Shown piece by piece: positions 1 to 39,515 of a stretch of DNA of 39,515 nt. Within the stretch, counting starts at the first letter, position 1. The number at the start of each line of letters is the position of its first letter. The position numbers and the translations under genes are program-made. The notes below the pieces were generated by a model. It was not told where the DNA came from. It made no database searches and worked only from the letters and a program-made list of their open reading frames with translations. Source of the DNA: Cyanobacteriota bacterium (GTDB taxonomy: Bacteria > Acidobacteriota > Vicinamibacteria > Vicinamibacterales > UBA2999); contig JAIEMQ010000053.1 of the NCBI GenBank assembly GCA_019752015.1, positions 1 to 39,515 on the forward strand, given 5' to 3'.

Positions 1-80
1 TCAGCGCGTCAGCCTGCTGCATGCCGGCAGAATAGGCTCAGGCGCTCCAAAAGTAAACTTTATTTTGTGGTAACGCCATA

Positions 81-960
81 GTGCCGCTGCCGCTCGGCGG
101 CGCCGGCGCGAAGTTCGCCCCGGTTCCGGATCGCGCAGAGCGATCGGCCGAAGATCCGCGAATGTTCACCGGACATCTCCGGCTGATGGGGGCGGGCGCG
201 TGGCAGGTCCGCGTCGCGGCGAGCGGCGATCGCGGTGAAGGCACGCTGTCGGTGCCCGTGCCGGCGCTGCCGCAAACCACGTTGGGCATGAGCGCGCCGA
301 TCCGCGCGATCCTGTTCGTGTTCATGCTGCTGCGCGGGCAGCGGGTTCGTCGCGATCGCGCCGGCGATGGCCAGGGAATCGAAGCTCGGCGCCGGCGAAG
401 GCTTCGACGCGCGCGCCAAACGTCGCGGACGAATCGCCGGCGCCATCGCGGCCGCTGTCGTTGGCGGGAGCATCGTTCTCGGCAACATGTGGTAGGCGAT
501 CGAGGCCGATTCGTACGCGCGCTATGTGTTCAAGCCGCTGACCATGGCGCCTGCGGTGTCGGCAGACAACCGGCTGCGCCTGACGCTGAGCGACCCCGGT
601 TGGATCGCGCCGCGCCGCCTCGAAGACTTCATTCCCGATCACGGGCATCTCATGCACCTGTTCGTGATGTCGCCGGGCTGGATCGTTTGTGGCACTTGCA
701 TCCGGATGAAATCCAGATGGGCACATTCGAACAGCGTCTGCCGGCCGTGCCGGCGGGCAAGTACGCGCTGTTTGCCGATCTCGTTCACGGCACCGGGCTG
801 CTCGAGACGCTGACCGCTGAACTCGACACCGCTGCGGTGAGCGGCGAGCTGTTGATCGGCGACGACAGCGCGTGGTCTGCGGATCAGCAGTCGACAACGA
901 CGAAAATCAGCTGGGTGCGCGACAATACGCCGCTGGTGCCAAAGCGTTTGATGACATTTA
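81..960 (+). pseudogene. Decayed membrane protein gene (heavy-metal/FixH-like type), frameshifted
   Basis: Pieces of one protein are scattered over the plus-strand frames. Positions 81-330 read as a soluble segment (MFTGHLRLMGAGAWQVRVA) followed by the start of a membrane helix. After a frameshift near 330-345 a second frame continues with FVAIAPAMA, a basic stretch and another hydrophobic segment ending GNMW, then an in-frame TAG at about 493. The same frame resumes (YARYVFKPL, DHGHLMHLFVMSPG) to about 680, where another shift restores the first frame (LDRLWHLHPDE, PAGKYALFADLVHGTG, DDSAWSAD, VRDNTPLVPKRL). The pieces collinearly rebuild one protein, so this is decay rather than chance. The His-rich HLMH / HLHP pattern resembles membrane proteins found near metal-resistance genes. 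The true N-terminus is missing: stop codons lie just upstream and the window begins there. The family assignment is from memory and tentative. Confidence 0.65.
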
Positions 961-1193
961 CACCAATCAGCGATTTCATCCAGCAGGGACCCGACGAAAG
1001 CCAGCCCGCGACGGAGAAGAGCGAGGCGTGGATACTCTTCGATGAGGTCAATCGCTGTATATCTGCGCGCGCAACTGGGACAGCCATCCCGAGCGCGAAG
1101 TCGTCAACGAGCTGCGCCGCGACAACGGCAACATCCTCGGCAACGAGGACATCACGTTCGCGATCAAGGCGACGCGACTCATCCGGTTTTAAC
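961..1193 (+). pseudogene. Fragment of a DUF5916 / CBM9-like outer-membrane protein N-terminus
   Basis: The frame of the preceding pseudogene runs without a stop into PISDFIQQGPDE, PATEKSEAW and ILFDE, which resembles the N-terminal CBM9-like domain of DUF5916 proteins common in Acidobacteriota. A frameshift near 1060 moves the match to another frame, where LYICARNWDSHPEREV, NELRRDNGNILGNEDITF and a stop at 1191-1193 follow. In intact homologues this domain precedes a long beta-barrel, so more than 80 percent of the gene is missing. The in-frame join between the two unrelated remnants suggests a deletion that fused them, followed by further indels. Confidence 0.55.
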
Positions 1194-1216
1194 GGCATGT
1201 ATGTTCGACAACGCGC

Positions 1217-1239
1217 GGGCCGTTCCGTGGGAACGGCCC
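1217..1239. terminator. Perfect 10-bp hairpin upstream of qhpG
   Basis: GGGCCGTTCC and GGAACGGCCC form a perfect 10-bp stem with a 3-nt loop (GTG). No T-tract follows, so if it ends transcription it does so without a classic U-run. It separates the pseudogene remnants from the qhp cluster and could equally act as a 5' mRNA stabiliser for qhpG. Confidence 0.45.
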
Positions 1240-1297
1240 CACCGGCTTCGATGAGCAACGCTCAATTTCCCCCGTTTTCGTTGATACGCTCCACTAA

Positions 1298-2674
1298 ATG
1301 GCGATTGTGGTTCTCGGCGGCGGCCCCGCGGGTGCGACCGCAGCGTTACTGCTCGCGAAGTGGGGCCATGAGGTCCAGCTGATCACGCGTCCGCCGGTCA
1401 GCCGCGGCCTCGCGGTGTCGTTGCCGCCAAGCTGCGGCAAGCTGTTCGACGCGATCGGGATCGCCGATGCGATCGAGCGCACCGGCTTTCCGCGATCCAC
1501 CGGCAACACCGTGTGGTGGGGCAGCGGCGATCCGCGCGTCGAGATGTTCGCAAATGGCGCGTACGGCTGGCAGGTTGATGTCGACGCGCTGGCCACCGTG
1601 ATCTTGAGGGAAGCAATCACGGCGGGCGTTGCCGTTGAAGAATCAACTGTCCGCGATCAACCCGATGGCTTCGTGCTCGATTGCACCGGCCGCGCCGGCG
1701 TGATCGCGCGCGCGACGCGGCTCCGCCAGTTGCCGGAAGGACCGCGAACGGTGGCGCTCGTCGGCGTGTGGTGGCGCGACGGCGGCTGGCCGGTGCCGGA
1801 CGACTCGCACACGCTGATCGAATCCTACGGCGACGGCTGGATCTGGTCGGTGCCATCGGCGCCGGGCCTGCGGCATATCTCGGCAATGGTGGATCCGCAG
1901 CGATCCGAGCTCACGCGCGGCGGATCGTCGGCCGATGTCTATCGTGACGAGATCGCGAAGACGCGCGTGTTCAGCGCCATGACCGCGGACGCGTCGATGA
2001 TCGAAGGGCCGCGCGGTTTTGATGCGTCGCCCTATCGCGCGAGCGCATATGCGGGCGAGCGGTGGCTGCTCGTGGGCGACGCCGGATCGTTCGTCGATCC
2101 GTTGTCCTCCGCCGGTGTGAAGAAGGCACTCGCCTCGGCGTGGCTGGCGGCGGTCGCGGTTCACACGGCTGAAAAACGTCCGTCGATGCGCGCCGACGCG
2201 TTCGAGTTTTTCTCGGCCCGCGAGCACGAGATCGAGCAACACCTGTCGCGGGAAAGCCGCAGCTTTCTTGCCGCCGCCGCCGAGAGTCACACACGTCCGT
2301 TCTGGGACGAACGCGCCGATGACGCCGGAGACCGTCTCGCCGAAAACGAAGATATCCGGCGGGCCCTTGACCAGCTGCGCTCCCGTGAAAACTGGCAGCC
2401 GGTCGTCAGCCCGTCGATGTCGATTCAGCCGCGGCCCCTCATCAGGGGCCACGAAATCGTGCGGGAGCCGCACGTGGTCTCGACGGACTACCCGCGCGGC
2501 GTCCGATACGTCCGGGCGATCGACATGGTCGCGCTCGTGGAGCTGGCGCCCGTCACTCGGCAAGTCGCTGATCTCTACGAAAGCTATGTGCAACGCATGG
2601 GTTCGGCGCCCTTGCCCGACTTCCTGTTCGCGGTCGCGACGGCGGTTGCGCGCGGGTGGCTTGTGGCAGAATGA
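1298..2674 (+). CDS. qhpG: FAD-dependent monooxygenase for CTQ biogenesis (QhpG-like)
   Basis: A 458-residue flavoprotein of the halogenase / geranylgeranyl-reductase-like group. Seen: an N-terminal Rossmann motif GGGPAGATAALLL (about residues 7-19) and a second FAD motif GDAGSFVDPLSSAG (about 260-273). In known qhp operons, QhpG is the flavoprotein that hydroxylates the future CTQ tryptophan of QhpC, after QhpD has made the thioether links. Immediate linkage to qhpA, D, C and B supports that role here; by itself the sequence could also be a generic FAD oxidoreductase. In Paracoccus qhpG lies downstream of the structural genes, while here it leads the cluster. The ATG at 1298 gives a start right at the FAD motif; no convincing Shine-Dalgarno is visible before it. 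Confidence 0.85.
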   Translation: MAIVVLGGGPAGATAALLLAKWGHEVQLITRPPVSRGLAVSLPPSCGKLFDAIGIADAIERTGFPRSTGNTVWWGSGDPRVEMFANGAYGWQVDVDALATVILREAITAGVAVEESTVRDQPDGFVLDCTGRAGVIARATRLRQLPEGPRTVALVGVWWRDGGWPVPDDSHTLIESYGDGWIWSVPSAPGLRHISAMVDPQRSELTRGGSSADVYRDEIAKTRVFSAMTADASMIEGPRGFDASPYRASAYAGERWLLVGDAGSFVDPLSSAGVKKALASAWLAAVAVHTAEKRPSMRADAFEFFSAREHEIEQHLSRESRSFLAAAAESHTRPFWDERADDAGDRLAENEDIRRALDQLRSRENWQPVVSPSMSIQPRPLIRGHEIVREPHVVSTDYPRGVRYVRAIDMVALVELAPVTRQVADLYESYVQRMGSAPLPDFLFAVATAVARGWLVAE

Positions 2675-2683
2675 CGGCCAAGG

Positions 2684-2729
2684 AAGGCTCAGAAAGAGCC
2701 CAGGGCCGCAGAAGGCACAGAAAGCTCAG
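2684..2729. repeat. Phased ~9-nt array between qhpG and qhpA
   Basis: Five units of about 9 nt follow each other (AAGGCTCAG, AAAGAGCCC, a 10-nt unit, AAGGCACAG, AAAGCTCAG). The array starts 9 nt after the qhpG stop and ends 6 nt before the qhpA ATG. It is more degenerate than the other islands in this window but has the same architecture and placement. Confidence 0.5.
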
Positions 2730-2735
2730 ATCAAA

Positions 2736-4457
2736 ATGCCATTCGTGAATCGAGCTCTCACAGTTACCTTCGTTTTCTTCGTCGCTACTGCCGCCAATGT
2801 TGCCGGCCAGGCGCCGCAGCCGACCGCCGCGCCGACGGCGAAACCGGAAGAAGGCATCCCGGTCACGGACGCAACGGTGCAAAAAGCGTGCGGCTCGTGT
2901 CATCGGCCCGACGACAAGGGCCAGATGTCGCGCATCTCGTTCATCCGCACGACGCCGGAAGGGTGGCAGACGATCATCCAGCGCATGGCGGCGCTCAATG
3001 GCCTGAACATCGAGCCCGCGACGGCGCGGCAGGTGGTCAAGTACCTCGCCACCAATCACGGACTCGCGCCGGAAGAAGCGAAGCCGGCGGCGTGGGAAGC
3101 GGAGCGGCGGCTGATCGATTTCAAGTACACCGCGAACTCCGACGCGGAGAGCACGTGCAACAAATGCCATTCGCTCGGCCGCATCATTTCGCAGCGGCGC
3201 ACCAGGACGGAGTGGGATCTGCTGATCGCCACGCATCGCGGGCTGTATCCGCTCGTCGACAACCAGGCGTTTCGCCGCGGCGGTCCGCCGCCGCGCGATG
3301 CCGCCAGCGACGGACGTCCGCCCGACAACCGTCATCCGTTCGAGAAGACGATTGCGCACCTGTCGAGCACGTTCCCGCTGAAAACGCCCGAGTGGACCGC
3401 GTGGTCGGCGAACATGCGCCCGGCGCGTCTCGATGGCACGTGGGCGCTGACCGGCTGGGAGAACGGCAAGGGCGCGATCTACGGCCGCGTGACGATCACG
3501 GCCGGCTCATCGCCGGATGAATTCACGACCAACGCGACTTACCGCGTTGCGCGAACGGGTGAGACCATCACGCGCACCGGCCGCGGCATTGTCTACACGG
3601 GATTCCAGTGGCGCGGCGCTTCGTCGACGCAGGCCGCCGACTCGTCGATGCGTGAAGTGATGATGGTCGATCGCAACTGGCGGTCGATGGAAGGCCGCTG
3701 GTTCAACGGCGGCTACGACGAGATCGGCATGGACGTGAAGCTCGAGCGCGTCGGCAACGACACACGCGTGCTCGGCACCGATCGCACCGCGCTCAAGCAG
3801 GGCAGCACCGCGCAGGAGCTGAAGATCTACGGAACGAATCTCGGATCGCTGCGGCCGGCCGATGTCGATCTTGGCCCCGGCATCACGGTATCGCGCGTCG
3901 TCAGCTCCACGCCGGAACTGGCGACGGTTGCGGTGGACGTGGCCGCGACGGCCGCTGTTGGCGCGCGTGATCTGTTCGTCGCCGGCGCATCACGGCCGAA
4001 GGCGCTCGCGGTCTACGACAAGATTGACACCATCAAGGTCAAACCTGATTGGGCGATGGCGCGCGTCGGCGGCGACACGTTCCCGAAAATGCTCGCGCAG
4101 TTCGAGGCGTGGGGCTACAGCAACGGCGCCGACGGCAAGCCCGATTCACCCGACGACATCGAGCTCGGCATCGTCGACGCGAATTGGACCATGGAGGAAT
4201 ACGCGGCGACCTATAACGACGATGACATCAAGTTCGTGGGAGTGTTGAACGAAGCGACCGGTCGCTTCACGCCGAACGTCGACGGCCCGAATCCCAAGCG
4301 CAGCGGCGAACGCAACAACGTCGGCGACGTGTGGGTGGTGGCGAAGGTGCTCGGCGATTCGGTCAGCGGCAAGCCCGCGCCGACACTGCGTGCGCGCGCG
4401 CATCTGCTCGTGACGGTGCCGCTCTATATGCGTTTCGATCCGGCGAGAGGCCAATGA
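2736..4457 (+). CDS. qhpA: Quinohemoprotein amine dehydrogenase alpha subunit (diheme cytochrome c)
   Basis: 573 residues, periplasmic. It oxidises nothing itself but carries electrons from CTQ in the gamma subunit through two c-type hemes to an external acceptor (cytochrome c or azurin in studied species). Seen: a Sec signal peptide (MPFVNRALTVTFVFF, cleavage near AGQA), two heme-attachment motifs CGSCH (C52, C55, H56) and CNKCH (C141, C144, H145), then a long beta-rich region matching domains II-IV of the family (IPT/Ig-like segment around YGTNLGSLRPADV). The ATG at 2736 is chosen because it directly precedes the signal peptide; the open frame extends far upstream but only as a shadow of qhpG. 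The stop overlaps the qhpD start as ATGA, so translation is probably coupled. No Shine-Dalgarno is seen; the phased array occupies that position. Confidence 0.93.
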   Translation: MPFVNRALTVTFVFFVATAANVAGQAPQPTAAPTAKPEEGIPVTDATVQKACGSCHRPDDKGQMSRISFIRTTPEGWQTIIQRMAALNGLNIEPATARQVVKYLATNHGLAPEEAKPAAWEAERRLIDFKYTANSDAESTCNKCHSLGRIISQRRTRTEWDLLIATHRGLYPLVDNQAFRRGGPPPRDAASDGRPPDNRHPFEKTIAHLSSTFPLKTPEWTAWSANMRPARLDGTWALTGWENGKGAIYGRVTITAGSSPDEFTTNATYRVARTGETITRTGRGIVYTGFQWRGASSTQAADSSMREVMMVDRNWRSMEGRWFNGGYDEIGMDVKLERVGNDTRVLGTDRTALKQGSTAQELKIYGTNLGSLRPADVDLGPGITVSRVVSSTPELATVAVDVAATAAVGARDLFVAGASRPKALAVYDKIDTIKVKPDWAMARVGGDTFPKMLAQFEAWGYSNGADGKPDSPDDIELGIVDANWTMEEYAATYNDDDIKFVGVLNEATGRFTPNVDGPNPKRSGERNNVGDVWVVAKVLGDSVSGKPAPTLRARAHLLVTVPLYMRFDPARGQ

Positions 4458-5905
4458 CCAGTATCAGCCTTTGCGAATTTCATCCGTTCGAGGCCGCCGG
4501 CCGCCGGTTCCTGTACCTGGTGCCGAGCGCGGCGGTGTTCGCGCTGGATCAGTGCTCGTCGGCGGTGATCGATTCGCTGGTGGATGGTCCGCGGCCGCTC
4601 GACGACCTGAGGCGCGAGCTCGAAGGGCGCTTCGAGATTGAAGAGGTCACGGACACGATCGCGGAGTTGCAGCGAATACGCGCGCTCGGCGAGTCGTCTG
4701 TCCGGCCCTCTCCGCCGCCGAAAGTCATTCCGCTGAAGCCGGTGCCGCTGCAGACGCTGGTCGTCAACGTCACCAACCAGTGCAACCTGGCCTGCACCTA
4801 TTGCTACGAATACGGCGAAGACAAGATCGTCGACACCGAGAACGGCAAGCAGCCGAAGTTCATGACCGAGGCGACGGCGCGCGAGGCCATCGAGTTCGCG
4901 CTGCGCGAGTCGCGGGACAATCCGCGGGCGCACATCACCTTCTTCGGCGGCGAGACGTTGATGAACTTCAACGTGCTGCAGTCGACGATCGCGTATGCGA
5001 GACGGCGCGCCGCTGAAGTGGGGAAGGACATCGACTTCAGCCTGACCACCAACGCCACGCTGCTGCGTCCGGACGTGATCGAGTTCCTCGCGACTGAGCG
5101 CGTCGGTGTAACGATCTCGATCGACGGGCCCGAGGAGATGCAGGACAAGTTCCGCGTCTTCAAGAACGGCATGGGCAGCTACGACGTCGCGGCTCCGAAG
5201 ATCAAGGCGCTGATCGCGCGTCACCGCTCGCGGCCGATCGGCGCGCGCGTGACGCTGACGAAGCAAACGCTGGATGTGCGCAAGATCTATCGCCACCTCA
5301 CCGAGGAGATGGGCTTCTGGGAAGTCGGCTTCGCGCCGGTGACGACGGCGCCGGGACGTGATTACGCCATCGCCGACGGCGGCTTCGATCACCTGCTCGC
5401 CCAGTTCCGCGATCTGGCCAACGACTTTTTGCAGGCGGCGCTGCAGAATCGCCATCACGGCTTCTCGAATATTCGAGAGACGCTGCAGGAGCTGCATCAC
5501 GGTCATGCGAAGGCGTATCCGTGCGGCGCCGGGCTCGGCCTGATGGGCGTGTCCACCGGCGGCCACGTGGCTCTCTGCCATCGCTTCGCGGGCTCCGACG
5601 ATCATTCGCTCGGTAACGTGCGCGACGGCGTGTCGTGGGAGAAGCAGCAGGATTTCCTGCAGACGCATCACATCAACAGCAAGACCGACTGTTCGACCTG
5701 CTGGGCGCGGCCGATCTGCGCCGGCGGCTGTTATCACGAAGCGCACACGCGCTACGGATCGACGGAGCGTCCCAACCTGCACTACTGCGAGTGGATTCGC
5801 GGCTGGACGCACACCTGTCTCGAGATCTACGGTGAGATCGCGGAGAAGAATCCCGATTTCCTGCGGCAGTTCGATGATGAAGAGGTTCCGGAGAAAGTCT
5901 CATGA
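4454..5905 (+). CDS. qhpD: Radical SAM/SPASM maturase that forms Cys-Asp/Glu thioethers in QhpC
   Basis: 483 residues, cytoplasmic. In known systems QhpD installs Cys-to-Asp/Glu thioether cross-links in the gamma-subunit precursor. Seen: an N-terminal segment (about 1-90) resembling a PqqD/RRE peptide-binding fold; the radical SAM motif CNLACTYC (C110, C114, C117) followed by FFGGETLMN; and a C-terminal SPASM region whose cysteines for auxiliary Fe-S clusters are visible in AYPCGAGLG, ALCHRF, CSTCWARPICAGGC and HYCEW. The ATG at 4454 overlaps the qhpA stop by 4 nt. The gene ends with ATGA overlapping qhpC, so maturase and substrate are translationally coupled. The length fits the family. Confidence 0.93.
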   Translation: MTSISLCEFHPFEAAGRRFLYLVPSAAVFALDQCSSAVIDSLVDGPRPLDDLRRELEGRFEIEEVTDTIAELQRIRALGESSVRPSPPPKVIPLKPVPLQTLVVNVTNQCNLACTYCYEYGEDKIVDTENGKQPKFMTEATAREAIEFALRESRDNPRAHITFFGGETLMNFNVLQSTIAYARRRAAEVGKDIDFSLTTNATLLRPDVIEFLATERVGVTISIDGPEEMQDKFRVFKNGMGSYDVAAPKIKALIARHRSRPIGARVTLTKQTLDVRKIYRHLTEEMGFWEVGFAPVTTAPGRDYAIADGGFDHLLAQFRDLANDFLQAALQNRHHGFSNIRETLQELHHGHAKAYPCGAGLGLMGVSTGGHVALCHRFAGSDDHSLGNVRDGVSWEKQQDFLQTHHINSKTDCSTCWARPICAGGCYHEAHTRYGSTERPNLHYCEWIRGWTHTCLEIYGEIAEKNPDFLRQFDDEEVPEKVS

Positions 5906-6258
5906 AGCATCTGACACCGGTGAATCGCAAGGCCGCGAAAGTTGAAGCGGTGACCAAAGACGTCGTCGCGTTGCAACAAGGTGGACCTCCGCAACAGCCC
6001 GAGCCGCCGCACATCCCCAACGGATGTTCACTGGTCTTCTCGCCCGGGTGGGAAGCCGATCGCACCGGCGGCACCGCCGGTCTCTGCCAGCCCGTCGAGC
6101 GCGATCTGTTCGACTGCCACATGGGCTGCTTCTGGCCGGCGCAGGTGCCCGATCAGTTGAACCATGCGCCTGACTGGACGGCGAAGTGCGCCGCCGCGCA
6201 GAAGGACTGGCGCAAGATCGATCTGATCTTCCCGGCCGACGAGAAGAAGAAGGGTTAA
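5902..6258 (+). CDS. qhpC: Quinohemoprotein amine dehydrogenase gamma subunit precursor (CTQ peptide)
   Basis: 118 residues, the catalytic subunit made as a leader-containing precursor (RiPP-like). Residues 1 to about 38 form a polar leader without a Sec signal, and the core begins near NGCSLVF. Aligning the spacing with the Pseudomonas putida gamma subunit (Cys7-Glu16, Cys27-Asp33, Cys41-Asp49, Cys37-Trp43) gives C42-E51, C62-D68, C76-D84 and the CTQ pair C72-W78; every spacing matches exactly. CTQ oxidises primary amines to aldehydes. An extra Cys96 is not part of these four links. The leader is expected to be removed by QhpE and the product exported by QhpF. The ATG overlaps the qhpD stop. 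The cross-links are inferred from conserved positions, not shown. Confidence 0.94.
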   Translation: MKHLTPVNRKAAKVEAVTKDVVALQQGGPPQQPEPPHIPNGCSLVFSPGWEADRTGGTAGLCQPVERDLFDCHMGCFWPAQVPDQLNHAPDWTAKCAAAQKDWRKIDLIFPADEKKKG

Positions 6259-6262
6259 AACC

Positions 6263-7414
6263 GTGACGGGGTTTTTCAGAGCCGCGACACAGACGCCGCG
6301 CCTGGCGGTCGTCGCCGTGACAGTAGCCTGCCTAGCCGTAGCCTCTGGCGTAGGCTGGGCGCAAAAGCCGCTGACGCCGAACGGCGGCGATCAGCTGATG
6401 TACATCGGCACCTATGCCGGCACCATCCAGGTCTTCGACGAGACGACGGAAGCGAAGGTCGCGGACATCAAGCTGCAGACCGGCATTCCTCGCGCGCTGA
6501 CGCTGTCGCAATCGCGATCGAAGTTCTACGTGCTCGATGCCAGCAACGAGAAGATCGAGATCGTCGACATCCCGACGCGGACCTCGCTCTCCACGTTCAC
6601 GCTCAGCGAAGGCAACAAGAAGGTCCGCATCCGCGGCTACCAGGTCGATCCGCTGGAGCGCTTCCTGCTGCTGCTGACCCGCGCTTACACGAAGCAGATC
6701 GATCGCTATGAGATCGGCGACATCAAGCTGGAGTTCTACGATCTCGCGCAGAAAAAAATCACGCGGACCATTCCGTGGCCGCGCGGCGAAGAGCGTGAGA
6801 ACGTCAACATCCGCTTCTCGCCGGACGGGAAGCTCCTGTATTTCTTCGGCGAAGACGTGTTGATCCTCGAGACCACGAACTTCACCGAGGTCGATACCTG
6901 GCCGCTCAGCCGCCCGATCGAGCCGGGCCTTGGCCGCGTCAATTTCGGATCCGTGGACGACTTCAACGACGACCCGGGTTTCTTCACCGGTTTGTTTACC
7001 ACGCAGGATCCGATTCAGAACCGTCGCATCATGAACATCGGCCGCGTCAATCTCGTGGCCAAGTCGATCGATCTCACGCCGATCGGTCCGGCCGAAGGCG
7101 TCAGCTTCGCGATGGCCCGCGATCGCCAGCGCGCGTGGGGACTGGTGCAGGGCGGCGGCCAGTCACCGGCGCAGCCGATCGGACGATTTGAATTCTGGGC
7201 GTTCGACGTTGCCCAGCGGAGACTCTTGAGCCGCACGCAGTTCGATGGCCGTCCGCGCATGGCGCTGCGCGTCTCATCCAACGGCCGGCTGCTCTATATC
7301 TATCAAGCCGGCGCCACCATCGATGTCTACGACGCGCAGTCCTACAAGAAGCTGCGCACCATCGAGATGAACGCGGACCAGACGACGACGCTCTACATCC
7401 TGCCGCGCAAGTAG
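6263..7414 (+). CDS. qhpB: Quinohemoprotein amine dehydrogenase beta subunit (beta-propeller)
   Basis: 383 residues, periplasmic. A Sec signal peptide is clear (hydrophobic core VVAVTVACLAVASGVGW, cleavage near GWAQ), followed by a repeated YVTN/WD-like beta-propeller pattern (for example YIGTYAGTIQVFDETT, KFYVLDASNEKIEIVD, LLYIYQAGATIDVYDA). In the QHNDH heterotrimer this propeller covers the gamma subunit and helps form the active-site cavity. The start is GTG at 6263, 4 nt after the qhpC stop, with a purine-rich GAAGAAGAAGGG stretch just upstream (overlapping the qhpC end) as ribosome-binding site. A generic surface propeller would be the alternative call, but position and length fit QhpB. 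Confidence 0.92.
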   Translation: MTGFFRAATQTPRLAVVAVTVACLAVASGVGWAQKPLTPNGGDQLMYIGTYAGTIQVFDETTEAKVADIKLQTGIPRALTLSQSRSKFYVLDASNEKIEIVDIPTRTSLSTFTLSEGNKKVRIRGYQVDPLERFLLLLTRAYTKQIDRYEIGDIKLEFYDLAQKKITRTIPWPRGEERENVNIRFSPDGKLLYFFGEDVLILETTNFTEVDTWPLSRPIEPGLGRVNFGSVDDFNDDPGFFTGLFTTQDPIQNRRIMNIGRVNLVAKSIDLTPIGPAEGVSFAMARDRQRAWGLVQGGGQSPAQPIGRFEFWAFDVAQRRLLSRTQFDGRPRMALRVSSNGRLLYIYQAGATIDVYDAQSYKKLRTIEMNADQTTTLYILPRK

Positions 7415-7645
7415 CCGCGCCGCCTGCCAGCCCACCGAGTTCAGACCCAATCGCTGAGCTCGACACGCTCGCCGAGGGCGCGGGAAAAGCCGCCGAGAGC
7501 CACCCGGAGCACGCAGACTGAAAACAGCATCCTGCTTGCGGCTGCGCCTTGTTGGTTGGTTGATTTCAAGTGACTCGGCAGGGCGCGATCCGGCGAAGCC
7601 GGTCTTACCGTGACCCTGAAGGCGTCGAGCAGTGTGGCGAACCGA
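7415..7645. other. Gene-free spacer between qhpB and vapC
   Basis: 231 bp between the converging ends of qhpB (+) and vapC (-). The only structure I see is a small hairpin at 7590-7602 (CCGGC, loop GAA, GCCGG) without a T-tract. There is no convincing reading frame and no phased array. Confidence 0.5.
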
Positions 7646-8059
7646 TCAACGGTCGATCAAATCACGAGGGCGGCAAGCGATATCCGGAAAGGCCTTCAGC
7701 AGCGCCTTGTCGAAGGTCAGCAGCGGGCAGCCGGAGCGCTCAGCCAGTTCCACGAACAGCGTGTCGTACACGGACACCCCCGACTCTATGGCCCGCAACA
7801 GCGAGCCTTGGCAGAGTGTGGTCGTCGCGATCGACTCGATGCCTAGTCGGCGCGCCAATCCGAGGCGCACTGGCCCCTCGGCGGCCGGCAGGACACCCGC
7901 TCGCACCGCCATCCACACCACGCTGGTCAGTTCCGCTTCCCAATGAGCCGGCGCGAGCGGCGCGGCGACTCGTTCGAAGCACGCGCGCGATTCATCGATG
8001 AACGCCTCGGTGCCGAGCAGCAGGTAGGCGACGACGTTCGTGTCAATCACCGCCTTCAC
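7646..8059 (-). CDS. vapC: PIN-domain toxin ribonuclease (VapC family)
   Basis: 137 residues. Seen: the four acidic positions of a PIN nuclease, D6 in AVIDTN, E43 in HWEAE, D99 in VYDTLF and D117 in TFDKAL. VapC toxins are Mg-dependent RNases that cleave tRNA or other RNA when freed from antitoxin. The ATG (8057-8059) overlaps the vapB stop (ATGA), the usual coupled antitoxin-toxin order. The module lies antisense in the middle of the qhp cluster, between qhpB and qhpF. Confidence 0.9.
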   Translation of the reverse strand: MKAVIDTNVVAYLLLGTEAFIDESRACFERVAAPLAPAHWEAELTSVVWMAVRAGVLPAAEGPVRLGLARRLGIESIATTTLCQGSLLRAIESGVSVYDTLFVELAERSGCPLLTFDKALLKAFPDIACRPRDLIDR

Positions 8060-8283
8060 GGTCGTCCGACGGCCATCCAGGCATCGACCTCGGACGGCGT
8101 TGGTCTTCGAGTCTGCGCCTGCCAGCCGGCCTCGATCTGGTCGAGGACCGCGCGGCGCTCCGCCACGTACCCTTCCAGCAGGTCCCGCACCTCCTGCTCC
8201 ATGGATCGGTTATGACGCTTGGCCAGCGCCTTCAGCGACTGCACCACCTTCGCCGGGACATTGCGCACGGTAATCGTCGGCAT
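8056..8283 (-). CDS. vapB: Ribbon-helix-helix antitoxin (VapB/FitA-like)
   Basis: 75 residues. The N-terminus MPTITVRNVPAKVVQSLKAL has the beta-strand/helix pattern of FitA-type ribbon-helix-helix proteins; the C-terminal tail with Trp (AGWQAQTRRP, AWMAVG) would be the VapC-neutralising part. On the minus strand a good Shine-Dalgarno (AGGAGA) sits 6 nt before the ATG. Immediately beyond it are paired TGCTAGCA palindromes, a likely site for autorepression by the VapBC complex. Confidence 0.9.
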   Translation of the reverse strand: MPTITVRNVPAKVVQSLKALAKRHNRSMEQEVRDLLEGYVAERRAVLDQIEAGWQAQTRRPTPSEVDAWMAVGRP

Positions 8284-8293
8284 TACGGTCTCC

Positions 8294-8312
8294 TGCTAGC
8301 ACCATGCTAGCA
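8294..8312. promoter_or_regulatory. Paired palindromes, probable VapBC operator
   Basis: TGCTAGCA occurs twice (8294-8301 and 8305-8312) separated by CCA. Each half is itself a perfect palindrome, so the pair is both a direct and an inverted repeat with 11-bp centre spacing, close to one helical turn. It lies 11 bp upstream of the vapB start codon, where ribbon-helix-helix antitoxins bind. Because qhpF starts 82 bp away in the other direction, VapBC binding could also influence qhpFE transcription. Confidence 0.65.
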
Positions 8313-8394
8313 TCAAGCGGCCGTCGCACCAACCGCTTGCGGCGAGCGGCCCGCAATGGCATGCTGAGCCGCGGGCCGGCCAATTCAGGGACTG

Positions 8395-10122
8395 ATGAAC
8401 CGACAGGTTTTTCGCTACCTCGTGCCCTACAAGCGGCGCCTGATTCTGGTTCTGGCGATCAGCCTGATCAGCACAGCGACGACGCTGGTCATTCCGTACC
8501 TCTCGAAGGATCTGATCGATCACGCGTTGATTGGACGCGATCTCGAGGCGCTGCGCCGCATGGTCTACTGGTTCATCGGGCTCGGCATCCTTGGATTCAT
8601 CCTGAACGTGACGAGCGGCCTCCGCTATACGCGGGTGTCGGCGGAGATCCTTTTCGACATGCGGCTGTCGCTGTATGCGCACTTGCAGCGGCTGTCGCCG
8701 CGCTTCTACGCGCGTACCCGACTCGGCGACATCGTGTCGCGTCTGAATAACGACATCAGCGAGATTCAGCGCGTCGCCGCCGAAGCGGCCCTCGCCTGGG
8801 TCGGCAACGTCCTCTTCCTGATCGGCAGCCTGGTGATGATGGTCTGGCTCGACTGGCGGCTGGCGCTGATCGCGCTGGCGCCGCTCCCCATCAGCCTCAT
8901 CGCGCTCGCGTATTACCGCCGCCGTCTCGAAAGCCGCATTGCCGATCTGCGCCAGCGCAGCGCCGACATCGGCAGCTTTCTGATCGAAACGCTGCAGGCG
9001 ACTTCGCTCGTCGTCGCGTCGAACGCGCAGCAGCGAGAGCAGGACCGCTTTCGCGGCCTCAACGGCGCGTTCATCGAGTCATTGATGCGCATGCAGCGCG
9101 TCACGTATTTCGCGGGAGGCCTGCCGGGAACCGTATTGTCCATCGGCTCCGCGATCGCGTTCTTCTACGGCGGCCTCCGCGTGATCGAAGGTACGCTCAC
9201 GCTGGGGACGATGGGCGCGTTCCTCGCGTATCAGATGCGCGTGTTTGCTCCCGCCCAGGCGTTGATGGGACTGTGGGCGAGCCTGGCCACCGCAAAGGTG
9301 TCGTGGACGCGCGTGCTGGAAATCCTCGACGCGAAGATCGATGTCGTGCAGGCCGCCGCTGCGAAGGCAATCGAAAATCCGCAGGGCGAGATTCAGTTCG
9401 AAGCGGTGTCACTCGGCACCGATCGGCAATCGCGAGTGCTCGACGAGGTGTCGTTCACCGCGCGGCCGGGACAGATCGTCGCGCTCGTCGGCGGCAGCGG
9501 CGTCGGCAAATCGACGATCGCGTATCTGGCGGCGCGACTGCTCGATCCGGACACCGGAGTGGTCCGCTTCGACGGACAGGATGTTCGGGCGCTGACGCTG
9601 GAGAGCGTGCGCAGGCATGTCGTGCTCGTCGAGCAGGAGCCGACGCTCCTTCACGCCACCGTTGAGGAGAACATCCGCTACGTCCGCCCGTCGGCCACCG
9701 CGGACGATGTCAGGAAGGCGGCGCAGGCCGCGGGCATCTCGCAGTTCATCGACGCCCTGCCCCAGGGCTACGCGACGATCGTCGGCGAACGTGGATTGGC
9801 GGTGTCGGCGGGAGAGCGGCAGCGCATTGCGCTGGCGCGCGCGTTCCTCGCGGACCCGGCGGTGCTCGTGATGGATGAGCCGACGGCGGCGCTCGACGCG
9901 ATCGCGCAGCGCCAGATCATCGAAGGCTCGCGCGTGGTGATGCGTGGACGCACCACCTTGTTGATCACTCATCGGCGCGAAGTCGCGATGGCGGCGGATC
10001 ATGTCGTGGTCCTCGACGGCGCGCGCGTTGTCGGTCAGGGCAGTCCGCGCGAGCTGGCCGCGCGGTCGGCGGCCTTCGCGAGGTTGTTCGAGATTGATCG
10101 CGCCGCCGGCGTCACCGGATGA
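8395..10122 (+). CDS. qhpF: ABC exporter (half-transporter) of the qhp cluster
   Basis: 575 residues, inner membrane. An N-terminal six-helix exporter domain (about 1-310) is fused to an ATPase. Visible motifs: Walker A GGSGVGKST (366-374), signature VSAGERQ (470-476, a variant of LSGGQ), Walker B VLVMDEP (490-496) and switch His in LLITHRRE. In qhp operons QhpF is the exporter proposed to carry the cross-linked gamma subunit to the periplasm, since QhpC has no Sec signal. It overlaps qhpE by ATGA, which supports the assignment; alone it would be called only a multidrug/lipid-type exporter. The start has a fair Shine-Dalgarno (CAGGGAC). Confidence 0.87.
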   Translation: MNRQVFRYLVPYKRRLILVLAISLISTATTLVIPYLSKDLIDHALIGRDLEALRRMVYWFIGLGILGFILNVTSGLRYTRVSAEILFDMRLSLYAHLQRLSPRFYARTRLGDIVSRLNNDISEIQRVAAEAALAWVGNVLFLIGSLVMMVWLDWRLALIALAPLPISLIALAYYRRRLESRIADLRQRSADIGSFLIETLQATSLVVASNAQQREQDRFRGLNGAFIESLMRMQRVTYFAGGLPGTVLSIGSAIAFFYGGLRVIEGTLTLGTMGAFLAYQMRVFAPAQALMGLWASLATAKVSWTRVLEILDAKIDVVQAAAAKAIENPQGEIQFEAVSLGTDRQSRVLDEVSFTARPGQIVALVGGSGVGKSTIAYLAARLLDPDTGVVRFDGQDVRALTLESVRRHVVLVEQEPTLLHATVEENIRYVRPSATADDVRKAAQAAGISQFIDALPQGYATIVGERGLAVSAGERQRIALARAFLADPAVLVMDEPTAALDAIAQRQIIEGSRVVMRGRTTLLITHRREVAMAADHVVVLDGARVVGQGSPRELAARSAAFARLFEIDRAAGVTG

Positions 10123-10793
10123 TTCGTATCGCGGTGATCGACAGCGGCGTCCATGCATCGCATCCGCACGTCGGCGGCGTCAGCGGCGGCATCGGCATCG
10201 ACGAGCACGGAACTCTGCACCCCGACTACGTCGATCGGCTCGGCCATGGCACCGCGGTCGCGGCGGCGATTCGAGAGAAGGCGCCGAACGCCGAGCTGTT
10301 CGCGATCAAACTGTTCGATCGCGAGCTGGCCGCGACCGGCAAATCACTGGTGGCGGCGTGCGAATACGCGCTCACGCTGCCGGCTCACATCGTCAATCTC
10401 AGCCTCGGGACGAAGAATCCGGAACATGAACCCGCGCTGCGCGACATCACGGCTCGCCTGAAGCAGTTCAAAACGATCGTGATTGCCGCAGGTGAACAGG
10501 GCGGTGTCCGGTGGCTGCCGGGATCGCTGCCCGGCGTGTGGAGCGTCACGCTCGACTGGACGGTGCCGCGCGACACGATGCAGATCGAGCGCTTGAATCA
10601 ACACGGCGGATCGTTTCGCGCTTCGGGATTGCCGCGGCCGATTCCGGGCGTGCCGCCGGAGAAAAATCTGAAGGGATTGAGTTTCGCGGTCGCGAATGTG
10701 ACGGGAATTGTTGCGAGGCTGCTCGCGGACGATCCGGCGGGCGATCCCACAGCCGTCGTCACGCGAGCATTCGAGCGAGGCCGCCGAAATTAG
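10119..10793 (+). CDS. qhpE: Subtilisin-like leader protease of the qhp cluster
   Basis: 224 residues without a signal peptide or propeptide, so cytoplasmic. Seen: the S8 catalytic triad as D8 (AVIDSGV), H43 (LGHGTAV) and S188 (GLSFAVA). Known QhpE removes the leader of QhpC after cross-linking. The short length, near 220 residues, fits QhpE rather than secreted subtilases. Odd: the position that aligns with the oxyanion-hole Asn of subtilisin (AAGN) reads AAGE here (E126). The ATG overlaps the qhpF stop. Its own stop overlaps the stop of the opposite-strand permease by 4 bp. Confidence 0.88.
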   Translation: MIRIAVIDSGVHASHPHVGGVSGGIGIDEHGTLHPDYVDRLGHGTAVAAAIREKAPNAELFAIKLFDRELAATGKSLVAACEYALTLPAHIVNLSLGTKNPEHEPALRDITARLKQFKTIVIAAGEQGGVRWLPGSLPGVWSVTLDWTVPRDTMQIERLNQHGGSFRASGLPRPIPGVPPEKNLKGLSFAVANVTGIVARLLADDPAGDPTAVVTRAFERGRRN

Positions 10794-13258
10794 TCTCGGC
10801 GAAGTGCAGCGAGTGGATCCAGCCGCGTCGCGCGCTTCGCCGGAACGAAGCAGGCAATGCTCGCGACCACGGCCAGCAGCACCGCGATGCCGCCGATCGT
10901 GATCGGATCGCCCGCCTGGTTCTGAATCAGCAGTTGCGTCCGCGAGAACAGCGTGCCGACGCCGAACGCGCCGACGATGCCGAGCGTCAACCCGATGCCC
11001 AGCTGAATCATCGAGCGGCGCAGGAACAGCCAGGCCACTTCATTGCCTTGCGCGCCGAGCGCCATACGCACACCGATCTCCTGGGTGCGCTGCGACACCG
11101 CGTACGCCGTGACCGCATAGAGTCCGACGGCCGACAATACCAGCGCGATCAGCGCGAAGATCGCGAACATGGTGCCGAATACCCGGAACGGCCATCGCGA
11201 CGCGGCCAGCTGCGCGTCGACAGTGCGGATGTTGAACAACGGCAGATCCGCGTCGATGGCGCGCACTTCCTCGCGCAGGATGGGCGTCATCGCGTTCGGA
11301 TCGCCGGCGCTGCGCACGAGCAGGTTCATGAAGCCGCGCGGGTCGAGCCGGAAGGGCAGGTAGGCGATCGGATCCGGATCGGGCAGCTGAAAATCACGCT
11401 GACGGAGATTCGGCACGATGCCGGCGATTGTCGCGGTCAGCGACAGCGGGATGCCGCCCTGCGGCGGGGCGCCGCCCTGTAGATCGATCGATAGCGTAAT
11501 GCGGCGGCCGAGCGGATCTTCGTTCGGGAAGTGCAATGCGACAAATCGCTGATTGACGATCGCGACCGGCTCGCGGCCGGTCATGCCGTCTTCGTCGGTG
11601 AACTCGCGTCCGCGCTGCAGCGATAGGCCGATCGTCTTGAAATACCGCGGATCGACGGTGAGCATGGTGACGTTCGGCGCCTGCTGCCCCTGGTTGAGCG
11701 GCTTGCCCTCGATCTCGAGCTTGCGCAGGAATCCGCCCTGCAGCGGAATGTTGCTCGTGACGGTGACGTTCTCGATCTTCGGGTTCGACTTCAGCCGCTC
11801 CTGGAGACGCTCGTAGAAGGCGAGCCGCTGCTCGAGCGACGGGTACTTGCGATCGGGCAACGCGAGCGTGGTGGTGAGCAGCTTCGACGTGTCGATGCCG
11901 AGGTCGAGCCGATACATAGTGAGGAAGTTCCGCATCATGAAGCCGGCGCCGGCGAGCAGGACGACCGTCAGCACGAGCTCCGCCACCATCAACACGCCGG
12001 TCATGCGCCGGGCGCGTACACCGGCGGTGCCGCTGCGGCCGCCCTCTTTCAGGATTTCGTTCACGTCGGCCTTTGACGCATGCAGGGCCGGGGCCAGGCC
12101 GAAGATGATGCCGGTGCCCAGGCACACCAGCGCAAAGAACCCGATCACGTTCGCGTCCATCGTGAACTGGATCCAGTAGGGGCGGCCCAGCGCCGGATCG
12201 CCAGTGGCACGATCGAACAGCCGGATGCCGGCCGCCGCGATGCCAATGCCGCCGAGGCCGGCGATGATCGACAGCAGCACGCTTTCCAGCAGCAGCTGAC
12301 GAACGATCCGCCACCGCGATGCGCCCAGGGAGACGCGCACGGAAATTTCGCGCGCGCGATTCGTCGCCCTCGACAGCAGCAGGTTGGCGACGTTGGCGCA
12401 GGCGATCAGCAAGACGAACGCGACCGCGCCCATCAGCGAGAGGAACACCACGCGAATCGGTCCGCCGTTCTGTTGTTCATTGAACGTCTGCACGCGCGCC
12501 TGGATGTCCTTGTTCGTCTCGGGGTTCTCCTCCTCGATCTTTCTCGAGATATTGATCAGCTCGGCCTGGCCCTGCGCGCGGGTGACGCCCGGCGCAAGGT
12601 GTCCAAACGTCTGCAGCGGACGCGCGTTGCGCTTTTGTTCCATCAACCCGGTCATCTGATGGAGCGGCAGCCAGACGTCGGTGTTGAAGGGGAAGCGGAC
12701 ACCTTCGTCCATCACGCCGATGATCGTCGACGGGTTGTCGTTGATTCGCACCGTCCTGCCGATCACGCCGGGATTCTTGCCGTAGCGATTGACCCACACG
12801 GTGTGCCCGATCAAGGCGACCGACGGCGCGCCGGGCTTGTCGTCGTCCGGGACGAAGTCGCGGCCGATCACCGGCCGCATGCCGAGCGCCCCGAACGTGT
12901 TGGCCGACATGAACGCGCCGTTGAAACGCTCGGGCGGCTGGCCCTCGTCGCTGACATTCGCGACCGTGCCGCTGTAGGCGCCGAACGCATCGAACGCCCT
13001 GGTGTTCTCGCGCCAGTCGCGGTAATCGAGGTACGAGACGCCGCGGCCCTGGCTGCGCGTCCGATCGAAGGAATCGATCGCCATGGTTCGATCGGGGTCG
13101 GCAATCGGCAAGCCTCGAATCAACACCGCGTTCACGAAGGTGAACACCGTGGCGGTGACGCCGATTCCAAGGGCGAGGGCGACCGCCGCCACCAGCGAGA
13201 ACCATTTGTCCTTCAGCAGCAGGCGACCGGCAAATCGCAAATCTTCCCAAAGACCCAT
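10790..13258 (-). CDS. ADOP-type ABC permease (MacB periplasmic core plus FtsX domains)
   Basis: 822 residues. Architecture seen: an N-terminal cytoplasmic stretch (MGLWEDLRFAGRLLLKD), TM1, a MacB-like periplasmic core (GVSYLDYRDWRE, FGALGMRPVIGRDF), three TM helices of an FtsX domain near the middle, a second core domain and a second FtsX block near the C-terminus (QRTQEIGVRMALGA, ending LDPLAALRRD). This duplicated permease without a fused or adjacent ATPase is typical of the acidobacterial 'orphan' permeases. The substrate cannot be told. The ATG at 13258 has a strong Shine-Dalgarno (GAGGAG) on the minus strand. It converges on and overlaps qhpE by 4 bp. Confidence 0.9.
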   Translation of the reverse strand: MGLWEDLRFAGRLLLKDKWFSLVAAVALALGIGVTATVFTFVNAVLIRGLPIADPDRTMAIDSFDRTRSQGRGVSYLDYRDWRENTRAFDAFGAYSGTVANVSDEGQPPERFNGAFMSANTFGALGMRPVIGRDFVPDDDKPGAPSVALIGHTVWVNRYGKNPGVIGRTVRINDNPSTIIGVMDEGVRFPFNTDVWLPLHQMTGLMEQKRNARPLQTFGHLAPGVTRAQGQAELINISRKIEEENPETNKDIQARVQTFNEQQNGGPIRVVFLSLMGAVAFVLLIACANVANLLLSRATNRAREISVRVSLGASRWRIVRQLLLESVLLSIIAGLGGIGIAAAGIRLFDRATGDPALGRPYWIQFTMDANVIGFFALVCLGTGIIFGLAPALHASKADVNEILKEGGRSGTAGVRARRMTGVLMVAELVLTVVLLAGAGFMMRNFLTMYRLDLGIDTSKLLTTTLALPDRKYPSLEQRLAFYERLQERLKSNPKIENVTVTSNIPLQGGFLRKLEIEGKPLNQGQQAPNVTMLTVDPRYFKTIGLSLQRGREFTDEDGMTGREPVAIVNQRFVALHFPNEDPLGRRITLSIDLQGGAPPQGGIPLSLTATIAGIVPNLRQRDFQLPDPDPIAYLPFRLDPRGFMNLLVRSAGDPNAMTPILREEVRAIDADLPLFNIRTVDAQLAASRWPFRVFGTMFAIFALIALVLSAVGLYAVTAYAVSQRTQEIGVRMALGAQGNEVAWLFLRRSMIQLGIGLTLGIVGAFGVGTLFSRTQLLIQNQAGDPITIGGIAVLLAVVASIACFVPAKRATRLDPLAALRRD

Positions 13259-13329
13259 GGATTCTCCTCGTAGGCAGTCGTGTGGACTTAGATCCCCTTA
13301 CGCTTCGAAAGTTCCCGAAGTTCCACCTG

Positions 13330-13349
13330 CCCTGAGCGCAGTCGAAGGG
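13330..13349. repeat. Widespread short REP-like motif
   Basis: CCCTGAGCGCAGTCGAAGGG is a short imperfectly palindromic word of a type often seen between genes in many environmental bacteria. It lies 14 bp upstream of the GNAT start. This is the only copy I see in the window. Its function is unknown; recognition is from general familiarity, not from a search. Confidence 0.45.
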
Positions 13350-13363
13350 TTACGATCGTCGCC

Positions 13364-13873
13364 GTGACCATTCGCACCGCCACCGCCGCTGATGCCGCCG
13401 TCATCGCGGACCTGGCCCGGCGCACCTTTTTCGATACCTTCGCGTCGTCGAACGACGCCACTGACATGGCGCTGCACCTGCAGTCCGCGTATGGTGTCGA
13501 TCAACAGACGCGCGAGATCACCGATCGTGACATCACGACGCTGGTGGTCGAGATCGAGGGCCACGCCGTGGCCTATGCGCAGGTGCGCGCCGATCACGTT
13601 CCCGACTGCGTCAAGGACGCCGGCGCCGTCGAGTTGTGGCGCTTTTACGTCGACAAGCAGTGGCACGGACGTGGCATCGCGCAGGCGCTGATGGCGCGTG
13701 TGAGGACCGTGGCGCAGGAGCGTGGCGCGAAGACGCTCTGGCTCGGGGTGTGGGAGCGCAACGATCGCGCGCGTGCCTTCTACACGAAATCTGGTTTCAC
13801 GGACGTCGGCGAACACATATTCTTGTTCGGCACCGATCCGCAAACCGATCGGGTCATGGTGACGAGCATATGA
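13364..13873 (+). CDS. GNAT-family N-acetyltransferase
   Basis: 169 residues with a complete GNAT fold: N-terminal TIRTATAADAAVIADLARR, the acetyl-CoA-binding loop KQWHGRGIAQALM and the C-terminal ERNDRARAFYTKSGFTDVG. It transfers an acetyl group from acetyl-CoA to an amine; the acceptor cannot be predicted. The start is GTG at 13364. The stop overlaps the M28 peptidase start (ATGA), so the two are probably co-translated. Confidence 0.9.
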   Translation: MTIRTATAADAAVIADLARRTFFDTFASSNDATDMALHLQSAYGVDQQTREITDRDITTLVVEIEGHAVAYAQVRADHVPDCVKDAGAVELWRFYVDKQWHGRGIAQALMARVRTVAQERGAKTLWLGVWERNDRARAFYTKSGFTDVGEHIFLFGTDPQTDRVMVTSI

Positions 13874-14862
13874 AGACCAGACGCATCATCGGCCTGAGCA
13901 TTGTCGCGACCGGCGTCATCTGGTTCCAGGTCGCGGGCCGCTTCGAGGCGCGGCGCATCGATCAACAGCGTGAAGCGCGGCCGGTGTTGCAGACGCAGCC
14001 GGCCGGCTTGCGAATCGACAGCGAGCGGCTGATGGCGGCGGTGACCACGCTGGCGGATCCAAAATGGGAAGGGCGCGCGGCCGGATCGCCGGGCGGCATT
14101 GCCGCGCGCACGTGGCTCGTCGATCGCTTCAAGGCGCTCGGGCTGCATCCGGTAGCTGGCGGCTACGTGCATCCGTTCACCTACACGCGCATGACGATGA
14201 GCGGACCGCAGCAGGGCGCCGGCGCGAACGTGCTCGGGATGTGCCTCGGCACGGATACGACGTTGCCTTACTTCGTCGTGTCGGCTCACTACGATCACCT
14301 CGGCGTCCGTGACGGCCGGATTTATCCCGGCGCCGACGACGACGCATCGGGCGTGGCGGTGATCCTGGAGATCGCCGCGTTCTGCCAGAAGACACCGTTC
14401 CGCCGGTCGATCGTGTTCGCCGCATTCGATGCCGAAGAGCGCGGCCTGCAAGGCGCGAGAGTGTTTGTCGAGAAGAGTGTGTTTCCCCGGGATCGGATCG
14501 CGTTGAACGTGAATCTCGACATGGTCAGCCGCAACGACAAGCGCGAGATTTTCATCGCCGGCACGTATCACTATCCGGATTTGAAGAAGCCGCTCGAAGA
14601 AGTCGCCAAACGCGCGCCGATTACGGTGTTGTTCGGTCACGACAAGCCCGTAGCAATCGCCGGCGGCGTCGAGGACTGGACCAATCAGTCCGATCACGGC
14701 CCGTTCCACGCCGCGAAGATCCCGTTCGTGTATTTCGGCGTCGAAGATCACGCCGATTACCACAAGCCGACCGACACCGCCGACAAGATCAACCGCGGCT
14801 TCTTCGTCGACGTGGCGGAGACCATCCTGGATGCCGTCCTCTCCCTCGATCGAGCGCGGTAG
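13870..14862 (+). CDS. M28-family zinc aminopeptidase, membrane-anchored or secreted
   Basis: 330 residues. An N-terminal hydrophobic segment (IIGLSIVATGVIWFQVAG) acts as signal anchor, placing the enzyme outside the inner membrane. The di-zinc ligands of M28 peptidases are visible: H140 in SAHYDH, the Asp of GADDDASG (about 157), E189/E190 in FDAEERG, D217 in NLDMVS and a C-terminal His in DYHKPTD. It would release amino acids from peptides. The ATG at 13870 overlaps the GNAT stop. The RAYT element begins 12 bp after its stop codon. Confidence 0.92.
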   Translation: MKTRRIIGLSIVATGVIWFQVAGRFEARRIDQQREARPVLQTQPAGLRIDSERLMAAVTTLADPKWEGRAAGSPGGIAARTWLVDRFKALGLHPVAGGYVHPFTYTRMTMSGPQQGAGANVLGMCLGTDTTLPYFVVSAHYDHLGVRDGRIYPGADDDASGVAVILEIAAFCQKTPFRRSIVFAAFDAEERGLQGARVFVEKSVFPRDRIALNVNLDMVSRNDKREIFIAGTYHYPDLKKPLEEVAKRAPITVLFGHDKPVAIAGGVEDWTNQSDHGPFHAAKIPFVYFGVEDHADYHKPTDTADKINRGFFVDVAETILDAVLSLDRAR

Positions 14863-14874
14863 CTGCTAACTGGA

Positions 14875-16021
14875 CACCAGGTGCTGAAATTGAGCACTTT
14901 GCTTGCTAAGCAACAGGTGCTGAAATCACGCGTTTTGCGGCGTCAGGGGTAGTTGTGGCGGAGTCAGCGTCGGCGATCATCTGATCCTGGCGCGCGATCG
15001 CGCCAGGAGTCGCGTAATGGTTGTCGGATGCACCGCAAGGCAACGAGCGATCTCGGCGAGCATGTATCCATAAACAACATGCGCTCGTCGGACGGCGGTC
15101 GCGCGCTCGTCCCGCGTCACCCACGTTAGAAGCTGCCTCAAATCCGGCCGCGCTAATGCCTTGTAAGCTCGTGGGATTTCCGAAAGATACATAGTCATGC
15201 CGATCAGCTCTCTGACTCGGGCAGAGGTGCGCCTGTCCGCAAGAACAAATTGATTGCCGTCGAAAGGTACGTCGGGCAGTCTCTTCACGAGTTCGGCGAA
15301 CATCCTGCGGGATTCGTCCACCGTTGCTGCAGGGAATGCTCGTTCGACCCACGATGGATTGAAGAAGGGCTCGGGCTCGCACAGTCCTTGCGCGGCCGCA
15401 TAGCTGCTCCATTGCCATAGCTCAGGTTCCGCGACCATTCGTGCTTCGACCGGATTCCTCGCCACATAGGCGAGCGCCGCCCGCAGATACGTCGTGTCGT
15501 CAATGACGATGGCCTTGTAGGGTCCTTCGAACAGGTGTCCTTTCCACTTGTGCCGGGCGTTGAAGTATTTCGCGAAGTCGCCGTTTACCGCTTTCATGAA
15601 CCGCGCGATGTTGCCGCGAGGCGTCTCCAGCACGATGTGATAGTGGGTGTGTTGCAGGGTGTACCCGCCGCAGTCGACGTGGTATCGCTCGGCCGCGCCT
15701 CTGACGATGTTCAACCAAACCCGCCGGTCCCGGTGGTCTTCATAAATGCGACATTTGCGGTTGCCCCGAGACATCACGTGATACACCGCGCCACAAAACT
15801 GGATTCTCTTGCCTGTTGCCATGCCTCGATCACCTTCAAGGCAGAGGCCGACAGCATTTTGGCGAAAACGGGCCTGATTGCCGCGAACGTCCTTCCTGAT
15901 GCGGCAGTTCCTGCGATCGCTCGGCGCGAACAATGTCGCAGTTCGTGCTCGGGCGCAGGGAGACACGTTTGGAGCGCACCTCGCCCTAAACATGCAGAAT
16001 GCTAAAATTCAGCACCTGGTG
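14875..16021. mobile_element. RAYT element with REP-like inverted ends
   Basis: The transposase gene at 14977-15822 is flanked by CACCAGGTGCTGAA (14875-14888) and its exact reverse complement (16008-16021); the similarity extends further inward with mismatches. A second, direct copy of the core (ACAGGTGCTGAAAT) lies at 14913-14926. Each end can fold into a small hairpin (GTGCT, loop GAAATTG, AGCAC), the typical REP shape processed by RAYT enzymes. Total length is about 1.15 kb. No target-site duplication is evident. Confidence 0.75.
14977..15822 (-). CDS. REP-associated tyrosine transposase (RAYT, TnpA_REP-like)
   Basis: 281 residues. It belongs to the HUH single-strand endonuclease superfamily (Y1 transposases): HUH residues in HTHYHIVLE (H60 and H62) and a likely catalytic tyrosine Y119 in ALAYVARNPVEA; the N-terminus FCGAVYHVMSRGNRK is typical. 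A C-terminal helix-turn-helix (AEIARCLAVHPTTITRLLA) may recognise DNA. RAYTs cut and move REP hairpins, and matching hairpins flank the gene. I start at the ATG at 15822; the frame stays open another 171 nt upstream, but that stretch shows no family similarity. Confidence 0.9.
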   Translation of the reverse strand: MATGKRIQFCGAVYHVMSRGNRKCRIYEDHRDRRVWLNIVRGAAERYHVDCGGYTLQHTHYHIVLETPRGNIARFMKAVNGDFAKYFNARHKWKGHLFEGPYKAIVIDDTTYLRAALAYVARNPVEARMVAEPELWQWSSYAAAQGLCEPEPFFNPSWVERAFPAATVDESRRMFAELVKRLPDVPFDGNQFVLADRRTSARVRELIGMTMYLSEIPRAYKALARPDLRQLLTWVTRDERATAVRRAHVVYGYMLAEIARCLAVHPTTITRLLARSRARIR

Positions 16022-16024
16022 CCT

Positions 16025-16684
16025 ATGCAGCAGCTGTTCGAGGCGATCAAGGCGGGCAAGGTCGATGAAGTCAACGAGCTCGTCGCCAAGAATCCTTCGT
16101 TGAAGGATGCTCGCGACGCCAGCGGAGCGTCAGCGCTTCTCGTCGCTGCTTACAACATGAAACCCGACGTTGTGAATGCGCTGCTCGCGAAAGGTGCGAC
16201 CGTCGATATTTTCGAAGCCAGCGTGCTCGGCAAGGTCGATCGCATCCAGGAGCTTCTGAAGGGCAACCCCGCGCGAGCGACGGAATATGCACCCGATGGT
16301 TTCACGCCGGTGGCGCTCGCCGCGTTCTTCGGCCAGCCCGCTGCCGTGAAGGCCTTGATCGCAGCCGGCGCCGATGTGAACGCGGCGGCGAAGAACGGAC
16401 TGAAGGTCGCGGCGCTGCATGCCGCCGTCGCCGGCGGCAAGCTCGAGATCGTGAAAGCGGTGCTCGAAGCGGGCGCAAATGCGAACGCGCAGCAACAAGC
16501 GGGCTTCCGGCCGATCCACGAAGCCGGCACCAAGGCGAACCGCGCGCTCGCCGAGTTGCTACTCACCCACGGCGCTGACCCAACCCTGACGTCCGACGAC
16601 GGCAAGAGCGCAATCGATCTCGCGCGCGAAAAAGGCCACGCTGAATTCGCCGACTGGCTCGCAACACAGCGACCCACCCGCTGA
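16025..16684 (+). CDS. Ankyrin-repeat protein
   Basis: 219 residues built of about six ankyrin repeats (for example SALLVAAYNMKPDVVNALLA, DGFTPVALAAFFGQPAAVKA, PIHEAGTKANRALAELLLTH). No signal peptide, so probably a cytoplasmic protein-binding scaffold; the partner is unknown. The ATG at 16025 is chosen because the repeats begin immediately (QLFEAIKAGKVDEVNELV). The frame is open upstream into the RAYT element. The right inverted end of that element stops 3 bp before this ATG, so the native ribosome-binding site seems to have been replaced, and no Shine-Dalgarno is visible. Confidence 0.88.
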   Translation: MQQLFEAIKAGKVDEVNELVAKNPSLKDARDASGASALLVAAYNMKPDVVNALLAKGATVDIFEASVLGKVDRIQELLKGNPARATEYAPDGFTPVALAAFFGQPAAVKALIAAGADVNAAAKNGLKVAALHAAVAGGKLEIVKAVLEAGANANAQQQAGFRPIHEAGTKANRALAELLLTHGADPTLTSDDGKSAIDLAREKGHAEFADWLATQRPTR

Positions 16685-16690
16685 AACACG

Positions 16691-16805
16691 ATCCACCGAT
16701 TAACACCGATTAACACCGATTCGAGGTTGCGCGTCGCGTAGCGACGCAGCGCGCAACCGCATCTTTGTGCGCGGGCCATTCGTGTAATCGGCGTAATCGG
16801 TGGAT
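16691..16805. repeat. Long inverted repeat between convergent genes
   Basis: Three 10-nt units CACCGATTAA (16694 onward, last one variant) are followed by an inner hairpin (GCGTCGC, loop GTA, GCGACGC, inside a longer GGTTGCGC/GCGCAACC stem) and then by the near reverse complement of the outer array (GTGTAATCGGCGTAATCGG at 16782-16800, then TGGAT). The whole can fold into one long cruciform. It lies between the 3' ends of the ankyrin gene (+) and the glycosyltransferase (-), and may serve as a two-way terminator. A related outer word (AATCTGTG, twice) follows at 16811-16827. Confidence 0.7.
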
Positions 16806-16819
16806 GAAAAAATCTGTGC

Positions 16820-17914
16820 TTAATCTGTGGGTGCGAAGCGTCTGTACGCGCCGAGCGTTCCTTCGACGAGTCGATCGACGCCGAACTGCTCCGCGACCCT
16901 CGCGCGGCCGGCGTCGCCGAATTGCTTCCGCAATGCGGCATCCTTGAGCAGCCGCACGATCGCGGCGGCGAGCGCCTTCGCGTCGCCGGGTTCAACCAGC
17001 AGCCCGGTCTCTTCATCGACCATCGCTTCCGGGATGCCGCCGGCCCTGGTGCCGACGACGGCGTGGCCCATCGCCATCGCGTCGAGCACCGCAGACCCCA
17101 GTCCTTCGGTGATCGACGACATCACGAACAGATCCGCGGACTTCATCAACGACATCACGTCTTCGCGGAATCCCGGCAGCAGCACGCGCTTGCCGAGATT
17201 GAGCTGTTTGATCTGTTTTTCCAGCGGCGCCCTGAGATCGCCTTCGCCGAAAATAATCAAATGCGCGTCAGGCACTTCGCGGACGACCAGCGGCATCGCA
17301 TCGATCAGGAACTTCTGGCCCTTGTGGCCTGTCAGCGCGCCGACGTTGAGGATCACCGGCACGCCGTGCGGCAGCCAGTATTCGGAATGAACATCGAGCG
17401 CCGGTCGATTCTGGATCCTGTCGACATCGATCCCGTCGTGCACCACTTCGATGCGTGCCGCCGGAATGCCGTCCTGGATCAGGATGTTCCTGATCGCACG
17501 CGACGCCGCGATGAAGCCATCAATCTGCCGGTACTTCCACTGCGAGAAGGTGTGCGATTGCAGATGGAAGTCGACGCGCCGCGATGCGATCGTCTTCGGC
17601 CGTGGATCGGGCGCGCCGAACGACAGCGACAGCGCCGCCATCGATACCGCATGCGGATCGTGCGCGTGCACGATCTGCGGCCGCCACTGCCGGATGATCT
17701 TCGACAGCTTCCACGCCGTCGCGAGATCGATCTCGTTGACCGGCGCGAGCGGCACCAGGTCCGGCCCCTCGGAGGCGCGCCGGAACAATTCGCCTTCGCG
17801 ATGCGCGACCAGCACGGCCCGATGGCCGCGCGCCCGCAGGCCGAGGACGGTTAAGAGGACCTGTTGCTGTCCCCCGCGCCAGGTGCGCGCGGTGTCGATG
17901 TGGAGGGCGAACAC
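16820..17914 (-). CDS. GT4-family glycosyltransferase (GT-B fold)
   Basis: 364 residues. The N-terminal half has the acceptor-side GT-B fold (HIDTARTWRGGQQQVLLTV, PQIVHAHDPHA); the C-terminal half carries the nucleotide-sugar-binding GT4 pattern (LNVGALTGHKGQKFLIDAM, LLPGFREDV, and the E-x7-E motif around SITEGLGSAVLDAMAMG). It probably adds a sugar to LPS or another surface glycan. I choose GTG at 17914 because a good Shine-Dalgarno (GGGAG) lies just upstream and the fold starts there; the longer open frame upstream is a shadow of the next gene. It overlaps the upstream glycosyltransferase by 64 bp, indicating an operon. Confidence 0.88.
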   Translation of the reverse strand: MFALHIDTARTWRGGQQQVLLTVLGLRARGHRAVLVAHREGELFRRASEGPDLVPLAPVNEIDLATAWKLSKIIRQWRPQIVHAHDPHAVSMAALSLSFGAPDPRPKTIASRRVDFHLQSHTFSQWKYRQIDGFIAASRAIRNILIQDGIPAARIEVVHDGIDVDRIQNRPALDVHSEYWLPHGVPVILNVGALTGHKGQKFLIDAMPLVVREVPDAHLIIFGEGDLRAPLEKQIKQLNLGKRVLLPGFREDVMSLMKSADLFVMSSITEGLGSAVLDAMAMGHAVVGTRAGGIPEAMVDEETGLLVEPGDAKALAAAIVRLLKDAALRKQFGDAGRARVAEQFGVDRLVEGTLGAYRRFAPTD

Positions 17915-18690
17915 AGCTCCCAGAGTTTCGCAAACTTCATCCTGACATAACGGGCATTCATCGAAGACACCAGCCAGCCCGCCTTGCCGTCGCGGAACCC
18001 GCCGCGCAGCACGTAATTGCGGAAGAACGCCGCCGGCGGATGCACCATCACGTGGAGCCATCCGGCCCGCCGGCCCTCTTCGAACATCTGCGTCGCCGCC
18101 AGCGTCGTATAGCGATCCATCGTTTCCAGGTGATGGGCGGCGTCGCGATACGCGTAGTGCTGCAGCTCGTTGCGCAAATACTCGACCGGGCCGTCGGCTT
18201 TCACCGATTCGTGCACGTACTTGCCCGTCCACCGCGCGCGGCGGCGATCGTACAACCGTAGCTGATAGTCGGGATACCAGTCCGTCGATCGCATCCAGCG
18301 GCCCAGATGAAACGTCACACGCGGCACGCGATAGCCCGGCGCGGACGGGCCGCGCGCCAGCAGTGCCTTGATCTCGGCGGCGAGCTCCGGCGTGACGCGC
18401 TCATCCGCATCGAGCGAGAAGATCCAATCGTGCGACGCCTGTTCCGCGGCAAAATTCTTCTGCGCGATGTAGCCGGGCCAGGGCCGCACGATCACCTTGC
18501 CGGTGAATCCGCCTTCGCGCGTCGCGCTTCGGCGAGACAGGCTTTCCCGTGCAATCGCCACGGTGTCGTCGGTGGATTCGCTGTCGACGACGATGATCTC
18601 GTCGGCCCAGGAGAGGGATTCCAGAGCGGCCTGGATGTTCGCCGCTTCGTTGAAGGTGATGATGGTGGCCGTGACCGGCACGGCCACCAT
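17851..18690 (-). CDS. GT2-family glycosyltransferase (WaaE/KdtX-like)
   Basis: 279 residues. GT-A fold motifs: TATIITFNEAANIQAALESL, WADEIIVVDSESTDDT and the DxD-containing FSLDADERVTPEL; the region FHLGRWMRSTDWYPDYQLRL and KYVHESV matches LPS-core glucosyltransferases of the WaaE/LgtF type. It is cytoplasmic and probably adds a hexose to the LPS core or a related lipid-linked glycan. The ATG at 18690 sits 4 nt from a phased GGTGCC array; no Shine-Dalgarno is seen. It shares an operon with the GT4 enzyme. Confidence 0.87.
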   Translation of the reverse strand: MVAVPVTATIITFNEAANIQAALESLSWADEIIVVDSESTDDTVAIARESLSRRSATREGGFTGKVIVRPWPGYIAQKNFAAEQASHDWIFSLDADERVTPELAAEIKALLARGPSAPGYRVPRVTFHLGRWMRSTDWYPDYQLRLYDRRRARWTGKYVHESVKADGPVEYLRNELQHYAYRDAAHHLETMDRYTTLAATQMFEEGRRAGWLHVMVHPPAAFFRNYVLRGGFRDGKAGWLVSSMNARYVRMKFAKLWELCSPSTSTPRAPGAGDSNRSS

Positions 18691-18694
18691 TTTA

Positions 18695-18750
18695 AGTGCC
18701 CGGGTGCCTGGGTGCCTAGGTGCCCAGGTGCCCCAGGTGCCTGGGTGCTA
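18695..18750. repeat. Phased 8-nt GGTGCCTG array between tolC-like gene and GT2
   Basis: Seven units read AGTGCCCG, GGTGCCTG, GGTGCCTA, GGTGCCCA, a 9-nt variant, GGTGCCTG and a partial unit. The TolC-like stop codon (18748-18750, minus strand) forms part of the last unit, and the other end lies 4 nt from the GT2 start codon. It thus fills the whole spacer between two co-directional genes. Confidence 0.85.
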
Positions 18751-20355
18751 CTGGCCGAAGAGCGGAGCCCGCTGGACGGCGGCGTAGTTCACGACCGCCT
18801 TCGCATATTCGACCAGCGCGAGCAGCTCGTTGTTGCGCGCGAGGTTGAGGTCGCGCTGCGCCGTCAGCACGAAGAAGCTCTGCGTCATGCCGGCTTGGAA
18901 CTTCTTTTCCTCGGCTTCAAGCCGGCGCTCGGCGAGGATGCGCGACTGCCGTGTCGCGTCGACGCGCTTGGCGCCGGTCTGCACGTTGCGGGCGGCCTCA
19001 CGCACCTGCGTCGTCACCGCGAGCTCGAGGCTGGCCAGCTGGCGTGTCGCCTGGTTCTGCTGCAGCCGCGCCCGCGCCAGCTGCGCTTCTTGCGTCGACT
19101 TGCCGATGGGATACCCGACGTCGACCTGCACGCTCCACCCGGGGAAGGCACCGCTCAGCGTGTTGCCAAGACCCGTGAAGTAGCCGACGCTGGTCGACTG
19201 GATGATCGTGCCGGTCGGCAGGTTCGTGTTCGGGTCGCGCGCGCGCGTCACCTGGGTGCCGGCAATGGCCTGCGCGTTGTAGTTGACGTTCGCGGTCACG
19301 TCGGGCAGCGACTGGTTGCGGAAGAAGCGGATGTTGACGTCGCTGATCTCGAGATTCTTGCGCGCGGTGCGCAGGTCGGTCCGTTCGGTCAGCGCCGTTT
19401 TGATCGCTGCGTCCGCGTCCACCGCCGCCGGCACGAACGTCAGCGTGTCGGTCGGCTCGATGCGCGCCGTCCAGAAGTCCGGCGAGTTCGGGTTGTAGAC
19501 GAGCGCGCGCAGGCTGTCCATCAGCCGCTCGATCGCGGCTTCGGCGAGAATCACCGATTCTTCGCGCGTCGCCACTTCGGCTTCGGCCTGGACGATGTCG
19601 AGCGGCGCCATGGTGCCGATCTCGACGCGGGCGCGGTTGTCCTTCAACGACTGCTGCGAGAGCTGCAACGACTGCCGCTGTACGGCCAGGTTGCCAATCG
19701 CGCCGACGAGATCGTAGTAGGCATTGCGCACGTTGCGCGTCGTCAGCGTGATCGACTGCTGTAACTGCGTGTCGCTGATCTCCTTATTCTTCTGGCTGAC
19801 CAGCAGCTGCTGACGCGTCCCGTCGATCCGGAAATTCCGCAGCAGCGGCTGTATAAACGTCGCGCTGATCGACGAGTTGAGCTGCGGGTTGAACGTCGAG
19901 AACGCGTTATTGGTGGTGTTGCGCGCGTTGTTCCAGCGCACGTCGTAGCTGCTGCCAAACCAGTTGGTCAGCGACGACAGCCCGAAGTTGAAGACGCCGC
20001 GGCCGCTGGTAATGCCGCCGGCGGCCCCGGACAGAAAGCTGGTCGACGGCTGCGTCGAGCCGGAGCTGTTGACCGTCGACACGAAGTTCGGCGTATACGC
20101 GGCCTTGAACTGCGAGATCGTCAGGTCCTGCAACTGCGGATTGATGCGCTGCACCTGCAAGTCGAGGTTCTGCTCGAGCGCGGTGGCGACCGCGTCATCG
20201 ATGCTCATGCGCCGCACCGGACCAGGCTGTGCAGTCGCCGGCATTGCCGGCGTTGTCTGCGCGTGGACAGGGGACGGCCCAAAAACGGACACCGCGGCGG
20301 CGAAAAAGCCGGCGGTCACCGCCGTTCGGGCACAAAAACGCTGGTCAAAACGCAT
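18748..20355 (-). CDS. TolC-family outer-membrane efflux protein
   Basis: 535 residues. Sec signal peptide (MRFDQRFCARTAVTAGFFAA, cleavage near VHAQ), then two OEP-type repeats of long alpha-helical coiled coil with beta-strands (SIDDAVATALEQNLDLQVQR; IVQAEAEVATREESVILAEA; NQATRQLASLELAVTTQVR). It would form the trimeric exit duct of an efflux or type I secretion system. The partner pump is not adjacent; the ADOP permease at 10790-13258 is only a loose candidate. I choose ATG 20355, directly before the signal peptide with GGAG upstream; the frame is open further upstream. Confidence 0.9.
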   Translation of the reverse strand: MRFDQRFCARTAVTAGFFAAAVSVFGPSPVHAQTTPAMPATAQPGPVRRMSIDDAVATALEQNLDLQVQRINPQLQDLTISQFKAAYTPNFVSTVNSSGSTQPSTSFLSGAAGGITSGRGVFNFGLSSLTNWFGSSYDVRWNNARNTTNNAFSTFNPQLNSSISATFIQPLLRNFRIDGTRQQLLVSQKNKEISDTQLQQSITLTTRNVRNAYYDLVGAIGNLAVQRQSLQLSQQSLKDNRARVEIGTMAPLDIVQAEAEVATREESVILAEAAIERLMDSLRALVYNPNSPDFWTARIEPTDTLTFVPAAVDADAAIKTALTERTDLRTARKNLEISDVNIRFFRNQSLPDVTANVNYNAQAIAGTQVTRARDPNTNLPTGTIIQSTSVGYFTGLGNTLSGAFPGWSVQVDVGYPIGKSTQEAQLARARLQQNQATRQLASLELAVTTQVREAARNVQTGAKRVDATRQSRILAERRLEAEEKKFQAGMTQSFFVLTAQRDLNLARNNELLALVEYAKAVVNYAAVQRAPLFGQ

Positions 20356-20507
20356 CACACTGCTACTCCATGAAAGGAAAATCGCGGATGTAGACCGAGG
20401 CAACAGCAAAAGCGGTGCCGCAGGTTGAGACATCAGCCCACCATGATAGACGCGACGGGCCTTTCCTGAGTTCGCTTCAAACGGGGCGGCCACCGTTTTC
20501 TCACACT

Positions 20508-20513
20508 TATACT
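20508..20513 (+). promoter_or_regulatory. Candidate -10 box of pyrE (possibly leaderless)
   Basis: TATACT lies 9 nt before the pyrE ATG, which would put the transcription start about 2-4 nt upstream of the start codon. No good -35 box is seen at the right distance. An AAAGG (20514-20518) could serve as a weak Shine-Dalgarno instead if transcription starts further upstream. Confidence 0.35.
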
Positions 20514-20522
20514 AAAGGTTTG

Positions 20523-21098
20523 ATGACTGAATCAGAGGTTTTGACCATGTTCCGGCGCTCCGGCGCCTTGCTCGAAGGCCATTTCCGTCTTTCCTCAGGT
20601 CTGCACAGCCCCGGCTATCTCCAGTGTGCGCTGGTCCTTCAGCACCCCAAGGAAGCGGAGGCACTCGGCGCCGCATTAGGAGCGATCGTGCGGTCGCTTG
20701 GCGCCGGCACCGTGTTATCGCCCGCAATGGGCGGCATCGTGATCGGGCAGGAAGTCGGACGCGCGCTCGGGGTGCGCGCGATCTTCGCGGAGCGCCAGGA
20801 CGGCGCCTTGACGTTGCGCCGGGGCTTCGCGCTCGATCCCGGAGAAAAGGTGATCGTCGTCGAAGACGTCGTCACCACCGGCGGATCGACGCGCGAGACG
20901 ATGGACGTCGCGCGCGCCGCCGGCGCGATTGTCGTCGGCGCCTGCGCCATTGTCGATCGCAGCGGCGGCAAGCAGGGGCTGGACGTTCCATTTCACGCTC
21001 TCTTGCCCATGGACGTGAAAACGTACCAGCCAGACGCATGTCCCCTTTGCCAGCAAGCGCTCCCGGTCATAAAGCCTGGGTCGCGGGCGGCAAAATGA
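20523..21098 (+). CDS. pyrE: Orotate phosphoribosyltransferase
   Basis: 191 residues. It converts orotate and PRPP to OMP in UMP synthesis. Seen: FRLSSGLHSPGYLQCALVL at the N-terminus, MGGIVIGQEVGRAL, FAERQDG, and the PRPP-binding loop VIVVEDVVTTGGSTRE (about 110-125). The C-terminal CPLCQQALPVIKPGSR is a usual ending for this PyrE subgroup. I choose ATG 20523; upstream in-frame codons show no family similarity. It is divergent from the TolC-like gene with 167 bp between, and followed by truA in the same direction across a phased fold-back array. Confidence 0.93.
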   Translation: MTESEVLTMFRRSGALLEGHFRLSSGLHSPGYLQCALVLQHPKEAEALGAALGAIVRSLGAGTVLSPAMGGIVIGQEVGRALGVRAIFAERQDGALTLRRGFALDPGEKVIVVEDVVTTGGSTRETMDVARAAGAIVVGACAIVDRSGGKQGLDVPFHALLPMDVKTYQPDACPLCQQALPVIKPGSRAAK

Positions 21099-21100
21099 AA

Positions 21101-21193
21101 TCTGTTGATCTGTTGATCTGTTGATCTGTTGATCTCTTGAACCTGTTTTTCAGATCAACAGATCAACAGTTCAACAGCTCAAGAGATCACCAG
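21101..21193. repeat. Fold-back 8-nt array (5 + 5 units) between pyrE and truA
   Basis: Left arm: four TCTGTTGA and one TCTCTTGA (21101-21140). Loop of 11 nt. Right arm: AGATCAAC twice, AGTTCAAC, AGCTCAAG, AGATCACC (21152-21191), the reverse complement in kind, again exactly 8-nt phased. The array begins 2 nt after the pyrE stop and ends 2 nt before the truA ATG. The same unit and nearly the same right arm recur at 31961-32072. Confidence 0.95.
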
Positions 21194-21994
21194 ATGTCCC
21201 GGACTCTCAAGTTAACGATCGCTTACGACGGTACCAACTATGCCGGCTGGCAGCGCCAGGCCAACGCGATCAGCATCCAGCAAGTCCTCGAGGACGAGAT
21301 CGATGCGATCGTCGGCGCGCACAATCCGCTGAATGCCGCCGGGCGTACCGATGCCGGCGTCCATGCCGCCGCGCAAGTCGCAAGCATCACCATCGATCAT
21401 CCAATTCCCACTGACGAACTGCTGCGCGCACTGAATGCGCGTCTCAAGGCCGGCGACATCCGCGTCCGATCGATCGAGGAAATGCCCGACCGATGGGACG
21501 CGCGCATCTTCGCGAAGGGCAAGACCTATCGATATGCCATCTGGAACGGCCAGCAGCCGAGTCCGTTCCTACGGCACGTCGTGTGGCATGTGCCGCACAC
21601 ACTCGAGATCGATCGCATGCAGCGCGCCGCGCAGGCGTTAGTCGGCGAACATGATTTCGTTGCATTCAAGGGCCGCGGCACCGACGTGCTGACGACCATC
21701 CGCCGCGTGCTGTCGGCGGACATCGTGGAGATGAACATCCACACCGATGAACCGATCGCGCTGTCGCCTCTTGCCGAAGGCACGGAACCGAACGGCCGCC
21801 TGTTGCGCTTCGAGATCAGCGGCACCGGCTTTCTGCGCCACATGGTGCGCACGATCGTCGGAACGCTCGTCGACATCGGCCGCGGCAACATGGACGTCGA
21901 CGCCATGCGCGCGATTATCGAGTCAAAGGATCGGTCGAAGACGGGGCAGACGGCCCCCGCACAGGGCCTGATGCTTTGGAAAGTATCGTATTGA
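21194..21994 (+). CDS. truA: tRNA pseudouridine(38-40) synthase
   Basis: 266 residues. Isomerises U38-U40 of tRNA anticodon arms. Seen: KLTIAYDGTNYAGWQRQ at the start, the catalytic Asp D53 in GRTDAGVHA, FAKGKTYRYAIW, and FEISGTGFLRHMVRTIVGTL at the C-terminal half. The ATG at 21194 is fixed by the family N-terminus; the only sequence before it is the phased array, with no clear Shine-Dalgarno. The last 80 bp overlap the 3' end of the HupE-like gene on the other strand. Confidence 0.94.
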   Translation: MSRTLKLTIAYDGTNYAGWQRQANAISIQQVLEDEIDAIVGAHNPLNAAGRTDAGVHAAAQVASITIDHPIPTDELLRALNARLKAGDIRVRSIEEMPDRWDARIFAKGKTYRYAIWNGQQPSPFLRHVVWHVPHTLEIDRMQRAAQALVGEHDFVAFKGRGTDVLTTIRRVLSADIVEMNIHTDEPIALSPLAEGTEPNGRLLRFEISGTGFLRHMVRTIVGTLVDIGRGNMDVDAMRAIIESKDRSKTGQTAPAQGLMLWKVSY

Positions 21995-23282
21995 CCAGCC
22001 ACACCAGTCCCGCCGCGGCGATGATCACCATCAGCAGCCGGATGCCGGCCGCCATGTCCTGCAGCGAAAACTGCGGCAGGCGATAGACCATCAGCGCCGA
22101 GCCGCGATCCAGCGCCCAGTGCCACGCCGTGTGCGCGACCAGCGCTGAGAGCAGGATCGTTCCCATTCGCTCGGCGACGACGTAACGGAACAGCAGCACG
22201 AGCGCGGGAATCGTTACGATCAGCACGAACAGCTGGCCGATCTCCACGCCGACGTTGAATGCCAGCAGCGACGTGACCAGGTGCTCGCCGGCGAACTGCA
22301 GCCGCTGCCGCAGCAGGAATGAAAACCCGAAGCCGTGCACCAGTCCAAATCCGAACGTGACGATCCAGCGCCGCTGCAGTTTCGCGCCGACAATGTTCTC
22401 GAAGGCCATGTAGACGATCGAGACGGCGATCAGCGTCTCGATCAGCGGCGGGAACCACAAGCTGTCGGGCGCCATGCCGTACGCCGACGCGATCAACGTC
22501 ACCGAATGCGCGACGGTGAAGGACGTGATCACGATTGCGAGGGGCTTCAGCTTCCGGTACGGAATCACCAGGCACAGCAGGAACAACAAGTGGTCGGTGC
22601 CGTCGAGGATGTGGAAGAAGCCTTCGCGCGCGAACAGGTAGAAGGCCTGGTGCCAGCGCGGATCGAGGTGCACGATGCCGGTGTCGGCGTGCACGTCGAA
22701 CGCGCGCTCCGGCTTGCCCGGCTGCAGGAAGCGCAGCACGACGTTGACCTGCAGGCCGAGCCGCGTCAGGCCCGGGCGAATCGCGAAGTCCGATTGATCC
22801 GACTGGATCGGATACTCGAACATCACGTCGAGCATGCCTTGCTCCCAGTAGATCTCGGTGCTCTGATCGAGCTTTGCGCCCGTGGTGATGTTGGCGAGCG
22901 CCGCGTCGTAGCTCTCGAACGATCGATCCGACGGCAGCGACGTGCGCGTCGCGGCAATCACGGGCACCGTCAACTGCTGCCCGTTCTCGTAGACCTCGAC
23001 GAAATCGCGGATCCAGACCTGCGCGGCGTGCCGCTCGGCCGCTTCCATCTTCGAAAAATCGAGAAACCCCCCCGCGACCGTTGGGATGTCCACGTCGCGC
23101 ATCGACTTGAGCGGCGCCCGGATCAGGAGGCGAAGCGTGTTGCCTTCCGGGTGGACGAACCCGAACACGGTGACCTCGTTCGGGACTTCGTGGGCGGCGA
23201 TTCGGGGGCTGAGGACCGCCAGAAGGACCGTCACGACGGCCAATCGGCTCAATGACTTGCTGGTTGTTGCGACGCTCGACAC
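21915..23282 (-). CDS. HupE/UreJ-like membrane protein with N-terminal periplasmic domain
   Basis: 455 residues. A signal peptide (SRLAVVTVLLAVLSPRIAAH) leads into a periplasmic beta-rich domain of about 200 residues, then about six membrane helices of the HupE/UreJ_2 type with the characteristic GFFHILDGTDHLLFLLCLV, SFTVAHSVTL and FGLVHGFGFSF motifs. Members are annotated as Ni/Co-permease-like accessory proteins, but for this two-domain version the substrate is unknown. GTG at 23282 is my choice, with GGGA about 10 nt upstream; an ATG at 23354 is possible but would add a tail overlapping the divergent gene. The C-terminal 25 or so residues are encoded antisense to truA. Confidence 0.82.
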   Translation of the reverse strand: MSSVATTSKSLSRLAVVTVLLAVLSPRIAAHEVPNEVTVFGFVHPEGNTLRLLIRAPLKSMRDVDIPTVAGGFLDFSKMEAAERHAAQVWIRDFVEVYENGQQLTVPVIAATRTSLPSDRSFESYDAALANITTGAKLDQSTEIYWEQGMLDVMFEYPIQSDQSDFAIRPGLTRLGLQVNVVLRFLQPGKPERAFDVHADTGIVHLDPRWHQAFYLFAREGFFHILDGTDHLLFLLCLVIPYRKLKPLAIVITSFTVAHSVTLIASAYGMAPDSLWFPPLIETLIAVSIVYMAFENIVGAKLQRRWIVTFGFGLVHGFGFSFLLRQRLQFAGEHLVTSLLAFNVGVEIGQLFVLIVTIPALVLLFRYVVAERMGTILLSALVAHTAWHWALDRGSALMVYRLPQFSLQDMAAGIRLLMVIIAAAGLVWLVNTILSKASGPVRGPSAPSSTDPLTR

Positions 23283-23304
23283 GGTAATCGGTCCCAAGTA
23301 TACT
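23276..23304 (+). promoter_or_regulatory. Sigma70-type promoter of the NHL-repeat gene
   Basis: TCGACA (23276-23281), a 17-nt spacer and TATACT (23299-23304) match the housekeeping consensus at 5/6 and 5/6 positions. Transcription would start near 23311, giving a leader of about 36 nt with GAGGGGAG before the ATG at 23347. The -10 box sits inside the palindrome AGTATACT, so a minus-strand -10 for the divergent HupE-like gene overlaps it. Confidence 0.6.
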
Positions 23305-23346
23305 GGCGCCCGCTTTAAGGCGTGTTCTTCAGAGGGGAGCCGGGGG

Positions 23347-24582
23347 ATGAACAATCGTAAGTTTTTTACAGGTGCCGCACTCGTAGCGGTCCTGGCGACG
23401 CTCGGTGTTGTCCAGGGTTATCTCGACAAGGTTGCGGCACAGGCGAAGCAGGTGCCGAGATTTGAAGTCGATCCGTACTGGCCGAAGCCGATGCCGAACA
23501 ACTATGTGTTCGGACAGACGATCGGTCTGGGCATTTCGTCCGACGATCACGTGTGGATCATCCATCGCGGCAACGACGCGGGCAATCTCGATCGCACCGA
23601 GTACGCGCAGCCGACGCCGAACGGCCCGCGCGTCAGCGAGTGCTGCAACCCGGCGCCGCCGGTCATGGAGTTCGACGCGGCCGGCAACAACGTCGGCGGC
23701 TGGGGCGGCCCGGTGGCGGGCGCGCCGTATCAGTGGCCCGAGAGCAACCACGGCATCGTCGTCGATCACAAGGGCTTCGTGTGGATCGGCGGCAACGGCG
23801 GACCTGACTCGCACATCCTGAAGTTCACCCGCGACGGCAAGTTCGTGGCGCAGTACGGCAAGCCCGGCGCGCGCAAGGATCCGGCGTCGCCCGCTGACAA
23901 GCCGGTCTTTCGCTCGAACAGCCTCGACATGGAAAGCTTCGGCCGCGTCGCCAAGATCTTCATCGATCCGAAGGCCAACGAAGGCTACGTGTCCGACGGT
24001 TACCTGAACAAGCGCGTCGCGGTGATCGATCTCGACAGCGGCAAGATCAAGAGGATCTGGGGCGCCTACGGCGAGCCGCCGACCGACGCCAACCTCGGAC
24101 CGTACGATCCGACCGCGCCGCTGCCGCGCCAGTTCCGCAACCCCATGCACTGCGCGGAGATGTCGAACGACGGCATGGTCTACACCTGCGACCGCCCGAA
24201 CGATCGCGTCCAGGTGTTCACCGCGCAGGGCAAGTTCGTGTCGGAGCACCGCATCGAACCGCAGACCCGTTCCGACGGCTCGGTGTGGGACATCGCGTTC
24301 TCGAAGGACCCGCAGCAGCAGTTCCTCTACATGGCCGACGGCGCGAACGAGCACGTTCGCATCTTCGACCGCAAGAGCATGACCGAGCTCTACAACTTCG
24401 GTTACGGCGGCCGTCAGCCCGGCATGTTCCTCGGCGTGCACAGCATCGCCGTCGACTCGAAGGGCAACCTCTACACGACGGAAACTTACACCGGCAAGCG
24501 CCTGCAGAAGTTCGTCTACAAGGGCCTTGGCGCGGTGCCGAAGAGCTCGAAAGTTCCCGCCTGGCCAGGGAGCGGGAACTAA
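23347..24582 (+). CDS. Secreted NHL-repeat beta-propeller protein
   Basis: 411 residues. N-terminal signal sequence (MNNRKFFTGAALVAVLATLG) then NHL-type propeller blades (NHGIVVDHKGFVWIGGNGG, GYVSDGYLNKRVAVIDLDSG, DGMVYTCDRPNDRVQVF, LGVHSIAVDSKGNLYTTETY). It resembles peptidylglycine alpha-amidating lyase-like propellers, but no catalytic role can be assigned. A CC pair (ECCNPAPP) may form a metal or disulfide site. Strong Shine-Dalgarno GAGGGGAG 7 nt before the ATG, and a good promoter upstream. It is followed directly by a phased GGCAAAA array and a terminator, so it is probably monocistronic. Confidence 0.85.
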   Translation: MNNRKFFTGAALVAVLATLGVVQGYLDKVAAQAKQVPRFEVDPYWPKPMPNNYVFGQTIGLGISSDDHVWIIHRGNDAGNLDRTEYAQPTPNGPRVSECCNPAPPVMEFDAAGNNVGGWGGPVAGAPYQWPESNHGIVVDHKGFVWIGGNGGPDSHILKFTRDGKFVAQYGKPGARKDPASPADKPVFRSNSLDMESFGRVAKIFIDPKANEGYVSDGYLNKRVAVIDLDSGKIKRIWGAYGEPPTDANLGPYDPTAPLPRQFRNPMHCAEMSNDGMVYTCDRPNDRVQVFTAQGKFVSEHRIEPQTRSDGSVWDIAFSKDPQQQFLYMADGANEHVRIFDRKSMTELYNFGYGGRQPGMFLGVHSIAVDSKGNLYTTETYTGKRLQKFVYKGLGAVPKSSKVPAWPGSGN

Positions 24583-24583
24583 A

Positions 24584-24740
24584 GGCAAAAGGCAGAAGGC
24601 AAAAGGCAAAAGGCAAAAGTAAAAAGGAAAAAGGAAAAAGTAAAAAGTAAAAAGTAAAAAGTAGGAAGCAGGAAATGGCCGGTCCTCTCGGGGGCCGGCC
24701 TTTCTTTTTGCCTTCTGCCTTCTGCCTTCTGCCTTTTGCG
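24584..24740. repeat. Fold-back 7-nt array (13 + 5 units) between the NHL gene and uppS
   Basis: Thirteen contiguous, exactly 7-nt phased units occupy 24584-24674 (GGCAAAA, GGCAGAA, GGCAAAA x3, GTAAAAA, GGAAAAA x2, GTAAAAA x3, GTAGGAA, GCAGGAA). After a GC-rich hairpin with a T-tract, five 7-nt units of the opposite sense follow at 24706-24740 (TTTTGCC, TTCTGCC x3, TTTTGCG). The array begins 1 nt after the NHL gene stop and ends 26 nt before uppS. The unit gradient from GGCAAAA to GTAAAAA suggests unit-by-unit copying with drift. Confidence 0.95.
24677..24709 (+). terminator. Rho-independent terminator inside the array
   Basis: GGCCGGTCC (24677-24685) pairs with GGGCCGGCC (24692-24700), a 9-bp stem with one G-U pair and a 6-nt loop, followed by TTTCTTTTT (24701-24709). 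It ends the NHL-repeat transcript. The terminator lies exactly between the two arms of the fold-back array. Confidence 0.75.
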
Positions 24741-24766
24741 TTGAAGGAGTAACATCGAAGAACTCC

Positions 24767-25555
24767 ATGTCTCTCGATCAGCTTCTGGAGTGGATTCCCG
24801 CGGGCGGGCCTGAAGAGGCGCTGGCCCGGCAGATCGAGTTCGATCGGCTGCCGCGCCACATCGCCATCATCATGGATGGCAACGGCCGCTGGGCCGGCGA
24901 GCGACACCTGCCGCGAGTCGAAGGGCATCGCGCCGGCGTCGATGCGGTTCGCGACGCCATTGAAACCTCCGCGCGCCTCGGCCTCGAAGTCCTGACGCTC
25001 TACGCGTTCTCCGTCGAAAACTGGAAGCGTCCCGCCGCCGAAGTGAGCACGCTGATGATGCTGCTCAAGCGCTACCTCGGCCTCGAGCTCGAGACGCTGA
25101 TGCGCAACAACATCCGCTTCAACGTGATCGGCCGCGTCGAAGCGCTCGCGCCCGATGTCCGCACCGAGCTGCTCGACGCGGAGCGCAAGACGGCGAAGAA
25201 CACCGGGATGCTCTTCAACATCGCGCTCAATTACGGCGGCCGCACCGAGATCATCGACGCCGCGCGGCGCGCGATTGAATCCGGAGTCAAGCCCGAGGAT
25301 CTCGATGAAGTTCGTTTCGCGAGCCTGCTCTACACCAGCGGCCAGCCCGATCCTGATCTGCTGATCAGGACCAGCGGCGAAATGCGCGTCAGCAATTTCC
25401 TGCTGTGGCAGATCGCCTACGCCGAGATCTGGGTGACCGACACGCTGTGGCCCGACTTCCGCTGCCGCCACCTGCTCGAAGGCGTGCTCGCGTATCAAAA
25501 ACGCGATCGCCGATTTGGCGGGATCACGCCGCCCGTGCCGGCGGGTGTCCGGTGA
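24767..25555 (+). CDS. uppS: Undecaprenyl diphosphate synthase (cis-prenyltransferase)
   Basis: 262 residues. It makes C55 undecaprenyl diphosphate from FPP and IPP for peptidoglycan and LPS carriers. Seen: HIAIIMDGNGRWA with catalytic D37, FSVENWKRP, and the C-terminal DLLIRTSGEMRVSNFLLWQ and SELYF-equivalent YAEIWVTDTLWPDF. A GAAGGAG purine run lies about 18 nt before the ATG, too far for an ideal Shine-Dalgarno. First gene of the uppS-cdsA-dxr-rseP block, a gene order conserved across many bacteria. Confidence 0.95.
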   Translation: MSLDQLLEWIPAGGPEEALARQIEFDRLPRHIAIIMDGNGRWAGERHLPRVEGHRAGVDAVRDAIETSARLGLEVLTLYAFSVENWKRPAAEVSTLMMLLKRYLGLELETLMRNNIRFNVIGRVEALAPDVRTELLDAERKTAKNTGMLFNIALNYGGRTEIIDAARRAIESGVKPEDLDEVRFASLLYTSGQPDPDLLIRTSGEMRVSNFLLWQIAYAEIWVTDTLWPDFRCRHLLEGVLAYQKRDRRFGGITPPVPAGVR

Positions 25556-25566
25556 TCAAGGCTTTT

Positions 25567-25608
25567 CAAGCCCCAGGTCCCAAGCCCCAAGTCCCAAGCC
25601 CCAAGTCC
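25567..25608. repeat. Phased 7-nt CAAGYCC array between uppS and cdsA
   Basis: Six contiguous 7-nt units: CAAGCCC, CAGGTCC, CAAGCCC, CAAGTCC, CAAGCCC, CAAGTCC, partly a 14-nt higher-order repeat. It starts 11 nt after the uppS stop and ends 4 nt before the cdsA ATG. There is no inverted arm, and no Shine-Dalgarno is possible in this pyrimidine-rich stretch. Confidence 0.95.
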
Positions 25609-25612
25609 CTGC

Positions 25613-26398
25613 ATGACTCGCGTCATTAGCGGCGTCCTCATGGGCGCCGCCGCGCTCGCGCTGATCTGGTTCCTGTCTTCGATCGCGCTGCTGCTCGTCG
25701 CGCTGATCGTCGCGGCGATGGCCTGCCACGAATACGACCGCATCGTCGCGACGATCGGCGCCAGGGTGCCGTCCCGGACGACGCTCGCGGCGACGTTGCT
25801 GGTGTGCGCGATGGTGCCGTTCCAGTGGGTCGATCTCGAGTCAGTCCTGGCCGCCGCGCAGCTGCTGATCGCGATCAACGTGCTGGCGTCGGATCGCGTC
25901 GGCCCGCCGCTGCTCGCCGACACCGCCGCCGCGGTGCTCGCGCCCGTCTACATCGGCGTGCCGCTCGGCTGCCTGGTCGGCATCCACGCGATGGTGGGGC
26001 GCGAAGGCGTGCTGCTGCTGATCGCAACGGTGGCGGTCAGCGACACAGCGCAGTACTACACGGGCCGCACGTTCGGGCGGACGCCGCTGGCGCCGCTGCG
26101 GAGCCCGAAGAAAACGCGCGAAGGCGCCGTCGGCGGCTTCGTGATCGCGCCGCTGTTTCTCGCTGTCGCCGGCAGTTACTGGCTGCCGAACTTTCCGTGG
26201 TACTGGCACGCGGGCGCCGGCCTCGGCATTGTCATCGCCGGCATCATCGGCGACTTGTTCGAGTCCATGCTGAAGCGGGCCGCCGACATGAAGGACAGCG
26301 GCGCTCTCATACCGGGGCACGGTGGAGTGCTGGACAGGATCGATGCACTTCTCTTCGCTGCTCCAGTGTTCTACTTCTTCCTTCGGAACGTTCAGTGA
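25613..26398 (+). CDS. cdsA: Phosphatidate cytidylyltransferase
   Basis: 261 residues, integral membrane with about seven helices. It makes CDP-diacylglycerol from phosphatidate and CTP. The family signature is clear near the C-terminus: GDLFESMLKRAADMKDSG followed by LIPGHGGVLDRIDALLF. The DTAQYYTGRTFGRTPLAPL region and the SPKKTREGAVGG loop are also typical. The N-terminus MTRVISGVLMG matches the family, fixing ATG 25613, which follows the phased array by 4 nt without a Shine-Dalgarno. Confidence 0.93.
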   Translation: MTRVISGVLMGAAALALIWFLSSIALLLVALIVAAMACHEYDRIVATIGARVPSRTTLAATLLVCAMVPFQWVDLESVLAAAQLLIAINVLASDRVGPPLLADTAAAVLAPVYIGVPLGCLVGIHAMVGREGVLLLIATVAVSDTAQYYTGRTFGRTPLAPLRSPKKTREGAVGGFVIAPLFLAVAGSYWLPNFPWYWHAGAGLGIVIAGIIGDLFESMLKRAADMKDSGALIPGHGGVLDRIDALLFAAPVFYFFLRNVQ

Positions 26399-26400
26399 CA

Positions 26401-26532
26401 GGGTTCCAGGGGTTCCAAGGGTTCCAGCGGGTTCCAAGGGCGGGGTTCTTCCCCGGTTCCACTAGTTCCTTTTCGCACCCCGATAGAACAAGGCCTTTGG
26501 AACGTCTGGTATTTTTGGAAGTTCTGGAACCG
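26401..26532. repeat. Fold-back 9-nt GGGTTCCAR array between cdsA and dxr
   Basis: The left arm has GGGTTCCAG, GGGTTCCAA, GGGTTCCAG and a 10-nt CGGGTTCCAA variant (26401-26437). A middle part holds a GGGG/CCCC hairpin and more GGTTCC words. The right arm has four 9-nt phased units of opposite sense (TTGGAACGT, CTGGTATTT, TTGGAAGTT, CTGGAACCG; 26497-26532). It starts 2 nt after the cdsA stop and ends 5 nt before the dxr GTG. The same unit recurs at 34277-34378. Confidence 0.9.
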
Positions 26533-26537
26533 CGCTC

Positions 26538-27713
26538 GTGAAGCGAATCGCCATTCTGGGCTCAACGGGTTCGATCGGCACGAGCGCGCTCGATGTCGCG
26601 CGCACGCACAAGGACCGCGTTGAAGTCGTCGCGATTGCCGCGGCGACCAACGTCGCGGCCATGGCGAAGCAGATCCTCGAGTTCCGGCCGCGCGCGGTGG
26701 CGATGGCCAACGGCGAGGCGATGGACAAGCTCGTCGCCGCGCTCGGCGGATCACCCGCGGAAATTTCCGGCGTCGGTAATGAAGGCCTCTGCGAGATCGC
26801 GTCGCATCCCGACGTCGACATCGTGCTGTGCGCATCTTCCGGCACCGCGGCGCTCGACGCCGTGTTGTGCGCGATCGATGCGGGAAAGACCATCGCGCTC
26901 GCCAACAAGGAAGTGCTCGTGATGGCCGGCGGCATTGTCACGGATGCCGCCAAGAAAAAGGGCGTCGCGATTCTCCCTGTCGACAGCGAGCACAACGCGA
27001 TCCATCAGTGCCTGCACGGCCGCGCCAATGGCGAGCTGAGGCGCCTGATCCTGACGGCGTCCGGCGGGCCGTTCCGCGGCCGCTCGCTCGGCGATCTCGA
27101 AAAAGTCACGGCCGCCGATGCGCTGAAGCATCCGACCTGGCAGATGGGCCCGAAGATCACCATCGATTCGGCGACCCTGATGAACAAGGGCCTCGAGGTG
27201 ATCGAGGCGCACTGGCTGTTCGGAATGCCGGCGTCGCGGATCGACGTGGTGGTCCATCCGCAATCGATCGTGCACTCGATGGTCGAACTGAAAGACGGCT
27301 CGATCATCGCGCAGATGGGCATCACCGACATGCGGCTGCCGATTCAGTACGCGTTCGCCTATCCCGATCGGTGGGACGCGCCGGTGCCGTTTCTCGACCT
27401 GACGAAACAGACGGCGCTGGAATTCCACGAACCGGCCTGGGACGACTTTCCCTGCCTTCGCCTTGCCTATCTTGCGCTCGAAGCGGAGCGGAGCCTGCCG
27501 ATCGTGTTGAACGCGGCCAACGAGGTGGCCGTATCGTCTTTCCTGGAGGGACGCCTCGGCTTCACACATATTCCACGGGTGATTGCGCAGGCCATGGATG
27601 CGCACACGCCCGAGCCGGCGGCGACGCTCGCCGACGTCCGCCGTGTGGACCGCTGGGCCCGGGCGCAGGCGGCCGAGCTGGCAGCAGGGATAGAATTGGA
27701 AAGTAGCCAGTAG
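26538..27713 (+). CDS. dxr: 1-deoxy-D-xylulose 5-phosphate reductoisomerase
   Basis: 391 residues. Second step of the MEP isoprenoid pathway, NADPH-dependent. Seen: NADPH motif ILGSTGSIGTSALDV (residues 6-20), LANKEVLVMAG, the metal/substrate segment LPVDSEHNAIHQCL, TASGGPFRG, HPTWQMGPKITIDSATLMNKG and HPQSIVHSMVE. The start is GTG 26538 (MKRIAILG), fixed by the NADPH motif. The stop codon TAG is itself the start of the second unit of the following TAGCCRG array, and the terminal Ser-Ser-Gln is array-encoded. Confidence 0.95.
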   Translation: MKRIAILGSTGSIGTSALDVARTHKDRVEVVAIAAATNVAAMAKQILEFRPRAVAMANGEAMDKLVAALGGSPAEISGVGNEGLCEIASHPDVDIVLCASSGTAALDAVLCAIDAGKTIALANKEVLVMAGGIVTDAAKKKGVAILPVDSEHNAIHQCLHGRANGELRRLILTASGGPFRGRSLGDLEKVTAADALKHPTWQMGPKITIDSATLMNKGLEVIEAHWLFGMPASRIDVVVHPQSIVHSMVELKDGSIIAQMGITDMRLPIQYAFAYPDRWDAPVPFLDLTKQTALEFHEPAWDDFPCLRLAYLALEAERSLPIVLNAANEVAVSSFLEGRLGFTHIPRVIAQAMDAHTPEPAATLADVRRVDRWARAQAAELAAGIELESSQ

Positions 27714-27731
27714 CCGGTATCCGGTAGCCAG
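27704..27731. repeat. Phased 7-nt TAGCCRG array between dxr and rseP
   Basis: Four contiguous 7-nt units: TAGCCAG, TAGCCGG, TATCCGG, TAGCCAG. The first overlaps the dxr coding end and the second supplies the dxr stop codon. The array ends 8 nt before the rseP ATG. Confidence 0.9.
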
Positions 27732-27739
27732 AAAATTCA

Positions 27740-29080
27740 ATGACTACTCTTGCTTCATTTCTGTTCGTGCTCGGCGTGCTGGTGTTCATCCACGAGCTCG
27801 GGCACTTCCTGCTCGCGCGCTGGAACGGCGTGCGCGTGCTCACGTTTTCGCTCGGCTTCGGCCCCAAGCTCCTCAAGGTGCAGCGCGGCCACACCGAGTA
27901 CTGCATCAGCGCCATTCCGCTCGGCGGTTACGTGAAGATGGCAGGCGAGAACCCCGACGATCCGCAGACCGGCGCGGACGATGAGTTCCTGGCGAAGTCG
28001 AAGTGGCAGCGCTTCCAGATCCTGATCGCCGGCCCGGCGATGAACATCCTGCTCGCCGTGGTGCTGCTCGCGGTCGTGCTGATGCGCGGTGCCGCGGTGC
28101 TGGCCTATCTCGATCAGCCGGCGGTGGTCGGCGTCGTCCAACAGGATTCGCCGGCGGCAAAGGCCGGCATCCAGCCGGGCGATCAGATCACCCGCTTCGG
28201 CAGCGCCGACGTGCGGACGTGGGAACACCTCGAGATGGCGGTGGCGTCGCGGCCCGAGCGCGAGGTCGACGTCACGGTCCTGCGCGGCGGCCGCGAAGAG
28301 CAGTTGAAAGTGCGCCCCGATCTCACCGAGCTGCGCACGCGCAACGACGCCCGCTTCGAGATCGGCACCATCGGCGTCCTGCCGGATGTCTATCCCTCCA
28401 TCGCCACGATCGTGCCCGGCAAGCCGGCGGAAGCGGCCGGGCTGAAGGCGGGAGACGTGCTGCTCGCCATCGACGGCGAGCGCGTCGTGTTCGCCTCGCA
28501 GGTATCGCCGTTGATCTGGAAGAAGCCGGTCGACAAGCCGATCGAGTTCCGCATCCGGCGCGACGGCGTCGATCAGACGATTTCCGTCATGCCCTACAAA
28601 GAAGGCGACCAGACCCGAGTCGGCCTGGGACCCATCGATGCATCGCGCTCCTACAAGCCGACACCGATAGAAGCGGTCGGTATGAGCATCGAGCGCAACA
28701 TCGAAATGGCCGGCATGATCCTGAACACGCTGAAGGATCTCGTGACCGGCGAAGCGTCGCCGAAGCAGCTGATGGGGCCGGTCGGCATCGCGCAGCTGTC
28801 CGGCGAGGCCGCGAGGACCGATTTCATTTCGGTGCTGATGCTGATGGCGTCGATCAGCCTCAATCTCGGCCTGCTGAACCTGATGCCGATCCCGGTGCTC
28901 GACGGCGGGCACATCTTCATCATGGCGATCGAGACGATCTCGCGACGCGACTTCTCGCTTCAGGTCAAGGAGAAGATGCTGTTCGTCGGCTTCGTGCTGT
29001 TGATGACGCTGATGGTCACCGTCATCTACAACGACCTTACGAGGATTGCCTGGATCGAGAATCTGATGCCCTGGCGTTAA
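27740..29080 (+). CDS. rseP: Site-2 RIP metalloprotease
   Basis: 446 residues, inner membrane. It cleaves membrane-bound substrates such as anti-sigma factors and signal-peptide remnants. Seen: zinc motif HELGH (H18, E19, H22) in TM1, a first PDZ domain (about 125-200, GVVQQDSPAAKAGIQPGDQ), a second PDZ (about 205-285, IVPGKPAEAAGLKAGDVLL), and the C-terminal NLMPIPVLDGGH motif with the third zinc ligand. The ATG is set by the family N-terminus (MTTLASFLFVLGVLVF). Last gene of the block. Confidence 0.95.
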   Translation: MTTLASFLFVLGVLVFIHELGHFLLARWNGVRVLTFSLGFGPKLLKVQRGHTEYCISAIPLGGYVKMAGENPDDPQTGADDEFLAKSKWQRFQILIAGPAMNILLAVVLLAVVLMRGAAVLAYLDQPAVVGVVQQDSPAAKAGIQPGDQITRFGSADVRTWEHLEMAVASRPEREVDVTVLRGGREEQLKVRPDLTELRTRNDARFEIGTIGVLPDVYPSIATIVPGKPAEAAGLKAGDVLLAIDGERVVFASQVSPLIWKKPVDKPIEFRIRRDGVDQTISVMPYKEGDQTRVGLGPIDASRSYKPTPIEAVGMSIERNIEMAGMILNTLKDLVTGEASPKQLMGPVGIAQLSGEAARTDFISVLMLMASISLNLGLLNLMPIPVLDGGHIFIMAIETISRRDFSLQVKEKMLFVGFVLLMTLMVTVIYNDLTRIAWIENLMPWR

Positions 29081-29083
29081 ACA

Positions 29084-29128
29084 GGGTGCCTCAGGTGCCT
29101 GGGGTGCCTCGGGTGCCTGAGGTGCGCT
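29084..29128. repeat. Phased 9-nt RGGTGCCTS array at the rseP / deacylase 3' junction
   Basis: Five contiguous 9-nt units: GGGTGCCTC, AGGTGCCTG, GGGTGCCTC, GGGTGCCTG, AGGTGCGCT. It lies 3 nt after the rseP stop, and its right four-fifths are translated on the minus strand as the end of the deacylase (a Gly-Thr-rich tail). The unit is shared with the island at 18695 and the coding repeat at 32926. Confidence 0.92.
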
Positions 29129-30788
29129 TGAGTACTTTTCCCGGGCGGGCGTTCGTATGCTTGCCCTCCTCCAGCACGACCTTGCCGTTCACGAGAACGG
29201 TATCGATCCCCACGGGATATTGAAACGGTTCCTCGAACGTCGCCGTGTCGGCGACGGTCGCGGGATCGAAGATGACCAGGTCGGCCCATTGGCCTTCCTT
29301 GATGGTGCCGCGATCGGCGAGGCCGAGAATCTCCGCCGGCAGCGAGGTCATCCTTCGAATCGCTTCCTCGAGCGGAATCACTTTCAGCTCGCGCACGTAA
29401 CGGCCGAGCACGCGCGGGAAGGTGCCGAAGTTGCGCGGGTGCGGCACGCCGGCGCGCAGCGGACCATCGACCGCCAGTGCGGATCCGTCGGAGCCGATCG
29501 CGACCCACGGCTGTTTCATCGCGAGCGCGAGATCGGCTTCGTCGATGATGAAGTACACACAGCCCACCGAGCCGCGCTCTTCGATCAGCAGATCGAAGAC
29601 GAAGTCGAACGGATCCTTGCCGGCCTGCTTCGCCGCTTCGGCGACGCGCATGCCTTCGTACTTGCGATTTGGTGTCACCGCGTCGTTGGTGCCGCCGCGC
29701 GTCCGTCCGATCGCGGCCAGCTGCACGTTCTGCCACGTCCCGGCCGACTGGTAGCGGCTCTCCCACGTGGGATTGGTGTTCTCCATCTCCTTGCGGATGC
29801 GCGCGCGCTGCTTCTGGTCCTTCAACCGCGCGATCAGCTTCCCGGTGCCGCCGTCCTGCGCCCATGGCGGAATCGTCGCCGTGAGGCTGGTGCTGCTGGC
29901 GATGTACGGATACTGATCGGCGGTGACGCGCACGCCCCGCTTTCGCGCCGCCTCGACGATCTCGATCACTTCCTTCATGCGGCCGAAATTCTTCTGCCCG
30001 GTGACCTTGATGTGGAAGACGTGCACGGGAATGCCGGCGCGCTCGCCGATCGCGATCGCCTCTTCGATGCCCTCGCGCAGCTTGCCGCCGTCGTAGCGGA
30101 GATGCGACGCATACAGCCCGCCTTGCGCGGCCTTCGACACCTCACCGAGCTCGGCGACGGTGGCGTAGGCGTTCGGCGGATAGATCAGTCCCGACGAGAC
30201 GCCGAAGACGCCCTGATCCATCGCGGTGGCGACGATCTTCTGCATCGCTTCGATGTCCTTCGGTGTCGCTTTCTTGTCCTCATCGCCGATCACGAGCTCG
30301 CGCACCGTGCCGGTGCCGATGTACGACAGCAGGTTCGGCGCGATGCCGTTGTTTTCGATTGCCGCGAAGTAGCCGGTGAAGTCGGTCCACGGCTGCGCCG
30401 CCGACGCGTCCTTTCGTGGCGCGATCGATCCCGACTCGCCGATCACCTCCGTCGTCACGCCCTGGCGGATCTTGCTTTGGCCGTTGCCGTCGGTCACGAG
30501 CGGCATGTCGGAGTGGCTGTGCATGTCGATGAAGCCGGGCGAGACGGTGCGGCCCTTGGCATCGATCGTCCGCGCCCCCGTGCCGGCGACGTCTCCAACG
30601 GCCGCGATCTTTCCGTCCTTGATCGCGATCGATCCTTTGCGCGCCGCCTGCCCAGTGCCGTCCACGATCTGCGCGTTGGTGATCACGACGTCGTACTCGG
30701 GCGCCTTCACCGTCGGCGCCGCCTGGCACGCCGTCAAGTAGAAGATGAGCAAGACAACGAAAAACAGCTGTTCAATTCGCTTGAGCAT
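29091..30788 (-). CDS. D-aminoacylase / N-acyl-D-amino-acid deacylase-like lipoprotein
   Basis: 565 residues of the amidohydrolase superfamily. N-terminal lipobox LTAC (Cys21) predicts a lipid-anchored periplasmic protein. Seen: beta-sandwich start YDVVITNAQIVDGTG, metal motif FIDMHSHSD (H90, H92), GVTTEVIGESG, further histidines in YASHLRYDG and VHVFHIKVTG, GSDGSALAVDG and the C-terminal PAEILGLADRGTIKEGQWADLV. It would hydrolyse N-acyl-D-amino acids or related cyclic amides. The last residues (RTSGTRGTPGT) are encoded by the 9-nt array and are not part of the family. The ATG at 30788 is preceded on the mRNA by GGTGATC-type repeats, which can pair with the 16S 3' end. Confidence 0.88.
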   Translation of the reverse strand: MLKRIEQLFFVVLLIFYLTACQAAPTVKAPEYDVVITNAQIVDGTGQAARKGSIAIKDGKIAAVGDVAGTGARTIDAKGRTVSPGFIDMHSHSDMPLVTDGNGQSKIRQGVTTEVIGESGSIAPRKDASAAQPWTDFTGYFAAIENNGIAPNLLSYIGTGTVRELVIGDEDKKATPKDIEAMQKIVATAMDQGVFGVSSGLIYPPNAYATVAELGEVSKAAQGGLYASHLRYDGGKLREGIEEAIAIGERAGIPVHVFHIKVTGQKNFGRMKEVIEIVEAARKRGVRVTADQYPYIASSTSLTATIPPWAQDGGTGKLIARLKDQKQRARIRKEMENTNPTWESRYQSAGTWQNVQLAAIGRTRGGTNDAVTPNRKYEGMRVAEAAKQAGKDPFDFVFDLLIEERGSVGCVYFIIDEADLALAMKQPWVAIGSDGSALAVDGPLRAGVPHPRNFGTFPRVLGRYVRELKVIPLEEAIRRMTSLPAEILGLADRGTIKEGQWADLVIFDPATVADTATFEEPFQYPVGIDTVLVNGKVVLEEGKHTNARPGKVLKRTSGTRGTPGT

Positions 30789-30790
30789 TC

Positions 30791-30830
30791 AAATCACCAA
30801 ATCACAAGATCACCAGATCACCAGATTCAG
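30791..30830. repeat. Phased 8-nt ATCACC array between the siroheme gene and the deacylase
   Basis: Five contiguous 8-nt units: AAATCACC, AAATCACA, AGATCACC, AGATCACC, AGATTCAG. The last contains the SUMT-HemD stop codon (minus strand), and the other end is 2 nt from the deacylase ATG. In the mRNA direction it reads GGTGATC repeatedly, the complement of the GAUCACC segment near the 16S rRNA 3' end. Confidence 0.92.
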
Positions 30831-31936
30831 TTTCCCTTGAATCTCGTGACTATCGCTTCAGCGAAGGCGAGGAGCGATCCCGCCGGTTGCTGCACGGCCG
30901 GATCGATGTTGGCGCGGCCCGCGGCATCCGCCGCGGCATCGCCCTGGACCGCGACGACGGTGTGCGCGAGCAGATCCGATGCCTGATCGGCGCCGACGCT
31001 CGCGGCGAAGTTCAATACCGCCGATGCGCTGGTGAAGGTGACGAGATCGATCTTGCGATCGAGCAGCTGCCGGTAGACGTCGACGTCCGCATCGGTGTCG
31101 AGCACGACCTCGGCGCCCTGCGCGCTCAGCAGATCCGCGAGATCGTCCGGCTGTTCCTTCGAATGCATCACCAGCGCGCGGCGGCCGAACAGCGGCCGCG
31201 AGTCGAACCAGCGCAGGTGATCGCGGAAGTTGACGACCTTGCCGACGATCAGCAGACCGGCGCCGACCGGCTGCTCTTTCACCTGCGCCAGGAGCGATCC
31301 CAGCGTTCCGGTGATGGTTTTCTGCGACGACAGCGTGCCGTGGAGAATGATCGCGGCCGGTTCGCCGGGCGAGCGGCCGTGCTCGATCAGCGAGCTGAGC
31401 ATCTTCGGCAACTGCTGCGGCCCCGCATAGGACACGATCGTGCCGTCGAGCGTTGCCAGCGCGGTCCAGTCGATGCGCGCCTTCTCGCGGCCTTCGTCCT
31501 CGTGGCCGCGCACGAACGTGACCGTGTCGCCGCCGCCGGGATAGGTGATCGGAATGCCGGCGTACGCGGTCGCGCCGATCGCGTGCGGCGCGCCAGGCAC
31601 GACCTCGTAGCGCACGCCCTGCTCGTGCAGGAACAACGCCTCTTCGCCGCCTTGATCGAACAGAAACGGATCGCCCCACTTCAGCCGCGCCACCGTCTTG
31701 CCCTCGCGCGCCTTCTCGGCGAGCAGGTAGCAGATCGCGTCCTGATCGCGCGCCTCGGGCGCGGCGCTGCCGACGTCAATGCGCTCGGCGTGCTCCGGCG
31801 CGGCATCGAGCAGATCGGGGTGCACGAGGTGATCGAAGATCACCACGTCGGCCTTCTGAAGCAGCCGATAACCGCGCAGGCTGATGAGATCGGGAGCGCC
31901 GGGGCCGGCGCCGATGATGTAGACCGTGGCACGCAC
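30827..31936 (-). CDS. Uroporphyrinogen-III C-methyltransferase / synthase fusion (siroheme)
   Basis: 369 residues, cytoplasmic. Residues 1 to about 240 are SUMT (CobA-like): VYIIGAGPGAPDLISLRGYR, ADVVIFDHLV, RLKWGDPFLFDQGGEE and VVPGAPHAIGATAYAGIPIT. It methylates uroporphyrinogen III to precorrin-2 with SAM. Residues from about 245 on resemble HemD (LFGRRALVMHSKEQPDDLADLL, VTFTSASAVLNFA), which closes the tetrapyrrole ring. SUMT-HemD fusions occur in several phyla. I choose GTG 31936, where the fold begins, although no Shine-Dalgarno is visible; the upstream open frame is only translated 8-nt array and is unlikely to be protein. Confidence 0.87.
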   Translation of the reverse strand: MRATVYIIGAGPGAPDLISLRGYRLLQKADVVIFDHLVHPDLLDAAPEHAERIDVGSAAPEARDQDAICYLLAEKAREGKTVARLKWGDPFLFDQGGEEALFLHEQGVRYEVVPGAPHAIGATAYAGIPITYPGGGDTVTFVRGHEDEGREKARIDWTALATLDGTIVSYAGPQQLPKMLSSLIEHGRSPGEPAAIILHGTLSSQKTITGTLGSLLAQVKEQPVGAGLLIVGKVVNFRDHLRWFDSRPLFGRRALVMHSKEQPDDLADLLSAQGAEVVLDTDADVDVYRQLLDRKIDLVTFTSASAVLNFAASVGADQASDLLAHTVVAVQGDAAADAAGRANIDPAVQQPAGSLLAFAEAIVTRFKGN

Positions 31937-31960
31937 GGGGGGAATAGTAGCAGCGAATCC

Positions 31961-32072
31961 GTTGACCTGTTGATCTGTTGATCTGTTGATCTGTTGATCT
32001 GTTGATCTGTTGATCTGTTGATCCGTCGATCCGTTGATCAACAGATCACGAGCTCAAGAGATCAACAGATTC
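31961..32072. repeat. Fourteen-unit phased 8-nt array between the VWA gene and the siroheme gene
   Basis: From 31961 to 32072 the sequence is exactly 14 x 8 nt. The first ten units are GTTGACCT, GTTGATCT x6, GTTGATCC, GTCGATCC, GTTGATCA; the last four are of opposite sense (ACAGATCA, CGAGCTCA, AGAGATCA, ACAGATTC). The VWA-protein stop codon (32071-32073, minus) overlaps the last unit. It is the same family as the 21101-21193 island, including the shared AGCTCAAGAGATCA word. Confidence 0.95.
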
Positions 32073-33075
32073 AGTGTGACACGGGCCCGTAATAGCCGCG
32101 CTTTGTGCGCGCGGTCGTATTCTGACGCGCCACTTGCACGACGATGCGTCGGAAGGCGCCGTCGCGGCGCGGATTCTTCGACGCGTAGCCCATCGAATAC
32201 TGGCTCGAGAGCTCGTCCGCGATCTGGCCGTAGACGTCCTTCAGCTCCTCGATCTGCCTGGCGAAGAACGCGCGGCCGCCGGTCTCCTGCGCCAGCTGCC
32301 GCAGCACGAACTCCGCCTCGCGGAAGCCCTTGAGCGCGCTGGTCTCGCGCGGCTGCAGGCCAATCGTGTAGATCGCCGTCTCGGATCGCTTGGCGAGCTC
32401 GAGCACTTCCTCGAACGTCACCAGGCTCGACGTGTCTTCGCCGTCGGACAGCACGACGATCGCCTGGCGCCGGATCTCGTCCGGATTCTTCGCCTTGATC
32501 TTCGCCAGCTCCTTCAACGCGATGTAGACGGCGTTGTGCAGCGCCGTCGATCCGCCCGCGGACGTCGCCCGGATCGCCGACTCGAGCTCCTCGATCTTAT
32601 TGGTGAATCCAAGCTTGATCTCGACGCGGCTGTCGAAGTCGACGACCTGCGCCAGATCCTGCGGCCGCAGCTTGCGCGCGAAGCCAATCGCCGCGTCCTG
32701 CGCGTTCTCCATGCGCTGCTCCATGCTGGCGCTCGAATCGATCAGCAGCGACAGCGCAATCGGCAGGTTGCTGCGATTGTAATACGTCAGCTCCTGCTTC
32801 GAACCGTCCTCGAACACCGAGAAATCTTCCTGCGCGAGATCGGTGACGTAGCGGCCCTGCGCATCGGTGACCGTGACGTTGAGCGACACGACTTCGATGC
32901 CGGCCCGGAATACCTGCGGCTTATCGGGTGCCTGTGGTGCCTGAGGTGCCGAAGGCGCCCGGGGTGCGGGTGCTGTCGCCTGCTTGTCCCCCGTAGCCTC
33001 GGCGAAGGGGGATCGCGCAGAGACAATCGAGATTGCTCCAAGCGTAACCACCAGCGCGGCGAGAACTTTCCGCAT
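32071..33075 (-). CDS. VWFA-related protein of the acidobacterial type
   Basis: 334 residues, exported (N-terminal MRKVLAALVVTLGAISIVSA). After a Pro/Ala-rich linker (about 35-50), a strand-rich domain (VVSLNVTVTDAQGRYVTDL, EDFSVFEDG) precedes a von Willebrand A domain with an intact MIDAS (D113, S115, S117 in LIDSSASM; later SAGGSTALHNAV and VLSDGEDT). This arrangement is the acidobacterial VWFA family, common in multiple copies in that phylum; function unknown, probably metal-dependent adhesion or scaffolding. The AP-rich linker is encoded by five 9-nt units of the GGTGCCT family. It starts 1 nt after the stop of the next upstream gene, so the two form an operon. Confidence 0.88.
   Translation of the reverse strand: MRKVLAALVVTLGAISIVSARSPFAEATGDKQATAPAPRAPSAPQAPQAPDKPQVFRAGIEVVSLNVTVTDAQGRYVTDLAQEDFSVFEDGSKQELTYYNRSNLPIALSLLIDSSASMEQRMENAQDAAIGFARKLRPQDLAQVVDFDSRVEIKLGFTNKIEELESAIRATSAGGSTALHNAVYIALKELAKIKAKNPDEIRRQAIVVLSDGEDTSSLVTFEEVLELAKRSETAIYTIGLQPRETSALKGFREAEFVLRQLAQETGGRAFFARQIEELKDVYGQIADELSSQYSMGYASKNPRRDGAFRRIVVQVARQNTTARTKRGYYGPVSH
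32926..32970. repeat. Coding 9-nt GGTGCC array (AP-rich linker of the VWA protein)
   Basis: Five 9-nt units (GGGTGCCTG, TGGTGCCTG, AGGTGCCGA, AGGCGCCCG, GGGTGCGGG) are read on the minus strand as the Ala-Pro-rich linker. Same unit as the intergenic island at 29084-29128. With a 9-nt period the frame is preserved, so an array inserted here would be tolerated. Confidence 0.8.
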
Positions 33076-33076
33076 A

Positions 33077-34003
33077 TTATTTCGCCGCCTGTCCGCGCGC
33101 GGGGCCGCCGCTGACTTCCATGCCCGGCTTCGCCGCCGCCACTTCGATCTTCTGCGGCGGGATCAGCTGCTGCGGCCGCGCATACACGACGCGATGCTGG
33201 CTCTTCAGGATCGCGGCGAGCTCGAGCAGCCGGGATTCGAACGCCTGGCTGGTGAGCACATCAGTGCGCGTGCCGCCGGAATCCTTCGGACCGCGATCGA
33301 GCACGAACGCGCGGTTGCGCGCCGGGTCATCCAGGCTCGATCCGGCCGGCCTTGTCAGCACGACCGCGTGCAGGGCCGCTCCGCCCTTCGCCAGTTCCTC
33401 GAGCACATCGGAGTAGTGGCGGTTGCTGAACTCGGTGTTCTCGGTGGTGACAATCACGATCGCCGCGCGATCCTCTTCGCGGCGCTGCAGCCCGCGGCTG
33501 GTTTCGACGATCGCGTCGAGCAGCGTCGCGCCCGAATCAGGCATGGCGAATACCTTGCCGACGCCGTCCAGCTGTTGCCGGGGATCGGCCGTGTAGTCGC
33601 GAAGGATGGTCGGACGGTCGGCGACGCCGACGATCGCGATCGGGCCGGTGCCGCTCATTACCTTCACGAAAGCGGTGAGCGCCTTGCGGATATCCGCGAT
33701 GTAGTCGCGCGCCGCTTGCGAATTGTCGACGAGGATGGCGATTGGCATCGGCGACGATGCCGGCGTCACCCGCAGCACTTCACGCGCGCGCCCGTCTTCG
33801 CGCACCGTGAACGCATCGACACCAAGGCCGGTGATCGGGGCGCGCGTCTCCTTGTTCCAGGCGCTGACATACACCACGCGCTCGTTCGCCTGGGCCGCAG
33901 ATCCCAGGGCCACAGATCCCAGGGCCACAGATGGCGCAGATAGCGCAGAAAAAAGGAGGGCGGCAGCGCCTCCGGCGAGTAATCGGACCGTCAGGTGTCG
34001 CAT
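33077..34003 (-). CDS. Second VWA-like exported protein (degenerate MIDAS)
   Basis: 308 residues. Signal peptide (MRHLTVRLLAGGAAALLFSA) followed by a short duplicated SVALG segment encoded by a 15-nt tandem repeat, then the family's beta domain (VVYVSAWNKETRAPITGLGV, DAFTVREDGRAREVL) and a VWA-like fold (IAILVDNSQAARDYI, TLLDAIVETSRGL, AIVIVTTENTEFS). The MIDAS reads D93-x-S95-x-A97, so the second Ser is lost and metal binding may be weak or absent. It lies 1 nt upstream of the intact VWA gene; the two may form a pair. ATG 34003 has a GGGA about 6 nt upstream. Confidence 0.8.
   Translation of the reverse strand: MRHLTVRLLAGGAAALLFSALSAPSVALGSVALGSAAQANERVVYVSAWNKETRAPITGLGVDAFTVREDGRAREVLRVTPASSPMPIAILVDNSQAARDYIADIRKALTAFVKVMSGTGPIAIVGVADRPTILRDYTADPRQQLDGVGKVFAMPDSGATLLDAIVETSRGLQRREEDRAAIVIVTTENTEFSNRHYSDVLEELAKGGAALHAVVLTRPAGSSLDDPARNRAFVLDRGPKDSGGTRTDVLTSQAFESRLLELAAILKSQHRVVYARPQQLIPPQKIEVAAAKPGMEVSGGPARGQAAK
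33898..33927. repeat. Two tandem 15-nt units in the signal-peptide region
   Basis: CAGATCCCAGGGCCA occurs twice in tandem (33898-33912, 33913-33927), followed by a partial copy. On the minus strand this gives the duplicated SVALG after the signal peptide. The 15-nt period keeps the frame. Confidence 0.75.
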
Positions 34004-34061
34004 ATCAATCCCGGCTGACACGAGGCGCGGGTGGCAGCTGATCGGAGTATATGCTGGTTCC

Positions 34062-34319
34062 ATGGCGCCGACCCCGCCGACCACGTTGCAGCTCATCGGA
34101 CAGTTGAGCACGATCGGCATGTCGTTCGTGTTCGCGCTGGTGATTGGATTTGGCGCCGGCTACTGGCTCGACGGCGTGCTCGGCACCCGGCCATGGCTCG
34201 CGTTCGCCGGCTTTTTCCTCGGGTTCGCGGCGGGCGTCTTGAACGTCTATCGCGTCATGCAGCTCGCGAATGCCAAAGGTTCCAGGGGTTCCAACGGTTC
34301 CACAGGTTCCAACGGTTAG
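34062..34319 (+). CDS. AtpI/AtpZ-like ATP synthase subunit I protein
   Basis: 85 residues, two membrane helices (IGMSFVFALVIGFGAGYWLD; AFAGFFLGFAAGVLNVYRVM), the usual size and pattern of the small AtpI-type protein preceding F0 genes; thought to help c-ring assembly or ion supply. The C-terminal tail (KGSRGSNGSTGSNG) is entirely encoded by the 9-nt array that follows, and the stop codon lies in the fifth unit. ATG 34062 is the only start that gives the normal length. Divergent from the VWA operon with 58 bp between. Confidence 0.78.
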   Translation: MAPTPPTTLQLIGQLSTIGMSFVFALVIGFGAGYWLDGVLGTRPWLAFAGFFLGFAAGVLNVYRVMQLANAKGSRGSNGSTGSNG

Positions 34320-34378
34320 TTCGAGGAACTGAACGCAACCTTTGGAACCTCTGGAACTGTTGGAACCTCTGGAACCCG
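34277..34378. repeat. Fold-back 9-nt GGTTCCA array between the two AtpI-like genes
   Basis: Left arm 34277-34321: AGGTTCCAG, GGGTTCCAA, CGGTTCCAC, AGGTTCCAA, CGGTTAGTT. Right arm 34343-34378: TGGAACCTC, TGGAACTGT, TGGAACCTC, TGGAACCCG. Both are exactly 9-nt phased and complementary in sense. The left arm is translated as the end of the upstream protein; the right arm touches the next ATG with no gap. Same unit as 26401-26532. Confidence 0.95.
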
Positions 34379-34801
34379 ATGATTGAACGCGTCGCTCGCG
34401 GAACGGCGATCGCGTGCGTGGTGATCGCGACGGCATTCACGCTGTGGCGGGGCGCGCTCGCGGGTGTCGCGGTGGTTGGCGGCGGCGCGCTCGTCGGCCT
34501 CGTATTCTGGGCGATCAAAGGCACCGTTGACGGGCTCATTCTGAGCCTGCCTCGCCATAGCGGCGGAGCCGCAAGAGTGATGCAGGGCGAAGCCGCGGCG
34601 GCGGGCCAGTTCCGACGGAAATCCACGGGTTTCTCGCTAGTGAAGTTTTTCACAAGGCATGCTATAGTGGCCCTCGCGGCCTACGGTATGATGGTGCGTT
34701 TGCACCTCGACCCGTTGGGTTTGCTGGCTGGTGTGTCCTCGCTCGGCGTCGCGGTAGGGGTCGAAGCGCTCAGGGATTTGAGATGGAGGCGTTTTCTGTG
34801 A
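34379..34801 (+). CDS. ATP synthase I-like membrane protein
   Basis: 140 residues with four membrane segments (GTAIACVVIATAFTLW; ALAGVAVVGGGALVGLVFWA; FTRHAIVALAAYGMMV; LLAGVSSLGVAVGVEAL), matching the ATP-synthase I-chain pattern, including the DPLGLLAG segment near the C-terminus. It is placed between the small AtpI and the c subunit. The ATG follows the 9-nt array directly; no separate Shine-Dalgarno. The stop overlaps the c-subunit start (GTGA), so the two are coupled. Confidence 0.7.
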   Translation: MIERVARGTAIACVVIATAFTLWRGALAGVAVVGGGALVGLVFWAIKGTVDGLILSLPRHSGGAARVMQGEAAAAGQFRRKSTGFSLVKFFTRHAIVALAAYGMMVRLHLDPLGLLAGVSSLGVAVGVEALRDLRWRRFL

Positions 34802-35133
34802 GAACAAGTCGGTTGCTGCTGTCCGTGATGTTCGGGTTCCTCGTCCTCGGTCTGGCCTCGCCCGTCTACGCGCAGGAGGCCGCCGCGGCCGGCGGGTCTG
34901 CCGTAGCGCAGTGGTCGATCATCACCGCCGGCTTCGCGCTCGCCATCGCGGCGTTCGGCGCGGCGCTCGGCCAGGGTAAGGCGATTGCGTCGGCTGCCGA
35001 AGCCATCGCGCGCAACCCCGGCGCCGCCGGTGAAATCCGCGGCGCGCTGATTCTCGGCCTCGTGCTGATTGAATCGCTCGTCATCTACGTGCTGTTGATC
35101 TCGCTGATTCTGTTCTTCCTGAAGCCCTTCTAA
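34798..35133 (+). CDS. atpE: F0F1 ATP synthase subunit c with N-terminal signal sequence
   Basis: 111 residues. A signal-like helix (LLLSVMFGFLVLGLASPVYA) precedes the normal two-helix hairpin with the polar RNP loop (72-74). The ion-binding carboxylate is E92 in LIESLVIY. Q59, S93 and Y97 fall at the positions of Q32, S66 and Y70 in the Na-binding Ilyobacter c subunit (the Q-to-E spacing of 33 is identical), but T67 is Leu here, as in proton-type cyanobacterial rings. I choose GTG 34798, because GGAGG (34785-34789) stands 8 nt upstream; the ATG at 34783 would overlap that Shine-Dalgarno. No subunit a gene precedes it and no other F1/F0 gene follows. Confidence 0.9.
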   Translation: MRTSRLLLSVMFGFLVLGLASPVYAQEAAAAGGSAVAQWSIITAGFALAIAAFGAALGQGKAIASAAEAIARNPGAAGEIRGALILGLVLIESLVIYVLLISLILFFLKPF

Positions 35134-35142
35134 ACCTGTAAA

Positions 35143-35235
35143 GGCAGAAGGCAGAAGGCAGAAGGCAGAAGGCAGAAGGCAGAAGGCAGAGGGAATTTCC
35201 TTCTGCCTTTTTGTTTTTGCCTTTAGCCTTCTTCC
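35143..35235. repeat. Fold-back 7-nt GGCAGAA array (7 + 5 units) between atpE and the EamA gene
   Basis: Seven contiguous units GGCAGAA (last one GGCAGAG, 35143-35191), a 9-nt loop region, then five 7-nt units of opposite sense (TTCTGCC, TTTTTGT, TTTTGCC, TTTAGCC, TTCTTCC; 35201-35235). It begins 9 nt after the atpE stop and ends 1 nt before the next ATG. Same unit family and same 5-unit right arm as 24584-24740. Confidence 0.95.
35183..35218 (+). terminator. Rho-independent terminator formed by the array after atpE
   Basis: AAGGCAGA (35183-35190) pairs with TCTGCCTT (35202-35209), and TTTTTGTTTTT follows directly. The terminator is made from array units themselves. Many alternative stems are possible because the left arm has seven equivalent units. 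Confidence 0.6.
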
Positions 35236-35236
35236 A

Positions 35237-36109
35237 ATGACCGCCCTCGATTTCTTGCTGCTGCTGATGATCCTGATCTGGGGCAGCAACTTCTCGATCG
35301 TCAAGGTTGCGCTGCGCGACTTTCCCGAAGGTCCGTTCAACGCCATGCGTCTCGTCACCGCGATGACCGTTTACCTCGCGGTGATCTTCGGCACCAGCGC
35401 GCGGGAGCGGCTGCGCGCGCTGACGCGCCGCGACTGGATCGAGCTGTTCTTCCTCGGCAGCGTCGGCACCTTTCTGTACCAGTTCTGTTTCGTCGCCTCG
35501 GTGAAGCGCACCAGTGTCGCGAACGGGTCGCTCATCATCGGCGTGTCGCCGATCGTGATCGCGCTGATGTCGGCGATCGCCGGGCACGAACGCATCCGCC
35601 CGGTCCGGTGGCTCGGCATTGCCGTCGCCATGCTCGGTCTCTATTTCGTGGTCGGTCACGGCGTGGACATGTCGGCCGAGACGTTTCGCGGCGACCTGCT
35701 GATGATGGGCGGCGTGTTGTGCTGGTCGATCTATTCGGTGGCGTCGCAGCCGATCCTCAAGCGCCATTCACCGCTCGTCGTGATCGCATTGACGTTTTCG
35801 TTCGGCGCAACGCTGTACGTGCTGACCATGACGCCGACGTTGATCGCGACGGACTGGTCGGCCGTGTCGGGATTCAGCTGGATGATGATGCTGACGTCGG
35901 CGCTGCTCGCGCTCAACCTGTCGTACTGGATTTGGTACACCGGCCTGCAGCGGCTCGGCGGATCGCGCACGTCGGTCTACAGCTACCTGACGCCGGTCGT
36001 GGCGATGATCGTGGCGGCGATCTGGCTGTCCGAGCCGGTCTCAGCGAATCAACTCGCAGGCGCCGGCGCGATCTTCGCCGGCCTCCTCATCACGCGTTTC
36101 GTCAACTGA
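35237..36109 (+). CDS. EamA/DMT-superfamily transporter
   Basis: 290 residues with about ten membrane helices in two EamA halves (start FLLLLMILIWGSNFSIVKVAL; second half starting DLLMMGGVLCWSIYSVASQP). Such proteins export amino acids or other metabolites; the substrate cannot be predicted. The ATG at 35237 matches the family N-terminus and follows the 7-nt array by 1 nt; no Shine-Dalgarno is seen (the preceding bases are pyrimidine-rich). Confidence 0.9.
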   Translation: MTALDFLLLLMILIWGSNFSIVKVALRDFPEGPFNAMRLVTAMTVYLAVIFGTSARERLRALTRRDWIELFFLGSVGTFLYQFCFVASVKRTSVANGSLIIGVSPIVIALMSAIAGHERIRPVRWLGIAVAMLGLYFVVGHGVDMSAETFRGDLLMMGGVLCWSIYSVASQPILKRHSPLVVIALTFSFGATLYVLTMTPTLIATDWSAVSGFSWMMMLTSALLALNLSYWIWYTGLQRLGGSRTSVYSYLTPVVAMIVAAIWLSEPVSANQLAGAGAIFAGLLITRFVN

Positions 36110-36142
36110 GTGGCATATTTAAACGACCGTTCAGCCACGATG

Positions 36143-36171
36143 TTGCAATCAGCCGGGGTTGGCAGTATTGT
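36143..36171 (+). promoter_or_regulatory. Candidate promoter of the TonB-dependent receptor gene
   Basis: TTGCAA (36143-36148), 17-nt spacer, TATTGT (36166-36171): 4/6 matches to each consensus box. It is the best candidate in the 174-bp gap, which is AT-richer than its surroundings and free of arrays. A small hairpin (CCGGC/GCCGG, 36242-36257) lies between it and the strong Shine-Dalgarno AGGAGGAG (36272-36279). Confidence 0.4.
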
Positions 36172-36283
36172 TGTGCGTTACTTTCCGTTACATCGGCCGT
36201 TTGTTTGTCGTTTCCGTTGTTTCACGTTGTGAGTTGGGACCCCGGCCCCCGTGCCGGCCCCCACGATTGATCAGGAGGAGAGC

Positions 36284-39127
36284 ATGAGGCGTTTGACTAC
36301 GGGCCTGCTGGCCCTGTTGGTGGCGCTGTCGTTCAGCGTTCCGGCGTTTGCTCAGGGTGGTGGTGCGAGCAGCACCGGTACCATTCAGGGCCGCGTGACG
36401 GATGCACAGGGGGCCGTGCTCCCTGGTGTCACCGTCACCGCATCGAGCCCGTCACTGCTGGGCGTCCAGAGCTCGGTTTCATCGGAAACCGGCAACTATC
36501 GCTTCCCGGCCGTGCCGCCGGGCGTCTACACCCTCACATACGAGCTGAGCGGGTTCAACACGCTCAAGCGTGAGGGCGTGCAGATCTCGCTCGGCTTCAC
36601 GGCGAACGTGAACGTCGAACTCGCGCTGGCGACGCTGCAGGAAACGGTGACGGTCAGCGGGGCCTCGCCGGTCATCGACACGTCCGCGACGCGCGTCGTG
36701 CAGAACTTCAAGCTTGATCAACTGCAGTCGATCCCGAACGGGCGCGATATGTGGTCGCTGCTCGCGGTCACGCCGTCGGTGCAGATGTCGCGCATCGACG
36801 TCGGCGGCAACCGCGCCGGCACGCAGACCGGTTACACGGCGTACGGGTTCAGCGGCCAGGTGCGCGTGCTGATTGAAGGCATCAACACCACGGAGGGCAC
36901 CGGCGGCGCCGGCTTCTACTTCGACTATTCGTCGCTCGACGAAGTGTTCCTCGGTACGAGCGGCCAGTCGGCTGAGATGCCCAATCCCGGCGTCCAGAGC
37001 CAGTTCATCGCCAAGTCGGGCGGCAACCTGTTCAGCGGCGAGGGCTACATCGACTGGTACAACAACTCGCTGCAGGGATCGAATATCCCGGCCGCGGTGA
37101 TTGCCCGCGGCATTCGCGCCCGCTCGAACGAGATCGACCGCTACTACGACACGGCCATCAACGTCGGCGGCCCGATCAAGAAGGACAAGATCTGGTACTT
37201 CGGCACCTACCGCACCCAGTTCAACGCGGTGGCGCAGCCGCAGTTCCAGTTCGACAAGACCTTCAACACGAAGCTGTGGAACCCCGTCGTCAAAGGCACC
37301 TACCAGGTCAATCAGAAGAACAAGCTGATCGGCTATTACCAGTGGGGCCAGAAGGTACAGCCCAACCGCCTGCCCTACGGCACGTATACGTATACGTCGC
37401 CGGACACCACCAACCTTCAGAACTCGGGCAGCTGGGTCTATAAGGGGGAGTGGAACTCGACGGTCACCGACAAGCTGTATGTCGAAGCCCGGTACGGGGA
37501 CTTCGGTTACTACTTCCCGCTCCTCGCGAATGGCACCGAACAGTATTTCTGGCGTGACACGGGCCTGCAGGTCCTGACCGGCTCACAGCAGCGGTGGCAG
37601 CTCGATCGCGATCGCCGGCAGATCACCGCCGCGGCCACCTACTTCCTCGACTCCGCGAGCGGCAGCCATACCCTGAAGTTCGGCAGCGAGGTGCTCCGCG
37701 AGACCGGATGGGAAGGGTACGAGCAGCAGTTTGGCGGCAACATCGATCATCAGTACGCCAACGGCGTGTCGAGCGCGGTGGTGTTTACCTTGCCGACGGC
37801 CACGCGGGTCGGCGGCAAAGGGTATGGACCCGACGGCAGCCTGACGTCGATCTCGAAGCTCGACGTCAGCAGCTTCTTCCTCAACGACACGTGGTCCTAC
37901 CGCCGTCTGACATTGAACGGCGGCGTCCGTTTCGACCAGTACAAGGGCTGGTTGCCCGAGCAAAAGCAGTTGGCCGCCACCGTCGGCCCGGTGTCCGTGC
38001 CCGCCGCGACGTTCCCCCGGACCGATCAGTACGCGTGGAACCTGTTCGCGCCGCGCATTGGCGTGATTTACGACCTCTCCGGGGATGGCAAGACCGTGCT
38101 GAAGTTCAACTACGGTTTCTTCTGGCACAATCCGGGTGTCACCGTCGGCAGCAACGCCAATCCGAATACTACGGCCAAGTCCGCGACCTACACCTGGAAC
38201 GACGTCAATGGCGACCGGCGCTGGCAGCCCGGCGAAGAGGGCACGCTGACCGCACAGTCGCTCGCCGGCACCATCAGTCTCGATCCGAACATCAAGGCGC
38301 CGTCGACCAATGAAGCCAGCGTGTGGGTCGAGCGGCAGTTGACCGACACCATGGGCGTGCGCGGCGGGTTCGTCTATAAGGATCAAGCGAACCTGATTTC
38401 GACCTATGTTCCTGGACGCAGCATCCTCAACAATGCGTACAGCGTGCCGTTCAGCTTCGTCGACATCGGCACCGACGGGACGCGCGGCACCGCCGACGAC
38501 AAAACGCTTACGCTGTATGGCATGCCGACGGCACAGGCTGGCAGTTTCCCGCTGAATCAGGTCGTGATGAACGTGCCTCGCGCGGAGAACTTCAAGACCG
38601 TCGAGCTCTCGGTCAATCGCCGCTACAGCGACAAATGGTCGGCGAGTCTCGGCGGCAGCTTCAGCACGCTGCGCGATTATCCGGAGGGCTTCCCGACCAA
38701 CCCGAATCAGCCGGGCCTCGAGGATCGCACGCAGTGGAACTTCAAGGCGACCGGTTCGTACGACGCGCCCTACGGCATCCGGATCTCGCCGGTGCTGCGG
38801 CACCAGTCGGGCACGAACTTCGCGCGCACCATCAGCGTTCCGGCCAGCGCGGCGACGCCGTTCGGACTGACCTTGCCGGCGTCGACGATTTACGCCGAAG
38901 CCGCGAACGCGAACCGTGAGGACAACATCACCGTGTTCGATGTTCGTTTCGAGAAGACCGTGAACGTTGCCGCGCGCGCGCGCGCGCGCCTGTTCGTGGA
39001 CTTTTTCAACATCAGCAACAGCAGTGCATCGGAGAGCATCACGCGCTCGACCGGCGCCAACTACCTGCGTCCGGCGGCGATTCTGGCGCCGCGAACGGCG
39101 CGTCTCGGCATGCGCTTCCTCTGGTAA
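36284..39127 (+). CDS. Oar-like TonB-dependent receptor with carboxypeptidase-regulatory-like domain
   Basis: 947 residues, outer membrane. Signal peptide (MRRLTTGLLALLVALSFSVP, cleavage near AFAQ), then a CarboxypepD_reg-like domain (about 30-115: GTIQGRVTDAQGAVLPGVTV, TGNYRFPAVPPGVYTLTYEL), a plug domain (about 115-240: VVQNFKLDQLQSIPNGRDMW, VLIEGINTTEG) and a long beta-barrel ending in an aromatic residue (LGMRFLW), the usual outer-membrane insertion signal. The substrate is unknown. The ATG at 36284 is set by the Shine-Dalgarno AGGAGGAG 4 nt upstream and by the signal peptide. Near the C-terminus the codons for an Ala-Arg run form a (CG)9 tract. A strong terminator follows. Confidence 0.93.
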   Translation: MRRLTTGLLALLVALSFSVPAFAQGGGASSTGTIQGRVTDAQGAVLPGVTVTASSPSLLGVQSSVSSETGNYRFPAVPPGVYTLTYELSGFNTLKREGVQISLGFTANVNVELALATLQETVTVSGASPVIDTSATRVVQNFKLDQLQSIPNGRDMWSLLAVTPSVQMSRIDVGGNRAGTQTGYTAYGFSGQVRVLIEGINTTEGTGGAGFYFDYSSLDEVFLGTSGQSAEMPNPGVQSQFIAKSGGNLFSGEGYIDWYNNSLQGSNIPAAVIARGIRARSNEIDRYYDTAINVGGPIKKDKIWYFGTYRTQFNAVAQPQFQFDKTFNTKLWNPVVKGTYQVNQKNKLIGYYQWGQKVQPNRLPYGTYTYTSPDTTNLQNSGSWVYKGEWNSTVTDKLYVEARYGDFGYYFPLLANGTEQYFWRDTGLQVLTGSQQRWQLDRDRRQITAAATYFLDSASGSHTLKFGSEVLRETGWEGYEQQFGGNIDHQYANGVSSAVVFTLPTATRVGGKGYGPDGSLTSISKLDVSSFFLNDTWSYRRLTLNGGVRFDQYKGWLPEQKQLAATVGPVSVPAATFPRTDQYAWNLFAPRIGVIYDLSGDGKTVLKFNYGFFWHNPGVTVGSNANPNTTAKSATYTWNDVNGDRRWQPGEEGTLTAQSLAGTISLDPNIKAPSTNEASVWVERQLTDTMGVRGGFVYKDQANLISTYVPGRSILNNAYSVPFSFVDIGTDGTRGTADDKTLTLYGMPTAQAGSFPLNQVVMNVPRAENFKTVELSVNRRYSDKWSASLGGSFSTLRDYPEGFPTNPNQPGLEDRTQWNFKATGSYDAPYGIRISPVLRHQSGTNFARTISVPASAATPFGLTLPASTIYAEAANANREDNITVFDVRFEKTVNVAARARARLFVDFFNISNSSASESITRSTGANYLRPAAILAPRTARLGMRFLW
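38971..38988. repeat. (CG)9 dinucleotide tract inside the TonB-dependent receptor gene
   Basis: Nine CG dinucleotides in a row encode an alternating Ala-Arg run. Such tracts can form Z-DNA and are prone to slippage; a change by one or two dinucleotides would frameshift the last 45 or so residues, including the terminal outer-membrane insertion strand. Confidence 0.8.
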
Positions 39128-39166
39128 GGGGAGGGCTCGATCTCGACTCCTGTGGGGGAGTCGTTA

Positions 39167-39207
39167 GGCGGGGAGGCGCTACGCCGGCGCCCCTCGCCAT
39201 TTTTTTT
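39167..39207 (+). terminator. Rho-independent terminator after the TonB-dependent receptor gene
   Basis: A GC-rich stem (GGCGGGGAGGCGC against GGCGCCCCTCGCC, imperfect) is followed by eight T (39200-39207). A second small hairpin (GACTCC/GGAGTC, 39145-39162) precedes it. Confidence 0.8.
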
Positions 39208-39515
39208 GGGTTACGGGTTACTGGTTCCGTCTTCCGGGTTTGGTTCTGTTGGGTTCTGGTTCGCGGGTTCGGGTTCGGGTTCGAAGGCTCTCCGTGGATT
39301 CCGATCTGGTTCCTTGCTGGTTTCCAAGTGTCGGATCTTGCGAGATCTGGAACGAGCCTGTCGGAACTTTTGTGTGTGGGGCATAAAAATAGGCGGATAG
39401 AGGGGCAGGCAGGGTACTGTGGGCCAGGCCCAGGCCCCACCAGAGTCTATACCTCCCCTCCACCTAGCGGCTGCCAGTCGAACTAATGTGGGGGGGGGCG
39501 GGTACTGGGTAGACT
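39208..39515. other. Gene-free tail with GGGTTC-rich repeats
   Basis: No credible gene. The first part (39208-39242) looks like a further 7-nt phased array (GGGTTAC twice, TGGTTCC, GTCTTCC, GGGTTTG), continuing into GGGTTC tandem copies (39265-39283). The last 150 bp change character (AT-rich patch ATAAAAATAGG, a run of nine G near the end); this could be an unrelated intergenic region or a low-quality contig end. Confidence 0.4.

Follow-up and report, generated by a model that had tools for sequence, protein, structure and literature searches.

A probable CTQ amine dehydrogenase operon of the Acidobacteriota and Gemmatimonadota branch

Enzymes of the QHNDH type let bacteria feed on amines by means of CTQ, a cofactor built from the enzyme's own amino acids. 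We asked whether a contig assigned to the Acidobacteriota carries a complete operon for such an enzyme, and how far this operon resembles the systems studied in Paracoccus and Pseudomonas. The window analyzed here comprises 39,515 nucleotides (JAIEMQ010000053.1). Based on the sequence, we are highly confident that the qhpG-A-D-C-B-F-E operon at 1298-10793 is intact, working and of a type that belongs to the Acidobacteriota/Gemmatimonadota branch.

Identity of the seven qhp genes

The original prediction of seven complete genes on the plus strand, in the order G-A-D-C-B-F-E and within these coordinates, was borne out, and only two start positions had to be corrected. All seven reading frames are unbroken, as judged by ORF reading. 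Three proteins exceeded the curated NCBIfam cut-offs: the radical SAM/SPASM thioether maturase QhpD (4454..5905; TIGR03906, 577 bits, cut-off 453), which contains the CxxxCxxC motif, the diheme alpha subunit QhpA with its signal peptide (2736..4457; TIGR03908, 498 bits, cut-off 274) and the gamma subunit precursor QhpC with a leader of ~35 aa (5902..6258; NF037958, 124 bits, cut-off 50). The qhpA start most likely lies at 2736 instead of 2268, with the signal peptide judged by eye. The qhpD start was moved from 4331 to 4454, where an ATGA overlap joins it to the qhpA stop; such overlaps are also found at the D/C and F/E junctions. QhpA contains the four QHNDH alpha Pfam domains and two CxxCH heme sites, and it matched PDB 1jmx_A with an E-value of 3.8e-70.

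For three further proteins the correct model scored best but stayed below its cut-off. These are the flavin-dependent peptidyl-tryptophan dihydroxylase QhpG (1298..2674; NF049967, 203 of 240 bits), the putative subtilisin-like leader protease QhpE (10119..10793; NF049966, 145 of 165 bits) and the beta-propeller subunit QhpB, which has a signal peptide (6263..7414; TIGR03907, 58.5 of 223 bits). QhpG matched PDB 7ctq with an E-value of 3.6e-16, ranking sixth below five flavin halogenase-type chains. In a tree, the protein clusters with the QhpG proteins of its lineage, and on the basis of sequence and operon position we assign it to the qhp system. QhpE matches Peptidase_S8, its DSG, HGT and SFA motifs were recognized by eye, and its operon position fits. 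The QhpB family profile matched both 1jmx_B and 1jju_B, with the YVTN protein 1l0q scoring above both. A predicted QhpB model (pLDDT 92.6) returned 1jju_B and 1jmx_B as the top two PDB folds, at about 15-17% identity in the fold alignment. Profile and fold together identify QhpB as a seven-bladed propeller beta subunit, despite the score below cut-off. QhpF (8395..10122), the proposed ABC exporter of processed QhpC to the periplasm, matched only general ABC-transporter models in NCBIfam. It contains the ABC_membrane and ABC_tran domains and was assigned with the help of its operon position.

This gene set mirrors QHNDH as known from Paracoccus denitrificans (1jju/1pby) and from Pseudomonas putida (1jmx/1jmz): three subunits with a diheme alpha, a propeller beta and a gamma subunit carrying three Cys-Asp/Glu links plus CTQ, and the maturation proteins D, F and G, with E as a probable further match. 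Gene identity, gene order, residue conservation and phylogeny were observed directly in our analysis; the catalytic steps are all carried over from the Paracoccus and Pseudomonas work. By this analogy, QhpC would be made with its leader, QhpD would link QhpC cysteines to Asp or Glu, and QhpG would hydroxylate the CTQ tryptophan. QhpE would then remove the leader and QhpF would export the product. In the periplasm, QhpC would join QhpA and QhpB and CTQ would be completed, so that primary amines could be turned into aldehydes while electrons leave via the two hemes.

Gene order, regulators and flanking genes

The gene order had been described as rearranged and different from the studied systems. 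This did not hold, since G-A-D-C-B-F-E is also found on a plasmid of Leisingera aquaemixtae, and qhpRADCBFE is reported from Methyloversatilis universalis FAM5 in the part of PMC5023235 available to us. That cluster has A-D-C-B-F-E like the window, with the regulator in front, and is induced on methylamine; the same part of the paper does not name qhpG in it, and its table labels the subunits in another way than Nakai. Both Leisingera plasmid clusters (L105, L106) share the order of the window. In L. thetidis (L106) a hypothetical protein takes the E place, where a QhpE profile gave no match. Among the matches listed, Leisingera QhpD is ~32-39% identical to the window QhpD over 63-91% of the query. 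A-D-C-B is common to five annotated proteobacterial plasmid clusters, and a sixth (L107) has hypothetical proteins at the B place. Furthermore, the order fits 79 of 80 related loci for the genes present, or 78 if one inverted qhpG is counted. Novelty of the gene order was therefore dismissed. The accessible part of PMC7876137 likewise states that qhp gene order and strands vary and places qhp in >1300 species.

The absence of the AraC-type regulator gene qhpR was upheld for the lineage, in which none was found beside the qhp genes, and none was found in the window. For the window itself the claim says nothing about upstream content, because the contig and the window share their first base. A profile built from eight plasmid regulators and run over 108 loci gave two weak matches outside the plasmid loci. 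Among the window reading frames scanned, neither an aldehyde dehydrogenase nor an amine regulator was recognized, unlike the Leisingera plasmids, where the cluster has an aldehyde dehydrogenase next to it as well as regulators of the AraC and helix-turn-helix types. We treat qhpR as an accessory and not a defining part of the system. The lineage thus differs from the Paracoccus and Pseudomonas QHNDH in a divergent beta subunit and in the lack of a detectable adjoining AraC gene. These two differences, the first reflected in the low QhpB identity and the score below the family cut-off, might indicate a CTQ enzyme of the same fold whose substrate or electron partner is unlike those of the studied n-butylamine-type enzymes. 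We consider this possible but rather doubtful, as no CTQ, heme or crosslink residue has been lost and divergence alone is no proof of a new substrate.

Between qhpB and qhpF we found a minus-strand toxin-antitoxin pair of the FitAB/VapBC type, which the original prediction had not mentioned. It consists of a putative PIN-domain toxin (VapC/FitB type) with a GTG start (7646..8059; PF01850, 40 bits) and a FitA-like ribbon-helix-helix antitoxin (8056..8283; PF22513, 59 bits). Both matches are over cut-off and the genes overlap by 4 bases. The pair could weaken expression of qhpF and qhpE and so weighs against a working operon, as do the three scores below cut-off, the halogenase chains ranked above 7ctq and the lack of a recognized aldehyde dehydrogenase or amine regulator among the frames scanned. 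The resulting B-F gap measures 983 nt, compared to a median of 67 nt over 87 loci. In addition, much of the plus-strand region 1..1297 is frame-broken and holds the remnants of two genes that are whole in relatives. The first resembles an intact 506-aa protein of locus L003 (2709-4226), in which no Pfam domain was found, and is followed by part of a DUF5916/CBM9 protein. The pieces lie in differing frames and match L003 at 47-68% and L005, L018 and L111 at 58-84%; they are either pseudogenes or assembly indels at the contig end. An operon split by the insert and preceded by broken genes could be read as decaying and non-functional. However, the seven frames are intact, QhpC is fully conserved, and inserts at the B-F junction occur in other loci as well (gaps >500 nt in 10 of 87 loci, the window counted; one insert in L062 is a PIN gene). 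We therefore regard decay as very unlikely and retain the reading of a working operon. Downstream, an ADOP-type duplicated permease lies on the minus strand (10790..13258; TIGR03434, 842 bits, over cut-off), in the flank outside the operon.

Host and ancestry of the operon

An acidobacterial host was corroborated by an RpoB tree that puts the window near Vicinamibacterales. Twenty loci were submitted for this tree, two were left out as second pieces of genomes already included, and four of 21 genomes are absent from it since they gave no match. For 16S placement, an SSU rRNA search of the assembly gave no match. In a QhpD tree, the window groups with its own genus (support 97) within a set of 11 acidobacterial rows, among them L006, titled Vicinamibacterales (99), and the canonical proteobacterial clade stands apart on a long branch (100). 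The tree was built by a quick method and carries no support values other than SH-aLRT; its canonical sequences are all plasmid-borne, and Embleya sits on a long branch. A Woeseiaceae locus (L051) was discarded as a proteobacterial comparison, because its RpoB pairs with that of the acidobacterial L047 (99/98), and a phylum search around its genome (G331) gave the acidobacterial genomes G319 and G320.

The qhp genes can move, as they are plasmid-borne in Paracoccus and Leisingera, and one acidobacterium might thus have recently imported a proteobacterial cluster. The trees make this highly improbable: the placement of QhpD agrees with that of RpoB without a sign of recent import, and QhpD exceeds the cut-off in seven of the eight other genomes of the genus. 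The sole transfer that the QhpD tree suggests would have run the opposite way, as Novosphingobium RL4 is nested among acidobacterial rows. Because of the RpoB and QhpD trees, the operon looks old in Acidobacteriota and Gemmatimonadota and mostly inherited in place. The original prediction that it extends CTQ-dependent amine use to Acidobacteriota is right for studied enzymes alone: database sequences show the operon to be common in both phyla already, and 20 of 297 acidobacterial genomes scored over cut-off. For CTQ enzymes, two widespread phyla thereby come into focus in place of the studied Proteobacteria.

The fifth QhpC cysteine and tryptophan hydroxylation

In QhpC we located the crosslink pairs C42-E51, C62-D68 and C76-D84 and the CTQ pair C72-W78. 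These eight residues are kept across 105 QhpC rows, save one undetermined letter at C62. QhpC was aligned with 1jmx_G and 1jju_C; the spacing equals that of 1jmx_G and matches the crosslink pair spacing given in the available part of PMC8172795. The leader of ~35 residues in the lineage compares with 28 in the studied QHNDH, according to the accessible part of PMC7876137. Beyond this shared core, alignments identify a new, fifth conserved cysteine, C96, always accompanied by D107. All 99 non-canonical rows, which represent 88 distinct sequences, have both residues and the six canonical rows have neither; the two solved gamma chains have Ala at the C96 position and Gly or Gln at the D107 position.

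An inter-subunit disulfide via C96 is unlikely, given that conserved cysteines in QhpA are the heme cysteines only and QhpB has none (counted over phmmer-matched stretches, canonical rows not included). The same cysteine content makes a fourth QhpD-made thioether plausible. Most likely, C96 serves a further thioether of this kind or another buried structural role. The specific proposal that QhpD forms a fourth thioether via C96, with D107 or D102 as acceptor, remains tentative and would be the less expected outcome. An AlphaFold model of QhpC (pLDDT 37.7) was too low in confidence for a C96-D107 distance; the extra cysteine makes the question of a fourth QhpD crosslink accessible to mass spectrometry.

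A pair of UbiU-like U32 genes, absent from the window, occurs in some acidobacterial qhp loci that lack QhpG (L125, L126, L197), which suggests that the pair may provide oxygen-independent tryptophan hydroxylation. Three of the seven U32 pairs lie inside qhp operons. Such operons would offer a way to test protein tryptophan hydroxylation without oxygen. G327 (locus L028, which lacks qhpG) has a 181-bit QhpG-like match. G284 has one of 183 bits, whose long branch falls outside the clade of the lineage's QhpG proteins, so that a lack of QhpG in this genome is not certain. The hydroxylation step may be exchangeable within the branch between QhpG, a short QhpG-like flavoprotein and the UbiU-like U32 pair, a reading that we rate slightly below an even chance. 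That these features together define a second CTQ amine dehydrogenase branch with its own maturation chemistry, namely a fourth thioether plus exchangeable tryptophan hydroxylation, seems improbable at present. In Gemmatimonadota, a U32 search run without a positive control gave no match among 298 genomes at E 1e-50.

The U32a profile aligned with E. coli UbiU over 276 columns (probability 99.3%). Two U32a proteins scanned with the UbiU equivalog model reached 89-96 bits against a cut-off of 440 and thus fall outside that equivalog. UbiU C169, C176 and C193, which we take to bind Fe-S, are kept in seven of seven U32a proteins; UbiU C232 is not. The U32b partners gave no NCBIfam match in any of the seven cases, and hhalign against UbiV and against U32a gave no support. 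Four cysteines are invariant in U32b, two of which align with UbiV C39 and C193.

Gene set and host of the qhp cluster

The seven consecutive plus-strand qhp genes predicted at 1298-10793 were all recovered by NCBIfam and Pfam scans, with QhpB assigned by profile and fold. QhpA (2736-4457, start set behind the signal peptide), QhpD (4454-5905, start taken from reading the DNA) and QhpC (5902-6258) score above their curated NCBIfam cut-offs. QhpG (1298-2674), QhpB (6263-7414) and QhpE (10119-10793) have the corresponding NCBIfam entries as best models, with 203, 58.5 and 145 bits versus cut-offs of 240, 223 and 165, respectively, and QhpF (8395-10122) matches general ABC-transporter models only. 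In the window DNA, ATGA overlaps join the genes at the A/D, D/C and F/E junctions. Comparison of QhpG with the PDB ranked flavin halogenases first; 7ctq, the QhpG of known structure, came sixth (E 3.6e-16). A QhpB profile built from the window and 63 relatives, out of 76 listed, matched 1jmx_B and 1jju_B, both ranked below the YVTN propeller 1l0q, and the AlphaFold model of QhpB (pLDDT 92.6) had 1jju_B and 1jmx_B as its top two PDB folds. Judged from its sequence, the window carries a complete and probably working quinohemoprotein amine dehydrogenase operon of a lineage-specific variety.

RpoB places the host in Acidobacteriota. The assembly and record L003 share 95% identity in this protein, and in an RpoB tree of 18 genomes the assembly falls among Acidobacteriota, in a six-row set with L006, titled Vicinamibacterales (support 100/99). 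A search of the assembly for SSU rRNA gave no match. RpoB and the genome grouping both assign record L051 to Acidobacteriota, despite its title of Woeseiaceae (Gammaproteobacteria).

The window begins at the first base of its contig, and much of the stretch 1-1297 consists of remnants, with broken reading frames, of two genes for which relatives have intact copies. A row of genes at 24767-29080 (undecaprenyl-PP synthase, CdsA-type transferase, Dxr and an M50 protease with PDZ domains) has the look of core chromosome, and the contig is therefore probably chromosomal. A HupE/UreJ-like protein is encoded at 21915-23354. The qhpB-qhpF gap measures 983 nt in the window versus a median of 67 nt in 87 loci and contains a minus-strand FitA-like antitoxin and PIN toxin (7646-8283, Pfam). 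Gemmatimonadota carry a plus-strand PIN-domain gene at the same junction in L062 (9343-9750, Pfam) and in L072, assigned by eye from its nearly identical sequence; this arrangement suggests independent insertions. Three further Gemmatimonadota loci have two tandem, secreted-looking proteins of about 140 aa at this junction (L060:13003-13940, L070:13003-13942 and, similarly, L081); the one scanned with Pfam (L060:13491-13940) gave no match.

Gene order, regulator and spread

The order of the cluster had been regarded as rearranged, which did not hold. Leisingera aquaemixtae has an AraC gene in front, followed by G-A-D-C-B-F-E, and L. thetidis agrees with it except that the E position is occupied by a hypothetical protein. 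The A-D-C-B core is constant in five annotated proteobacterial plasmid records; two further records have no annotation across the qhp stretch, and Paracoccus contaminans has hypothetical proteins in the B place. Paracoccus pantotrophus combines a divergent G with A-D-C-B-E-F, Cupriavidus has F-E-G in front and Pseudomonas nitroreducens F-G. The Leisingera and Paracoccus G genes match our G profile with 74-85 bits and are annotated otherwise, as tryptophan 7-halogenase or NAD(P)-binding. Published work gives qhpRADCBFE for Methyloversatilis (PMC5023235) and describes varying gene order and strands, with qhp in more than 1300 species (PMC7876137).

Among the best 80 of 160 relatives from a QhpD scan (by record titles 44 Acidobacteriota, 35 Gemmatimonadota and 1 Woeseiaceae), 79 loci agree with the window order for the genes present, many of these loci ending at contig ends. 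Only L032 departs from it, through an additional qhpA further downstream. This count covered qhpG on the plus strand only, and since L063 carries an inverted qhpG downstream, the strict figure is 78/80. All seven genes are present in 43 of the 80 loci, in 38 of these within 11 kb. From plasmid records, print and this comparison we conclude that G-A-D-C-B-F-E is the standard order; neither order nor phylum is new in sequence data.

The reported lack of qhpR was borne out for the lineage. Across 108 loci, a profile of the eight regulators adjoining plasmid qhp clusters found only two weak matches beyond those eight (L063 and L061), and 58 of the best 80 of 160 loci include 3 kb or more of sequence ahead of their first qhp gene. 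Consequently, the lack of a recognisable adjoining AraC gene is general in the lineage, with the limit that distant AraC proteins could escape such a profile; in the window itself the upstream region stops at the contig's first base.

QhpD scores above the cut-off in 7/8 other genomes of the window's genus, in 12/40 relatives searched (own genome included) and in 20/297 acidobacterial genomes. The suggested extension of CTQ amine use to the phylum holds for the studied enzymes only; in sequence data the phylum is not new. A QhpD tree of 49 rows, with all proteobacterial rows taken from plasmids, places the window with its own genus (97) inside an 11-row acidobacterial set (99), nine Gemmatimonadota together (98) and six canonical proteobacterial rows apart on a long branch (100). 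Novosphingobium RL4 is nested in acidobacterial rows (100), and its qhpD reads as a putative transfer out of Acidobacteriota. Genome G008, of the window's genus, holds a second, divergent QhpD-like and QhpG-like pair (L202:9173-12188). Its QhpG-like protein is nearest to Embleya, the G008 QhpD match has one in-frame stop, and a QhpC profile found no match beside the pair.

A fifth cysteine in QhpC

The new feature of the window is an extra QhpC cysteine. We compared 105 QhpC rows, in which eight loci occur twice and 99 non-canonical rows represent 88 distinct sequences. The canonical pairs C42-E51, C62-D68 and C76-D84 (precursor numbering) show a single exception, an undetermined letter at C62 in one row, and C72-W78, the CTQ pair, is kept in all rows; these are the pairs given in PMC8172795, shifted by 35. 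C96 and D107 occur in 99/99 non-canonical rows, Novosphingobium included, and in 0/6 canonical rows, a split that amounts to one phylogenetic event. The two solved gamma chains, in contrast, lack both residues. D71 accompanies C96/D107 in the 99 rows; L197, outside them, has Ala. Both C96 and D107 are also invariant in alignment A1 (57 of 70 eligible rows).

A disulfide from C96 to a sister subunit is unlikely, since the four heme cysteines are the only conserved cysteines of QhpA (93/93 rows) and none is conserved in QhpB, where 61 of 97 rows are cysteine-free. The simplest chemical use of C96 would be a fourth Cys-Asp link formed by QhpD. Its acceptor could be D107, 11 residues on, or D102, six residues on as in C62-D68; the AlphaFold model of QhpC is of too poor quality for residue distances. 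A literature search, with key Nakai papers outside its reach, found nothing on an extra QhpC cysteine.

qhp loci without qhpG

Some qhp loci lack qhpG, and in L125 (12430-14395), L126 (12639-14662) and L197 (7901-9888) two neighbouring genes, U32a and U32b, stand in the operon instead. L197 reads D-C-U32b-U32a-F-E without A and B, and a second locus of its genome, L205, has A-D-C-B (G806 and G711 taken as one genome). U32a, a member of the peptidase-U32 family, is a relative of UbiU by profile comparison (99.3%, 276 columns) but scores far under the UbiU cut-off; UbiU C169, C176 and C193 are kept in 7/7 U32a and C232 is not. Of the four cysteines invariant in U32b (7/7), two line up with C39 and C193 of UbiV, and the layout resembles that of UbiV (PMC6747719); profile comparison gave no support for U32b as UbiV.

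Of 396 acidobacterial genomes, seven contain a close relative of U32a (E up to 1e-50), and all seven have qhpD. In a 297-genome sample 6/6 U32a genomes are QhpD-positive versus 20/297 overall (hypergeometric P 4e-8, uncorrected for ancestry, two of the six sharing a genus). In 4/7 U32a genomes the pair lies away from qhp and QhpG is present. G312 (at least 98% complete) has no QhpG match at E up to 1e-25, G806 (at least 98% complete) only a 91-bit match and G284 a doubtful 183-bit match. We regard the pair as a candidate oxygen-independent replacement for QhpG in tryptophan hydroxylation for CTQ. A literature search found no paper naming both UbiU and quinohemoprotein.

At E up to 1e-25, QhpG had no match in 5/24 genomes or records, nor in G686. 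A short QhpG-like flavoprotein of about 340 aa, seen in a deep acidobacterial branch, is present in 5/6 genomes without a QhpG match (G216, G252, G267, G686 and G323) and was not found in G312 and G806. Among the genomes carrying it, the qhp loci L122-L124 and L009 contain no U32 pair. The short protein (L122, L123:15175-16203, L124, L104:11595-12953) adjoins qhpE; in Novosphingobium it lies between B and F, on a plasmid that also encodes a full QhpG elsewhere.
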